A stretch of DNA of 64,000 bases from Lucinisca nassula (lineage: Eukaryota > Mollusca > Bivalvia > Lucinida > Lucinidae), in contig OY757013.1 of assembly GCA_963580285.1 (NCBI GenBank), positions 132,553,027-132,617,026 on the forward strand, in the 5' to 3' direction. The notes beneath the pieces were generated by a model. The model was given only the letters and a program-made list of their open reading frames with translations. It was not told the origin of the DNA and made no database searches. The stretch's first letter is position 1. Each line of letters begins with the position of its first letter. The position numbers and the translations under genes were made by a program. Below, in pieces: positions 1 to 64,000 of this stretch.

Positions 1-149
1 TAGGAAAAAAAATAATATAAAAAATAGGATTGCGTTGAAGTTTTAACTACCAACAAACAGTACCGACTCCTCGGTCGGTGCTAGACATTCGAAATATTCC
101 GAAAGTTTAGCGAAGAACTATGGTTTTCAACTTGGTCGGGCTATGAGAA

Positions 150-352
150 ATAGATTCGACTGCATGGTGCTTCCGCACAGAGCTGAAACCGACCGCACAT
201 GTCAGAGCGAGTCGGACAGTCCATGCATATTTATAAACCATACTCTGAGTATTGGTTTCATAGGGTAAAGTCACACAAAATTGGAAGCAACGTCTCCAAA
301 TTAACCTAAATAGTGTTGACGGGGACGTTAAAGGTCAATTCAAACAAACAAC
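150..352 (+). repeat. SINE-like repeat family S, partial copy
   Basis: The block ends in a tail reading gacgttaaaggtcaattcaa followed by caaacaaa. The same block recurs at 4.2, 13.8, 16.9, 19.9, 32.5, 50.9 and 60.6 kb, in both orientations and with variable 5' truncation. That pattern is typical of a retroposed short element whose 3' end is fixed. No coding capacity is seen. A SINE is the best reading, but no clear Pol III A and B boxes were found in the head. Confidence 0.6.
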
Positions 353-944
353 TTAGATGAATCGGCTACTGATACCGGCTAGGCCTATGCCTAGATTTTA
401 CCCGACCTTAAGAAATGAGTCGGAGTAAGCTCCCTTGCGTATTTAAATTGATGACGTCATCGATAACTACGTAACACATAAATAATGACAACACACACAC
501 ACAGTGTGCAGGTATGACAGAGATTTGCCAGCTTTCATCATATAACTTAGGCCTGTCTATTCCCTCTATGCCTTCTTCACAGCGCCGATGGACTGAAACA
601 GCTTTGATGCAAACGGGTTTGCTACATTTTTCTTTTTCACCATTCAAAATGTTTCGTTTTCTGCTCCTCGCAATCGGTCAAAGTAAATCTAAACCAACAA
701 AACATGTGATTCCTCATGTCTAAAACGTGTTTTAATTACAATAAATTCCCGCAATCTCAACCTACGTACGTAAAAAAGTTATCTTCAGCATTAGAGAGTA
801 GCTACCAATTCTTAGCTACGAAATTCGTAAGTCATTTAACTTACGAAGACGTTAGTAATACGCACCCGTGATTTTCTTAAGAATTTCGTAAGTCGAGTTC
901 TTAAGTCTACGAATTTCGTAAAGTTGCGAAGTTTAGTGAAACGG
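353..944. other. Non-coding stretch, no gene seen
   Basis: Only short antisense ORFs occur here and none resembles a known family. Around 815-940 there are repeated arms related to cttacgaaattcgtaagtc, which suggests the remains of an inverted-repeat MITE. Confidence 0.4.
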
Positions 945-1002
945 GCCCCTGATCACCAGTCAGACGCGCATCCGACTGTGCTACCGAGGCCGGCTTCATG
1001 CT
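945..1002 (-). repeat. tRNA-like SINE head, truncated
   Basis: Read on the minus strand, the block contains gctacc and cggatgcgcgtctgactggt, matching a longer tRNA-like block at 51213-51289. The 3' half of the tRNA shape is missing, so this is a SINE remnant and not a functional tRNA gene. Confidence 0.45.
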
Positions 1003-1224
1003 ACAGATAAAAATAGGTTAATATTTGCTTGCAGACTGCAAAGATATTTAAGTTCCAAAGCGTGGAAGACAGACGACGGACAACAAAGGACGTCAACAGT
1101 CGATGACAGATGTTAGAAGACTCTCATCCTATAAGCTCCTCAAAATATGTTCTATAAAAGGGTTATCCTTTGGAAGCAAGGAATACACCACAGAAGTGAA
1201 AAATATGGAGTGTTCATGTTTTCT

Positions 1225-1270
1225 GGGCCAGACTAGCTAGTTTCGGCCAATTAGGCCTCATCAGTGACCC
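1225..1270 (-). ncRNA. Hammerhead ribozyme, minimal type, unit 1
   Basis: On the minus strand the order is stem I (gggtca pairing with tggccc), ctgatgag, stem II (ggcc loop ggcc), cgaaac, a very short stem III (tagcta) and the cleavage triplet gtc. All conserved core bases are present. PLEs are known to carry such ribozymes with a tiny stem III. Confidence 0.85.
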
Positions 1271-1485
1271 TCAGATATTTTCGAAATTCCACAAAGGAAT
1301 CAATGATCCCAAAGGACAAGAAAATATAATCTACACTATGATGTAGGGCAGGGAGACGTTTTACCGCCGCCACACATTCCCACACACCAGCTGTAGTGAA
1401 GTTAAATATGTTCTATAAAAGGGTTATCCTTTGGAAGCAAGGAATACACCACAGAAGTGAAAAATATGGAGTGTTCATGTTTACT

Positions 1486-1531
1486 GGGCCAGACTAGCTA
1501 GTTTCGGCCAATTAGGCCTCATCAGTGACCC
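1486..1531 (-). ncRNA. Hammerhead ribozyme, minimal type, unit 2
   Basis: Same core and stems as the copy 261 bp away, with cleavage triplet gtc. Stems I and II are fully paired apart from one G-U-type position in stem I. Confidence 0.85.
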
Positions 1532-1746
1532 TCAGATATTTTCGAAATTCCACAATGGAATCAATGATCCCAAAGGACAAGAAAATATAATCTACACTAT
1601 GATGTAGGGCAGGGAGACGTTTTACCGCCGCCACACATTCCCACACACCAGCTGTAGTGAAGTTAAATATGTTCTATAAAAGGGTTATCCTTTGGAAGCA
1701 AGGAATACACCACAGATGTGAAAAATATGGAGTGTTCATGTTTTCT

Positions 1747-1792
1747 GGGCCAGACTAGCTAGTTTCGGCCAATTAGGCCTCATCAGTGACCC
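1747..1792 (-). ncRNA. Hammerhead ribozyme, minimal type, unit 3
   Basis: Third copy in the array. The core ctgatgag...cgaaac...gtc is intact and stem III is the palindrome tagcta. Confidence 0.85.
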
Positions 1793-1915
1793 TCATATAT
1801 TTTCGAAATTCCACAATGGAATCAATGATCCCAAAGGACAAGAAAATATAATCTACACTATGATGTAGGGCAGGGAGACGTTTTACCGCCGCCACACATT
1901 CCCACACACCTTTGG

Positions 1916-4140
1916 CAGAGCGGTAGAGTTTATATGGCTAATATATGTCCTCTAGAGTGTTCACAAGGTTTTTCCATGATGAATCGTAGGCTAGGGATCT
2001 ACGGTTTGACCATACATGATCCTGTTTTGTATTTGACCCAGATTTTTTCAAGGACGCCATTCTGAACAAGTCCGTAGCGGTTTAGGCTAAATGCATTACT
2101 TCTAGAACATCCCCACGGTTTTTATATTATTGACCTAGTAACAAATTTTATAACCGCACATAACCCAGTTTCGAGTTTGACCGACAATTCGGCAGTCTGA
2201 AAAAACTGAAGTGGACAATAAGGGGAACATAACTCTGCCATCTTTAGTCCGATCAGATACATTTTGTAACTCGTCTGAGATTCTACCAATGTCCTTATTA
2301 TCTGTAACTGTCACGAAGATCAGAAACAAAATGAAGAAGCTTCGTTGATCACCAGGTCGCTATTGACAAGTTGACAATTAAATCTGCAATTGATCATTGG
2401 TCTGATTTGATCCATTTACGAACTCGTCCGACACTTTATACATATTATTTTAATCTGCAAGTTTCATAAAGATGCCACAAACACTGAAGAAGCAACGCTG
2501 TTTACAAGGTCGATAATGGCCATTTTGTCAATCAATCAAGAGGATATAGAGGATATTTACTTTTCAGATGAATACCAAAAATATTTCATCGAGTGTGTTG
2601 CAAATATGAGCATTTTCACGAGTGCGAAGCACGAGTGAAAATTCTGATGTGTTTTCAACACACGAGATGAAATATGTTTGATATTTATCGAAACAAAGTA
2701 AATTTTCTTTTTATAATATTTTAGAACACTTACTGTAATTGATCAATCGGATCTTACGTCACACTTTTGACTTGGCTATGGCGTCACAGCTGCCAGTTTA
2801 AATACAGAAACAGATCGCCATTTTGAAGACAGCATTTTTACAGTACGACCAGTGCGTTTCAAGGTACTTTACAGAATAATTTTATTGATAACATATTAAT
2901 TTTTGCGAGAAAAGTAGTTCGGGATGCTACTGTGGAATAACACGGTCTTGTTATTTTTCACAGTGTGAAAATATCATTATATTTTCAAAGTCTGAGTATA
3001 TTTTCACAGTGTGAAAATATCACTTATATTTGTTTCAGATATGCATTGGTTTCACCGCTATGTATAAAAGAAAAATATACCATCATTGTTCCTACCTAAC
3101 CCATTTTCAAACTCGTCCGAGAATTAATGCATGCCAATATTATCTGCATGTTTCATGACGATCCAACAACAAACAATAAAAAAGCTTCTCTGTTCGAAGG
3201 TGGAAAATGGCCATTTGGAAAACCAGGGGACGTAACTCTTCTATTGTTGGTCCGATCAGACCTATATTTGAACGCACCCAATGATTTTATGTATGCTTTG
3301 TTATCTACAAATGGTGATCATTCTCTTCAGTTTACATAGCAGACTAAGTCAAATATGTCTGTAGAATACAAGAATAGTCCATTTAGCCATTACAGCAAAT
3401 GCGATAATTTCTGTCGTAAGCATACTCTCGTGTGCTAAAATGGCGTCTTTTAGTTTGTACAGACTTATTATCATGGCATTATATCTATTATATGCATTTG
3501 GTCCAGCCTTATGTTTGAAATAATACATCGGTATTGAAACTGACTTGAAAGCACATTTTTAATGAAGAATAAAAGATTGTCTCTTTGAATGACGTGTTCT
3601 GGATCTTTCTCAGATTTTACAACCAATTCACTTTTTTTCTAAGAAAACCAGAATACCACTGGTAGTTAACAAAAAGACGACTTTAATCAATATCGCAAGG
3701 AATGTTAACCTTATGTTGCTGTAACAACGCCAATCAACGTCTTTGAAATGGAATATTAAATGAGAAGTAGGCTATCTGTATGCTATGATAAATATGATGT
3801 ACTGCTTTGAAACCATTTACTAGAAAGGGGTCATTTGGGTTGCGATATAAAATGAGTTATGATCAAATGCTATAACCACAGCACCAGAAGCTATGGCGTT
3901 TGGGGCAAAACTATTGTCAGACAAAGGCGTTTATGGCACCAGAAGCTCCTAACGGTAGGAACTCAGATTGTCACTTCTTAAAACATCTTAAGTTTGTTGC
4001 AAGAACTAAACTTAAACACTTTCCATGTTCAAGGGATGCAGTGCACATTTACTTGTGTAAGGAAAAGACTCAGATGCGTATTAAATGTTATGATACATAT
4101 GCAGTAGTTGTGGTCAAAATACCCAGATCATAATACAATT
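1916..4140. repeat. Degenerate interspersed repeats, non-coding
   Basis: Three diverged copies of a roughly 130-bp block (near 2230-2360, 2400-2530 and 3090-3220) share 'aactcgtccgag', 'atgaagaagc' and 'aatggccattt'. They are interrupted at 2555-3020 by hairpin-rich DNA. The ORFs here are short and unrelated to known proteins. I see no gene. Confidence 0.4.
2590..2680. repeat. Inverted-repeat hairpin
   Basis: Arms gtgtgttgcaaatatgagca / tgatgtgttttcaacacac flank a second nested pair, cattttcacgagtgc / gcacgagtgaaaatt. A diverged copy lies near 18740-18830, so this is a mobile hairpin element and not a local accident. Confidence 0.5.
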
Positions 4141-4185
4141 TCTTAAAATACAAAGCTAAAAGGTTGCCTTTGGAAACAAAGATAT

Positions 4186-4310
4186 GTTTGTTTGTTTGTT
4201 TGTTTGTTTGATTTGACGTTTATCGTCCACGTCAACACTGTATAGGTCATTTCGGAGACTTTGCTTACAATTTTGTGGGACTTTTAGCCGACATTGAGAG
4301 GAAATGAAGA
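4186..4310 (-). repeat. SINE-like repeat family S, 3' part
   Basis: Begins on the plus strand with a (tttg)n run that is the reverse complement of the family tail, followed by the conserved caacactgtataggtcatttc and tttgtgggac segments. Confidence 0.55.
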
Positions 4311-4319
4311 ACACGTAAA

Positions 4320-4705
4320 AGAACGAATATCGGAGACTCGGTTTTATTGAGTCTCTTTATACACAGTAATATAGCTTTCAAGGCTGCATACCCCTCCTAG
4401 CACCGGCGTAAGCTTAATTCGATTTTCAAAGTAACTAGAATGGGCTCAATGATCCCAAAGGGCTCAATTATCCCAAAATAAAATAAAATAAAATCTGCAC
4501 TATGATGAAGCACGGGGAGACTTTTTACACCCGCCACACGGCTCTGAACACCAGCTGCAGTGAGGTAAAATAAAAGGCTAAAAGGTTGCATTTGGAAACA
4601 AAGTACACATACAAGAACGTAAATCGGAGACTCGGTTTTATTGAGTCTCTCCATACACAGTAATATAGTTGGCATGGCTGCATGCGCCTCTTAGCTACGG
4701 CTTTT
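4320..4705 (-). repeat. Diverged PLE terminal-repeat fragment with flanking direct repeats
   Basis: Two 85-bp direct repeats (about 4321-4410 and 4616-4700, with 'ggttttattgagtctct') flank a segment. That segment resembles the PLE pLTR: 'ctatgatgaagcacggggag', 'ccgccacacggc' and 'cagctgcagtgaggt'. No ribozyme core is left in this copy. Confidence 0.45.
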
Positions 4706-4725
4706 ACCGATATTTGATTTTTAAG

Positions 4726-5318
4726 GTAGAAGTAAAACAAAGAACAGGAATCGATGCAATTAACTTACTCCACCCATCAAAGACACCAAAGGGAAAGAAA
4801 CGCAAACATTAAGCGACCAGACCATAATGGAAACCTAAACAAAGGAAGGCCATAAGGACAGTTACTTTCCCACAAAATTGGCCATATGGCCATCCAAAAT
4901 AAAAAGACACAAGTGATACACACAGTAAGTAACAAACAAAACCATAAATAAACCGCCACAGAAGAACCGCCTTGGAACAGTCAGTGGAATTATTTCCACT
5001 GGGGGAGGGGGGGGGGGGGGGCTTAAATCGATTTTACGTGGCCACAATCCTCGCCCTTACTTCCGTCGCGATTTAGACAAATAATTTGTTCAGTCCGCAT
5101 GAAGGCCTCCTAACTCATCAGTGCAACATCTCCGTGAACATAAAAATCAAAGAACCACAGAGATGAGACAACGGTGAGGACTCGACAGCAAGAAACCACT
5201 GAAATGCTGGAGCAAAAGAAAGCCAACAGTTAGACTCCGATGGGCCCGACCAGAGACCGAGCATCAGGCACCAACCATCATTACCTTGAAATAGATCTCT
5301 CTAATTCTTAATAAGCCT
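4726..5318 (-). repeat. PLE 3' tail, copy 1 (contiguous with RT)
   Basis: The segment lies directly downstream of the RT remnant at 5319-5879 on the same strand. It runs to the shared endpoint gttttacttctac. This copy explains a ~500-bp repeat seen about fifteen times in the window: it is the non-coding 3' end of a Penelope-like element. It contains a G/C homopolymer at 5007-5021. Confidence 0.8.
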
Positions 5319-5879
5319 TTACGTTGGAGCCGTCATAGAATCTGAGGCTTGACCCACCGGCGTGCAATTAAAGAGGGAAGCAAAGTTGCCAACCGTGATT
5401 GGGTTAACTACCATGCATGCAGTCTGTCCTATAACATCCATGTTGTACCCAATCTTTTTATATCGAAGAATGATTTTACGAAATTGGGTGCTGAGGTCAT
5501 TGCGGTTATATATTTTTCTGAATTTATATACTAAGTCACCATAAAATTCGGGTTCCGATAGACGTTGTTGCAGAAGAGATTTAAGTCCAATATTGAATTT
5601 TGAAATTAAATCAGAATGGCGTCTATAAAATTTTGAAAAGGCTTTGCGTAGTTTATGGTACCGATAACCCTGATTAAGGAGTTTAACCGTTAATAATTTA
5701 TTACGAGTGTTGAAGTTAGTTACATGACTACACACTCTAGCAAATCGAATTAATTGCGAAATATAAACGCCATAGGATGGCGCACGAGGAATATCACCAT
5801 CCAAAAAAGGAAAATTTACAATCTCAAAATCAAAGTCATCGCGTTTATCATAAATTTTGCACGAAACAAATCCATCCAC
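5319..5879 (-). pseudogene. Penelope-like reverse transcriptase, C-terminal fragment
   Basis: An open frame of 186 residues covers only the C-terminal part of a PLE-type reverse transcriptase, downstream of the catalytic YLDD region. Recognisable segments are IYDKRDDFDFEIVNFPFLDG near the start, YGVYISQLIRFARVCSHV, SEPEFYGDLVYKFRKI and ACMVVNPITVGNFASLFNCT near the end. The same order is seen in the longer copy at 33.8-35.5 kb. The fragment has no native start and is abruptly joined at 5880 to a terminal-repeat piece in the opposite orientation, a known hallmark of PLE copies. It has no internal stop, so it is younger than the other RT remnants here. No function is expected. Confidence 0.85.
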
Positions 5880-6090
5880 TACATCATAGTGTAGATTATA
5901 TTTTCTTGTCCTTTGGGATCATTGATTCCACTGTGGAATTTGAAAATATCTGAGGGTCACTGATGAGGCCTGAATGGCCGAAACTAGCTAGTCTGGCCCA
6001 GAAAAAAATGTACACTCCATATTTTTTCAGTTCTGTGGTGTATTCCTTGCTTCCAAAGGATAACCCTTTTATAGAACATATTAGACATCT
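5880..6090 (+). repeat. PLE terminal repeat (pLTR), inverted relative to the adjoining RT
   Basis: Matches the 261-bp unit of the 1.1-1.9 kb array, here on the plus strand, while the RT fragment next to it reads minus. It carries an intact hammerhead ribozyme. Confidence 0.75.
5954..5999 (+). ncRNA. Hammerhead ribozyme in PLE pLTR
   Basis: gggtca-ctgatgag-gcc...ggc-cgaaac-tagcta-gtc-tggccc. The core is complete, stem I has six pairs, and stem III is the tagcta palindrome. Confidence 0.85.
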
Positions 6091-6747
6091 TCTTGCATAA
6101 AAAAAATACGACATTTGATTTAGGACCATGTCAAAAATGTTATTAACCGTCATTTTTAATGCCAATAAAGAAATAAGGTATAACAAACTATATATCAGAT
6201 TGTAGGTCTTGATATGATGTATCAGAAAATAATAATATCCAAGATTTTTCCAAAAATGGACTTAGGGCCCTTCTTGCACTAACCCCTTCATTTATCCAAA
6301 ACAGTTCTCAATCTAAAACTGAACTGTATGAACGTTTCCGATTTCTCGGGCCTTCTATAACGAAACTTCTTCCTAAATCCGCGCTTTGTCATATCACAAA
6401 TCTTTATTCTGACACAGCGCGCCTATATAGCCAATAGAAAGTAACTGTGTTTTAGTCTACAACAAATCATGACAAGGAAGAGCGTGACGAGTGACGTCAT
6501 TAAAAAAACTGCCAATTTATGACGTCACTAGTCGATTTCCTTGACGTTAGACGGTGTAACGTCATATTCTCGCATCGAAAACGTTAAAAAAGGATATAAA
6601 TGCAGGTGTTTCAGTCGATAATTTTAGCGGGATTTCTTCTAACAATGGCGAAAAGTTGTGAGATCTGGAAGGAAACAACAGCATTATTGCCGATTTTCAG
6701 CCTGTCAGAATCGAAATAGATCAGCTGTAGTTTGTGATTTGTCTACT
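6091..6747. other. Non-coding stretch, no gene seen
   Basis: There are short AT-rich ORFs only. A 'ggatataaatgcagg' TATA-like motif lies near 6592, but nothing downstream supports a transcription unit on the plus strand. Confidence 0.35.
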
Positions 6748-7420
6748 TTACAACTGACTCACAAACTGTGATTTATTGAACAACAAGTCACAGTTAGAGC
6801 TGATCTTTTTCTTAAAAATCGCATCCTTTAACTTTTCATAATCTGGTGCATCCTCATTTGACAACATGTCAAACCTATCAAGTGCGCGCCTCTTAAGTAA
6901 CACACTTAAATACGCGGCCCTTACGCTCTTATCCCATTTGGTAGCCGTCGCGTATTTCTCAAACCTATACAAGTAAATACATGTACCCATCTTATATTTA
7001 CCCTCTTCAAAATACGGTAACTTAGGATCCTGTGCATGCGCAACTTTTTCGGCCTTTTGCTTTTAAAATTCTACTTGGAGCTTCGCTCTCTGCACTACCA
7101 ACAGGTTCCTTAACTCTTGATGCTGCATTTCAAACCCACGCCTTATTTTTTCTAAGTGCGCTTAACAAACTCTTTTGCCTCCATTTCGCTTTCAGTGCGT
7201 GTCATTTCAATCTCCTTATCAACATTCCACTTAGCTAGTTGGTGTGTCTTTTCCTTTTCCCTTTCTTCTAACTTAGCTTGTTCGTGTGCCCATTCCGTTT
7301 CCCTTTCTTCTTACTTAGCTAGTTCATGTTCCCTTTCCGTTTCCTTTCCTTTACCCCTTAACCTTTCTAAATCCGTTTGCTCTAGCTTTTCTGCCATTTC
7401 AATATATTTCAGCTGCTTAA
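6748..7420 (-). pseudogene. Ty3/gypsy-type gag remnant
   Basis: The 80-residue frame 6748-6990 contains YRFEKYATATKWDKSVRAAY and LSVLLKRRALDRFDML, the arrangement found in gag capsid domains of Ty3/gypsy elements. Upstream (about 7130-7420, in other frames) the minus strand encodes a highly charged Glu/Lys/Arg coiled-coil segment with repeated REKE/ELAK motifs. That segment is a usual N-terminal part of such gag proteins. At least one frameshift and two stops separate the parts. No protease, RT or integrase follows, and no LTRs were found. The assignment rests on motif resemblance only. Confidence 0.6.
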
Positions 7421-7425
7421 TAAAA

Positions 7426-7590
7426 AGGAGAAGTAAAACAAAGATCAGAAAATGATACAATTAACTTACTCCACCTATAAAAGACACCAAAGGGAAAGAA
7501 ATACAAACATTAAGCGACCAGACCATAATGGAAACCTAAACAAAGGAAGGCCATGAGGACAGTTACTTTCCCACAAAATGGCCATAAACC
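7426..7590 (-). repeat. PLE 3' tail, copy 2 (truncated)
   Basis: Shares gagaagtaaaacaaagatca and the ttactttcccacaaaatggcc segment with the other tails. It keeps only the last ~160 bp of the element. Confidence 0.8.
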
Positions 7591-8112
7591 TTATACATGT
7601 AAATCCTTCCCCGCATGACCTAAATACTTTATTGGTACCTTAAATCTCGCATTACTATAAATATGTAAACCGATCCGTTACGATCGAATAGGCTTAACTA
7701 AAACGTTTAGTTATCTATTATACGCGTTAATCTAGTTAAATCGTTAGCAAATTAATGCACGCGCGATTTGAAATGTCAGGTGCTCACAGCAAAGTATGAC
7801 GTTACGTTCTGGTAGTCAAATATGACGTCCTAAGTTGACGACGTTTGCAGTAAGAAGCTCCCATCTGCAGTTTAATAAATCTACAAAACTCGGATTACAA
7901 TATGTTACCATCTATGTTAATAGTACGCCGTGCTAAACATCAAGCAACAGCGTATGTGTTAAAGCTGCCGTAAGGGAAATGTTAATTGCACTGTCACTAT
8001 GCCAGTACCACTTGTGAGTAAAATCAGCTGAAATCGCGAGTTTAACTTGACAGAATGCCAAGTAACACAATTGAAAGAGGTCTACTTAAAATGTTTGTTA
8101 CAGAGAAAAAGT
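7591..8112. other. Non-coding stretch, nothing recognised
   Basis: No ORF over 60 codons with plausible homology and no repeat shared with other parts of the window were seen. Confidence 0.35.
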
Positions 8113-8667
8113 GATGTCATTCTGATTTAGTTTCAAAATTCAATATTGGACTGAAATCTCTTCTGCAACAAGGTCTATCGGAACCCGAATTTTATGGTGA
8201 CTTAGAAAAAAATTTATGGTGACTCAGAAAAATATGTAACCGCAATAACTTTAGCACCCAATTTCATTCTTCGATATAAAAAGATTGGGTACAACATAAA
8301 TGTTATACGACAGACTCATGCATGGTAGTTAACCCAATCACGGTTGACAACTTTGCTTCCCTCTATGATTGCACGCCGGTGGGTCAGGCCTCAGATTCTA
8401 TGACGGTGTAAATGCTTACTGAGAATTAGAGAGAATCTAATTATATGTAATGTTGGTTGGTGCCTGATGCTCTGTCTCTAGTTAGGTCCATCGGAGTCTA
8501 ACTATTGATCTTCTTTTGCTCCAGCATTTCAGCGGTTTCTTGCTGTCGAGTCCTCACTGTTGTTTCATCTCTGTAGTTGATTGATTTTTGTGTTCACGGA
8601 GATGTTGCATTGATGAGTTAGTAGGCTTTCATGCGTACTGAACAAAGTATTTGTCTAAATCGTTGAC
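8113..8667 (+). pseudogene. PLE RT C-terminus plus 3' tail, decayed copy
   Basis: The plus strand reads the same C-terminal RT segments as 5319-5879 (the region from the 'SKFNIGLKSLLQQ' equivalent to the 'VGQASDSMT' equivalent). It is broken by a short duplication around 8195-8235 and several stops. From about 8413 it runs into the first half of the 3' tail. It is cut at 8667, where a LINE fragment begins. No coding potential remains. Confidence 0.75.
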
Positions 8668-8671
8668 AGTG

Positions 8672-9336
8672 CTCTGTAGCCTTGGCCATCATTTCGATTC
8701 GTATTCTGTTGTATTTCTGGCACTCAAATATGTAATGTTTTGTTGTTTCAGCAGTTCCACATGTACATTTAGGGTCATTAACAATGTTTTTTAAGAAGAG
8801 ATAATGATTGAGGGAGCTGCAAGAAGTTCTCAGCCGAGTATGTTGAATCTGAGCAGATCTTCACCTATATAATAATATTTAGGAGGTTTTGCTTGATTTT
8901 CATTTATACGAGTTTTGAAAATTTCCACTGGATTTACATCTCTGACGTCAGGACTCAGTTCATTCCAGGCTCTGATACTAGATGGTAAAAAGGAGTTGTA
9001 ATAAAGCTGGGTTCTGGACATTGTTTGTCTTATGTTCGTTGAATTTCGAAGCCCATAGACTGGTATTTTCTACTAATCGGGGTACTAAGGTTGAAAGATA
9101 TTTTGGGGTTATATTATTATTCATTTTGTGAAATAAATAAAGTTTATGATTTCTACGTCTACATTGTAAAGTTTCCCAGCCGTATTCTCTATAGAGCATT
9201 TCCAAGGATGCCAACTTGGTAGCACCTGTAACAATTCGTGCTGCTTCATATTTACGGCTGCTTCAACTTGTATTTTCTCTAGGGCATTTACTTCGTACCT
9301 GGTGCAGTTATCCCATACGACGTCCGCGTACTCTAA
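8672..9336 (-). pseudogene. Non-LTR (LINE) ORF2 C-terminal fragment
   Basis: On the minus strand, successive frames give the end of a LINE reverse-transcriptase protein. Order: LLEYADVVWDNCT, then LEMLYREYGWETLQCRRRNH, then TQLYYNSFLPSSIRAWNELS, then a cysteine/histidine cluster (C-x-C-G...H-Y-x5-C) near 8700-8760. Two frameshifts separate these parts, and only about 220 residues of the C-terminus survive. It abuts the PLE tail at 8667. Confidence 0.75.
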
Positions 9337-9337
9337 C

Positions 9338-9990
9338 AGAGTTATGGTTTATATGTTCTGCGTGTCGTCTCGTGGTGTTCAATATATCTGTATAGTTTCA
9401 TGGAAATATCTCAAACGGCATCGAAGTTATGGCGCGGATACGAAACTATTACAGAAATGGCTATGTTCAATGTTCAAAGGGCAACAACTTCAAAATTGAG
9501 AAAATCAGAGTTATGGTTAATATGTTCTGCATGTTGTCTCATAGTGCCCTGCATATCTGTGAAGTTTTGTGAAAATATCTGAAATGGTATCAGAGTTACG
9601 GAGCGGACACGAAACTGATAGCAGCAGCTAAACGTCAAAGTTCAAATGGCAATAACTCCAAAAAGTATGAAGATAGAGTTATGGTTCATGTGTTCTGCAC
9701 ATCGTCTCATGGTGCTCTACATATATGTGAAGTTTCATGGAAATATCTTAAATGGTACCGAAGTTATGTAGCGGACACGAAACTATGACAGGAATGCTAT
9801 GTTCAGAGGGCAACAACACCAAAAGTAGGAAAATCAGAGTAACGGTTCATATGTTCTGCACCTCATCTTATAGTGCTCTACATATCTCAAATAGTATCAG
9901 AGTTACGGAGCGGTTACGTAACAGATAGTAGCAGCTATATTCAAAGTTCAAAAGGTAATAACTAAAAAAGTTGGAACATTAGAGTTTTGA
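9338..9990 (+). repeat. Degenerate ~180-bp tandem repeats
   Basis: Four diverged units share 'gttatggttcatatgttctg', 'agtttcatggaaatatctc' and 'ggcaacaactccaaaa'. Another unit and a half lies at 10330-10600, beyond an inserted PLE terminal repeat. The small ORFs across this area are a by-product of the repeat. No gene. Confidence 0.6.
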
Positions 9991-10326
9991 AAACATGTAG
10001 ACTCCATATGTTCCAGTTCTGTGGTGTATTCCTTGCTTCCAAAGGATAACCCTTTCTAGAACATATTTATCGTCCTAACAGCTGTTGTCTGGGAATTTGT
10101 GGTTGCCGTAAAACGTCTCCCTGTCCTACATCATAGTGTAGTTTATATTTTCTTCTCCTTTGGTATCATTGGTTCCATTGTGGAATTTGAAAATATTTGA
10201 GGGTCACTGATGAGGCCTAAATGGCCGAAACTAGCAAGTCTGGCCCAGAAAACATGTACACTCCATATTTTTCAGTTCTGTGGTGTATTCCTTGCTTGCA
10301 AAGGATAACCCTTTCTAAAACATATT
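9991..10326 (+). repeat. PLE terminal repeat inserted in tandem repeats
   Basis: Carries 'tattccttgcttccaaagga' twice (about 10026 and 10285), a hammerhead core between them, and 'acgtctccctgtcctacatc'. It splits the ~180-bp tandem repeat block. Confidence 0.7.
10201..10246 (+). ncRNA. Hammerhead ribozyme, stem III mutated
   Basis: The core ctgatgag...cgaaac...gtc and stem I are present, but stem III reads tagcaa instead of tagcta, losing a pair in an already minimal stem. It is probably impaired. Confidence 0.7.
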
Positions 10327-10639
10327 TATGGTTATCACAGATGGTACATATCTGTGAAGTTTCATGGAAATATCTCAAACGGTATCGAAGTTATGGAGCA
10401 GACACGAAACTATGACAGAAATGGCTATGATCAATGTTCAAAGGGCAGCAACTCCAAAACTAGGAAACACAGAGTTACGGTTCATATTTCGGTAAAGTTT
10501 CGCGAAAATATCTCAAACGGCATCAGAAATATGGAGCGGACACGAAACTATGAGGCGCTGACGGACGGATGTACGGGCGGATACTCAAAACTTCGGAGGG
10601 TATGACATAATACCCCTCCATTTTTTGGAAGGCGGAGCA

Positions 10640-10985
10640 TAAAAATACATGGGTGTGTGTGTGTGAATTCGGGTTTAACGTCGCTTTCAACAATTTTTCA
10701 GTCATAGCACGACGGTGTCTGATTGCGACAGGGAGCTCAATGCTCACTTTTACAGTGCTGCCTAACTGAAGTATCATGTCCCAGACACATTACATGATAC
10801 CACACCCAGTCACATTATCCTGACTCTGGATCGACCAGTCCTAGCTCTACCCCGTAAATCTTGGTGCCAAGCGAGGAGCAGCTAGTACCATTTTTAACGA
10901 CTTTGGTATGTCGCTGCCCGGGATCGAACCCGTGACCTCCCGTTCCATGGAGCGGACACTCTACCAACTAAGCTATCGGGGCCGG
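10640..10985 (-). repeat. tRNA-derived SINE (V-SINE-like)
   Basis: The minus strand starts with a tRNA-like head that has an A-box region (tagcttagttggtagagtg) and a B box (gggttcgatccc). It continues through a conserved body with 'ggataatgtgactgggtg' and ends 'gcgacgttaaacccg' plus a (ca)n tail. Head, body and tail are in canonical SINE order. The body resembles molluscan V-SINEs by memory only. A B box beside a mismatched acceptor stem argues against a working tRNA gene. Confidence 0.75.
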
Positions 10986-11404
10986 TCTAAAAATACATGT
11001 ATGAAAACAAAAACCCATAAAAAGAAACACAGCTTACGCCTAACTCGCATTTTCTTTTTAGTATTTTATCCGTGTTTATCCACAGATATTTTATGAATTT
11101 CTTGAAATGGCTTGTGGTCAAATACTCGTAAACGTCAGTATAAAACAAAATGTCTAGACATAACAATCTCGTTGGAGCTTTGCTTTTCACCATGCTCTCA
11201 GCCAGGAGTAGGCTCACATCCTACATTTTGATGACGTATCTTTCGTAGATTGTTGTGACAATCCACATTGTGCGCATGCGTCAATGATAATTGCGTCTTT
11301 CATATCTGTTGAACTCGTTACGAAACTCGCCTATTCAAATATAGTGTAAATTTCGCCGCCGTAAATATGAAAAATCTTAGATGAAAAAATTTGATATTTT
11401 TTTT

Positions 11405-11510
11405 ATTTCTGCTCTAAAATATAGATTGTGGGTACACGTTAGAACCGCCTCGTCAAGGCGCTTCTAACGAGTACCCACAATCTATATTTTAGAGCAGAAA
11501 TAAGAGAAAT
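11405..11510. repeat. MITE-A central hairpin (~105 bp)
   Basis: The arms ttatttctgctctaaaatat / atattttagagcagaaataa and gattgtgggta / tacccacaatc close on a GC core (aaccgcctcgtcaaggcgcttct). Pairing is near-perfect over about 48 bp per arm. It could extrude as a cruciform or fold as a long RNA hairpin. Confidence 0.85.
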
Positions 11511-11833
11511 GAGGTTTGCTCTTAAAGGAACTGATTTTTGATTTTTATTTGCCGTGTAGCAGTGAATGCAGCTGGTGTTGTGCCGTGTGGCGGCGGTAAA
11601 ACGTCTCCCCGTACATCAACCATAGTGCAGTTTATATTTTACTTTTGTTCCTTTGAGATCATCGTGAATATTCTGAGAAATCAGAAATAAATCATTGGTT
11701 TAGACTCATACTAGACAGGTTTTTAATTATTTGGACCCCTTTTGGATTTATATCAGTCTTTGAATCGACTGCCTATTCGAAATTCGCAAAATTGCAGTAC
11801 GTTTCCTCTGGCTTTCTTTGCCGGATCAATACA

Positions 11834-11879
11834 GGGTCACTGATGAGGCTTTATTAGCCTAAACTACGTAGTATGGCCC
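11834..11879 (+). ncRNA. Hammerhead ribozyme, inactive-looking
   Basis: Subfamily with stem III tacgta. The essential gaaac has changed to taaac, which should abolish cleavage. The triplet is gta. Confidence 0.75.
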
Positions 11880-12147
11880 ATCTTCTTTCTTATGAATGCT
11901 TTCATTGCTCTTAAAGGAACTGATTTTTTATTTTTATTTACCGCTCTAAACCCCAGTTTTACTATATAAAAGTGAGGTTCAAGGTGGTCAAAACTACATA
12001 GGCATGTTTGCGTGATGTAGCATCTGCAAGATTTTTATTAACCCTTATCCTGCTGAATATTTAAATTAGCCACACCCTTTTTTGACTATCAGCCAATCAG
12101 ATTACATGATAAAATATTTTTGTTCAAATTCAACAATTGAATGACAA

Positions 12148-12444
12148 ACATCACGAAACCACCTATATAATATTGACCCCCCTTGAACCCCATTTTGATA
12201 TAAGAAAACTGGGGGTTACAGGGGTAAACCATGTTTTTTCTTATTTCTGCTCTAAAATATAGATTGCGGGGTACTCGTTAGAACCGCCTCGATGAGGCGG
12301 TTCTAACGAGTACCAAGTAACCAACAATCTACATTTGGAGCAGAAATAAGAAATATATCATAATTTTTCATCTTACAATTTTCGTGTTTTTTTTTTTCGG
12401 CTGTAAAGTTTACAATGCATTTGTATAGGCGTGCGTTTTAATGT
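12148..12444. mobile_element. MITE family A, full-length copy
   Basis: Starts catcacgaaaccacctatat and ends tataggcgtgcgttttaatg, matching TIRs. It contains the long central hairpin and a second small hairpin (accccattttgatataag / ggggtt). Confidence 0.8.
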
Positions 12445-12449
12445 GGCTT

Positions 12450-12650
12450 CTTACCTTTGTTGCAACTATAGATTGGAAGAGCTCATTAGAACCGCCTAAA
12501 TGAGACGATTGTAGCGAGTATTCAGGCTCTATGCTGAATGAAAATATGGAAAATAATGTGTATGCTCATGTAAACCCCACTTTTCCCTATATAAAGTGGG
12601 GTTTCAAGAGGATATCCTTAACACAGACTTGTAAACGTGACGTATTGTTG
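12450..12650. mobile_element. MITE family A, partial copy
   Basis: Hairpin variant (cattagaaccgcctaaatg) followed by the small hairpin with 'ccctatataaagtgggg'. The outer TIRs are lost. Confidence 0.6.
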
Positions 12651-12847
12651 ACGCCTCGCCTCAAAACGAAATTTCACCATAACACCGCCATTTTACTGCA
12701 CAAAAGGACTATTTTGAACACGGGTATCCCCTAAATGAACAGGGCTGAAAAATAAACCGGAGGCGCAGAAGCAATGAAAACTCAGATCAGCCAGTGCATA
12801 ACGTTCGGCGATGTCAAAGTGTACCGATACTCTATCTTGTGTGTAAA

Positions 12848-13033
12848 GTCATCAAGAAAACACGCCTATATAAGTTTTAACCCATTAAACCCCACTTATA
12901 TGTAGTAAAACTAAGGTTTACCGGAGTAAACATTTTGTTTTTCATTTCTACTCAAAAGCAGAAATATCTGAAAATTTGTCGATTTTGGTTGTAAATTTTT
13001 CAGTTAATTTGAATAAGCATGTTTTCGTAAGAT
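12848..13033. mobile_element. MITE family A, central hairpin deleted
   Basis: Both TIRs (aagaaaacacgcctatataa and gaataagcatgttttcgtaa) and the small hairpin are kept. Where the long hairpin should be, only ctactcaaaagcagaaa is left, as expected from deletion across a palindrome. Confidence 0.7.
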
Positions 13034-13226
13034 TTTCGCGTGCCGCTCTTAAGATACACTAAAAACACAACAATGCTTCTGGTTATGCAACTTAGACAGA
13101 TAATTATAGTCGTCTTTTTATGCATGATTAGTAAGGATTCATTTCGACAACACAGCCGTATGCTTAGTGAATTTTTCATATCTCCGAAAGTTGGTAATAT
13201 TTTCTTGAGGTCGTGGGTGCTCGTTG

Positions 13227-13520
13227 CATTACGAAAATACGCCTACTCAAATGTATTGAAAAAAAAACAAAAAAAAAAAAATAAAAAAATACCACCAAAA
13301 ATGCAACTTCTCAGATAAAAAAATCTGATGTTTTCAATATTTCTGAACCACACATAGATTGTTAATACTCGTCAAAACGGCCTCGCCGAGGCCGTTCAAT
13401 CAATATTTTTTATTAGAGATAAGAAAAAAAGTGTACCCCGTATACCCCAGCTTTACAATATTCAAGTGGGGTTTAAGGGGGGGGGGGGGGTGAAAACTAC
13501 ATATGCGTGTTTTCATGATG
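13227..13520. mobile_element. MITE family A, diverged full-length copy
   Basis: The TIRs cattacgaaaatacgcctac and atgcgtgttttcatgatg are present. The hairpin is partly eroded, and the copy holds an A-rich and a G-rich homopolymer run. Confidence 0.65.
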
Positions 13521-13763
13521 ATAGCCGCCTCAGTGAGGCTGTTCTAAAGACTACCCTCAACCGATGACTTGGAGCAGAAAGAAGCAAACAATTACGTATA
13601 TACCCCAGTTAACCCGAGATTTCACTATGTATGTAAAGTGGGGTTTAGAGGGGTGTTTATTTTCACGGGCTTGTTACCGTGATGGAAAGGCAGAAAACTC
13701 TTTTATATTATCTTGCCAATTTCTTGATAGGGATCCACTGTTAGAAAAAAAGCGTTTGCTGCT

Positions 13764-14030
13764 CATCTGTTTGTTTGATTTGAGGTTTAACATCCCCATC
13801 AGCACTATAAAGGGACTATTGAGACTTTTACCAGAAATTGTGATGAAATGGCATCCTGAGCCCTGTCGCCCAATGAAACCAATATGGTCTATAAGCATGG
13901 ACGGTCCGACTCGCACCGCTTTGCCTGGGCAGGCTTAGATCCTCTAAGCGGTTTACCAGTACTCGTGTGCGGTCGATTTCAGCTCTGCGTGGAAGCTTGC
14001 ATTTCTTCAAGCCCCGTTGGGCGGGGGCCT
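13764..14030 (-). repeat. SINE-like repeat family S, long copy
   Basis: Reverse-oriented copy. It runs from gtttgtttgatttgaggttt (tail) through 'tataagcatggacggtccga' and 'tttaccagtactcgtgtgcg' to 'cttcaagccccgttgggcgg' at the head. Small ORFs on both strands here are shadows. Confidence 0.65.
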
Positions 14031-14140
14031 TTTTGCTGCTCATGAGCAAACATTTTTCTCGAAGTTGGAGAGTTTTTCTTTCATCATGATAACACACGCT
14101 TGTGTTAACCCTTTATGTACTAAATGGACCCTCCCTCCTT

Positions 14141-14380
14141 ATATGAGCCCCGCCAAGCGAATTTGTGTCTTCGAGCATTCCGTCATGACAAATTTTAACT
14201 GCGCATGCCCAACCATTCAGAGGGGCCAGGGATATGGCTTTCTGTCTGAAGGTTCCTCTTGATTCACTGCCTGTATGAGCGAGCAGCGAAGGTTCTGGCG
14301 AGACTGCGCGGATGCGCTGCTGAACCTTCGCTGCTCGCATAGGCGATAAGTACCAAAATCGCTTGAAGGGGCCCATATAA
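14141..14380. mobile_element. MITE family B, copy 1
   Basis: TIRs atatgagccccgccaagcga / tcgcttgaaggggcccatat bound a 240-bp element. A GC-rich inner hairpin (gcgagcagcgaaggttc / gaaccttcgctgctcgc) lies in it. Confidence 0.8.
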
Positions 14381-14735
14381 CAGCAGGAGTCCATTTCAAA
14401 ATTTAGGGGTGAGGGGTTGTGTTTTCATCAAAATTTATTTGGAAAATGACTTAACTTTTAGCAAACAGTGAAGGCCCTGGTTCTGCGGCGTCTGATCTGG
14501 GCCTGCACTGTTTGAAAGGGTACCTCTTTTTGTGTGTCTGGTACCAAATGGGTTACTACTGCGTCTATCAAATCTCCATACTAAGAAGTCTTCGCAATTC
14601 TGGGGTGGATGCTAAGACCTCGGAGAAGTTCGAAGCAGTATAGATTGGGACTCAGATGCATCCGTTTTAGAATACCTCTGTAATTAAGATTGTAAATAAG
14701 GATTCATCCAGTGACCTTTCTTTTTAGCTCACCTG

Positions 14736-16196
14736 AGCCGAAGGTTCATTGGTGAGTTTATAGTATGGCTAGGGTCCGTTGTCTGTCCGTCTGTCTGTCT
14801 GTCAACATTTTAAAACATCTTCTCCTCGGAAACCACTGGGTCGATGAAGTCAAATTCCATGTGGAGAAACCATGGGAAAGGGGAACGAAAGCTTGTTCGC
14901 GGGGTCCAGATCACCTGACCAAGATGGCCATCATGCCCATATAAGGTCAAAACCCTTCAAAAATATTCTCCTCCGGAACCAGTGGGCCGATTGGCATGAA
15001 ACTTGGTATGTGGCATTGGAGACTCGGGGTCCATTATAGTTATTCAAATGATACCCTTCGGATGACCTTGACCTATTTTACGTCAAGATCAAATTTGGTT
15101 ACATAGACTTCTGTATGGGAAATGGTCAAAACTGAGAAATTATTGCAGCCTGTGACCCGAAAATAGGCAGATGCTGTAAGCTAAATGAGTGGATGAAACT
15201 ACAGGAATAGTCAATGTCAAGGTTGTTCCTAGGCCTTGGTCCTAGGTCATTCAGATATGAAAATAAAAAAATTGTTTTCCACAGAAACCAATGAGCCATT
15301 TATAACCAAGTTCCATATGAAAGCTTTTAGGAACAAGCAAATGATAACTGATTATTTTGAGTTTGGTCGCAAGATCAAGATGGCCGCCATGCCCATATAA
15401 GGTAACAATCATTAAAAATATTCTTCTCCGGAACCAGTAGGCTGATTGTCATGACACTTGTAGCATTGATGACCCTCGGATGACCTTGACCTTTTTTACG
15501 CCAAGGTCAAATTTGGTCACATAGACTTTTGCGATTCTTTGGTCGCGGTTAAGTTTTGTTATGGCTTGTCTCTGAGAGTGCGTGTATGGCTTATATTTTT
15601 TTTTGTTTTGGATAGCCAATTGGCCATTTTGTGGGAAAGTAACTGTCCTTTTGGCTTTCCGCTATTATAATTGATATTTTTATTAGGGGCTAGTTTTTTC
15701 ATGTTTGTGTTTCTTTCCCTTTGGTGTCTCTGATGGGAGCTGTGGGTTAATTGTATCGATTCCTGGTCATTGCTTTCACTTCTATCTTAGGAATGAGGAA
15801 ATGAAAAACATTTTTGTCACATGACCAATATGGCTACCATGCCCATATAAGGTAAAAACCCTTCAGAAATATTCTTCTCCTGAACAAACGGGCATTATCA
15901 TGAAACTTGGTATGTAGCACTGGGGACTCAAGCCAGTCATAATTTGTTCAAATGGACCAGTCTTGCACCAAGGTCAAATTGGTCACATAGGCTTTTGTAT
16001 GAGGAAAAATTCAATACCATGTATTTTTCAGAAATTATTGCAGCCTGTGATCTGAAAATTGGTAGATGCAGTTAGCTAAATGAGTGAATTAAACTTCATG
16101 CGTATTAAAGGTCAAGGTCCCTCCTTGACCTTAGTCAAAGGCCATGCAGATATGAAAATTAGAACTTATTTTCAACAGGAACCACTGGGCCATTTA
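14736..16196 (+). repeat. Mollusc-type 'agctcacctgagc' repeat, degenerate multi-unit
   Basis: Starts with agctcacctgagccgaagg and continues as several diverged ~450-bp units. They share 'aagatggccgccatgcccat', 'cttctccggaaccagtgggc' and 'tgaccttgacc'. A PLE tail splits it at 15535-15790. No ORF is conserved between units, so it is treated as non-coding. Related units continue at 16440-16930. Confidence 0.6.
15535..15790 (+). repeat. PLE 3' tail, copy 4 (subfamily 2)
   Basis: Has 'ggccattttgtgggaaagta' and the subfamily variant 'ctctgatgggagctgtgggt'. It ends near 'ttcacttctat'. Confidence 0.8.
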
Positions 16197-16440
16197 TTAC
16201 GAAAACATGCCTATTCAAATACATTGTAAATTTTACCACCTAAAAAAACGAAAATTTTAGACGAAAAATTGTGATATTTTTTCTTATTTCTGCTCAAAAT
16301 ATAGAGGCGGTTCTTACCCACAATCTATATTTTAGAGGAGAAGCAAGACAATTAAGGTTTACCCCTGCTAACCCCATTTTTACTATATAAAAGTGGGGTT
16401 CAAGGGGGTCAAAATTATATAGGCGTGTTTTCGTGATGTG
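16196..16440. mobile_element. MITE family A copy
   Basis: TIRs attacgaaaacatgcctattc and tataggcgtgttttcgtgatg are present. The hairpin's GC core is partly deleted, leaving short arms, and the second small hairpin is intact. Confidence 0.75.
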
Positions 16441-16942
16441 TAACCAAATTTAATATGAAAACTTTAAGAAACAGGAGAATGAAAATTAATCACATCACTT
16501 ATATGGCCGCAAGGCCCATTTTAGGCAAAACTTATTCAAAAAACTTTTTCTTTGGAACTAGTTGGTTGATTTTCATGAAACTGGATATGTTGCATTTGGG
16601 ACTCAAGCCACTCGTAGTTTGTTCAAATGATGATCGCTGGATAGCCTTGACCAAATTTAGGTCCAGGTCAACTTTGTTTGCATGAATGTGGCATTGGTGG
16701 ATTCCATGAATGTAGCATTTGGGGATTCCGGTCCAATATAACTTATTCAAATGATTGGTCTTCGTTGACCTTGACTCATTTTAGATCAAAGTTAAATTCA
16801 GACACTTGTTCTTTTGTATGAGAAAAAGGTAAAATTAATATTTTTTAGAAAACTGCCATTGCCTGTGAACTTGGATGGTATACACACAATCAGCTAAACA
16901 TGTTAACGAATCTGCATGAGTATCAAACATCAACCATCACGT

Positions 16943-17245
16943 GACGACCCCCGCCAATCGGGGCTTGAAGAAATTTATGGGCTGCATGATGCTTCCAGAC
17001 AGAGCGGAAACCGACCCGCACACGAGTACTGGTAAACCGTTTAGAGGATCTAAGCCTGCCCAGACAAAACAGTGCGAGTCGGCCCGTCCATGCTTATAAA
17101 CCCTATTGGTTTCATTAGGCGACAGGGCTTGAGATGTCATTTCATCTCAATGTCGGGTTAAAGTCCCACAAAATTGGAAGCAAAGTCTCCAAAATGACCT
17201 TTACAGTGTTGACAGGGACATTAAACCTCAAATCAAACAAACAAA
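16943..17245 (+). repeat. SINE-like repeat family S, near full-length
   Basis: Head gccaatcggggcttgaagaa, middle 'tggtaaaccgtttagaggat', and tail 'acattaaacctcaaatcaaa' then caaacaaa. This is the longest plus-strand copy and defines the family at about 300 bp. Confidence 0.65.
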
Positions 17246-17273
17246 AACCATCACATGAACAAGTCCGTAAAAT

Positions 17274-17440
17274 GAAAACCCCCTATACCCCCTATGCCCC
17301 ACTTTATATAGACTGGGTTTTTACGGGGGTATACATTATTTTTATTAATTTTGCTCCAAGATATAGGTTGTGGGTGTTCGTTAGAACTGCCTCAATGCGG
17401 CGGTTCTAACGAGCACCCGCAACCTATGTTTGCAGTATTT
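17274..17440. mobile_element. MITE family A, half copy
   Basis: The small hairpin (tatgccccactttatatagac) and the long hairpin (ggttgtgggtgttcgttagaa) are present, but the right TIR is missing. Confidence 0.6.
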
Positions 17441-18088
17441 ATAAGAAAAATATCACAGTTTTTTTCATCAGAAATATGGCTTTTTTGAAGATGTGAAAAA
17501 AATGCACTATGTCGCACCGGTGTGTTATAATATTAATCATTGACATTGGTCCAGGGCCACTTAGATAACAAAATGACTGTAAAAAAAAAACTTGTTTGGG
17601 CCAAATTTATATATGAAGCCTTTATGGGATGGAGATACAAAATTTTGTATAAATGGTTTAGGTCACATGACCACGATGGCTGCCATGGTAAAAACCCTCC
17701 ATATATCTTCTTATCAGAAACCAAATGGCTCCATAAACACTAAGCACTCAGTTGAGCAGTTCAGGACCATTGGTAATCTGGCTTAAGCTTTACATAAATT
17801 ACCGAGGTAACATTTGACCAAATGCGACCGACTCAGAATAAGAAGATTCAATGTCATTTGATAAAACAACAATTTCAGTGGAACAAATTCTTCGCTCCGG
17901 ATGAGATGGTAAATGGAGGTATTCAAGAAAATTATGATTATTTAATACTCAAAGAAACAAATGTTGTGAATACAGTATTTGTAAGAATCTCCTCAGCGAA
18001 GAGATTTTAACAAATGTCCTCATAATTTTTTTCTTTGTGAAATTCAGAGGGAAAGACCTTTATTAACTATTCTAACACTGGTCGCCTA

Positions 18089-18334
18089 TATATGGGCCCC
18101 GTCAAGCGATTTTGGTACTTATCGCCTATGCGAGCAGCGAAGGTTCAGGCGAGCCTGCGCATCCGCGCAGTCTCGCCAGAACCTTCGCTGCTCGCTCATA
18201 CAAGCAGTGAATCAAGAGGAACCTTCAGACAGAAAGCCATATTCCTGGCCCCTCTGAATGGCTGGGCATGCGCAGTTAAAATATGTCATGACGGAATGCT
18301 CGAAGACACAGATTCGCCTTGCGGGGCTCGTATG
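18089..18334. mobile_element. MITE family B, copy 2
   Basis: TIRs atatatgggccccgtcaagcg / cgccttgcggggctcgtatg and the inner hairpin gcgagcagcgaaggttcagg / ccagaaccttcgctgctcgc are present. Opposite orientation to copy 1. Confidence 0.8.
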
Positions 18335-18429
18335 ATATCTTGTTTGTCTCGTTACGATAACACTCCCGTGCGACATAGTGCATTCTTTCACAGCTCCAAA
18401 ATGGCAATTTATCCAATGACAATTTGTGA

Positions 18430-18626
18430 TAATTTTCTTATTTGAACTCGAAACATTGATTGTGGCGCTCGTTAGAACCGCCTCATTGAGGCGGTTCTAA
18501 CGAGTACCCACAACCTATGTATTGGAGAAGAAATTGGCAAAATAATGTTTACCCCTGTAAACCCTAGTTTTCTCTATATAAAATGGGGTTTAGAGGGGTG
18601 TTCATTTTACGGACATGTTAACCTGA
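18430..18626. mobile_element. MITE family A, partial copy
   Basis: A perfect inner hairpin (gttagaaccgcctcattgag / gaggcggttctaacgag) is followed by the small hairpin and a degraded right TIR. Confidence 0.65.
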
Positions 18627-18699
18627 TGTTCTACAAAATAAAGGAGTGTTACGTGTACTCGTTGGGGTCGCCTTTTCGAGGTCATATGCCTCCACAAGA

Positions 18700-19650
18700 C
18701 AAAATCCTATGAAAGAACTCCATAAAATAACTTGAATAAACTGTGTTGAAAACGTCAGAATTTTCATTACACTCGATGAAATATTTTTGGTATTCATCTC
18801 AAAAAAGTAAATATCCTCTCTATATACAGAAGTTACCGGTCAATATTTTTCCATATTGCCCGTAGTCAAGTTAATATTTCTCATAGATAAGCAGTCAAGT
18901 TCACTATAGAACCTCTTTTCAAATCTGTTCGAATCGGCAGCCATCTTGTCGTGCGTATCGACTGAAATAACCTAAAACAAAACGAATATAGGCTGTGACA
19001 AGATGCATAAATCGCATTTTATGCTAGCTAATAAGACCTACCTGCAATCTACTTATATATTCAATAATTTCTTTTAGGAAATCAAGAATATTTTGAAAGA
19101 ATTAAAACGAACACTTCAGTATAAAGGGCGCCCTGCGTTGGGAAATGTCAATGTTTTAGTGACGTCACATCCACCAACGTTAACGTCGTCTTCACTTTGG
19201 TGCCATTGGGTGTGTTTTTTCATTGTGTAGGAAGACACTTAACGGCCTTCATTATTTTCAATTTCAAACCACTTAAAGGTGTATACTTTCATTTTACGTT
19301 CAGATTCCTTTGCCAGGCAATCCGGAATTCTGGCACACAGTCCAAATTTGGGGTAAATAATAAAAAGGGTTATTGATTTTATGTTGTGAAATATTCGGCA
19401 GTCGTTCATATGGCGGAGAGGCACTCGCAAGCTCGTGCGTCCTTGGCCATATGAACTCGTGCCGACTATTTCACAATATAAAGTCTATAATTATTGTCTA
19501 TAATCACCTATAATTATTGTACGGCATAGCCGAGAAAACGATATCCACCGAGTGTATTGTTTGTGAAATTTATCCACGTATTATGGTGAATAGATTTAAC
19601 GCTCAATTCACATTTTCGACGACGCAACACGACAGATGGTGAACCTTTAA
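18700..19650. other. Non-coding stretch with inverted repeats
   Basis: 18740-18830 resembles the 2.6-kb hairpin repeat. At 19375-19480 the arms gtgaaatattcggcagtcgt / gtgccgactatttcac and catatggc / gccatatg form another foldback. No gene is seen. Confidence 0.4.
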
Positions 19651-19779
19651 GTTTCGCTTAGAGAAATAAATCAAAAACATTAATTATATACTTGATATGA
19701 CACATGATAGCATGCAACAGATGTGTTTAGAATATAAGTATACAAATGGTATTAAGGATACCAACATTGAATCCGTGAG

Positions 19780-20116
19780 TTCGAATCCGAAATTATTATT
19801 ATTATTATTATTATTATGATTATTATTATTATTATTATTTGTTTGATTTGCCGTCAACACTGTATACACTGTAATTCATTTTTGAGACATTGGGTCCAAT
19901 TTTGTGGGACGATTACCCGACACTGAGGTGTTTTGACAACTGTCGCCCATGAAACCAATAAGGTTTATAAGCATGAACGGTCCGACTTGCACCGCTTTAC
20001 CTTGGCAGGCTTAAATCATCTGAGCGGTTTATCAGTACTCGTGTGCGGTCAGTTTCAGCTCTGCGTGGACGCATCATGCAGCCCATCTATTTCTTCAAGC
20101 CCAGACTAGCGGGGCG

Positions 20117-20151
<35 letters not shown>

Positions 20152-20217
20152 GATTTGTTTGCTTGATTTGAGGTTAAACGTCGCCGTCAACACTGTATAG
20201 GTCATTTTTGAGAGGTA
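19780..20217 (-). repeat. SINE family S copies with (TTA)n microsatellites
   Basis: A (tta)n run at 19790-19840 abuts a reverse family-S copy (19841-20115). A second (tta)n run lies at 20117-20150, followed by a truncated second copy (20150-20217). Confidence 0.6.
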
Positions 20218-20639
20218 TATAAAGAAAAAATGGAAAAAATCTCTTGTCGTTTTCACTTCTTCTGCGTGAAATGAATAAAAACTATCTTTCTAGGCATGGA
20301 ATATTCGCCATTAATCATGTAGTAACATTACGAAAACACGCCTGTACAAATACATTGTAACCTTTATCGCCGAAAAAAAAAATGAAAATTTTAAGATGAA
20401 AAATTGGCAAAGGACCTGTTGCAATCTATAATGGCAGCTGGCCTACTGAAGTGGTGATTTCCTAAAGTAATCAAACAGACGGAAAACCTTATTTTATCAG
20501 TACCTTAATGCATCTACTTTAAGCCCTGCCTTTAATATTTTCTCACTCTCATATCCTTTTTGTGAAAATTTTATGGTTGAAAACATATACTATCTTCGAC
20601 ATTTAACATTGAGTGTATGGGAATAATAACCTACGCTAC

Positions 20640-20770
20640 CCAATTTACATGGATACTTTTCCATGTCCTACCCTCTTAACCAAATTTTTTCTTGTAAATA
20701 ATTAATTGACATATATATTTTCATCATAAAATCACAGTTTTATCGTGGTTAAGAGGGTAGGACTAAACGA
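20640..20770. repeat. Palindromic hairpin element
   Basis: Arms gtcctaccctcttaacca / gtggttaagagggtaggac flank about 80 bp of AT-rich loop. Confidence 0.6.
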
Positions 20771-21029
20771 AAACAAAAATTTTTGTGGAAAGTTTTACCT
20801 ATATACTTCGGAAACTATAAGAGATATTGATTCAAATAAGTACAGCTGAAAGGTTGTTTTAGATATATGCTCAGACATACAGTCGAACTTCAATGGCTCG
20901 AACACCTTTGGAACCTCGAAAATCTGTTCGAGACAGGGAAAGTTCGAACCACCGAGGTTACTGTCAGGTGGCATAACGAGATACTTTTAGATATCTATTC
21001 GAGAACTCTTTTCGGTGTTCCATAATGAA

Positions 21030-21110
21030 TATGTATGTTGTGTGTACTCATTAGAATCGCCTCATCGAGGCGATTCTAATGAGTACACACAGCATACATT
21101 TGCAAGATAA
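21030..21110. repeat. Isolated MITE-A type hairpin
   Basis: Near-perfect palindrome (gtgtgtactcattagaatcg / cgattctaatgagtacacac) matching the family A centre, without TIRs. Confidence 0.7.
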
Positions 21111-21629
21111 AAGACTAAAATCTCCTTAATTATCCCCCGCTTTTTCTTCTGTAGAGGATTTCGCTAGGGGCTCAAGAATGGGTTCGACGCATCCATGGTA
21201 AACGAGCCATCGGTGTTCGAGCCATCGAAGTTCTACTTTAGTTGTTACAAACCGTTTTTACTCGCCTGGATGAAGTCCAGGAAGAACTATTGCACTACCC
21301 CAGACGTTGGCGTCGGCGTTAGCGTTGGAGTCGGCATCCGCATTAATTACGTTAAAGTTTTTAGGAGCTCATGGTATCCAAACCATAAGATGGATTTTGT
21401 TCTTGTTTGGTATGATGATAGATATAGGTTCAAACTTTTATACTGCAATACTACCGCCCATGACGATGGCCCCAAGGTCAAGGTTATGAACTTAGAATTT
21501 TTATAATATGTTTTTCTCCAAATTTTTAGGATAAAGGTTTTAACTGCTGATATTTGCTATACCATATGATGAATTTGGTTCGTATTTGGTATGATGATAG
21601 ATATAGGTGCAAAGTTTCATACAGCAATA

Positions 21630-22215
21630 AAGTAGAAGTAAAACAAAGATCAGGAATCGATACAATTAACTTACTCCACCCATCAAAGACACCAAAGGGA
21701 AAGAAACACAAACATGATTACCATTACGGAAACCTAAACAAAGGAAAGCCATAAGGACAGTTACTTTCCCACAAAATGGCCAAATGGCCATCCAAAATAA
21801 AAATACACTAGCGATACACACAGTGAGTAACAAACAACAACATGAATATACCGCCACAGAAGAACCGCCTTGGAACGGTTAGTAGAAAGAATTCCACTGG
21901 GGGGCTAAAATCGATTTTACAGGGCCATAATCCTCGCCCGTACCTCTGTCGCGGTATACACTAATTTTGTTTAGTCCGCATGAAGGCTTCCTAACTCATC
22001 AGTGTAACATCTCCGAGAACATACAAATAAAAAACTACAAAGTTGAAACAGGCTCTTCTTTGAAGCAGTTTATATAGTGTGTTTTGCAAACAAACACAAT
22101 ATTGTTAGATGCCTTGTCAGCTGGAACAACGACAAACTTATGATGGATTTCAGCCAACTCAGCAGCAACATGTGGATCATCAAACACCGAATAATGTCGG
22201 CGAGACATGGTTCTG
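21630..22215 (-). pseudogene. Internally deleted PLE: RT N-terminal fragment joined to 3' tail
   Basis: On the minus strand, 22215-22045 encodes a fragment with AAELAEIHHKFVVVPADKAS and NNIVFVCKTHYI, the 'PADKA' region upstream of the RT catalytic core. It is immediately followed (22048-21630) by the 3' tail ending in gttttacttctac. The whole RT core is missing. The fragment is short and carries no start or stop signals of its own. Confidence 0.7.
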
Positions 22216-22394
22216 CTGAGTTTACCCAGATTACCACCCCAGGATGAATCAACCGGCCGTCACGTGACTATACATGACGTCGTAAATTTAACAATGTGCT
22301 CAAGCGAACCCGGATACACCGGGTTGTCTTCCATATCAAGTTCATCAAGATCAATCGTGGGCCAAAAACGCTTAGAATGCAACTCGCCCTTTGT

Positions 22395-22585
22395 CTTAAT
22401 TGTGCTCAAAATATAAATTGTACGTACTCGTTAGAACCGCCTCATCGCGCCGGTTGTAACGAGTACCCACAATCCATATTTTGAGCAGACAAAAGAAAAA
22501 AATAGGGTTTACCCCTGTCGACCCCATAAAAGTGTGGTTTGAGGGAGTCACAATTATAAAGGCGTGTTTTCTTGATGATTTGAGT
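22395..22585. mobile_element. MITE family A, partial copy
   Basis: The long hairpin has one mismatched arm (gccggttgtaacgagtaccc). The small hairpin and right TIR (aaggcgtgttttcttgatg) are present. The left TIR is lost. Confidence 0.65.
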
Positions 22586-22730
22586 CACAGATTACACCGC
22601 TTACTGTGTCGCAGGCTTTCTTTCTGTAAAAAATCCAAGAGCTCATATATTCAACGCATCGCAGAGGTGACGATTACGACAGCAGCACGAAAACAGTCAG
22701 TTTGCAATGTTAGATTATTGTATTGCGTAT

Positions 22731-23006
22731 CATTACGAAAACACGCCTATACTAATACATTATAAATTTTAGCACCGAAAAATAAAAATTTTCCGATAAA
22801 ATTTGTGGTAGTTTTCTTATTTCCGCCCAAACATAGATTGCGGGCACCCGTTAGAATCGCCTCATCGAGGCGGTTCTAACGAGTACCCACAATCTATGTT
22901 TTTAAGCAGAAATAAGAAACATAATGCATAACCTGTAAACCCCTGTTTAACCATATAAAAGTGGGGTTCAAGGGGGTCAAAAGTATATAGGCGTGTTTTC
23001 GTGATG
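22731..23006. mobile_element. MITE family A, reference copy (276 bp)
   Basis: Both TIRs are intact (cattacgaaaacacgcctat / ataggcgtgttttcgtgatg). The long hairpin has the core tcgcctcatcgaggcg. The small hairpin is 'accatataaaagtggggttc'. It is among the best preserved of the family. Confidence 0.85.
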
Positions 23007-23206
23007 ATTTCAGATATTAAAAGTAAAATGTTAATAAATGATGAAAAAAGGGTCGTATAAATATTTTGAAAACAAACAAACAAAAAAGAAAATAATAAAG
23101 ACATTGAAAGGTACAACACACAGGACTCGAATTCCAGACCTCTCGTTTTTAAAACGAATACGCTACCCTCTACCAATACATATTCATCGCATCTATTTAA
23201 ATAATT

Positions 23207-23490
23207 ATGTTCTATAATGGGTAATCCTTTGGGAGCAGAACTGGTAACTGTGTTTCTGGTCCAGACTAGCTAGTTTCGGCCAAAAAGGCATCATCAGTGA
23301 TCCTCATTTATTTTCAAAATTCCTCAGTGGAATCAATGATCCAGAAGGACTAGAAAAAAATAACCCACACTATGATGAAGGACAGGGAAACTTTTTGCGG
23401 CCGCCACACATTCCCCTTAAGTTAAATGTGTTCTGTAAAAAGTGTACTCATTTGGATGCAAGGGAAGAACAGAACAGAAAACTGTAGAGT
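23207..23490 (-). repeat. PLE terminal repeat, diverged
   Basis: Matches the 261-bp unit (tgttctataatgggtaatcc; ccacactatgatgaaggaca). It contains a damaged hammerhead. Confidence 0.6.
23258..23304 (-). ncRNA. Hammerhead ribozyme, degraded
   Basis: The gaaac, tagcta and gtc parts are intact, but ctgatgag has become ctgatgat and stem I pairing is weak. Confidence 0.55.
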
Positions 23491-23659
23491 GTACGAGTTC
23501 TTATTTTTGTCTACTTACTTGATCTAGCCGAGTTACGGTAATGCTCGACGCTGAAAATATCCAACGCGGTTTACCGTGTAATATTCACGGTTTTGGGTTA
23601 ATTTGAACAAACAAAACTACTTTGATGACCAAATACGATCTATTAAGTAGAACGATTCT

Positions 23660-23945
23660 CATCATTGTATAGTAGTCGCAGATAAAATTGACTCGGCGGA
23701 GGTTTTTGGGTGTTGTCAATATATGTCAAATTCGCTGAGTCCACCAGAAGATTCGGGAGAGTGCCTTTCGCATGCTTTCTTCAAGCGGACCAAATAGCCA
23801 TATACAACACAGCTTTGTTTGTGTTACAGCTGAATTCACACAGTCGGGTGACTTGCTTTACCTTTCTGTTAATAGAATATTCCAAGGGCAGGTGCAACGA
23901 TTGCTCCGCCTAGATAATCTTATCTGCGACTACTATAGTCAGTTT
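23660..23945. mobile_element. MITE with ~31-bp TIRs, plus inverted relative at 24.25-24.54 kb
   Basis: Arms tagtagtcgcagataaaatt / ttatctgcgactacta and gactcggcggag / ctccgcctag bound the element. A diverged, inverted relative follows at 24250-24540 (catgcgaaaggcactct versus agagtgcctttcgcatg). Confidence 0.55.
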
Positions 23946-24689
23946 CAGAATAAGTGGTGTATAATAATATTTTAACTAACCTTTCAGATGCCAACAAAAA
24001 TGGATCTAAAAGTGTTAGACTTCAGGTTTTTGTTTAACTTAAGGTATCAAAAAAAGCTGCATCTAAAAGTGTCGTATGTTGTGCAAATCTTTCAAACACA
24101 TTTGTTGATAGTGGAAAAATTTGGACCCAGATCAGACTGCTTCTACAGACTCAGTCTGATCTGGATCATCATTTTTGAAATAATGACTTCTGAAGTTACC
24201 GACAGACAACGAAGCAGACCGACAGTTGTTGCGATCGGCATTTAAGGGTTAGGATTGTCAGGATGGAGTCTTTAGCCAAAAGGTGAAGAATGTTATGGTC
24301 GTTGAAGATACACTGAAATGTCGGAGCTATCGTTTGCGCCCGCCTTTGGAATTTTCTATTAACGAAAAGGTGAAGCAAGTCAAGCAATTGTCTGAATTCA
24401 ACCTGAACACAAACAAAGCTGGGGCGTATATCGTCATTTGTTCTGCTTACAAAAAAAAAAAAAAAAAAAAAAAAATAACATGCGAAAGGCACTCTACTGA
24501 ATCTTCTTGCGGACCGCACTGACGACTGCCGAATAGCTCCGCCCTGTCGATCATATCTAGGACTACAATCGAGTATAAGAAGAAAGTGACGTCAACGCAT
24601 GTTTTTGTTATTAAGCATTGTCCACTGTCGTCAAAAGTTAACGACGCTTCGGTAATACTAATTCTAACGGTATAGCAATGGTGATTAAA

Positions 24690-24915
24690 ATAATAGTAAT
24701 AATAATAATAAAAATAATAATAATAATAATAACAATAATAACTAGAGCTGTCAGTGAAACTGACTAGGGCCCCGGCAGCGCTATCAGAGGAGTAGGAAAA
24801 AATTTGTGGACGGACAAACGGACAGACGGACGGACGGACAGACAGACAGACAGACGGACGGACAGAGTGATTACTTTAGGGCACCCACACTTTCAGTGCG
24901 GGGCCCTAATAATAA
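24690..24915. repeat. (ATA)n and (GACA/GACG)n microsatellites within a short repeat
   Basis: An aat-trinucleotide run at 24690-24745 is followed by a block bounded by gactagggccccgg and gtgcggggccctaa. It holds a gacagacggacg run at 24806-24866. It probably marks one small inverted-repeat element. Confidence 0.6.
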
Positions 24916-25032
24916 CGGTAAAACTGTCTTAGATGCCTTTGGCGGTGTACTCTTTGACTTTGACGTTACTTTCAACTTTTTCTCTGTCTACACTATACTT
25001 AGCTGGTATGTACATACAAACTTCTTTGCTCA

Positions 25033-25277
25033 CATTACGGAAACACGCCTATACAGATACATTGGAAATTTTATCACCGGAAAAAGGTAAATTTTAAGGT
25101 GCAAAATTGTGATGTTTTTCTTATTGCTGCTCAAAAATATAGATTGTGGATACCCGCAACCTATATTTTAGAGCTGAAATGACAAAAATTAGTTTTACCC
25201 CTATAAGCCCTAATTTTACTACATACGTAAAAGTGGGGTTCAAGGGGGTAAAAACCTTATAGGCATGTTTTGTGATG
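25033..25277. mobile_element. MITE family A copy, hairpin shortened
   Basis: TIRs cattacggaaacacgcctat / tataggcatgttttgtgatg are present. The central hairpin is reduced to gattgtggatacccgcaacc. Confidence 0.75.
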
Positions 25278-25290
25278 AATTTCAATCCGC

Positions 25291-25570
25291 CATTACGCAA
25301 ACACGCCTGTACAAATACATTGCCACCTTTATCGCAGAAAAAATGAAACGTTTAAGATGAAAAATTGCGATATTTTTCTTATTTCTGCTCAAAATATAGA
25401 TTGTGGGCACTCGTTAGAACCGCCTCATCGAGGCGGTTCTAACAAGTACCCACAATCTTTATTTTAGAGCAGAAATAAGGAAAATAAAGTATTCCTCCGG
25501 AAACCCCAGTTTTACTATATAAAAGTGAGGTTCAAGGGGGTGAAAATTATATAGGTGTGTTTTCGTGATG
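25291..25570. mobile_element. MITE family A copy, full length
   Basis: 280 bp between cattacgcaaacacgcctgt and ataggtgtgttttcgtgatg, with a complete long hairpin (ggcactcgttagaaccgcct / aggcggttctaacaagtacc). Only 13 bp separate it from the previous copy. Confidence 0.85.
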
Positions 25571-25869
25571 CATGTTTTCTAAGTATCGGTTATAGTTGTC
25601 TTTCTTGGAATAAACGATGAGAGGTGCAGTTAAATTTCCATTGGTTTCGCCTACCTGATCCCTGTACACACTGTTTCCTTCATCAGAATATGCATTTTAC
25701 TTCCATTTTAAGCAAGAATATAGTAAACTCATACGACTTTACGCTTGGATGCACTGGTATAGCGATCAGCTGTCTGTGGATAGAACCAGTAGGTGTCGAT
25801 CCGAATCACCGCCCCACCTCCAAATAAAAACAAAACAAACTAGAAATGCGTCCATAGGACACGGATGCC

Positions 25870-26810
25870 CCCGCCTGAAAAAAATGTTGATGTTTGTATT
25901 TGACCTTCGACCGCTAAGTATGACATTGACCTTACAGGTACTGACCTGAGTCTTGCGTGAACCAAATTGTGTCATGATGGTTAACATTTTGCCAAGTAAT
26001 TTCCAAATTCATCCAGGAACAAATAAGATATTGAACAGACACAAGAAAACAAAAAAAAAAAACAAAAAAAAAAAAAAAACACTTTTATATCGTTGACCGC
26101 TATGTATGACCTTTACCTTGGACAAACTGGCTCTTGCGCATGACATCGACTCGTGATGTGATTAACACTTCTACCAAGTAATTTCCAAATCCATTCAGAA
26201 TAACAGGACACAAGAAAAGACATTTTTTTATCTTTTGTCTCTAAGTATGCATTTGACCTTGGAGGTACCAATCTGGGTCTTGGGCACGACACATTGTCTC
26301 ATAGTAGTTAACATTTCTGCCAAGTTATTTCAAACTCCATTTAGAAATAAGAAACTTATTGACTGTGTTTAAAATTCGGAACTTTTTTAACCTTTAACCT
26401 CTAAGTACGACATTGACCTTGGAGGTACGGACTTATGTTTCAAATGGAACAGATCGACACCTGATAATTAGGATTTCTGCCGAGCAATTTCAAAATCCCT
26501 CCAGAAATAAGAAAGTTATTGACCGCTTTTTAGTTTTGGACACATTTTTGACATTTGACCTCTAAGCACGACCTTGACCGCGGAGGTACGGATCTTGGTT
26601 TTGCGCCCGAAACATTGCCTCATAATCGTTAACATTTCTACCAAGTAATTTTAAAATCCGTCCAGAAATACGAAAGTTCTTGATCATGTTTAAGTTTCGG
26701 ACCCTTTTTTGCCTTTGACATCTAAGTACGACCTTGACATTTGAGGTATGGACCTTGGTTTTGCGCGCAACGCATCGTCTTTTGATCGTCAATATTTGGA
26801 AGAGACAGTA
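25870..26810. repeat. Degenerate ~145-bp tandem repeats
   Basis: About six diverged units share 'tctaagtacgaccttgacc', 'ggaggtacggac', 'ttaacatttctgccaagtaa' and 'cagaaataagaaagttattg'. The overlapping minus ORF is an artefact of the repeat. No gene. Confidence 0.65.
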
Positions 26811-26814
26811 CAAT

Positions 26815-27240
26815 TAGAAACAGTCAAAAGTAAAACCAAATATGGGGCTTCAGAGTGATCAGGATTAGCATTATTTAAAAATAATACTCTTGGATAGATT
26901 CTATCAACCATTTGATCAAAATAAACATTATCAATATTTAAAAGATCATCCAAATATCGAGAGGTAAAGTAAAACGCCCCTTGTCAGCCTTGTCAGCTGG
27001 AACCGAGACATACCTATTGTGGAATTCTTAGATACCTTGCTCAACGTGCCTAAACGTGACCTTTGGTTTACGAGGTAAAATATGCGTAACGAAAATATGT
27101 GTCGATCAACAATTTTAAAGATGCTCAGTTTCCAGTTATTCAATGCTGTAGACTCAACATACTCTCTCTTACACCAGCGTTTACAGAATTCATTTAAGGA
27201 ATCTGCAACAACTTATTGACATTTATAAAAAATCAATATT
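26815..27240 (-). pseudogene. PLE reverse transcriptase, internally deleted fragment
   Basis: On the minus strand, a piece near 27143-26980 has the N-terminal LNNWKLSIFKIVD-type segment, including NWKLSIFKIVD. It is followed directly by the catalytic-core stretch around 26975-26815 (SRYLDDLLNID equivalent). The RT fingers between them are missing. Several frameshifts are present. It seems to belong to the second PLE family of the 28-kb copy. Confidence 0.65.
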
Positions 27241-27589
27241 CAATGGAAATCTATATTTAGGTCCCTTTGAGATAATTGCTCGTATTCTACAGTCTGGGAT
27301 CAGTTTCAAATTGCCAGTAAGTACTTGACCAGCAGCTGGATAGAAAAAAAAAAAAGAATTTTTACAGTCTCAGGATTCAGGAGTGTTTGCTTGAATATCT
27401 AAATCAGAAACAATTTTATTGATGTTGAATATTAGGTTTATTGTTTTTATAGCAAATAATAGGAGATTCAGTATTTCTGAAATATGCTGGTATAGGACAT
27501 ATAATGGTTTTATCTTTAAACACGCTTGGTAAATCTATGAAGTCAATACCTTTATTGACAAAAGGAATTTTCAAAAAAATATTTCAAAA
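27241..27589. other. Non-coding stretch, nothing recognised
   Basis: AT-rich, with short ORFs only. It may be further PLE debris, but no motif supports that. Confidence 0.3.
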
Positions 27590-28078
27590 AATAGTTCACA
27601 TGATTAATTTCAGAATCGATGCGAGTGCGTAAAGCATGTTGAGTATAGCAACGATTAAGAAGTACTGCAAAATAAAACTGGTGCTAAGAATCATAATACC
27701 TGTCAACTTTTTTGTCCAATTTACGTTTAAAGGATATTGAAAGAGATGAAAAAAACCGAAAGCATAGAATGTCGCCCAGACTGTTGCAGTATAGTATTCA
27801 TTTCCGGAGAAGTCATAGTGCGACGAGGTTTGAATATGCCCCCAGTTCCAGTACAGTATCAAACAAAATAACAGTGACAAATTGATCCGCATGGAGGCAT
27901 TCTAGCTCAACAGTGAGTCATGATAAAATACATGGTAAAATGGTTATGTATAGATTAATATTATCAAGAATCAGGGTTGAGGACTAAACAACAATCCGAC
28001 CGTCAGAGCAGGAGAAAACCACCAGTTAGATCACGGAGAGACGAACCTAGGAACTATCCGGCTCCACCCTTCCCGATT
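27590..28078 (-). repeat. 3' tail of second PLE family
   Basis: Lies downstream of the RT C-terminus at 28079-28444 on the same strand. It has the same layout as the common tail (ctccatgcggatcaattt in place of cttcatgcggactgaaca; gttagatcacgg in place of gttagactccg) but a different sequence. A hydrophobic 98-codon ORF inside it is probably a chance reading. Confidence 0.55.
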
Positions 28079-28444
28079 TCAAAGGATTGAGGATGGGACC
28101 GTCATCAAAGAGTGAGGAGCCCGGCGCACCGCCGTGCAAACACAGAGCGAAGCAAAGTTGACCACTGTAAAAGGGTTGACAACCAAACACGCGGTCTGTC
28201 GCATAACATCCATGCTATAACCACTTTTCTTGTATTTGGCAACAATTTGTCTGAATTGACTAGACAAATAATCACTACCTTGTATTCTTCTGAATTTATA
28301 AACTAAATCCCCTTAAAACTCAGGTTCCGACAGTCCCTGTTGCAGAAGTATCTTCAAAGAAATGCCATATTTAGAAATAATGCCGTAATGTCGACGATAT
28401 TGAAATTTTGAAAACGTTCGGCGCAATTTATGATACCAATAGGC
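28079..28444 (-). pseudogene. PLE-2 reverse transcriptase, C-terminal exon-like piece (copy A, part 4)
   Basis: Encodes SSQFRQIVAKYKKSGYSMDV and MRQTACLVVNPFTVVNFASL, the same terminal segments as the 5.3-kb fragment but clearly diverged (second PLE family). It is the last of four pieces of one minus-strand RT gene spread over 28079-32290 by later insertions at 28445-29092, 29326-29595 and 29684-31512. Confidence 0.75.
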
Positions 28445-28603
28445 TTATCAGAAATAAATTATTGGTTTAGACTCATATTCTAGACAGGTGTTTAATAATT
28501 TGGACCCCAGTTTGATTTATATCAGTCTTTGAATCGACGGCCAATTCGAAATTCGCAAAATTACAGTATGTTTTCTCTGGCTTTCTTTGCCGGATCATTA
28601 CAT

Positions 28604-28647
28604 GGTCACTGATGAGGCTTTATTAGCCGAAACTACGTAGTTTGACC
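28604..28647 (+). ncRNA. Hammerhead ribozyme, tacgta subfamily
   Basis: ggtca-ctgatgag-gc...gc-cgaaac-tacgta-gtt-tgacc. The core is intact and stem I is fully paired. Confidence 0.85.
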
Positions 28648-28985
28648 CATCTTCTTTCTTATGAATGTTTTCATTGCTCTTAAAGGAACTCATTTTTGAT
28701 TTTTATTTGCCTTCACTGCAGCTGGTGTTGTGCCGTGTGGCGGCCGTAAAACGTCTCCCCGTACATCAACCATAGTGCAGTTTATATTTTACTTTTGGTC
28801 CTTTGAGATCAGCGTGAATATTCTGAGTAATCAGAAATAAATTATTGTTTTAGACTCATATTCTAGACAGGTGTTTAATAATTTGGACCCCAGTTTGATT
28901 TATATCAGTCTTTGAATCGACGGCCAATTCGAAATTCGCAAAATTACAGTATGTTTTCTCTGGCTTTCTTTGCCGGATCATTACA

Positions 28986-29031
28986 GGGTCACTGATGAGG
29001 CTTTATTAGCCGAAACTACGTAGTTTGACCC
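28986..29031 (+). ncRNA. Hammerhead ribozyme, tacgta subfamily, best-paired copy
   Basis: gggtca and tgaccc form a perfect six-pair stem I. Core ctgatgag...cgaaac is intact, triplet gtt, stem III tacgta. Confidence 0.88.
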
Positions 29032-29092
29032 ATCTTCTTTCTTATGAATGTTTTCATTGCTCTTAAAGGAACTCATTTTTTATTTTTATTTG

Positions 29093-29325
29093 TTTTAGAA
29101 GTTTAGCTGTTAAAATTCTGTTGCGATCATTAAAGGCATCAACATGACAACAAGCTCTAGCAAAACGAATAAGCTGAGACATAAAAACCCCATAAGACTC
29201 CGCCTCAGGGATGTCACCAACCAAGAAGGGTTATTTACAATTCCAAAATTAAAATCATCTCTTTCATCGTAAATTTTGAAAGAAACGGTACCATTAGAAA
29301 CAGTCAAAAGTAAATGCCAAAATGG
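29093..29325 (-). pseudogene. PLE-2 reverse transcriptase, middle piece (copy A, part 3)
   Basis: Reads VSFKIYDERDDFNFGIVNNP, corresponding to the conserved KIYDKRDDF segment that follows the catalytic core, then a frameshift into the YGVYxSQL equivalent. It continues part 2 across an inserted tail. Confidence 0.7.
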
Positions 29326-29595
29326 GGCTTGACCGTTCCAAGGCGGTTCTTCTGTGGCGGTTTATTTATGTTGTTGTTTGTTACTACTTACTGTTTGTAT
29401 CACTTGTGTCTTTTTATTTTGGATGGCCATTTGGCCATTTTGTGGGAAAGTAACTGTCCTTAGGACCATTTTTTGTTTAGGTTTCCATTATTGTCTGGTC
29501 GCTTCATGTTTGTGTTTCTTTCCTTTTGGTGTCTTTGATAGGTGGAGTAAGTTAATTGTATCCATTCCTGATCTTTAATTTACTTCTACTTTGAG
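29326..29595 (+). repeat. PLE 3' tail, copy 6, inserted in PLE-2 RT
   Basis: Starts ccgttccaaggcggttcttc and ends tttacttctacttt. Opposite in orientation to the host RT fragment. Confidence 0.85.
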
Positions 29596-29683
29596 AGTCA
29601 TCAGAATTAGCTTTATTTAACTTTAATTCTTTTTGATAAATTCAATCAACCATTCGATCAAAATAAAGGTTATCAATATTTAA

Positions 29684-31512
29684 GGTGGCACTACAGTAAA
29701 AAAATCTCCTTATTCACAATGTAAATTGGGGCATATTCCTTGTTCTACCATATTTCAGCAAGTCTTATGCTTCCATTATGAGGCATATAATTTGACAGGC
29801 TGACCATTTACCTTCCAGAAGCAGCTAAAAATGTGGGTGCTGTGCGGCAAATTTTGGCCTTTTCGGCAGTCAGTGTCAACAAACCCATACCGCAGCGAAT
29901 AAATCCAGGCATTTTCAGTGGCCAGTCAGCACAATTTTCTGGTTCAATTTAAATCAGCTGCTTTTTACAAAAGCAAATACCTACTAATATTTCTTCTGAT
30001 AAACAATAATACTTCTCAGAAAAACAATGGCTTAGCACAAAATCCAATCAGAAGCAGCAGAATATTCAATTCTGTACTGAAATCTCTCCCCATAGCAAGT
30101 ACAGCTTTCATGAAGACCAATTATTTACTATAGTGCAACCTATACCAAACCCTTATTTCTTTATGATCCATCAAAAGAATTGCCAAACACAAGTTTAGAC
30201 CATATCTAATAATATAGTCATGCATGATGAATGTTCAGTGGCAAAGAATCTTTAAACTTTGCAAAAAAGTTATCGCTTCCCGATTCTACGATGAAAGCCA
30301 AACAAACCACGTTTTGTGAAAAAGCGTCAAGTTTACCTCATTCCAGAATGGAACCCAGAAACCGGCTTGCATCAGTGCTTCTTCTCAGATGTCTTTGGAA
30401 TACTTTAATCCTAAAATGCACCAAATCATGTCCTACTAGCACCCATGCAAGAAATATTGGCTGTTCTCACACCTATACCCCCTAATTTCAGTGAAAAAAA
30501 TGCCATTCTGAGGAAATTTTGGAGACAAAACTTTGATGAAAACGATTATAAATGCCTTAATGCCATGAGAAATTGCTGAATATATCTGTTTAAATCCTGT
30601 AACATGAACCCAACCAATAAGAACTTACAATGGCTGAGAAAACTCATTGCGATATTGTAGCGGGCTGTTCGGAGAGACAATTTTAAAGTTTTGCATGGAC
30701 TTGAGACCCTTGCCTAATGCCAAGAAACCTCAGTGTTATATTCAATATGGATAATATTCTTTTTCTTGTGTTCCTGTTTATACATTTACTGCAAGTCTGC
30801 TTTCCAAACAGATCAATGACAACTAATTTACATGGCTTTGCAGTACCCCCCTATTACATGGAACAGAAGCAAAAACTGTTAAAATACACCCAGTTAGTCC
30901 TAAATTAGCACCAATTTGTACAGTTTCTGTGACAAAATACATGCCAGGAAGATCCAATCTTAAGCTACAGAATTGGAGGGAACCTATTATGTGTGAAAAT
31001 ATTATGTAATGAATGAAAACAGGACAGTGGAGCTGCTTTTCTACTTTCGGTTTAGGTGGCACTACAGTAAAAAAATCCCCTTACTCACAATGTAAATTGG
31101 GGGCATATTCCATGTTCTACCATATTTCAGCAAGTCTTATGCTTCCGTTATGAGGCATATAATTTGACAGGCTGACCATTTACCTTCCAACTGCAGCTTA
31201 AAAATGTGGGTGCTGTGCGGTAAACTTGGTCTTTTCGGCAGTCAGTGTCAACAAACCAATACCGCAGCGAATAAATCCAGGCATTTCCAGTGGCCAGTCA
31301 GCACAATTTTCTGGTTCAATTTAAATCAGCTGCTTTTTACAATAGCATATACCTACTAATATTTCTTCTAATAAACAATTATACTTCTGAGAAAAATAAT
31401 GGCTTAGCACCAAATCCAATCAGAAGCAGCAGAATATTCAATTCTGTACTGAAAGCTCTCCCCAAAGCAAGTACAGCTTTCATAAAGACCAATTATTTAC
31501 TGTAGTGCAAAC
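29684..31512. mobile_element. TTAA-flanked element with 456-bp direct terminal repeats
   Basis: The element starts ggtggcactacagtaaa and ends tttactgtagtgcaaac, short inverted termini. It is flanked by TTAA on both sides (29680-29683 and 31513-31516). The related uninterrupted site at 26934 has a single TTAA at this point. Direct repeats of ~456 bp occupy 29684-30138 and 31055-31510. The ~915 bp between them has no convincing ORF. TTAA duplication is typical of piggyBac-type transposition. A TRIM-like LTR element is the alternative because of the TG...CA-like repeat ends. Confidence 0.75.
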
Positions 31513-31516
31513 TTAA

Positions 31517-32290
31517 AAGATCATCCAAATATCGAGAGGTAGAGTTAAACGCCCAATAACATCGGTTTGTTTATTTTTAGGAAGGGACAACGTGAATTCT
31601 TTTTCATAGTAAAACAGAAGCAAATCTGCAACAAGGGGGCACAGTTTGTACCCTTCGGAATACCAACTACTTGTGTTAATAATTGAGATCCAAACCTTAC
31701 ATAGATATTATACAGTAAATAGGCAAGTGCCTCACAAACAACTTTACATGTCCCATATTCAAAATGATAATTGCCGCCTCAAGAAGCAAAATAAGCATTT
31801 ATATCATTGCAGGCCAAATACAGACTGTTGTCGCGACGAAAAGTAGTTTTAATTAAAGTAAATAGCGTTTCGTTAATCAGATTATGAGGTAAAGTTGTGT
31901 AAAGAGTGAAAAAAATCGCACGCCGACAAACTAGGTCCACGAAAACCTCTTGCTGTCAGTTTATTAAAAACTTCACGTGATTTTTTTTATAGACCAACAT
32001 AAGTTAATGCAAGAATTTTCGTAAGCCTTTTCACAGTATATAGAAACATGATTTTTAATAGCTGTTAAACATGACGTAAGTAATAAAGGAAGTTCGGTTG
32101 TCGTAAAAGAACTAGAATTGTCTATAAAACGAGTTTTATAAGGATTTCTGTGAAGCTTTGGTAACCAGTACAATGTAGGAAGTTTTTCTTGGTTTTCCGT
32201 TATACTAACATTAAAACTTGGTATGCGTTGAAGATTTTCTTTGACGATAGTAGGTTCATCTTCAGAAACCTGACAAACAGGTCGCACACT
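31517..32290 (-). pseudogene. PLE-2 reverse transcriptase, N-terminal and core piece (copy A, parts 1-2)
   Basis: The minus strand encodes KLPTLYWLPKLHRNPYKTRF and SSFTTTELPLLLTSCLTAIK near 32000-32230, the early RT motifs. Further down (31900-31600) come equivalents of the IPxGTNCAPLxADL motif. The catalytic YLDD segment lies at 31510-31560 and 29600-29683, on either side of the TTAA element. Many stops and frameshifts are present. Confidence 0.75.
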
Positions 32291-32480
32291 GGACGTTTAG
32301 CTTACCTGAGCTCTTCACTCACTGGTGAGCTTATGCTACGGTCATCAACTGTCGATATTTTGAACATAAGCTTCTCTGGAACTACTGGGTGATTGAAGGA
32401 AAACTGCGATGAGCCCCCAAAGGATCGTGACATGAAAAATAGATTCCGAAGTGGAAGCAATGGTCAGAAATCGATACAAT

Positions 32481-32554
32481 TTGTTTGATTTGAAGTTTAA
32501 CGTCCCCGTAAACACTGTAAAGGTCATTTTGGAGACGTTGCTTCCAATTTTGTG
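32481..32554 (-). repeat. SINE family S, truncated, with 16-bp target duplication
   Basis: Inserted into a PLE tail. The 16-bp host sequence agaaatcgatacaatt occurs on both sides (32465-32480 and 32555-32570), a target-site duplication typical of LINE-driven retroposition. Confidence 0.75.
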
Positions 32555-33062
32555 GGAGAAATCGATACAATTAACCCAAAGCTCCCATCAGAGACACCAA
32601 ATGGAAAGAAACATAAACATCAAACAACAGACCCTAATAGCGGAAAGCCGAAACGACAGTTACTTTCCCATAAAATGGCCAATAGGCTATCCAAAATAAA
32701 GTAATATAAGCGACACAAACACCAAAAGATAAACCATAACAAAAATAAACCGCGACAGAAGAACCGCCATGGAACGGTCAGCGGAAACGAATTCCACTGG
32801 GGGTTTGTATGTGTGTGTGTGTAGGGGGGGGGGGGGGGGGGTAAAATCGATTTTTCGTGACCACAATCCTCGCCCTTGTTTCCGTCGCGATTAAAACAAA
32901 TACTTTGATCAGTCCACATGAAGGTCTCCTAACTCATCAGTGCAACATCTCCGTGCACACAAAAATCAAACAACCACAGAATTGAAACAACGGTGAGGAT
33001 TCGACAGCAAGAAACCACTGAAATGCTGGAGCAAAAGGAAACAAACAGTTAGACTCCGAAAG
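32555..33062 (-). repeat. PLE 3' tail, copy 7 (subfamily 2)
   Basis: Near-complete tail from 'aaatcgatacaattaaccc' to 'acagttagactccga', including 'ccataaaatggccaataggc' and a G-run at 32823-32842. About 40 bp more lies before the SINE insertion. Confidence 0.8.
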
Positions 33063-33829
33063 TTTTCTCAAATTGTCCAAGTTACATTTCCCAACTGTTC
33101 GTCATAACCATATATGGTTAAAAAAAACTCTTGGAAAATATTCTCCGAAGCCCATTATACACACAGTACTTAGGTAATAGGAGTAGGATTATTCATTCTC
33201 TGTTGTTTTTAAAGTATTCATTCAGGTCAACAATCTAGTAATAACTACTAAAAAGAACATTAGCACTTGTCGTGCTTAATAAATTGACTCATTTTGACGA
33301 TTGACCATTCTATGTACATAAAGAAACGTATACATTCACTCTACAAACTGCATGCCGAATAGTATGGATCCTGATCAGATTTAAGTCATCTAAACTGTTT
33401 GTAAATGTAGCGGTTGTCATGTTCCACAGGGTAAGTATTAAGTGTGTTGATATGGTTATGCATTTTGTTATGCCTCTTGTTCATAAGAAGCATAATGTAT
33501 AAATATTTTAGAACCGTCTCAGTGCAGTGGCACAACGTTAAAATATGAAGAACCCTTACTGAGACATGAAAGGCTGTTTTTTTTTTTTTTTTTTTTCTTT
33601 GATTGTCAGAAAAGAAGATATGTTACTTTTTATGAATATTTTACTTTGAACGTCACTTCCTGTGATTGTAAAAACTCAGTGTATTGCTATCCTGCTGGTA
33701 GTCATGTAATTACTGGCAATTTGAAAAGTATTCCTGATTCTAATGTAAAGGAATATAATTTCTAAAGGACCGAAATGTCGGTTTCTTTCTAAAATTGATT
33801 TCAGTTAATGTAGAGATGAAATCGCTGCT
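33063..33829. other. Non-coding stretch before PLE copy B
   Basis: Contains a T-run at 33576-33596. No ORF of note. It may be the 5' region of the PLE copy that follows, but no motif proves this. Confidence 0.3.
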
Positions 33830-35522
33830 GCCGTGAATGAATTTGGTAATCGATGGTGTTAGCGAGAGCATGTGGAGCATAAAGCCCTTAAGGACTGGAA
33901 ACTTAGCATTTTAAAACTAGTGAATAAACGCATTTCTTTCTATTCTCAAAATATTAACTTATTACCTCATAAGCCTAAGACGTCTTTACGTCATCTTAAA
34001 CCAGGTATTAATGAATTTCATAAGAAGTTTGTTTTGGCCCCTGCAGACAAGGCCGCTAACAAAGTCGTCGTTGTGTGACGGATCCACTATGTTAACACGC
34101 TTTAGCAGAAGCTTGGTGGTACTAAGGCCTATCAAATCCAGCCTTTAGCTGAATAGAGAGCTATAGTAGATGAACATATTTGTCATTCAGCCACCAAATT
34201 TGCTGTGTGTGTTACAGAAGGCCTGGACAAGCTTCCCACGCTATACTGGTTACCAAACCTTCATAAAAGACCTTACAAAGCACGGTTTATTGCAGATTCA
34301 AGCTTTTGCACAACCACTGAACTTTTTAAATTATTAACTTCCTGTCTTACTGCTATTAAAACGCATGTGATTAAATATTATGATAAAGTCTTTGAAAGAT
34401 CAGGAAGAAATCTGTTTTGGTCTATAAAAATTCGAATGAGGTTTTAAATAAATTGAAATCCAGACGTGTTCGTGCTTCAAGTCTGTCTACTTTCGATTTT
34501 TCCACTCTTTATACTACAATTCCTCATAATCTTATAAAAGAAAAACTTCATGATTTAATTGAATGGGCTTTTCACAGAGAAGATTCTCTCTATGTTGCAT
34601 GTAATACACTTTGGTCATGTCAGAAAGTGTGTGATGCACTCAGCTTTCTACTTGAAAATATTTATATTAGATTCGGTACTTAGTTATTTAGACAAAGTGT
34701 GGGTATTCCGATGGGTACGAATTGCGCCCCTCTTGTGGTTGATCTTTTCTTGTATTGTTATGAAAGAGGCTTCATGTTGTCGCTTCCCATTGATAACCAA
34801 TCTGAAATTATTGAAGCTTTTGGCTCTTCTTCTAGATATTTAGATGATTTATTAAATATTGACAATACTTACTTCGATGGTTTGATCAGTCAGATTTATC
34901 CCCTAGAACTTCAGTTAAACAAGGCAAATTCCTCTGATACCGAGACCTCTTTTTTGGATTTACATTTATCTATTGTAGATGGATTTGTTTCTAGCAAAAT
35001 TTATGATAAACGTGATGATTTTGATTTCGAGATTGTAAATTTTCCTTTTTTTTAGACGGTGATGTTCCTCGTGCGACATCGTACGGGGTTTATATTTCGC
35101 AGTTGATTTGATTCGCTAGAGTGTCTAGTCATGTATCCGACTTCAACACTCGTAATAAATTATTAACCGCTAAACTTATTAATCAGGGGTATCGGTATCA
35201 TTAACAACGTAAAGCCTTTTCTAAGTTTTATAGACGTCATTCTAATTTGGTTTCAAAATTCAATGTTGGACTTAAAACACTTCTGCAACAAGGCCTACCG
35301 GAACCCGAATTCTATGGTGACTTAGTATATAAATTTAGTAAAATACATGCCTGTAATGACTTTAGTACCCAATTTCGTAAAATCGTTCGTCGATATATAA
35401 AGATTTGGTACAACATAAATGTTATAAAACAGACTGCATTCAAGGTGGTTAACCAAATCACGGTTGGCAACTCTGCTTTCCTCTTTGCTTGCACACCGTT
35501 GTGATGGGCCTAAGATTATATG
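33830..35522 (+). pseudogene. Penelope-like reverse transcriptase, near full-length (copy B)
   Basis: The order is NWKLS-type N-terminal segment (here KDWKLSILKLVNKRI), then VLAPADKAANKVVVV, LPTLYWLPNLHKRPYKARFI, SSLSTFDFSTLYTTIPHNLI, then the core motif GIPMGTNCAPLVVDLFLYC and the catalytic SRYLDDLLNIDN at about 34831. The C-terminal segments follow, as at 5.3 kb. At least five stops (for example TGA at 34076) and two frameshifts break it. No GIY-YIG endonuclease domain was found downstream. The gene flows into the 3' tail, which the Polinton interrupts. It is the best guide to the PLE protein in this window. Confidence 0.88.
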
Positions 35523-35908
35523 ACGGTTCCAGCGTAAAAACATAAATGGAATTTTATTTTAGTATTCTTTATGTTGCTATGCGCCTAATGCTCCGTCTGT
35601 GGTCGGGCCCCTCGGAGTCTAACTGTTGATTTCTTTTGCTCCAGAAATTCTGTTGTTGTATGCTGTCGAGTCCTCAACCTTGTTTCATCTCTGTAGTTTT
35701 TTTATTTGTATGTTCTCTGAGATGTTACATCGATGAGTTAGGAAGCCTTCATGCGGACTACACAAATTAGTTTATATATAGAGGTAAGGGTGGGGGTTAT
35801 GGCCATGTAAAATCGATTTAAGCCCCCCCCCCAACTGCCCCCAGTGGAATTCTTTCCGCTGGCGGCTCCAGGGCGGTTCTTCTGTGGCGGTTTGCTTATG
35901 TTGCTGTT
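35523..35908 (+). repeat. PLE 3' tail, copy 8, left half (split by the Polinton)
   Basis: Follows RT copy B and reads 'tagtctaactg' through 'ggcggttcttctgtggcggt'. It stops at gctgtt (35903-35908), and the tail resumes at 50567 beyond the Polinton. Confidence 0.9.
35903..35908 (+). repeat. Target-site duplication of the Polinton, left
   Basis: gctgtt, repeated exactly at 50567-50572. Six base pairs is the known Polinton duplication length. Uninterrupted tails elsewhere read gttgtt or similar once at this point. Confidence 0.92.
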
Positions 35909-36160
35909 ACACAATATGTACCACCTATAGGGCCCCTAAAAAATTTTTTTTTAGCTTCTCCAGACCACCCCCTAAAAAAAATTTTTTTAGCTTCTTCAGA
36001 CCACCCTAAAAAATAGCTTCTTCAGACCACCCTAAAAAATAGCTTCTTCAGACCACCCTAAAAATAGCTTCTTCAGACCACCCTAAAAATAGCTTCTTCA
36101 GACCACCCTAAAATAGCTTCTTCCAGACCACCCACTATAAAGGGCCCCTCGAAAAATTCT
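35909..36160 (+). repeat. Polinton left terminal inverted repeat
   Basis: The first 36 bp match the right end exactly in inverse. Inside, a 24-26-bp unit (agcttcttcagaccacccta plus A-run) is repeated about seven times between 35953 and 36128. The outer part ends with ataaagggcccctcg. Confidence 0.92.
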
Positions 36161-36177
36161 TTAAACTCAGTAATCTG

Positions 36178-37109
36178 TTATTCTTGTTCATAAAAACTAC
36201 CTTTGATTTCTACGCCTTTTAAATCATTTATTTTATAAGTAACATGATTTGTATTTAAAACTTCTTCAACTACAAATATTTCTCTTGTCCAACGAGTTGT
36301 ATAACCCTTTTCAAATTTACCTTTCTTTTTTGTTATTCTTACTCTATCTCCAACTTTGAATTTAGGTTTTTTAATTTTCTCATCATTTTCTGGGTATAAA
36401 TTTTTATACACTGTTAATTCATTTTCTACTTTACTCGCTTCAACAGGTGTCATTTTAATAGAAGAATGCACTGTTTTTATATAATTTTAAACTAATTCAT
36501 CTAATACATCATAGTATTTAGTAGTTTCATTTGCAGTAAAATATTTATACATATGTTGTTTCATAGTGCCTATCCATCGTTCTACTACACTAGATTTTTC
36601 TTCATTTTCAGTTGAATATAACTCTATATTATTATCTTTTAACAATTCTTTTACTTGTCGATTATAAAATTCAGATCCTTTATCTGACCAAATATACATT
36701 GGTTTCCTTTCTTTAAATAATGTTCTAAATGCTTCACTTACTGTTACTCCTGTTTTATTTTTTAAAGGAATTAACCAACCATATTTACTAAAAACATCTA
36801 TAACAGCTAATAAATATTTATAGTGTTTATTTTGTTTTGAATATTGTTGCATATCTGCCAAATCAACCGCCCATGTTTGGTCTATTGAATCAACATAAAC
36901 ACGTCTTTTAGGAAAAGATTTTATAACTCTATGATGTAATTCATCTGCTAATTTATTTGTTATTTTGGATATAAATCTATTTTGGTAGATCCACACTCAG
37001 AACATTTACCTTTTAACATTTGTCTATTATTGGCTGTTGTTACTTGTTTCATTGAATCATTTTCAGTATGTTTTTTACAACGTAAACAATATATTTTTGG
37101 ATGTTCCAT
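36178..37109 (-). pseudogene. Polinton integrase with N-terminal zinc ribbon (broken)
   Basis: DDE-type integrase that would insert the element into host DNA. The N-terminal part (37109-36960) is a C-x2-C...C-x2-C zinc ribbon of DUF5679 type (YCLRCKKH ... GKCSECGS). It leads, by a one-base shift near 36965-36996, into the rve core. Catalytic residues by position in the 169-codon core frame are D45 (TWAVDL), D105 (WSDKGSEF) and E139 (VVERW). An in-frame TAA at 36487-36489 separates the core from a C-terminal basic barrel (KPKFKVGDRVRITKKKGKFE) that continues in the same frame to 36178. One frameshift and one stop make it inactive. It is divergent from the polymerase, with 31 bp between start codons. 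Confidence 0.9.
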
Positions 37110-37140
37110 TTTTAATATAATTAAAATTTTTTCTTTAAAA
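37110..37140. promoter_or_regulatory. Divergent intergenic spacer, integrase/polymerase
   Basis: Only 31 bp, almost pure A/T (aatataattaaaatttttt), separates the start of the integrase (minus) and the polymerase (plus). Any promoter for either gene must lie here or inside the genes. Confidence 0.45.
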
Positions 37141-40100
37141 ATGGAAGCAAAAAAGGTACCCGATAGAGAATCTCTTAGTTCTGTATCAGGTAAAAAGTAT
37201 AAGATTATCTTATTTAAAAAATATAAACATAATACAACTATTAATGTCTTTAAGTATAAGATAAAAATACTAGATCCGCAAAAAGAAGTGTTCATGAATG
37301 CATTTAGTAATATGATTGATAATTCTATTAAAGACTTTCCAAATGGGAGAATTAAAATAGTTCCTATACATGAAATTATTTATACAAAACATGATAAATG
37401 GCCTATAAGAACATATGATAATATTAAAGAATTCTTTTTTAATAGAATGGTAAGACTATTAAACAGTGCTGAAGAACTGAATTTAGAAGATGTTATTTTT
37501 GAAGTATCTATTATTCCTAATAAAAAAGGTAAAGGTAAAGGTTTAAAAATATTAGATGAAATAAATAAAAGAAGTATTATACGAATAAAAAATAATGATA
37601 CAATTTGTTTAGCAGGAGCAATTGTAACAGCTATAATTGAAAGGTATGATTTAACAGATTCACAGAAGAAAAATGTTAAAAAAGGTAGACCATTACAAAG
37701 AAGATTGGCTACAGATTTACATGAAAAATCAGAGGTAGAAATAAAAGAAGAAGGTAACGATTTAGATGATCTAAAGGTTTTTGAGAATTATCTTAATGTT
37801 AGAATAATTGTTTTTACATCGAATAATATTGAAAATATTTTATATAGCGGTAATGAAAAATTTGATAATCAATTATATTTATATTATCATGATGATCATT
37901 TTGATGTAATAACTAATGTAACGGGATTTTTAGCTAAACGTAGATTTTGTAAAACATGTTTAATAGGATATAGTAACCAACACACATGTAAAGATGGTAA
38001 ATTACAATCAAATTTAGAACAATGGACTTGTGAAAAATGTAATAAAACTTTTTCTATACAATATCGAAAACCCGAAAAACATATATGTGATGAAATCACT
38101 TGTTCTATATGTTATGAAAAATATATGAAAGGTACTGAACATTTATGTTATATGAAACCTTTATTACCAAAACAAGTAAAAGATAATAAATATATTTATT
38201 TTGATTTTGAAGCTAATCAAAAAACAGGTATTCATATTATGAACTTTTGTATAGCTTATGATTTAGAATATATTTACTGTTTTAGAAAAAACTACATAAA
38301 AATATTTAAATGTGATTTTAATATTAATGATATAGACTTATCAAAATTAGATATAGATAATTGTTTTGATAATGTAGAAAAAATAGAATGTAAATCTGAA
38401 GATGTTGCTAATAACTTTTGTGAATATTTTATAAGAGATAAATTTATAAATAATACATTTATTTCTCATTATGGAAAAGGTTATGACATGCAGCCTATTT
38501 TAGGATGGATGGTACAAAATAAAATAGAACATAATTATATTTCATCAGGATTAAAAATAACTTTAATTAATGTTAATGGAATAAATTTAAGATTTATAGA
38601 TTCTATTAATTTTACGTTATGTGGATTATCTGCCTTCCCTATAACATTTGGTTTTGAAGGTAATAAAGGATACTTTCCTCAGTATTTTAATACATTAGAG
38701 AATCAAAACTATAAAGGTGTTTATCTTGCAAAAGAATATTATGGATATAATACTATGGCAATTAAAAATAAAGAATTATTTGATAAATTGTATAATAATG
38801 TTAAAGATAAAGAATTTAAATTCTATAAAGAAATATTTTATTATTGTTTATTAGATGTTTTAATTTTAGCAAAAAGATGTACAATATATAAAGATTTATT
38901 TATTAAAATAACAGATAATTATATCGATCCTTTTCAAAGTATTACAATTGCAAAATGTTGTACTTAGATATTTAAAACATTGATGCTAAAAGAAGAAACA
39001 ATAGGTATTCATAAAAAATCTACTTTTGAAGAAAATCAATCCAAAAAAGCTATTCAATGGTTAGAATATTTATCAAATAAATAAGGTATAATGATTCAAC
39101 ATTCAAAAAGAGGTGGAGAAAATAAATTATTTATTAATGGTAGATATTATAAACTAGATGGATACTATTATGATGGAGAAACAAAAAACAGAAATATTTA
39201 TGAATTCTTTGGTTGTTATTTTCATAGTTGCCCTAAATGTTATCATCCAGATGAAATTTGTAAAATAAGATCAAGGAAAACAATGAAAGAGTTATACTAT
39301 AATACATTAAAAGGATTAGATATTATTAAAAATTATTTTCATACAAAAGTTAAAATCCATACTATCTGGGAATGCGAATTTGGTAAAAATAAATATCCTG
39401 AAGTCGATCCACATTTAAAACCTCTTAATAAAAGAGATGCATTTTATGGAGGAAGAACAGAAGCTGTACAAGCATATAATAACCTTCCTGGTTTAAAAGC
39501 AAGATATGTAGATTTTTGTTCACTGTATCCATGGGTAAATAAGTTTTGTGACTATCCAATAGGCCATCCTGTTACTTATATCGATGTCTCCATTGAAAAG
39601 TATTTAATAAATAAATATTTTGGAATAATAAAATGTAAAATATTACCACCTAGAGGATTATACCACCCAGTGTTACCTTATAAACAACCTACATATAATA
39701 ATACACACAAATTAATATTTGGATTATGCAAAACTTGTATGACAACATTAGAAATTAAATGTACTCATAAAACAGAAAAAATTGATTCATCGCATGATAA
39801 AGTACATGCAATAAAACATTGTAAAGAATGTAAACATATTAGAAATGAAAAATGTAAACATTCAGATGAAGAAAGAGCAATTATAGGAACTTGGTCTACT
39901 ATTGAAATAAATAAAGCAATGGAAAAAGGATATAAACTATTAAAAATATATGAGTTAGAACATTTTGAAAAAACTTCTAAAACTATATTTGAAAAATATG
40001 TTAATACATTTATGAAGTACAAGCAAGAAGCCTCAGGTTGCGAATGTAATCCTAAATATTGTAAACCTGATTGTAAAAATGATCATGAATGTGAAACAAA

Positions 40101-40914
40101 AATTCAATATATTGCAGATAATACAGCATATGATTTAGATATTGATAAAATTAAAAAGAATGCAGGGTTAAGAGCAATAGCAAAAGATTGTTTAAATTCA
40201 TTATGGGGACATTTTGGAATGAAAGATAATTACACGCAAAAAGAATATTGTTTTAATTCAGATCAATTAACAAACATAGTATTTAATGAAAAAATTGAAG
40301 ATGTTAATTTAATGATATGCCATAATGATACAGTATTAGCAGAATATCAAACAAAAGAATATTATCAAAAACCTAATTCTAGTGTAAATATTTATATTGC
40401 ATTATTTACAACAGCTCATGCTAGATTAAAGTTGTATGAGCTATTAGATATTTTACAAGAAAGAGTTATGTATTTGGATAGTGATTCTTGTATTTATCAC
40501 GATGATTCTTCAGAAGCATGTAAAAAGATAGAATCTATGATGGGTAATAAATTAGGAGATTTAACAGACGAAATAAAATCAAAACATAATGCTAATCATA
40601 TGGTACAATTTGTTTCATCAGGACCAAAAGATTATTCTATGAAATTAGATACAGGTAAAATAGTTAGTTGTTGTAAAGGATTTAGATTAAATGCAGAAGT
40701 AGAAGAAAAGATTACAATGGACAAAAAAGTAAAAATAGTTACTGATGAAAATGAATCATATGAAACAATTGCATATAATCAGATTACAACCAATAAGAAG
40801 GATAGAAATTTAAGAAGTATAGAGCAAGTTAAAATGTATGATTATGAATTTGATAAAAGAATGATACACAATGAAAATGTAAATATAATTAGAAGTTTTC
40901 CTTATGGCTATTAA
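37141..40914 (+). pseudogene. Polinton protein-primed DNA polymerase B (two in-frame stops)
   Basis: Replicative polymerase of the element; 1,257 codons from ATG 37141. Residues below count through the stops. An N-terminal region with CLAGAIVTAIIERYD and YHDDHFDVITNVTGF may be an OTU-like fold. Two zinc clusters follow (FCKTCLIGY, CEKCNKTF, CSICYEKY). The 3'-5' exonuclease has FDFEAN (D355, E357), HYGKGYDMQP and LLDVLIL. Polymerase motif A is DFCSLYP (from residue 791), motif B KDCLNSLWGHFG (from 1015) and motif C YLDSDS (catalytic D1113). TAG at 38965-38967 and TAA at 39082-39084 interrupt one unbroken frame. The 38 codons between them keep the family pattern, so the breaks are recent. The earlier upstream ATG at 36982 lies in the integrase and is not used. 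Confidence 0.93.
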
Positions 40915-41208
40915 AAATTTACTTATAAAAATGAAGAGAAAACGCATCTTTATGAAGATAAAAAACCTATTAGTCCTTACGATGCAGAGGACCCTGATGC
41001 CAAAGTTGTATTAGGAAGAATACTATTTTCTTTTATCCAAAAGAAAATGTTAAAAGATACTGGTAAATGTTATTTAACGGATGCACAACAATTAATAATG
41101 GATAAATTTGAGGGTAGAAAACTATCAAAGTTTCCTGCAGGATGGGATGCTTTTATTAGACCAGATAAAGTTTGGGAATATGTGTATGATGAACCTGCTC
41201 CTCAATAA
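40915..41208 (+). CDS. Small conserved-looking Polinton ORF downstream of the polymerase
   Basis: Directly after the polymerase stop the same frame stays open for 97 codons. It includes SPYDAEDPDAKVVLGRILFS and LTDAQQLIMDKFEGRKLSKF and ends at TAA 41206-41208. Composition is balanced and acidic/basic like a real protein. No start codon exists near its beginning in this frame. An ATG in another frame lies at about 40931, so either a small frameshift has damaged an independent gene, or it is a polymerase extension cut by the TAA at 40912-40914. Function unknown. Confidence 0.5.
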   Translation, partial: KFTYKNEEKTHLYEDKKPISPYDAEDPDAKVVLGRILFSFIQKKMLKDTGKCYLTDAQQLIMDKFEGRKLSKFPAGWDAFIRPDKVWEYVYDEPAPQ

Positions 41209-41228
41209 AGAACATATTTATATTTTAT

Positions 41229-41648
41229 TTAATTTAATTTCCATGCAACAAATCCAGTTAATGCCATACCACCAACAACAAATGCAATCTCTCTATTTTT
41301 CTGGTCTTCTGATGGAGTATAATAATCACTCAACTTTGGTTCAGAAGGTAAAGTTGATAATTGTTTCCCAGTAATATAATAATATTGTTTCATTGCTTGG
41401 TCAACATCTTCGTATGTTTGTTCTGCATGATGTTCTTTTTGTAATTGTTTATTAAGAAAATCTAATCTTTGTGTTCTTTCTCTACTCCATTTTACTTGTG
41501 CTGCTTCTAATTGTTCCATTGCCTTATCATGTATTTCTCTCTCTTTATCAGCATCTTTTCCAGTATGTGAAAACAAATAATTACTACCCGAAAAAGCAAA
41601 GGCATTTACTACTGCTCCACCAAGCATCATCACCACTGCACTCGCCAT
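41229..41648 (-). CDS. Polinton membrane-anchored coiled-coil protein
   Basis: An intact frame of 139 residues. An N-terminal hydrophobic, glycine/alanine-rich segment (residues 1-25, MLGGAVVNAFAFSGSNYLF) is followed by a charged helical stretch of about 60 residues (DKAMEQLEAAQVKWSRERTQ). Then comes PKLSDYYTPSEDQKNREIAF and a second membrane segment at the C-terminus (VVGGMALTGFVAW). It sits first in a minus-strand cluster running through the ATPase and capsid genes. The layout suggests a virion membrane or minor structural protein, but no fold was recognised with certainty. One of few unbroken genes in the element. Confidence 0.7.
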   Translation of the reverse strand: MASAVVMMLGGAVVNAFAFSGSNYLFSHTGKDADKEREIHDKAMEQLEAAQVKWSRERTQRLDFLNKQLQKEHHAEQTYEDVDQAMKQYYYITGKQLSTLPSEPKLSDYYTPSEDQKNREIAFVVGGMALTGFVAWKLN

Positions 41649-41651
41649 TTT

Positions 41652-41852
41652 TTACTTCATAATATCAGCTGGAATAATTCCTTGTTTAACTAACATATCT
41701 CTTGTTGTCATTGCGAACAATATATCAATAAATAACATACCAATATCCGCCATATTAAAATCTACTTTTGGTGGTTGTCTTCTCAATAGTTTTCTTCCTA
41801 ATTCTGCATATCCAACCGTTAATAGTGTTTCCACTCCGGCATGATATAACAT
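41652..41852 (-). CDS. Polinton small hydrophobic protein (66 aa)
   Basis: An intact short frame with HAGVETLLTVGYAELGRKLL and a hydrophobic segment IGMLFIDILFAMTTRDMLVK. The open frame extends 12 or more codons upstream of the first ATG (KATQIDGKQIVN), so the original start may have been lost. It ends 3 bp before the start of the neighbouring coiled-coil gene. Probably a membrane-associated virion component; function unknown. Confidence 0.6.
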   Translation of the reverse strand: MLYHAGVETLLTVGYAELGRKLLRRQPPKVDFNMADIGMLFIDILFAMTTRDMLVKQGIIPADIMK

Positions 41853-41908
41853 GTTTACTATTTGTTTTCCATCAATTTGTGTTGCCTTTTTTTATAAGAA
41901 TTTTTTGA

Positions 41909-42238
41909 TTACTTAAACTCAAATGGGTCTATTTCTTTCTTTTCCTTTTGTGGTGGAATAGGTGCAGGTGTACCTTGTTTCTTATTATAAATATATAATC
42001 CCAATCCAACAACTACAACTGATATACATAATGGTATGTAATTTTTGTATATATTTACACGTTGAACTTCTTTAACTTCATCATCATCTTTTGTTATAGA
42101 TTTTAATTGTATGTTCTCTTTTTTCATTGCTTCCGTTTCTTTTCTTTTTAATTCAGCTTTCATTTTTTTTGCTTCCGCACCTTTTTTACCAGCAGCTACT
42201 CGTTTTGGGTTTTTCGTTTTTTCATTTATTTCACTCAT
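41909..42238 (-). CDS. Polinton basic, single-pass membrane protein (109 aa)
   Basis: The N-terminal half is rich in Lys/Ala (RVAAGKKGAEAKKMKAELKR). A short acidic linker follows, then one transmembrane span around residues 68-85 (YIPLCISVVVVGLGLYIYNK), a proline-rich stretch and an acidic end (KKEIDPFEFK). A Lys-rich, DNA-binding-like head on a membrane anchor could serve core or membrane attachment; this is inference. Its start overlaps the end of the next upstream gene by 8 bp. Confidence 0.65.
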   Translation of the reverse strand: MSEINEKTKNPKRVAAGKKGAEAKKMKAELKRKETEAMKKENIQLKSITKDDDEVKEVQRVNIYKNYIPLCISVVVVGLGLYIYNKKQGTPAPIPPQKEKKEIDPFEFK

Positions 42239-42714
42239 CTTTTTTTAAGTCAATATTTTCACCTTTTTTATCAGTGAAATCAATATGTCTCGCTGTTGTT
42301 AACATTGCAGTAAAAGGAGCAAGATACATTCCATATCTATAATATAATTCACAACATGTGCTAGTCAAAGCGTGATTGATAAAAGGGTCTTCCTCTAAGT
42401 CTTGTATTAATTTAGGTGGATTAACAACATTAAAATATTTTGACACACCCATAACATATAAGTTAATAAAAGAATTACCCAATGTCTTAGTCATACTCGC
42501 TCCTAGTCTTGCTTCGTATCTGCAGTATAGTTTGTTTATTTCTTCTGATGTCATTGTATCAATGTCTGACATTTGTAAGTCTTTACCAAGATATTGTTTA
42601 CTTCCTCCACCGGCAACAATGGCTGCTAATCTTTCACGTTTTTTTTTTTGTCTTCATGGTCATCTCTTTGTTCTGGTAACTCAACATTTTGTAACAATTC
42701 TTCGGCGTTCATTT
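42231..42714 (-). pseudogene. Polinton conserved protein with poly-A frameshift
   Basis: The first 24 codons from ATG 42714 (ELLQNVELPEQRDDHEDK) run into an 11-A tract at 42639-42649. After it the reading continues in another frame with a Gly-rich stretch, then INKLYCRYEARLGASMTKTL and CCELYYRYGMYLAPFTAMLT to 42231. A one-base slip in the homopolymer explains the break. If the base count is a sequencing error, the gene could be intact at about 160 residues. It overlaps the ATPase end by 6 bp, as expected for a co-transcribed cluster. Function unknown. Confidence 0.7.
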
Positions 42715-43350
42715 TATATAATTTATTTTTAATTTTTCAGTAGGTTGGTCGTTTTTCAAAATTAATTTACGATGTTTCTTTTTCTTTAATTCTTCCTTTA
42801 TTCTTTGACGTTCTTCCAATGTAGGAATAACATCATTCTCTCTCAAACAATTTTCAAAACTATCTCTATCTTTTGTGTAGAACATACATAACCACTTTGT
42901 TTGTTCTCTTAAATCTTTCAAAACTGAATTGTATCTTTGCTTTATAACCCATACCGTTTGTTTTGCATGTCTGCCTGAAAAAGCGAGTTCAGACAACATG
43001 TCTTTTTTCTTTGTTAATTCTTTTGTTGCATTACAATCATCAATGATGTATAATGTAGGGGAATTGGCATATTGATTAAAAAACGACCGTAATAGTTCTT
43101 GAAGCTTTTCTGTTCCATCTGATGTTATAGGATTTACGATTATAATATTTTTTGTTTTTGGTTTTTTAACATCCCCAATCCACTCACGATTTTTGTATGC
43201 CATGTTCCATTGAATGGTTGGGCAAAGTATAACAATATGACTAAATACACCTCTATATTCGCCTTCAAGTAAGTCTAAAACAAACTCTGTTTTTCCACAG
43301 CCAGTTTGGCCACAAATAATTGCACAGTGTGGATATTTAGGTAGTTCCAT
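42709..43350 (-). CDS. Polinton packaging ATPase
   Basis: An intact frame of 213 residues. The P-loop is GQTGCGKT (residues 14-21). Walker B is TLYIIDDC (D104, D105). A SGRHAKQTVWVIKQ segment (from residue 126) carries the probable arginine/sensor positions. The C-terminus is Lys-rich. Length and order match the FtsK/HerA-A32-like genome-packaging ATPases of Polintons and related double-jelly-roll viruses, which pump DNA into the capsid. It is next to the capsid gene, the usual arrangement. It is the only long signature gene here without a visible break. Confidence 0.88.
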   Translation of the reverse strand: MELPKYPHCAIICGQTGCGKTEFVLDLLEGEYRGVFSHIVILCPTIQWNMAYKNREWIGDVKKPKTKNIIIVNPITSDGTEKLQELLRSFFNQYANSPTLYIIDDCNATKELTKKKDMLSELAFSGRHAKQTVWVIKQRYNSVLKDLREQTKWLCMFYTKDRDSFENCLRENDVIPTLEERQRIKEELKKKKHRKLILKNDQPTEKLKINYIK

Positions 43351-43359
43351 TTCTATTGT

Positions 43360-44625
43360 TTAATAATGAGGTTCTTTAAATCTTCCATCTTCAAAATTGA
43401 TTTGCGCATCCTGTATTACAAACAGATAAACATTTATTGGTTCATTTCCTCCTGCTTCTTTCGTTATTTGTATTGTTATACCTTCTGAGGCATTTTCTAT
43501 TCTTCTCCCAGAACCGTGAAGATTATTATCGTCCGTTGAACGTAAATCTAATCATAAAGCGTAATTAATCGTTAGATATTTTTCTAGCGTTGTATCAGTA
43601 AAATTTGTATCTTTAATGACCATATTTGTTTCTTTGTTTCTTTTTGAATTTAGGGCAAAGAATTTATTTATTTCGTCCCACTGTTGGTACGATTTCATTC
43701 CTTGACTATATAGTTGATTCGGAATCCCTTCTATAGTCATTTCCACTTTTGTAATTTCTGGATTATAATATTCTTCTGTGCTGGTCCTTTCAGGATCTTC
43801 GAATAGCATGAGAATTCCTTTCATGCTTCTTGCAGGAACATTTAGATTGATATTCCATAGTGTATCAGATTTATTCTTCGTTATTTTTCTATGCCTATGT
43901 ATTCTATCGTATAAAATAACCATTTTGTTACTGACTTGCTGACTTATTTCTCTTGCTAATTCAGTATTAGAAACCATATAAAATTCCAAACAAATATTTT
44001 TGATTGTATAAGTTGAAGTTGCATCTGCTGAATTAATAACTTTCATGTAATCATTGAATGTAAGTTCATATTCTAATCTATCCCCGAGGCCTGCTTGATA
44101 AAATGGCGTATGGGTTTCCAATAATTCAAAATCAAGTGGGATGCAAAACCTGTTTCCATATGCTTTTGCTATAGCCAGATCCTCTTTATCCGCTGTTGCA
44201 TTTTTTGCCCCCACTCTAAGTTTCAACATGTTTGGTTTGCCAATGCCTTGGTATGCCATATTTACGCGTTCTGTAGGAGTCTTCCATAAATCAATATAAC
44301 AATGATAGATGTCACTATCATCAATGGACATAACTTCATTTCCACTTATTCTTATTGTTGTTTTCTTAATTATTGCTCTTCCTATGTTTGGGAATATAGT
44401 GGCATTTGCATCTTTAGAGTTTAGTTCAATTTCAAATGCTAATCTGACCGTTCCGGGAACAATAACACCATTACCACTTAGATTAGGAAATCTCACTAAT
44501 AACTGTTGATTTTGGTCAATAGTTGATGGATTATTGGTTATCACTACACTTTGGCGGATACCTCTCATACCACGTGGTTCTCTTATTTTTCTGTAAGGGT
44601 TTAATTTGTTTCTATAGGTCGACAT
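43360..44625 (-). pseudogene. Polinton major-capsid-type protein with in-frame TGA
   Basis: A 357-codon frame from ATG 44625 ends at TGA 43552-43554, but the same frame stays open for another 64 codons to TAA 43360-43362 with a clear beta-rich ending (GRRIENASEGITIQITKEAG; NVYLFVIQDAQINFEDGRF). Early features are IRQSVVITNNPSTIDQ, PGTVRLAFEIEL and AIIKKTTIRISGNEV. Later come TPFYQAGLGDRLEYELTFND and LWNINLNVPARSMKGILMLF. The last is a hallmark stretch of the capsid-type protein known from invertebrate Polintons (the worm F54H12.2-type family). The neighbouring ATPase supports the role. The nonsense codon would remove the final 15 percent. Confidence 0.85.
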
Positions 44626-44654
44626 TTTTTTAAGGAAAAATTTAATAGTTAAAA
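44626..44654. promoter_or_regulatory. Divergent intergenic spacer, capsid/coiled-coil gene
   Basis: 29 bp of A/T-rich DNA (tttttttaaggaaaaattta) between two start codons, mirroring the other two divergent pairs of the element. Confidence 0.4.
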
Positions 44655-45860
44655 ATGGCTGAAGGATTTGATTTTGAGAATCCTACATTTGACAAAGATG
44701 CCCATGATGATGATGATGATGATATAGATTCCAAATTACCTATGGCCCCTGATGAAATTGATCAGAGTATTATTCTAAATCAGGGTGATATGATTGATGA
44801 CTTAAGAGGAGAGCTCGAACAGACTGCTATTCAACACTATAAAGAAAAACTTGTAAATACGTTTTATGATGAAATAAGCAAGCGCTATCTAATTACGCCA
44901 GACAAAGTAGATTATGATCAGTTTAGATTATCCGATGATAAAACTTTATATTGGGTTGTCGGCGACAAAGAAATCAGAATTACTGCAAAGCAAGGCACAG
45001 CAACATTTCTTTCTTTGGGTTCTTTAGTAAAAGAATACAACCGTGTAGTAGATAGTGGCGGAACCCGGGCAATCAGACTATATTTAAATTTATCACGTTA
45101 TCAAAGCAAAACAAAGATAACACAACAGGCAAGGAGGGCTCTGGGAAGTACGCGAAATGATTTGCTAAATGCTGAAGAACAAATACCACTAAAAGATTTG
45201 TCTTCAACCAAAGATGTGCAAAATGTAGTAGACACAGCAAATAAGGCTGAGACCACTGTTACATCTGTTTTTGATAATTTAGAGCTGCCAGAAGCCAAAA
45301 ATGCACGCACACAAACAGAAGGTCTAACATTAAGAGAACTGCAAGGTCTAGACAAGACACTACAATCTATTCGCGGTGAACTTACAAATAACTTAGCAAA
45401 GCTGACAAACATTGATGATGACATAGCCAAAGAAAAACAAAACTTACAAGAAGCTGAAGATGAAATTAGCAGAAAAGACATAACAGCTCGTTTGAAAAAC
45501 CTTGAAGATGAGAGAGCTGTAAGACTTGAGGCTGCTAGTACAAATAGGGAAGCATTACACACCCAGGTAAACAGAATAAAAGAAACTATAAATAAAGTTT
45601 TGAAAGAAGACACAACATTAGGTGAGAGAATTAAAACATTATTTAGAGAATAAGGCATTACAATTGTTAGTGTTTTAACTGCTTTTGAAATGATTATTGG
45701 TGTTATTGTTGAGGCTGTTATTCCTACTGGTGGCGGCTCTATAACCCCTAAACCACCGTCAAAAGATGGTATAGAAAATTGGATAAAAAAAAACAATTAA
45801 GTAATCTTGGTAAACTATTAGCCAATCTTGCAGGAAATGCAGCAGCAGCTCTTTTGTCTC
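44655..45860 (+). pseudogene. Polinton acidic coiled-coil protein, C-terminally deleted
   Basis: The intact part (44655-45653) has 332 residues. It has an acidic N-terminus (DKDAHDDDDDDIDSKLPMAP), a folded-looking section (residues 60-150, HYKEKLVNTFYDEISKRYLI; SLGSLVKEYNRVVDSGGTRA) and a long coiled coil from about residue 215 (LRELQGLDKTLQSIRGELTN) to the end (NKVLKEDTTLGERIKTLFRE). After TAA 45651-45653 the frame continues with a hydrophobic, Gly/Pro-rich extension to 45800. A shifted frame then gives an Ala/Leu-rich segment to about 45855. The gene therefore was longer. The convergent gene on the other strand is cut at the same point, which suggests a deletion removed both 3' ends. Confidence 0.7.
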
Positions 45861-46816
45861 TAGTGCCAATTTGTAATATCATATCACTGGGAGACATATA
45901 GAGACCAAGTCCATATGTGTAATCAACTTTACTTCTTGCGTATTTCAATACATTTTGATATTTTGATATTTGAGTAGGCAAATCGATTGGACTGTTAATT
46001 GCATCTTGAACATTTGCTAAGAATTGTTTTTGAGCATCAAATCCTGTGCCTATTTTTAGTATTTCTACACGTGTTTGGGATTGTGCTCCTAATAGTGCCC
46101 ATACAAGCGTTCTAATGCTTTCGTTAATTCGTTCAACACCTCGTTTTGTGGAGCCTTCTGATTTGTCTAATATAAACATTGTCCATGCCTCACTTATTTT
46201 TACTGTATGTTCTATTTTATCATTTACACTAAAGAATGGCCCATCACTTTGATGATCTTGTCTGTATTTTCCATTTGGTTTAAAATATTGTCTGTAACTC
46301 CCGAGACCACTACATTTAGAACTACTTTCCAGTTTTTGCCTCCAATCCGTGCTAGGCGAAACATCGAATTAATTGCATAACTTTTGGTATGTTGCTTTGT
46401 CGTATGGGTTTTTGTAATAACAGAATGATACATCTGTCGGTAAAGGTGTTTTAAGTTCTTTCAAAATACGAGCAATACAATAATAAACATGAAATGTATA
46501 TACTGTTTTAGTTAATCCTGAAGTGTTTTGTAAATGGTCTTGTTCTCACTCCACATCCTGCAGTGGCACACCAAACGGCAAAGTTTAATTGACATTGCCA
46601 CCAGTCAAATGATGACTGAAGCCATGTATTCCACGGTTCATTGGTGTGTAATGTTGGATTTTGATAGTTTTGAAATAAGTTGAGAAACGTTACTGGAAAA
46701 TGATCATCTTTGTTAACATAAATTGTTTGTTTTACAAGTTCAATATTCTTTTTGGTATATTTAGTATTGTGGTTATATGGTGCATTGGGATTGTACTTGA
46801 ATTCTTTTGGTATCAT
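45840..46816 (-). pseudogene. Polinton large virion-type protein, broken and truncated
   Basis: Starts at ATG 46816 (IPKEFKYNPNAPYNHNTKYT) and includes TIYVNKDDHFPVTFLNLFQN and a Trp/Cys-rich stretch FDWWQCQLNFAVWCATAGCG. A frameshift occurs near 46545. The next frame has an in-frame TAA at 46369-46371, then runs to QTRVEILKIGTGFDAQKQFL and VDYTYGLGLYMSPSDM near 45890. The remaining codons to 45748 are antisense to the neighbouring gene and look non-native. It is a large conserved Polinton protein of unknown role; a structural role is inferred from its position. Divergent from the gene at 46833 with a 16-bp spacer. Confidence 0.65.
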
Positions 46817-46832
46817 TTTTTATGTGTAAAAA
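46817..46832. promoter_or_regulatory. Divergent intergenic spacer, 16 bp
   Basis: Only ttttttatgtgtaaaa separates the start codons of the genes at 46816 (minus) and 46833 (plus). This is the shortest of three such spacers in the element. Confidence 0.4.
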
Positions 46833-47165
46833 ATGTATCATACAATTTCCGATATTAATAAAACAATATATTTACAACAATATTTAGATAATAAATGCGG
46901 TAATAAGAGAATTGGATTGAAGAGTTTTACTTATACTATAGGTTGGCATAATTTGGCTGATGAATCTATCCAAAAAGGAACAGAAAGACCAATACGTTTA
47001 CCTTCAGGATTTTACAGTTTCCAACAAATAGCAGATATATTTCAAAGTAATAATATTGTATTATCTGTAAATGAAACAAATGGCATAGTGTTGTTTTTTA
47101 GTCTAGAGACTAATAAAACTACAGTTAATACTGTTGTCTCGTTATTAATTGAATTCAAAAAATAA
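46833..47165 (+). CDS. Polinton beta-rich protein, probably chimeric (110 aa)
   Basis: Residues 1-90 look like a compact beta-domain: KTIYLQQYLDNKCGNKRIGL, KSFTYTIGWHNLADESIQKG and LPSGFYSFQQIADIFQSNNI. The last 20 residues (TTVNTVVSLLIEFKK) are nearly the same as the end of the fibre-like gene at 48280-48337, at DNA level too. That suggests a recombination or deletion between two tandem genes which swapped the original C-terminus. Stand-alone structural or attachment function is inferred from context only. Confidence 0.6.
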   Translation: MYHTISDINKTIYLQQYLDNKCGNKRIGLKSFTYTIGWHNLADESIQKGTERPIRLPSGFYSFQQIADIFQSNNIVLSVNETNGIVLFFSLETNKTTVNTVVSLLIEFKK

Positions 47166-47174
47166 ATATAAAAA

Positions 47175-48337
47175 ATGAGTATATTTGGCACTAAAAAGTA
47201 TGGGAATAATCTGGCTTTACGTGTTGATGATTTGCATAGAAAAATAACATATAAATTTACAAAAATAACAGATAAAGTTGATAATTTAAATAGAAAAAAC
47301 AATAAATAATAATATTGATTTAACTTCACGTGTCGGAGATTTACATAAAAAAATAACAGATCATAGTACTTATTTAGAGTTACGTCTTGGTGATTTAGAT
47401 AATAGTTTAGTTTTGCGTTTTGGTGATTTACAAGGAAGAATAACAAAATTAAATAATAGTTTACAAAACATTGATACAAGTGAATACATTACAATAAAAG
47501 CCGAATCAAAAGGCCCACTAACTGTGGGTAAAATATTTTCATTTGGGGATGGAGGTGAAGAGCGAACTGCTGGTTATGTTATGATGAAGGATGGTTATAT
47601 TAAAAGTATTGGCCTGTCGAGTGTATCGTCGCTTGAAGGGGTGATAGTTGGCGTGTTGGTGAATGGGGAACATTTGGAACGGTGCAGCGGATTCGTTTTA
47701 AATAGTGTAACAATAGGCATACATTATAATTTTACCACCCCTTGTTTAGTTAAAGTAGAAGTAAAACAAAGATCAGGAATTGATACAATTAACTTACTCC
47801 ACCCACAAAAGACACCAAAGGGAAAGAAACACAAACACCAAGCGACCAGACCATAATGGAAACCTAAACAAAGGAAGGCCATAAGGACAGTTACTTTCCC
47901 ACAAAATGGCCATATGGCCATCCAAAACCAAAAGACACAAGTGATACACACAGTAAGTAACAAACAACAACATAAATAAATCGCCACAGAAGAGCCGCCT
48001 TGGAACGGTCAGTGGAAGATTTCCACTGGGGGGCTTAAATCGATTTTACGTGGCCACAATCCTCGCCCTTACTTCCGCCGCGATTTAGACAAATAATTTG
48101 TTCAGTCCGCATGAAGGCCTCCTAACTCATCAGTGCAACATCTCCGTGAACACAAACATCAAAGAACCACAGAGGTGAGACAACGGTGAGGACTCGACAG
48201 CAAGAAACCACTGAAATGCTGGAGCAAAAGAAAACCAACAGTTAGAAGCTGGAAGTGTTATTACCTTTGTGAGTGGGCACAATAAAAAAACTGCGACTAA
48301 TACTGTTGTCTCGTTATTAATTGAATTAAAAAAATAA
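47175..48337 (+). pseudogene. Fibre-like coiled-coil protein gene, frameshifted and split by a PLE tail
   Basis: From ATG 47175 the frame encodes repeated heptads (LALRVDDLHRKITYKFTKIT). It is broken by a one-base slip in the A-run at 47294-47299 and continues with LTSRVGDLHKK, LELRLGDLDNSLVLRFGDLQ and GRITKLNNSLQ. A beta-rich domain follows (GKIFSFGDGGEERTAGYVMM; GVIVGVLVNGEHLERCSGFV). A 494-bp PLE tail interrupts it at 47752-48245, and the last 30 codons (AGSVITFVSGHNKKTATNTV) resume after it. Shaft plus head is the layout of a viral fibre or spike. I did not recognise a specific family. Confidence 0.65.
47752..48245 (-). repeat. PLE 3' tail, copy 9, inserted inside the Polinton
   Basis: Nearly full tail (aaagtagaagtaaaacaaag ... 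ctggagcaaaag ... caacagttag), highly similar to copy 1. It landed in the Polinton after the Polinton itself had landed in another PLE tail. Confidence 0.92.
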
Positions 48338-48345
48338 CTATAAAA

Positions 48346-48915
48346 ATGAAGCAACCCACAGCCCCGAATTTATATCCAGACTTGCCTATTGAAGATGGAC
48401 AAAATTATAGATTACAGAAGATATAAGAGATAGAAAAACAATTAATGAAAGAGAGGGATGTAAGAAAGGCATTATACAAAAAGTATAAACGTGGAATTAA
48501 TTTTACTGGTTGTGTTGATACTGCGTTAATTTCTTCAAGTGTTATTATGGCTGGTGTTGGTTTAGCTGTTCCAATTATGTTACCGTTGGAAATTGCTGCT
48601 GTTGTTTGCGGGGGTTTAGGGGTTTGTGTTAAACTTGTTAGACGTAAAATTACATGCAAAAACAAAAAAAAACATTATGAGATTAAAACTATTGCTGATA
48701 GTAAGTTGAATAGTATAAAAGACTTGATTTCTAAGGCTTTGACAGATGGGCAGATATCTGAAAATGAATTTAAGTTGATTTTAGATGAATTAGATAAATA
48801 TAACAAACTGAAAGATTGCATACATTCAAAACAAACAGGATTAAGTGAAACGGAAAGAAAAAAACTTATTGAAGAAGGCAAGGCCCAGGCTTTAGCCGAG
48901 GTAAAAAAAAATTAG
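48346..48915 (+). pseudogene. Polinton membrane/coiled-coil protein with early in-frame TAA
   Basis: The frame starts at ATG 48346 (KQPTAPNLYPDLPIEDGQNY), meets TAA at 48424-48426 and stays open to 48915. The body has a basic start (RKALYKKYKRGINFTGCVDT) and one or two hydrophobic spans (SSSVIMAGVGLAVPIMLPLE; IAAVVCGGLGVCVKLV). A helical charged C-terminus follows (SKALTDGQISENEFKLILDE, KYNKLKDCIH). Translation could restart at ATG 48445 to give a 156-residue protein that keeps the hydrophobic and helical parts. The layout fits a small membrane-bound virion protein; function unknown. Confidence 0.65.
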
Positions 48916-48928
48916 GAAATGCTTGATT

Positions 48929-49044
48929 TTATTTAATAAAGTTATAATAATTAATGATCCACCACCTATTTATAGGAGCATAAACTAAATCAATACAAAT
49001 ATGCAGATTTTTACATTCTAATTCTTTGCAAATTTCTTTTACTG
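48929..49044 (-). pseudogene. Short minus-strand ORF remnant
   Basis: An open frame of 38 codons ending at TAA 48929-48931 with VKEICKELECKNLHICIDLV and APINRWWIINYYNFIK. It looks like the end of a real protein, because it has hydrophobic and Cys/Trp residues unlike random AT-rich DNA. No family was recognised and its upstream part is missing. It may have belonged with the repeat ORF next to it. Confidence 0.35.
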
Positions 49045-49055
49045 ACTGTTAAAAG

Positions 49056-49325
49056 CTACGCATTACGGTGATTCACGGTCCTTTCGGTGCTTTGATTATT
49101 CCCGTAACGACTTTCAGGCCTTTCTGTACTTTGATTATATCCGTAACGAGTTTCAGGCCTTTCTGTTCTTTGATTATATCCGTAACGACTTTCAAGCCTT
49201 TCTGTACTTTGATTATATCGGTAACGACTTTTAGGCCTTTCTGTACTTTGATTATATCCGTAACGACTTTCAGGCCTTTCTGTACTTTGATTATATCCGT
49301 AACGACTTTCAGGCCTTTCTGGCAA
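49056..49325 (-). CDS. ORF made of 13-residue tandem repeats (39-bp minisatellite)
   Basis: The minus frame of 89 residues consists of about seven copies of RYGYNQSTERPES with small changes (RYRYNQSTERPKS, RYGYNQRTERPET). The period is 39 bp, in frame. Tyr/Gln/Arg/Ser-rich repeats of this kind are flexible and low-complexity. Whether it is translated is unknown; it may be the N-terminal part of a lost Polinton gene or just a minisatellite. The plus-strand frame is open as well, so the coding claim is weak. Confidence 0.4.
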   Translation of the reverse strand: MPERPESRYGYNQSTERPESRYGYNQSTERPKSRYRYNQSTERLESRYGYNQRTERPETRYGYNQSTERPESRYGNNQSTERTVNHRNA

Positions 49326-49329
49326 GACT

Positions 49330-50220
49330 GATCGGACTATAAGGGTGCGCAGTCTGGTCAGGGTCTTCCCTATTCATAAATGCTAAAAGATACCTTTATC
49401 AATAGTTAACAGTATGGCTATTGAAATCTATTGAAATCATTCTGAATAGAGAATGGCGATAGTGCATGTCGATAAAAGCTAAAACTTGTTATTACCGGTA
49501 ATTGGACCGGTATTTATCATGCTAGTTCTATATATATTTTAGAACAAGTACGCATTTATCTTTTCACTTCCATATTTTCACTTCCTCGTTTTATTACGGT
49601 GTTAAAACATTTATATTCAAGGATATTTATTTTAGAAGGAAGTTTTATGGTGAGTTTTTTGTTTTCTTGGCAATTTAGATAGTGAAACAAAAATTACACA
49701 TTTTAACAATAAAAAGATACATTTGTTTAAAATATGCAAATTTTAAACCCATTTTTTAATGATATTCATAAGTGCTATGTATATATATATACATACTCAC
49801 ATTCAATATTTGGTTGTGTCTGTTACAGCATGGTTTGTCTGGTCTCTGAGTATGACGCTCACATGTCTGTTTAAGGGTAAATGGCTTGCTCGATGCCATG
49901 CATTTGTGAAGGGTGACTTTGATTGGTTGCGCGCGCACAAATAGAATTCTCCCCGTTGAAGTCGCCATTCACAATGCATTGTGCTCACCTTACCTCAGAC
50001 CGGTCTAGCTGTTCGTTTCGGCTAGGCTGGGAATATGGGGTTAAAGGTGACCCTGGGGCGGAGAGCTTGTCGTGAGCCTACAGGCAGGAGTTCTTAAGAA
50101 AGGGGGCTGGCAGCCACTACCCGGTGCTGGGGTGCGTGTGTAAAGAATTCTGCCCAGTGCCGGGTGGTTAAAAAGTGCTGTAACAGGTGCGGCTTTTGCT
50201 AAATTTTGATTTGATTTTTA
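49330..50220. other. Non-Polinton-looking segment inside the Polinton
   Basis: The base composition changes from AT-rich to mixed. No Polinton gene is seen. 49490-49520 holds a small palindrome (ttaccggtaattggaccggt). ORFs at 49756-49988 are short and overlap on opposite strands. It may be host DNA acquired by insertion or recombination, replacing element genes such as the protease. Confidence 0.4.
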
Positions 50221-50276
50221 AAATCTGTGAAACTTTTTTTAGGTAGAATTCCTCACCGGAGTCCAAGGGATGATTT

Positions 50277-50566
50277 AAATTTTTCGAGGGGTCCTTCATA
50301 GTGGGTGTTTTTGGGGAGGAGGTAAAAAAATTTTTTTAGGGGTGGTCTGGAGAAGCTATTTTTATGGTGGTCTGGAGAAGCTATTTTTAGTGGGTGGTCT
50401 GAAGAAGCTATTTTTAGGGTGGTCTGAAAAAGCTATTTTTAGGGTGGTCTGAAGAAGCTATTTTTTAGGGTGGTCTGAAGAAGCTAAAAAAAATTTTTTA
50501 GGGGGTGGTCTGGAGAAGCTAAAAAAATTTTTTTTTTAGGGGCCCTATAGGTGGTACATATTGTGT
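50277..50566 (-). repeat. Polinton right terminal inverted repeat
   Basis: Inverse of the left end, with about eight units of the 24-26-bp motif (ggtggtctgaagaagctatt) and the same inner cgaggggtccttcatagtgg segment. It is slightly longer than the left copy because the unit number differs. Confidence 0.9.
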
Positions 50567-50787
50567 GCTGTTTGTTACTTACTGTGTGTATCACTTGTGC
50601 CTTTTTATTTTGGATGGCCATTTGGCCATTTTGTGGGAAAGTAACTGTCCTTATGGCCTTCCTTTGTTTTGGTTTCCATTATGGTCTGTTGCTTCATGTT
50701 TGTGTTTCTTTCCCTTTGGTGTCTTTGATGGTTGGAGTAAGTTAATTGTATCGATTCCTGATCTTTGTTTTACTTCTACTTCCCAAT
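50567..50787 (+). repeat. PLE 3' tail, copy 8, right half
   Basis: Begins with the 6-bp duplication gctgtt (50567-50572), then tgttacttactgtgtgtatc to the family end gttttacttctacttc. With 35523-35908 it makes one uninterrupted tail. Confidence 0.92.
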
Positions 50788-50899
50788 TGTACGTGTGGGT
50801 ACTTGTTAGAATCGCCTAAACAGTATATGTTTGATGAAGAGATAGGAATAACTGACCAAATGTTATTTTCAGTACTTTCATTTATCTGAAGCTAACAAA

Positions 50900-51090
50900 T
50901 GCTTGTTTGTTTGTTTTGTATTGGGTTTTAACGGCCCAGTCAACACTGATTAAGGTCATTTTGAGCCGGTCACTTTACCTATACACACCTATCCTGATGA
51001 GGCCTTATCGGTCGAAACTAGCTAGTCTGGCCCGGAAAACATGTACACTCCATATTTTCCAGTTCTATGTGATAACCCTTTCTAGAACTT
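50900..51090. repeat. SINE family S tail fragment followed by PLE terminal-repeat fragment
   Basis: 50900-50966 is a reversed SINE tail. 50978-51090 matches the pLTR with a partial hammerhead at 50991-51033: ctgatgag, gaaac, tagcta and gtc are present, while the 5' strand of stem I is missing. Confidence 0.6.
50991..51033 (+). ncRNA. Hammerhead ribozyme, stem I lost
   Basis: The catalytic core and stems II and III are intact, but the sequence upstream of ctgatgag no longer pairs with tggccc. Probably inactive alone. Confidence 0.6.
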
Positions 51091-51212
51091 ATTATACAGT
51101 ACAGTGCACATTCTTTCGCCAGAAACTGAACACTGCACTTCTTGAATCAGCGGAAGGGAACGAATGACCTAAGGAAAGATTTCATGATCAATTTTCACGA
51201 AAGAATGTTGCC

Positions 51213-51289
51213 GACCCCGGCAGGTGTAGAACTTGCGTCCTCCAGATCACCAGTCAGACGCGCATCCGACTGAGCTACCGAGGCCGGCT
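51213..51289 (-). repeat. tRNA-like SINE head
   Basis: The minus strand reads ggcctcggtagctcagtcgg (A-box region), an anticodon-arm-like part and a B-box-like segment (aagttctacacctgccgggg). Pairing of the acceptor ends is incomplete. Same head as at 945-1002. Confidence 0.55.
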
Positions 51290-51339
51290 GAAGCTCACAT
51301 TACAAATAACTCATCCGTGCGACATAGTTCAATCTTTCA

Positions 51340-51497
51340 AAATAGAGGTAAAGGCAATGATCAGGAATCAAGACAATTTATCCACACCTCCCACCAAGGG
51401 AAAGAAACACAAACTTAAATAACTAGGCCCTAATGAAAACATCACTAGCGGAAAGCCGAAAGGATAGTTTCTGTCCCACAAAATTGCCAATCTGCAA
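51340..51497 (-). repeat. PLE 3' tail, copy 10, truncated and diverged
   Basis: Matches 'ggcaatgatcaggaatc', 'agggaaagaaacacaaact' and 'agcggaaagccgaaagga'. Confidence 0.7.
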
Positions 51498-51869
51498 GTC
51501 TCTGAATCGGATAATTTTCTGATGAAAATGTGTGATAGTTTTTGTGATATTTCTTCTCAATTAATAGGTTGTCTGCCCCCGTTGAGGCAGTTGTAACGAA
51601 TGCTCAAAACTAATGTCTTTGGGTAGAAATAAAAAAATAATATGTACAATCGCAAACAACAGATTTTTGTTTATATAAAGTGAGGTTACGGGATGTTCAT
51701 TTCATGGACTTGCTAAGCTGATGAACTTAACACATTATAGTCCCTATGTAACACAGAAATGAATAGTTCAAACTTTTTTCTTCTTCAGAAAACATGAGAA
51801 ACACTCCTGGGTTTGTTATAGTTCGTCTTTGCGTGTACGTATGTATTGCTATTATCTTTTTAATTGTTG

Positions 51870-52014
51870 CATAGCTTTCTGCTTGTGACGTTTTCATTAT
51901 GGTGAAGTTATTTTTTGTTATATTTTCGTGTTTCCTTCCCTTTTGCGTCTTGGGTAGGATCTGTTAGGCAATTCTTTCTATTTCTGATCTTTGCGTTCAC
52001 ATCTACTTCTCCTA
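51870..52014 (+). repeat. PLE 3' tail, copy 11, short remnant
   Basis: Last ~140 bp only (ttccttcccttttgcgtctt ... ttcacatctacttctcc), strongly diverged. Confidence 0.55.
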
Positions 52015-52020
52015 AATCTA

Positions 52021-52230
52021 CATTACGTATACACGCCTATACAAATTCATTGTGATTTTTACCTCCGAAGTTCGATTTATTAGATGAAAATAGGGATATT
52101 TTTCTTATTTCTGCTCTAAAATAGATTGTGGGTACACGTAAGAACCACCTCTTTACCCCTGTAAACTCCAAGTTAAGTATATAAAAGTGGGTTCAAGGAG
52201 TCAAAATTATATAGGCGGGTTTCCTTGATG
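52021..52230. mobile_element. MITE family A copy, hairpin deleted
   Basis: TIRs cattacgtatacacgcctat / tataggcgggtttccttgatg. One arm of the central hairpin is lost, and the small hairpin remains. Confidence 0.7.
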
Positions 52231-52426
52231 AAGTAGGGTCGAGAGAATCATGAACTCACATTCCTTTTATTTGGTCAAATTCGTCTTAAACTGTATTCTC
52301 GCTATGTTGTATTGTAGGATGACAGATGATATAAATTATGAAGTTGTGAAGTCAGCTCCAATCCAATTCCAATTACCTATACAGGAGTGAAGAGCTTAGA
52401 CTACATAAGAAATTATAATAACAATA

Positions 52427-53449
52427 ATGGGGAAGCGGTGTTGGATACCAATGTTGTTTGTCGGATTAATCACAGTAATCCTAATATTAAGAACCTACAG
52501 TAAACATCAAGTGTATTTATTGATGGACAAAGATCATGTTAATAACAGTTCTACAATTAATGTAGCTGACAAATATGCCGGAAAAGACTCGTACATCACT
52601 TCTATCAAACAAGACTGTGGAGAACTTTGTGACACCAGTCGTCCCGGTATAACAGGGCCAATCTTTGACCAGATAACTGCGGATATTGACTGCCAAGCTC
52701 TATTTGCAAATCCCTTTGTTGACATAGGCCATGGCAAGCCACAGGCCCCGCGCGAAATACCGAAAGAACTATTGATATACTATACTATGAACGGTAGATT
52801 GAAGATCAGTTCGATGTATTTTGATTCGCCCTACTTTAGAGGAAAAGCTTTAACACCTGTATGGGAAAAGGACGACATTGAAAATCAGATATTCCTAGCA
52901 CGAAAAGGTAAATTAAAGGGTACATATGGCATTTCTGAAACAAATGCACTTCGTGATGGTTTGGTACACGCGCCTCATATTACAAATGGAAGAATCTTAG
53001 TGATTGGATCGGAAAAACCATGGGTGGAGGCATGTGCTTTGGAAGCTGGGGCCCGTGAAGTTGTAACATTGGAGTTTGGAAAAATTAGATGCAACCACCC
53101 AAAAATAAAAACCATTCTTCCACATGACTTTCGCCAAAGCTATTTAAATGGAACATTAGGTTCTTTCGATGGAATTATTACTTTCTCATCCGTAGAGCAT
53201 TCAGGTTTAGGTAGATACGGTGATGCGTTGAATCCCTGGGGAGATATTATTGCTATCGCTAGGGGTTGGTGCGTAACAAAGGTAAACGGTTCCTTAACCA
53301 TTGGTGTAATGTATGATAATAATAAAGACTATATTATGTTCAATGCACATAGAGTTTATGGGAAGATACGATATCCGTACCTGACAACGAACTGGCATCA
53401 ACATTACCAAGGACATGGACGCCAAAGGGTACATGTGTTTACAAAGTAA
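52427..53449 (+). CDS. DUF268-family type II membrane protein, methyltransferase-like
   Basis: Intact single-exon frame, 340 residues. An N-terminal anchor (residues 6-24, WIPMLFVGLITVILILRTY) suggests a Golgi/ER lumen-facing protein, and NSS and NGT/NGS sites fit glycosylation. A Rossmann-like core starts at residue 187 (NGRILVIGSEKPWVEACALE) with GAREVVTLEFGKI, then ITFSSVEHSGLGRYGDALNP (251-270) and FNAHRVYGKIRYPYL (305-319). These are the hallmark segments of DUF268, known in nematodes, molluscs, plants and bacteria; its activity is not established. An SAM-dependent methyltransferase-like fold is inferred. It is the only clear host-type gene here, flanked by MITEs. No introns are seen inside, which raises the chance of retroposition. 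Confidence 0.85.
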   Translation: MGKRCWIPMLFVGLITVILILRTYSKHQVYLLMDKDHVNNSSTINVADKYAGKDSYITSIKQDCGELCDTSRPGITGPIFDQITADIDCQALFANPFVDIGHGKPQAPREIPKELLIYYTMNGRLKISSMYFDSPYFRGKALTPVWEKDDIENQIFLARKGKLKGTYGISETNALRDGLVHAPHITNGRILVIGSEKPWVEACALEAGAREVVTLEFGKIRCNHPKIKTILPHDFRQSYLNGTLGSFDGIITFSSVEHSGLGRYGDALNPWGDIIAIARGWCVTKVNGSLTIGVMYDNNKDYIMFNAHRVYGKIRYPYLTTNWHQHYQGHGRQRVHVFTK

Positions 53450-53744
53450 ATACAGTGACATAGGGCAACATTAGGTTCTGTCATTTTTGAACTTTTTTAC
53501 CTGACAGTGTATGAGTCTTAAATATTTTGCAAGATGCAGTTTCATTGCTACACATACCCCTTATTTCAACAAAATAGAAAAAAAAAGCTGAATTCCATTT
53601 GCTTGTAGAAATGTAAGTTTTTTAGCCTTTGAAGACACCTACGTATGCATCTGATATATGTATTTTCTGCATATTTGGCATTAATTAGTATACTGTAGGA
53701 GATACAAGCCATATTAATTTCAATAATTTGTAATCAATAACCGT

Positions 53745-53750
53745 AATAAA
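53745..53750 (+). promoter_or_regulatory. Possible polyadenylation signal
   Basis: AATAAA 296 bp after the DUF268 stop codon. It is the closest canonical signal downstream, before a (CA)n tract. Confidence 0.4.
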
Positions 53751-53841
53751 TGTTTTCAACCACACAGTGTCAAAACTTACGTTTAATTGCTGATGCTGAT
53801 CAAATTAATTTTCATTGAGTAAATGAAATGGCAGTACAATC

Positions 53842-53847
<6 letters not shown>

Positions 53848-53902
<55 letters not shown>
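53848..53902. repeat. (CA)n microsatellite
   Basis: About 27 perfect CA repeats. Confidence 0.95.
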
Positions 53903-54420
53903 GCAGCACTAATAGAGGGGATTTTGAAAGATTTGTTTGCTCTAGCAACAAGAGGGACAACTCTCGTCTTTAACTTTGAACAATCATTCGGCCCTCCAAC
54001 ACACTGATGTTTCAGACAGTTTGAGTGAAATCAGACCAGTAGATTCAGAGGACAGGTTATTTAAAAATGATCATGCCTTCATGGGTGTCAGCTTAGAATG
54101 CCAAAACCGATCGTTTATCGAAATGTTATTTTTTTCTTCATGTTTTCATTTGTAGCTCGCTTGTTCCAAAAGACTACTTCAAGACTATAAAAGGTTTCCT
54201 TTCTCTTTTTTAGTGTCTATTTTTATTACGCAAAGGCAACCAGACCTTTCAGAAGCTGACTATCGCCCAGCTATTATTCTTCTTATTCAAATATGACATG
54301 ACTTCAGAAAGCGCTATACGCTTTCTGAAGTCATGTCACATCTGAATAAGAAGAAGAAGAAAAAAAGAAAAACTGAAGACTGGAAAGTGTCAGGTCTGAT
54401 GGTCCAGTATTTTAAAGGGT
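53903..54420. other. Non-coding stretch, small hairpin
   Basis: A palindrome at 54270-54350 (ttcttattcaaatatgacat / atgtcacatctgaataagaa). No gene is seen. Confidence 0.45.
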
Positions 54421-54474
54421 AATATAAATGACACACATTGACACAATGTTTGTGGTTGCAAGTTTGCCAAAAGA

Positions 54475-54720
54475 TATATGGGCCCCGCCAAGCGATTTTG
54501 GTACTTATCGCCTATGCGAACAGCGAAGGTTCAGACGAGCCTGCGCATCCACGCAGTCTCGTAAGAACCTTCGCTGCTCGCTCATACAAGCAGTGAATCA
54601 AGAGGAACCTTCAGACAGAAAGCCATATCCCTGCCCCCCTCTGAATGGCTGGGCATGCGCAATTAGAATTTGTCATGACGGAATGCTCGAAGACACAAAT
54701 TCGCTTGGCGGGGCTCACAT
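54475..54720. mobile_element. MITE family B, copy 3
   Basis: TIRs atatgggccccgccaagcga / tcgcttggcggggctcacat with inner hairpin (cgaaggttcagacgagcctg / gtctcgtaagaaccttcg). Confidence 0.8.
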
Positions 54721-54925
54721 GGTAAAAGTGCGTAAAATTAACACCTCCCTAAACCCCAGTGATTGATATTGGCATAAATGACCATTCTATGATCTTCTGT
54801 ACAAGGAAATTAATAATAAAAAATGTATTCAATAAACATAAATCTGTGAAATTATGGTCTTTAAAGCATTAAATCTCTAGCTTAGGTCTTTAAATCGCAC
54901 TTTTATCATATGTCTTTTGGCAAAC

Positions 54926-55424
54926 TAATGTTGGACGGTGCCTGATCCTCTGTCCCTGATCGGGCCCATCGGGGTCTAACTGTTGGTTTTCTTTTGCTCC
55001 GGAATTTCGGTGGTTTCTTGCTGTCGAGTCCTCACCGTTGTTTCATCTCTGTGGTTGTTTGATTATTTGTGTTCACGGAGATGTTGCACTGATGAGTTTG
55101 TGGGCCTTCGTGCGGGGGTTGTGGCCGCATGGGGTCGATTTGGGCCCCCCGGTTGGGTTCGTTTCCGCTGACTGTTCCGTGGCGGTTCTTCTGTCGCGGT
55201 TTATTTTTGTTATGGTTTGTCTTTGGGTGTTTGTGCCGCTTATGTTATTTTAATTACGATAGCCTATTGGCCATTTTGTGGGGAAGTAACTGTCCTTCTG
55301 GCTGTCCGCTGTTGGTGTTCCCATTGGGGTCTTTTGTTTCATGTTTGTGTATCTTTCCCTTTGGTGTCTCTGACGGGAGCTTTGGGTTGATTGTATCGAT
55401 TCCTGATCATTGCCTCCACCTATT
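54926..55424 (+). repeat. PLE 3' tail, copy 12 (subfamily 2)
   Basis: About 500 bp from tgttggacggtgcctgatcc to gcctccacctattt. It interrupts the right arm of the surrounding TIR element. Confidence 0.85.
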
Positions 55425-55467
55425 TTGCAACCACAAAAATTGTGTCATTGTGTGTCATTTATATTAA

Positions 55468-55828
55468 CGACTGAACAAATTATTTGTCTTAATCGCGACG
55501 AAAGTGGGGGCGGGGGTTGTGGCCACGTGGGTTCGATTTTAGCCCCCGATGGAGTTCGTTTCCGCTGACCGTTCCAAGGCGGTTCTTCTGTCGTGGTTTA
55601 CGTTTGATATGGTTGTCTTTGGGTGTTTGTGTCGCTTATATTATTTTATTTTGGATAGCCGATTGGCCATTTTGTAGGAAAGTAACTGTCCTTTTGGCTT
55701 TCCGCTGTTGGTGTTTCCACTGGGCTCTGTTGTTTCCTGTGTGTTTTTCTTTCCTTTTTTGTCCCTGGTGGGAGCTGTGGGTTAATTGTATCGATTTCGG
55801 ATAATTGCCTCCACCTCTACTTTGCAAC
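55468..55828 (+). repeat. PLE 3' tail, copy 13 (subfamily 2)
   Basis: Starts gactgaacaaattatttgtc and ends cacctctactttg. A second, shorter tail only ~40 bp after copy 12. Confidence 0.85.
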
Positions 55829-55886
55829 AGTGAGGTATTTCAAATGAATTTACTGAATGCTGATTGGTCTTCAGTGATGAGTTCCT

Positions 55887-56132
55887 ATAATCTGAGCCCC
55901 GCCAAGCGAATTTGTGTCTTCGATCATTCAGTCATGACAAATTTTAAATGCGCATGCCCAGCAATTCCGAGGGGCCAGGGATATGGCTTTCAGTTTGAAG
56001 GTTTCTCTTGATTCACTGCTTTTATGAGCGGGCAGCGAAGGTTCTGGCGAGACTGCGCGGATGCGCAGGCTCGCCTGAACCTTCGCTGCTCGCATAGGCG
56101 AAAAGTACCAACATCGCTTGACGGGGCCCATG
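55887..56132. mobile_element. MITE family B, copy 4
   Basis: TIRs atctgagccccgccaagcga / tcgcttgacggggcccatgt. The inner hairpin gcgggcagcgaaggttctgg / tgaaccttcgctgctcgc is the best paired in the family. Confidence 0.8.
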
Positions 56133-57821
56133 TAATATATGCATGGAGTAGATTTAAATAAATATTTCTGACTGCTGTTGATGAAATTGTCCCCGTTAAA
56201 GAAGGTCGTATCAAGAAAATAGGACAGAATCATGGATTTACAGGGTATGCTGCACTTCATTAATGAGCGTAACAAAGCTTTTCAAACTTTTAAAAGGGAT
56301 CAGTCAGATCACAAGTTTTCAGTTTTCAAAGAAATGCGGAACTAACCACAAACTTTGATATTTCGAGCCAAGAAGGACTACTTTAAGACTAAAATTGAAT
56401 TGGAAAACAAAGACTCAAAATCACTTTGGCAATCTCTTAAGGAGTTGGGTATGTCATCAAAGAAAAATAAAACGACTTCAAGCAATGTTGGACTCAAATT
56501 TGACGATGAAGTTTGTTTCGACAAAGCAGGATGTGCAGAGAAAATCGAAATTTTTTTATACTTCTGTGGCTTCAAAATTGGTCGAGAAACTTCCAAAGCA
56601 ATATTGGACTCAAATTTGACAATGAAGTTTGGTTCGATAAAGCAGGATGTGCAGAGAAACTCGATGAATTTTATACTTCTGTGGCTTCAAAATTGGTCGA
56701 GAAGCTACCAAAAAGTCTCAATAAATTGGGGAAAAAAGTATGTTGAAAATTTTACCGTAATAACGGTATGAAACCGAATAGTTATTCTTATTCAGTAGTC
56801 TCCGAAAACAAAGTTTTTAAATACCTGAATGCTTTGAGTGTTAATAAAGCCACAGGACTTGAAGGTATACCCTCACGATGTGTGAAAAACAGTGCATCTA
56901 TCATAGTGTGTCCTCTTACACACGTGATAATTTTATCCATCATTCAATGTGTTGTTTCTGATGATTTAAAATCAGCACGAGTTGTTCCTCTTTACAAAAA
57001 GAATGACAAAATGGAGGTTGGAAACTACCGTCCAGTTTCGATCGTAACCATTATATCTAAGGTCGTCGAGAAAGTCGTATGTGACCAAATTGAAACTTAT
57101 CTTGATGTGAAAAAGATGTTGTACAAATTTCAGTCAGGTTTTTGAGGCCGCTTCTCGACGGATACTTGTCTAATCTATTTGACCGATTTAATAAAACTTC
57201 AAATGGATAAAGGTCATTTCGTTGGAATGGTTTTACTAGATCTTCCGACGGTCTTTGACACTGTCGATCATAACATTTTATTGATAAAAATGGAAACACT
57301 TGGTCTTAGTCAAGATGTAATAATTTGGTTCCGTTCTTATTTGTCTGACCGTCAGCAACGCGTTGACATATTATGAATTCTACCTTCTAGCGCTGCAATT
57401 TCATGTGGTGTACCCCAAGTATCGATACTTGGTCTCCTTTTATTCCTGCGATATGTGAATGACATGTCAGGTGCGGTAAATCACAAACTTCTTTTATATG
57501 TAGATGACTCTGTCATATTAGTTGCGGATAAGTCTGTAGCAACCATTGAGGTGTCGCTTAAAAAGAACTGGAGGTAGTGAGTGGGTGGCTGGTAGATAGT
57601 AATCATTCGTTGCTACTCGGTATAACGGAATATATTTGTTTGGTTCTAAAAGTAAATTTAAACCACAGTCAAACTTGCAGACCGTATGCAAAGGAACAAA
57701 TATCGAGTCCAAGGACGCTGTAAAATATTTAGGTGCATTGTTAGAACAGCGTTTGAGCGGTGAAACTATGGTTAATTCAATAATTCAGAAGGCAAATTCT
57801 CGTTTAAAGTTCATGTGTAAG

Positions 57822-58027
57822 TGTTACGACTGTGTGTATCACTTGTGTCTTTTTATTTTGGATGGCCATTTGGCCATTTTGTGGGAAAGTAACTGTCCTT
57901 ATGGTCTTCCTTTGTTTAGGTTTTCATTATGGTCTGGTCGCTTCATTTTTGTGTTTCTTTCCCTTTGGTGTCTTTGATGGGTGGAGTTAGTTAATTGTAT
58001 CGATTCCTGATCTTTGTTTAATTCTAC
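57822..58027 (+). repeat. PLE 3' tail, copy 14, inside a LINE
   Basis: Begins actgtgtgtatcacttgtgt and ends tttgtttaattctac. It cuts the LINE frame between KFMCKC and FRKQKSMKLHSK. Confidence 0.85.
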
Positions 58028-58582
58028 ATTATTCAGAAAACAGAAATCCATGAAATTGCACTCAAAGAAACTTCTTGTAATTTCTCTTATACAATGTCAT
58101 TTCGACAATGGTTGTTCATTTTTGTATCCAGGCTTACCCAAACTCATGAGAAACAGACAACACGCTACCCAGAATGAAATGATTAGATTTATATTGAAAC
58201 TTAACCCAAGAAAACATATAGGACCCCAAGAGTTAAGATCTTTAGGGTGGTTGCCAGTCTCGAAAAGGATAGATCAGATCATTTTAAATCACATTTTTGA
58301 GATCAAATCCGGAAAGTCACTTGACTTTATGAGATGGCATTGTATTCCTGCTACATCTGCTCATAGATCAGATCATTTTAAATCACATTTTTGAGATCAA
58401 ATCCGGAAAGTCACTTGACTTTATGAGATGGCATTGTATTCCTGCTACATCTGCTCATAGCTACAGCACAAGATTTAGTGAAAACGGCTGTTTTAGTCTT
58501 CCTAAGGTAATGGGTTCCGGCCGAAAAACATTTGCTTATACAGGTGCCAGCTTATGGAACAGATTATGTCGGATCATTACAT

Positions 58583-58626
58583 GGTCACTGATGAGGCTTT
58601 ATTAGCCGAAACTACGTAGTATGACC
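58583..58626 (+). ncRNA. Hammerhead ribozyme, tacgta subfamily, in LINE-inserted pLTR
   Basis: ggtca-ctgatgag-gc...gc-cgaaac-tacgta-gta-tgacc. Core intact, stem I paired. The flanking pLTR piece is 58568-58688. Confidence 0.82.
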
Positions 58627-58760
58627 CATCTTCTTTCTTATGATTGTTTTCATTGCTCTTAAAGGAACTCATTTTTGATTTTTATTTCCACCGAACATTA
58701 AAAACGTAAACGGGCTTAAAACTTTTTAAACGTCTGTAAAATCGCATTTTGAAACTCCCT

Positions 58761-59334
58761 ATAATTTTGGTTTTATAATTGGTGGACTCAGACTGGATTA
58801 GTTTATTTCTTTAATAATTTTCTTAATCCTGTAAAGTTATAATCCATACTGTTTATTGTGAAATGTTTAATTGTACTTAGATCTTAAACTAATTTATTAT
58901 CTACATGATATTTATTAACTGTGCCTGACTATGACATGCCAACCAGTACATAAGGACCATCATGGAAATAAGAGAGCTCACTCTCATCTTTTTGTGTCAT
59001 CCTTGGTAGTGAGTGGCAAGCCAAATGAACTTTGCAATGTATTCGTGTTTTTTTTTTATGTACCAATTGCGTGTACTTCACTGTCCACATCTGAACCAAA
59101 CTTCAACATTGTAGGCCCAGAAGTTCATGAAAAAAAAAAAAACAAAAAAAAAACTGACACAAATTTGCATCCAGATTCTCAATGTGTGTAATTTTGAAAA
59201 AAAAAATGAACAAACCAAGCAATAAATAAGCAGCAGCAGGCCTGCTAAAACGTAGAATGTAGGTACTTGTAAGTATCGCCTCGTCGAGTACTGAATTTCC
59301 ATCACGAAGACACGCCTTAATAACTTTGCACCCT
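58761..59334. other. Non-coding stretch
   Basis: AT-rich with several A-runs; short ORFs only. No gene or shared repeat was recognised. Confidence 0.35.
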
Positions 59335-59836
59335 TAAAATAGAAGTGATGGCAAAGATCAGGAATCGATACAATTAACACACACCTCCCATTCAGAGACA
59401 CCAAAGGGAACGAATCACAAACATGAACCAATTAGACACTAATGGAAACATCAATAGCGGAAAGCCAAAAGGACAATTACCTTCCCACAAAATGGCCAAT
59501 TGGCTATCCAAACCAAAATAATATAGGCGATACACACACTCTTAGATAAACCATAACAAATTAAACCGCGACAAAAGAACCGCCTTGGAACGTGCAACGA
59601 ATTCCACTGGTGGACTTAAATCGATTTTACGTGGCCACAATCCTCGCCCTTATTTCCGTCGCGATTTAAACAAATAAGTTATTCAGTCCACATGAAGGCC
59701 TTCTAACTCATCAGTGCAACATCTCCATGAACACAAAAATCAAGCAACCCCAGATATGAAACAACGGCGAAGACTCGACAGGAAGCAACCATTGAAATGC
59801 TGGAGCAAAAGAAGACCAACAGTTAGACTCCGACCA
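59335..59836 (-). repeat. PLE 3' tail, copy 15 (subfamily 2)
   Basis: Nearly full length, from aaaatagaagtgatggcaaa to accaacagttagactccgac. Confidence 0.85.
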
Positions 59837-59869
59837 GAGAAAAAGTGGTATTTACAAGGGTATACATAT

Positions 59870-60085
59870 ATGCATTATTTTTCTTATTTCTGCTTAAAAA
59901 CATAATCTGGATAGGACTTCTCATTACAACCGCTTCGCCGAGGCGCTTCTAATGAGTTGACACTATCTAAGATTTGAGCAGAAATATGAAAACTATCAAA
60001 GTGTTTCATTTGAAAATGTCTTTATTTGGTGAAAAAAAAACAACATAAAAAACAAAAGAATAGACGTGTTTTCTTAATGATATTT
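59870..60085. mobile_element. MITE family A, diverged copy
   Basis: Hairpin ttctcattacaaccgcttcg / cgaggcgcttctaatgag with outer tatttctgct / agcagaaata arms, and a worn right TIR (tagacgtgttttcttaatg). Confidence 0.65.
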
Positions 60086-60369
60086 GACCCGAGCCGCATC
60101 CCGAACTATCTACATTTAAGAACCACAGTGTTTGTAATCTTCTCGCAAGAAAGTGCATTTCAATAGTTGCGCTAATGTTTCCTATGATTGCGTTTGAAAT
60201 AAAGTTTCGTACGACTTCTTGTAATTATTATTGAGAACTTATTTGATATATTCGTTACTTGCGGTCCTTTCATTTACATTACCCGCTTTTTACTGTGCAC
60301 ACACAACAACTTAAATTTGGGATTTAAAAAAATCACTAAATAAACAGTGTTTAGATGGATGTGAAGTTA

Positions 60370-60450
60370 GCTGTATTAGAAGCAGCAGTAATACTGCTGG
60401 TACTGCCAGCAGCAACGGCAGTATTACTGCTAGCAGCAGTAGCGGATGAA
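60370..60450. repeat. Trinucleotide-rich palindrome (GCA/TGC)
   Basis: gcagcagtaatactgctggt / gcagtattactgctagcagc arms around a short loop. An imperfect triplet-repeat hairpin. Confidence 0.6.
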
Positions 60451-60561
60451 ATAGTTTTTAAAACCGCGTCTGCTTTGAAAGGGTCCTTAGTGGAGTAAAT
60501 ATCGTTTAGCATGGTCGTGATGAAGCACACCTATGTCATTTATAGTAGTATTTGTCAATAT

Positions 60562-60790
60562 TATGTCCGGCCCCCGCCCATCGGGGCTTAAAGAAATAGA
60601 TGGGCTGCATGATGCTTCCACGCAGAGCTGAAACCTACCCAGGCAAAGCGGTGCGAGAATCGGACCGTCCATGCTTACAAACCGTATTGGTTTCATTGGG
60701 CGGCATGGGTTGAGATGTGATTTCATCTCCAACACTCAAACACTGAGATGAAGCAAAGATGAAGACTGCTAGCCGACCCCCTTACACTGT
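60562..60790 (+). repeat. SINE-like repeat family S, 5' part
   Basis: Head cgcccatcggggcttaaaga through gaccgtccatgcttacaaac; the tail is lost and replaced by unrelated DNA. Confidence 0.55.
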
Positions 60791-60869
60791 TGACCAGAGC
60801 TGAAGAAAATCATTAGTTTAACCCCGACGGGCCCAACGACAGACATAACATCAGGCAGTTAAATACATC

Positions 60870-61030
60870 AATGACACGCTGGTGAAAGAGATTAATGCCG
60901 TGAAGGAGGATAATACTCATCATAGAACTGACAACAGCAATCTTAAAAAGTAAGTAGACAAGCTATCTAACAGGGTCGATAAACTCGAGCTCTTAGCCGA
61001 CGACAGCATAGTTTTAGCTTGCAATAGAAT
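60870..61030 (+). pseudogene. LINE ORF1-like coiled-coil fragment
   Basis: The plus frame gives YINDTLVKEINAVKEDNTHH and, after a stop, VDKLSNRVDKLELLADDSI. This is a heptad pattern as found in ORF1 proteins of CR1/Jockey LINEs. Very short; the assignment is tentative. Confidence 0.4.
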
Positions 61031-61035
61031 ATAAG

Positions 61036-61814
61036 AATCTTATATGGGTGTGAGGGGTGGATGGAAAAATCCGTCCCGAGGGTCACTGGCATCACGAGGC
61101 TTGCCGAGTGATGCCGGACAGTGATCCCGAGGGACGGATTTTTCTATCCACCCCTGACACCCATATAGGATTCTTTTTTTCTTGCATACCTTCCATTTTT
61201 AGCCATGATTTTAATGCTGTGGTCACTTCGGTTACCAACGTCTGCCATATTGTGTTAACACTGCAGAAATGTTTAGTGATGTCACGTAACGTGCTGTGAC
61301 GACGGCGCATACGAGGTCGTAATCAACCAGTGCATTTATCAAACACGCGATTATATTCGATTTTGGGTCGGAACACCAGGGTCAGAACATAAATTTCTAT
61401 CCCAGGGTAAAATCACGGATTTCCTTGTCTGGTGTGCAAGAAATGCTGTTCTTACCCTGTTGTTCTTACGCCAAATCGAATATTCTCGCGTGTTTTAAAA
61501 TGCAAAGGTTGAAAACGACCTCATATGCGCCGACGTTAAGGTTGACGTCACAGCACGTTACGTGACATCACTAAACATTCCTGTAGTGTCATCACAATAT
61601 GGCGGACGTCGGTAACCGAAGCGACTGCAGTATTAAAAATCCGCGCTAAGAAATGGAAGGTATGCAAGAAAAAGATTCCTATTTGGATGTTAGGACTTGA
61701 TAAAAAAAAATCCGTCCATCGGGATCACTGTCCGACATCAATCGGCAAGCCTCGTGATACCGGACAGTGACCCTCGGGACAGATTTTTCCATCCACCCCT
61801 CACACCCATAATAT
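61036..61814. mobile_element. Foldback element with ~350-bp inverted arms
   Basis: Left arm 61036-61390 and right arm 61460-61814 are inverse copies. Landmarks: cccctcacacccata at the right end versus tatgggtgtgaggggtgg at the left, aatggaaggtatgcaag versus cttgcataccttccatt, and cacgttacgtgacatcac versus gtgatgtcacgtaacgtg. Each arm also contains its own hairpin (tccgtcccgagggtcact / agtgatcccgagggacgga). No ORF spans it. Confidence 0.8.
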
Positions 61815-61909
61815 GAAATAAAGGCACCGCCTTTTGAGCAAACACAAATTCATTTACACCCTCATCTATCTTCATATACTGAGTAGGTCATATCTGGCTA
61901 CACAAAAAA

Positions 61910-61945
61910 GAGGTGTGTGTGTGTGTGTGTGGGGGGGGGGGGGCG
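61910..61945. repeat. (GT)n and poly-G microsatellite
   Basis: About ten GT units followed by a run of G. Confidence 0.9.
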
Positions 61946-62014
61946 GGGTCGTTGGGTGAGTCCTTAAAACAACTATTGACAATCATACTAAAACGCATAC
62001 CTCTGAGTTCCAGT

Positions 62015-62203
62015 CTATACAGTCTGGTCTTTGAACTCCACTGCGGTCTTGGCATCTACCGCAGACAGGGGAAGACTATTCCACTGAGGAATAGTTCTGG
62101 TGGAAAAATGCTTTAGGGCATCACTATAGGCCTGGTCATGAATGGTTTGAGCACTGTCAAGTTCAGGCATGACAAAATAAGTAAAATTCCTAAATAAGAC
62201 CAC
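62015..62203 (-). pseudogene. LINE ORF2 extreme C-terminus
   Basis: Reads YSDALKHFSTRTIPQWNSLP and LSAVDAKTAVEFKDQ, the FxxRTxxxWNxLP ending typical of Jockey/CR1 LINE proteins. No other part is linked to it on this strand. Confidence 0.6.
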
Positions 62204-62399
62204 CTGTGGAATTCTTCAAAAGTGGTCTTTCAGACCACATTTGAACAGTCCCAAAGGTGCTCTCTCACCAGACGACACCGTATGCAGAAACTACAAAGAA
62301 AGAATAACTGTAGCTTTCTAAATAGGCTTTTTAAAGCAGAATAAGACTTAATTTTAGGCGGTCTTAATAGCTGAATTTTACTGTATAAACCACTTACAG

Positions 62400-63330
62400 T
62401 GGATCCAGAGCTGCCTGACCAACAGGGGCTAACCAGACCTGGTCACAGGCCTGATTACTACGATTGCCCCAGCTGTATCCGCCTCCGGTGTCCCTAAAGG
62501 TGCCATGCTCAGACCTCTGTTGTTCTGCCCATGCATGTATGATCTGCCACGGAAAGTTAGCCCTGGAGTTCACCCCTTTGCAAATGACAGCCTTTTATAT
62601 CACGGGGTCTCAAGCATGATTGATACTGCAGACTTCAGAGGGATCTTGAAAGACTACAGCAATGCCTATAATGGAATACGGACTGGCAAAAGTCTTCTCA
62701 ATCCAACCAAACGTGCGACAGTCAGGGTAACAAAATGGAGAATATAAGTGAAGGCAATGATCAGGAAACCTGGTCGAAGATTTGGAGCAACTTACATGTA
62801 AAAGATACACAGCCATGAACTGTCAATCTTAAATACTTTAAAGTACCTGGGCATCATTTATTTATGTCATGGGAATCCATTTTGATGCAACTGTAAAAGG
62901 GCGTTTCTTTGGAAATGAGATAACCAGCTGGTCTGAAGGTGTTGAAGCATGATGGTAGAGACCATGATTATACTTATCCTGAATTATGCCAATTAGCATG
63001 GGGCCCACGTATGGTATCCAGTAGCTCGAGACGGTGCAACGGCGAGCAGCTTGGTTTGTCGGAGACGACTACCATACAACCAACATTACCTCCCAAACTC
63101 ACCAGCATTTACATCAAGTTGCCAATGCTTGATATGATCTACATGTATCTCTGGGCTAAGTGGATATCCATGCTTGCAGGTTCTCCGACCCAAAAGCGTC
63201 GACAACTAGAGGATACTCCTCGGCGTATATGGACCGACATCGGCACGGGCATCAGACTTAAGGGCCAACTTCCACAGAATATTGTCACTTCTGGGATCCT
63301 TGAGGGTTTCAAAAGGGATCTTCCCTGAAC
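62400..63330 (+). pseudogene. LINE ORF2 fragment, heavily decayed
   Basis: 62490-62745 reads SGVPKGAMLRPLLFCPCMYD and HPFANDSLLYHGV, which match the 'SGVPQGTVLGPLLF...FADDxLLY' core of LINE RTs, with the catalytic DD changed to ND. Downstream to about 63330 are pieces in different frames. Many stops are present. Confidence 0.6.
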
Positions 63331-63399
63331 TACAGAAAAAACTGTTTTTGATATGACCTTTCTGTCTTTCTACTGATACTGTGACCATTACTTGCAGGT

Positions 63400-63685
63400 A
63401 TACATTACCTACACCCCAGGTTTTGCAGGCTGAAAGCATAAACTTAATCATGTAATTACGGTAGGGTTCTTTAACCTGCACAGGGAATGGTTCTCCCTGC
63501 ACAGGGGGCCTCCAGTTAACGTCCCGATCCGAAGGACGGTGCATTTTATATCATACATCCCCGCAAATGATGTCAATTGAGTGTGTTCGGACACCGAAAT
63601 TTTATCGTCACTGCCGGGGATCGAACCCGGGACCTCTAGCATCAGAGGCAAGTGCACTAACCACTAAGCAATCACGCTCTACGTT
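63400..63685 (-). repeat. tRNA-derived SINE
   Basis: The minus strand has a tRNA-like head (gattgcttagtggttagtgc A-box area; cgggttcgatccccggcag B box). A body with 'ggacgttaactggaggccc' and 'ccattccctgtgcaggttaa' follows. A real tRNA gene is unlikely because the sequence beyond the T arm does not pair with the 5' end. Confidence 0.65.
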
Positions 63686-64000
63686 CTGTTGTGAGGCGAA
63701 TGTGACGGAAGTCCAACTGATAATGACTTACGGTTGGGCAAGGTCTGCTGTCCTTGCAGCAGGAAGGGGAAGAGGGGGAGCGTTGTTACTTCTTCTGTTT
63801 GTACACTTTTATTCATTTTTTCCCTTTCTCCCTCGTCCCCCACCTCTCTTCTCCTCTACTATCTCTTTATCACTTTAGTTTCTTTCTCTGGGAGGCGACC
63901 CAAAAGGACCCACAAGGGCTGACGTGTCATTAAACCCAAAGCTATTGTTTGAGCTTCACCGCCGCTATGCACATGGCCTTAGAATGATGATGCTCAAGTG
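63686..64000. other. Window end, no gene seen
   Basis: A pyrimidine-rich tract lies at 63790-63890. The short ORFs overlap in several frames. It probably continues into another repeat outside the window. Confidence 0.35.

Follow-up and report, generated by a model that had tools for sequence, protein, structure and literature searches.

A 261-bp tandem repeat carrying three hammerhead ribozymes, found in 64 kb of Lucinisca nassula DNA (64,000 nucleotides, here called the window), raises the question of what kind of element it belongs to, and by which route such units reach new sites in the genome. An earlier note on this DNA had likened the repeat to the multimeric units of hammerhead-bearing retroelements. 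The first part of the question can be answered almost with certainty: hammerheads and unit belong to a non-LTR retrozyme, an element of a kind already known from metazoans. The second part depends on the ends of this array and of its relatives in the window.

The array and its hammerheads

Tandem Repeats Finder placed the array at window positions 1143-1910, with a period of 261, 2.9 copies and 99% matches (2.94 units of 261 bp), and the tandem repeat reported in the earlier note is thus real. The span given there, 1225-1792, contains all three hammerheads, but the array itself is wider; the strand, absent from that note, is minus. The predicted cuts and the products that they delimit are as follows.

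1143..1910, minus strand: the retrozyme array (locus A1), running in ribozyme sense from a 5' end at 1910 to the fixed 3' end at 1143
1223..1272, minus strand: hammerhead 1; predicted cut between 1231 and 1230
1484..1533, minus strand: hammerhead 2; predicted cut between 1492 and 1491
1745..1794, minus strand: hammerhead 3; predicted cut between 1753 and 1752
1231..1491, minus strand: 261-nt monomer between cuts 2 and 1, from predicted cut positions
1492..1752, minus strand: 261-nt monomer between cuts 3 and 2, from predicted cut positions

The three predicted cuts enclose two complete 261-nt monomers, not three. The unit has a GC content of 41.8% and no coding capacity, its longest stop-free run being 53 codons; a related 383-bp unit, listed below, has a GC content of 37.9% and a longest run of 48 codons. 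Copies within the array are 98.7-100% alike, and their differences are uninformative on origin from a single circle because, with three copies, any difference sets two against one.

Each unit carries on the minus strand the motif GGGTCA-CTGATGA-GGCC/GGCC-GAAA-C..G-TC^TGGCCC, which has the layout of a type I hammerhead, with a CUGAUGA ... GAAA core, an NUH cleavage triplet (GUC in all three), helices II and III closed by loops, and helix I, of six pairs, open to the flanks. Helix II has four pairs and a 5-nt loop, and helix III has three pairs, counting A15.1-U16.1, with the palindrome AGCU as its 4-nt loop. All three copies have the same 50-nt motif (folding was run on copy 2), and the core and all 13 pairs are present in every one, in agreement with the intact cores claimed earlier.

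The window has 11 matches to the core pattern CTGATGA-N13-GAAA, three of them in the array copies, as against a mean of 0.05 in 100 shuffled sequences. A covariance model trained on the eight window hammerheads outside the array, with the array left out, gave each of the three array hammerheads a score of 78.0 bits (E 2.7e-21). It had 14 matches in the window, 11 of them at 56.3-78.2 bits and three at 9.6-9.7. Because this model comes from the same window, its scores are evidence of common descent and structure and not an outside verdict. No Rfam hammerhead family reached its gathering score on the array (RAGATH-1 24.0 bits, cut-off 56.3; HH9 17.6 bits, cut-off 52), nor on the related 383-bp units, where the best score was 24.6 bits against a gathering score of 48.5. 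The covariance-model search proposed in the earlier note was thus positive with the window-trained model and below gathering with the Rfam models, so the array hammerheads are not filed under any Rfam family; it is the core and helices that define them as hammerheads. A core match at 40742 (CTGATGA...GAAAC) was rejected as chance, having no helix II by eye and being absent from the covariance-model matches.

Covariation within the hammerhead alignment is thin, with one pair changed on both sides, a number reached by 341 of 500 shuffles; helix II does contain a compensatory change from C-G to U-A. For copy 2, the best fold of the isolated motif is 1.8 kcal/mol better than the active fold, and in a circle the active fold costs 3.5 kcal/mol (261-bp unit) or 2.6 kcal/mol (383-bp unit). 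The circular folds are mildly better than those of shuffled sequences, 2 and 3 of 100 shuffles folding equally well; the paired fraction of bases is 64% and 63%, lower than the value of more than 70% reported for other retrozymes.

Related loci in the window

A BLAST search of the unit against the window revealed eight hammerhead loci holding 11 hammerheads. Five (A1-A5) form a family with the 261-bp unit, family A, and three (B1-B3) a family with a 383-bp unit, family B; what the two have in common is the hammerhead and a block downstream of a fixed end.

5880..6082, plus strand: locus A2, less than one unit; hammerhead 5952-6001, core intact; 5' boundary approximate
9989..10328, plus strand: locus A3, about 1.3 units; hammerhead 10199-10248, core intact; 5' boundary within 2 nt
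23202..23499, minus strand: locus A4, an old and divergent copy of about 1.3 units; hammerhead 23256-23305, two broken pairs
50994..51092, plus strand: locus A5, truncated inside hammerhead 50986-51035, helix I lost; internal deletion; 3' end by eye
11516..11942, plus strand: locus B1, 1.10 units of 383 bp; hammerhead 11832-11881, core mutated
28447..29092, plus strand: locus B2, about 1.7 units of 383 bp; hammerheads 28601-28650 and 28984-29033
58567..58687, plus strand: locus B3, 0.32 unit; hammerhead 58580-58629; sits in a LINE-like reading frame

The core and all pairs are intact in six of the 11 hammerheads (the three of A1, those of A2 and A3, and copy 2 of B2), and the hammerheads of B2 copy 1 and B3 lack only the outermost pair of helix I. 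Since A1 and B2 alone contain at least two hammerheads each, only these loci could release whole monomers. Segments were compared within and between loci as a sign of whether the units of a locus share a template, with a mixed outcome: those of B2 are alike at 194 of 196 positions, as against 179 of 195 with B1, but the units of A3, 93.6% alike, are hardly closer to each other than to A1 and A2 (91.1-92.4%), no such separation is seen for shorter B segments, and the overlap in A4 is just 7 nt.

Metazoan retrozymes are described as non-coding tandem repeats of about 150-450 bp with a GC content below 50% and type I hammerheads (PMC7229834). The unit sizes of 261 and 383 bp, the base composition, the non-coding units, the type I hammerheads and the dispersed copies all place the window loci among them, and the likeness drawn in the earlier note extends to the short helix III and to ends of the retrotransposition type.

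A fixed internal 3' end

Units were numbered in ribozyme sense, with position 1 directly after the cut. BLAST placed the 3' ends at 88 (A1), 87 (A2), 89 (A3), 89 (A4), 69 (B1), 67 (B2) and 66 (B3), and the end of A5, past its internal deletion, was put at about 87 by eye. Position 88 of family A and position 66 of family B are one place in the alignment, TATTT before AACTTCACTACAG or GCCTTCACTGCAG. In family A numbering the ribozyme-sense 3' ends of all eight loci lie at 87-91, and none lies at the cleavage site; they span 4 nt on the common scale, and none of 200,000 sets of ends drawn uniformly at random was as tight. In a global alignment, four of the ends fell elsewhere (A2 94, A3 106, A5 56, B2 127), and these deviations are taken as over- or under-extension, or as the A5 deletion. 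The 5' ends, roughly mapped, vary over an arc of 193 of the 261 positions, although for A3 and A4 the distance to the cleavage site is no more than about 8-18 nt.

A fixed 3' end with variable 5' ends is also the usual picture for LINEs and SINEs, and retrotransposition of a linear transcript by a LINE-type enzyme, with position 88 as the terminus of the RNA, would produce it. Hammerhead repeats of Nematostella carry 15-bp, LINE-like target duplications (PMC4918200), which lends this reading some support. It is nevertheless unlikely for the loci in the window, as five of the eight copies are longer than one unit and run through position 88 without ending there, all eight cross the cleavage site, and none of the eight 3' ends has an A-tail or short tail repeat. 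Target duplications amount to only 0-3 bp, by eye, at the four loci for which an empty site could be inferred, where the junctions share T residues. For metazoan retrozymes, duplications are described as longer than 4 bp when present, and their absence is allowed (PMC7229834).

The four empty sites are those of A3, B1, B2 and B3. Joining the flanks of B3 gives a continuous reading frame; B2 lies antisense in a reverse-transcriptase gene fragment, which it splits between the neighbouring residues 125/126 of P0011; and the repeats that hold A3 and B1 (for A3 a 168-bp tandem repeat) have uninterrupted copies at 71-85% identity. A2 also lies antisense in a reverse-transcriptase gene fragment, with a right flank that does not continue the gene of the left flank. 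Empty sites sought at A1, A4 and A5 were not obtained. Flanks differ among all eight loci.

These insertions also bear on whether the repeats are simply satellite DNA, amplified by unequal exchange or as circular DNA, with the hammerhead a relic having no role. The tandem order and 99% identity of A1 would suit such an origin, which is however quite improbable, given that single and partial copies are dispersed among different flanks with a common 3' end, that genes and repeats have been interrupted with an empty site inferred at four of the eight loci, and that most hammerhead cores are intact, with the compensatory change in helix II described above. Retrotransposition of a retrozyme is the reading pursued here.

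A conserved RNA domain around the fixed end

In the predicted fold, the fixed end lies in a single-stranded stretch between a closing helix, P1, and an inner hairpin, P2.

1292..1447, minus strand: P1/P2 RNA domain copy around the fixed end; a further copy at 1553-1708, and a partial one in 1814-1910

The fold was evaluated on an alignment of six units (A1 copy 2, A3, A4, B1, B2 and F1, the last being a hammerhead-less relative). On the ribozyme strand the consensus energy is -9.30 as against a mean of -2.85, with none of 200 column shuffles as low, whereas on the antisense strand 129 of 200 are as low; the four-row subset of A1 copy 2, A3, B1 and B2 gave 0 of 200 and 132 of 200, respectively. 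With seven rows, 93.7% of 221 P1/P2 cells are paired, a value that none of 500 shuffles reaches, and sliding the partners lowers it to 45-53%, a control biased towards the structure, since this was derived from the same alignment. Five pairs are changed on both sides (54 of 500 shuffles reach five), and there are 10 doubly changed paired cells (0 of 500 reach 10); the covariation score was likewise reached by 0 of 500. The rows are few and related.

F1 (4424-4627, minus strand) is a third relative of the retrozyme body, in which the P1/P2 domain is kept, with no hammerhead and no matching end. It adjoins a 102-bp direct repeat, whose copies are 294 bp apart and 84% alike. F1 was excluded from the count of ends; with F1 included, the fixed end is found in eight of nine related loci.

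A proposed route of copying

The explanation that best accommodates these observations, and that is considered likely, is a retrozyme copied by internally started, target-primed reverse transcription of circular or multimeric RNA by a Penelope-like enzyme. An antisense transcript of A1 would cut itself at three sites, freeing 261-nt monomers that a host ligase of the tRNA type would close into circles. Transcription, cleavage and circle formation are proposed because published metazoan retrozymes behave in this way, circles having been described in coral, mussel and axolotl and being closed in vitro by RtcB (PMC7229834). Reverse transcription would then start at a fixed internal site, the single-stranded joint between P1 and P2, on a template that would be either the circle or uncut multimeric RNA, continuous across the cut. 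Priming would be by nicked target DNA, and copying would proceed for less than one to several rounds and then stop, leaving 5'-truncated or multimeric inserts.

An internal start on continuous RNA is very probable in itself. Linear multimers fit the pattern of ends as well as circles do. The Penelope-like element PAc of Anolis needed no hammerhead cleavage in vitro and had uncut RNA as its main substrate (PMC11167929), so circles are not proven necessary.

A possible relation to Penelope-like elements

The identity of the enzyme is suggested by analogy, and on that footing a Penelope-like enzyme is somewhat favoured, because one such enzyme starts internally, 82-89 nt downstream of a hammerhead cut. 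In PAc, reverse transcription in vitro started at +111 to +118, with the hammerhead cut at +29, and RNA to +172 was required (PMC11167929). The distance from cut to fixed end is 88 nt in family A and 66 nt in family B, the comparison with PAc being by distance alone and the family B value falling outside the PAc range. PAc further resembles the window loci in its type I hammerhead, its complete or partial tandem copies and a start tens of nucleotides past the cut, and the RNA 3' of the start, required in PAc, is conserved here as P2; it differs in encoding a reverse transcriptase and a GIY-YIG endonuclease, where the window units encode nothing. Insertion with microhomology at the junction and no target duplication is on record for Penelope (PMC3846280). 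No Penelope element was identified in the 64-kb window, where the reverse-transcriptase fragments could not be placed in a named class.

Given these resemblances, the units might be pseudo-LTR pieces of an autonomous Penelope-like element, as Penelope pseudo-LTRs carry type I hammerheads, are partly tandem and are 5'-truncated (PMC11167929 and PMC3846280). This is highly improbable: after 261 or 383 bp the unit returns to its own start and includes no coding region; the reverse-transcriptase fragments that hold A2 and B2 run in the opposite sense, and B2 interrupts the gene; and Penelope hammerheads are described as minimal, without helix III or loop contacts (PMC7761336), whereas helix III is present here.

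For a retrozyme borrowing such an enzyme, it is conceivable, though put forward tentatively, that retrozymes are SINE-like parasites of Penelope-like elements, in which P1/P2 positions the Penelope reverse transcriptase on a circle made by the ribozyme. If so, the circle would join the start site to a binding domain lying 3' of it and would let copying run round, and tandem inserts, fixed 3' ends and 5' truncation would share one explanation. In PMC7761336, retrozyme repeats are described as having no conserved motif that reveals the autonomous element mobilising them, and Penelope-like elements and Terminons are named as likely candidates because they share type I hammerheads with retrozymes and occur together with them. 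In the open-access literature searched, retrozymes were not found described with a fixed internal 3' end. The element itself is of a known kind; its pattern of ends is a new lead on which element mobilises retrozymes, and the fixed internal 3' end and the surrounding domain point to Penelope-like elements.

Comparison with known retrozymes

The nearest known system, compared by description, is the retrozyme of Mytilus galloprovincialis (Cervera and de la Pena 2020, PMC7229834), which shares with the window loci short low-GC non-coding tandem repeats, type I hammerheads, a bivalve host, two related ribozyme families, and a tetraloop-capped helix III that has two pairs beyond A15.1-U16.1. The 383-bp unit of family B falls inside the 350-390 bp of the mussel retrozyme, and family A is shorter, at 261 bp. 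The fixed internal 3' end and the P1/P2 domain were not found in the available description of the mussel element. Satellite hammerheads of newt and axolotl (same source) are also of type I, with a short helix III and a palindromic tetraloop, in repeats of about 330-350 bp. In axolotl type 1, which performs best as a dimer, helix III is a single pair; here it is one pair longer.

The LTR retrozymes of plants (PMC4918200) are likewise non-coding, bounded by hammerheads, and move via circular RNA. Theirs are type III hammerheads, with LTRs, a primer-binding site, a polypurine tract and 4-bp duplications; the window loci, unlike these, have type I hammerheads, and neither an LTR-type boundary nor a 4-bp duplication was seen in them.

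Integrated copies of a viroid-like or delta-like agent, whose unit-length circular hammerhead RNA would look alike, can hardly account for the loci. Both strands of such agents typically have a ribozyme, and here the antisense strand has no hammerhead in Rfam and covariance-model searches and folds no better than chance; the ends, too, are those of a retroelement. Viral contigs scanned for the hammerhead and for the conserved block gave no matches.

Other features of the window

Reverse-transcriptase fragments, mapped with six relatives, lie at 5.3-6.0, 8.1-8.4, 26.8-27.0, 28.1-29.3, 29.6-29.7, 31.5-31.8 and 34.6-35.5 kb. They belong to a very abundant family (8000 of 8000 scored candidates pass), for which PDB and NCBIfam searches gave no class placement. 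A Maverick/Polinton-like element of 14.7 kb occupies 35909-50566, bounded by inverted repeats (35909-36141 and 50333-50566) that are 93% alike; Pfam matches identify an integrase, a family B DNA polymerase and an A32-like ATPase, with a capsid only below cut-off.

tRNA-like sequences on the minus strand, at 51210-51286 and 63606-63675, are perhaps the heads of tRNA-derived short interspersed elements, and a stretch at about 950-1000 resembles them by eye. A near-perfect inverted repeat at 54273-54359 gives sub-threshold matches to the MIR6426 model (56.2 and 54.3 bits on the two strands; cut-off 96). The open frame at 52409-53446 encodes a DUF268 protein with 726 relatives; among the 120 listed, the named organisms are all bivalves (Saccostrea, Mytilus, Ostrea and Crassostrea), at 53-70% identity.
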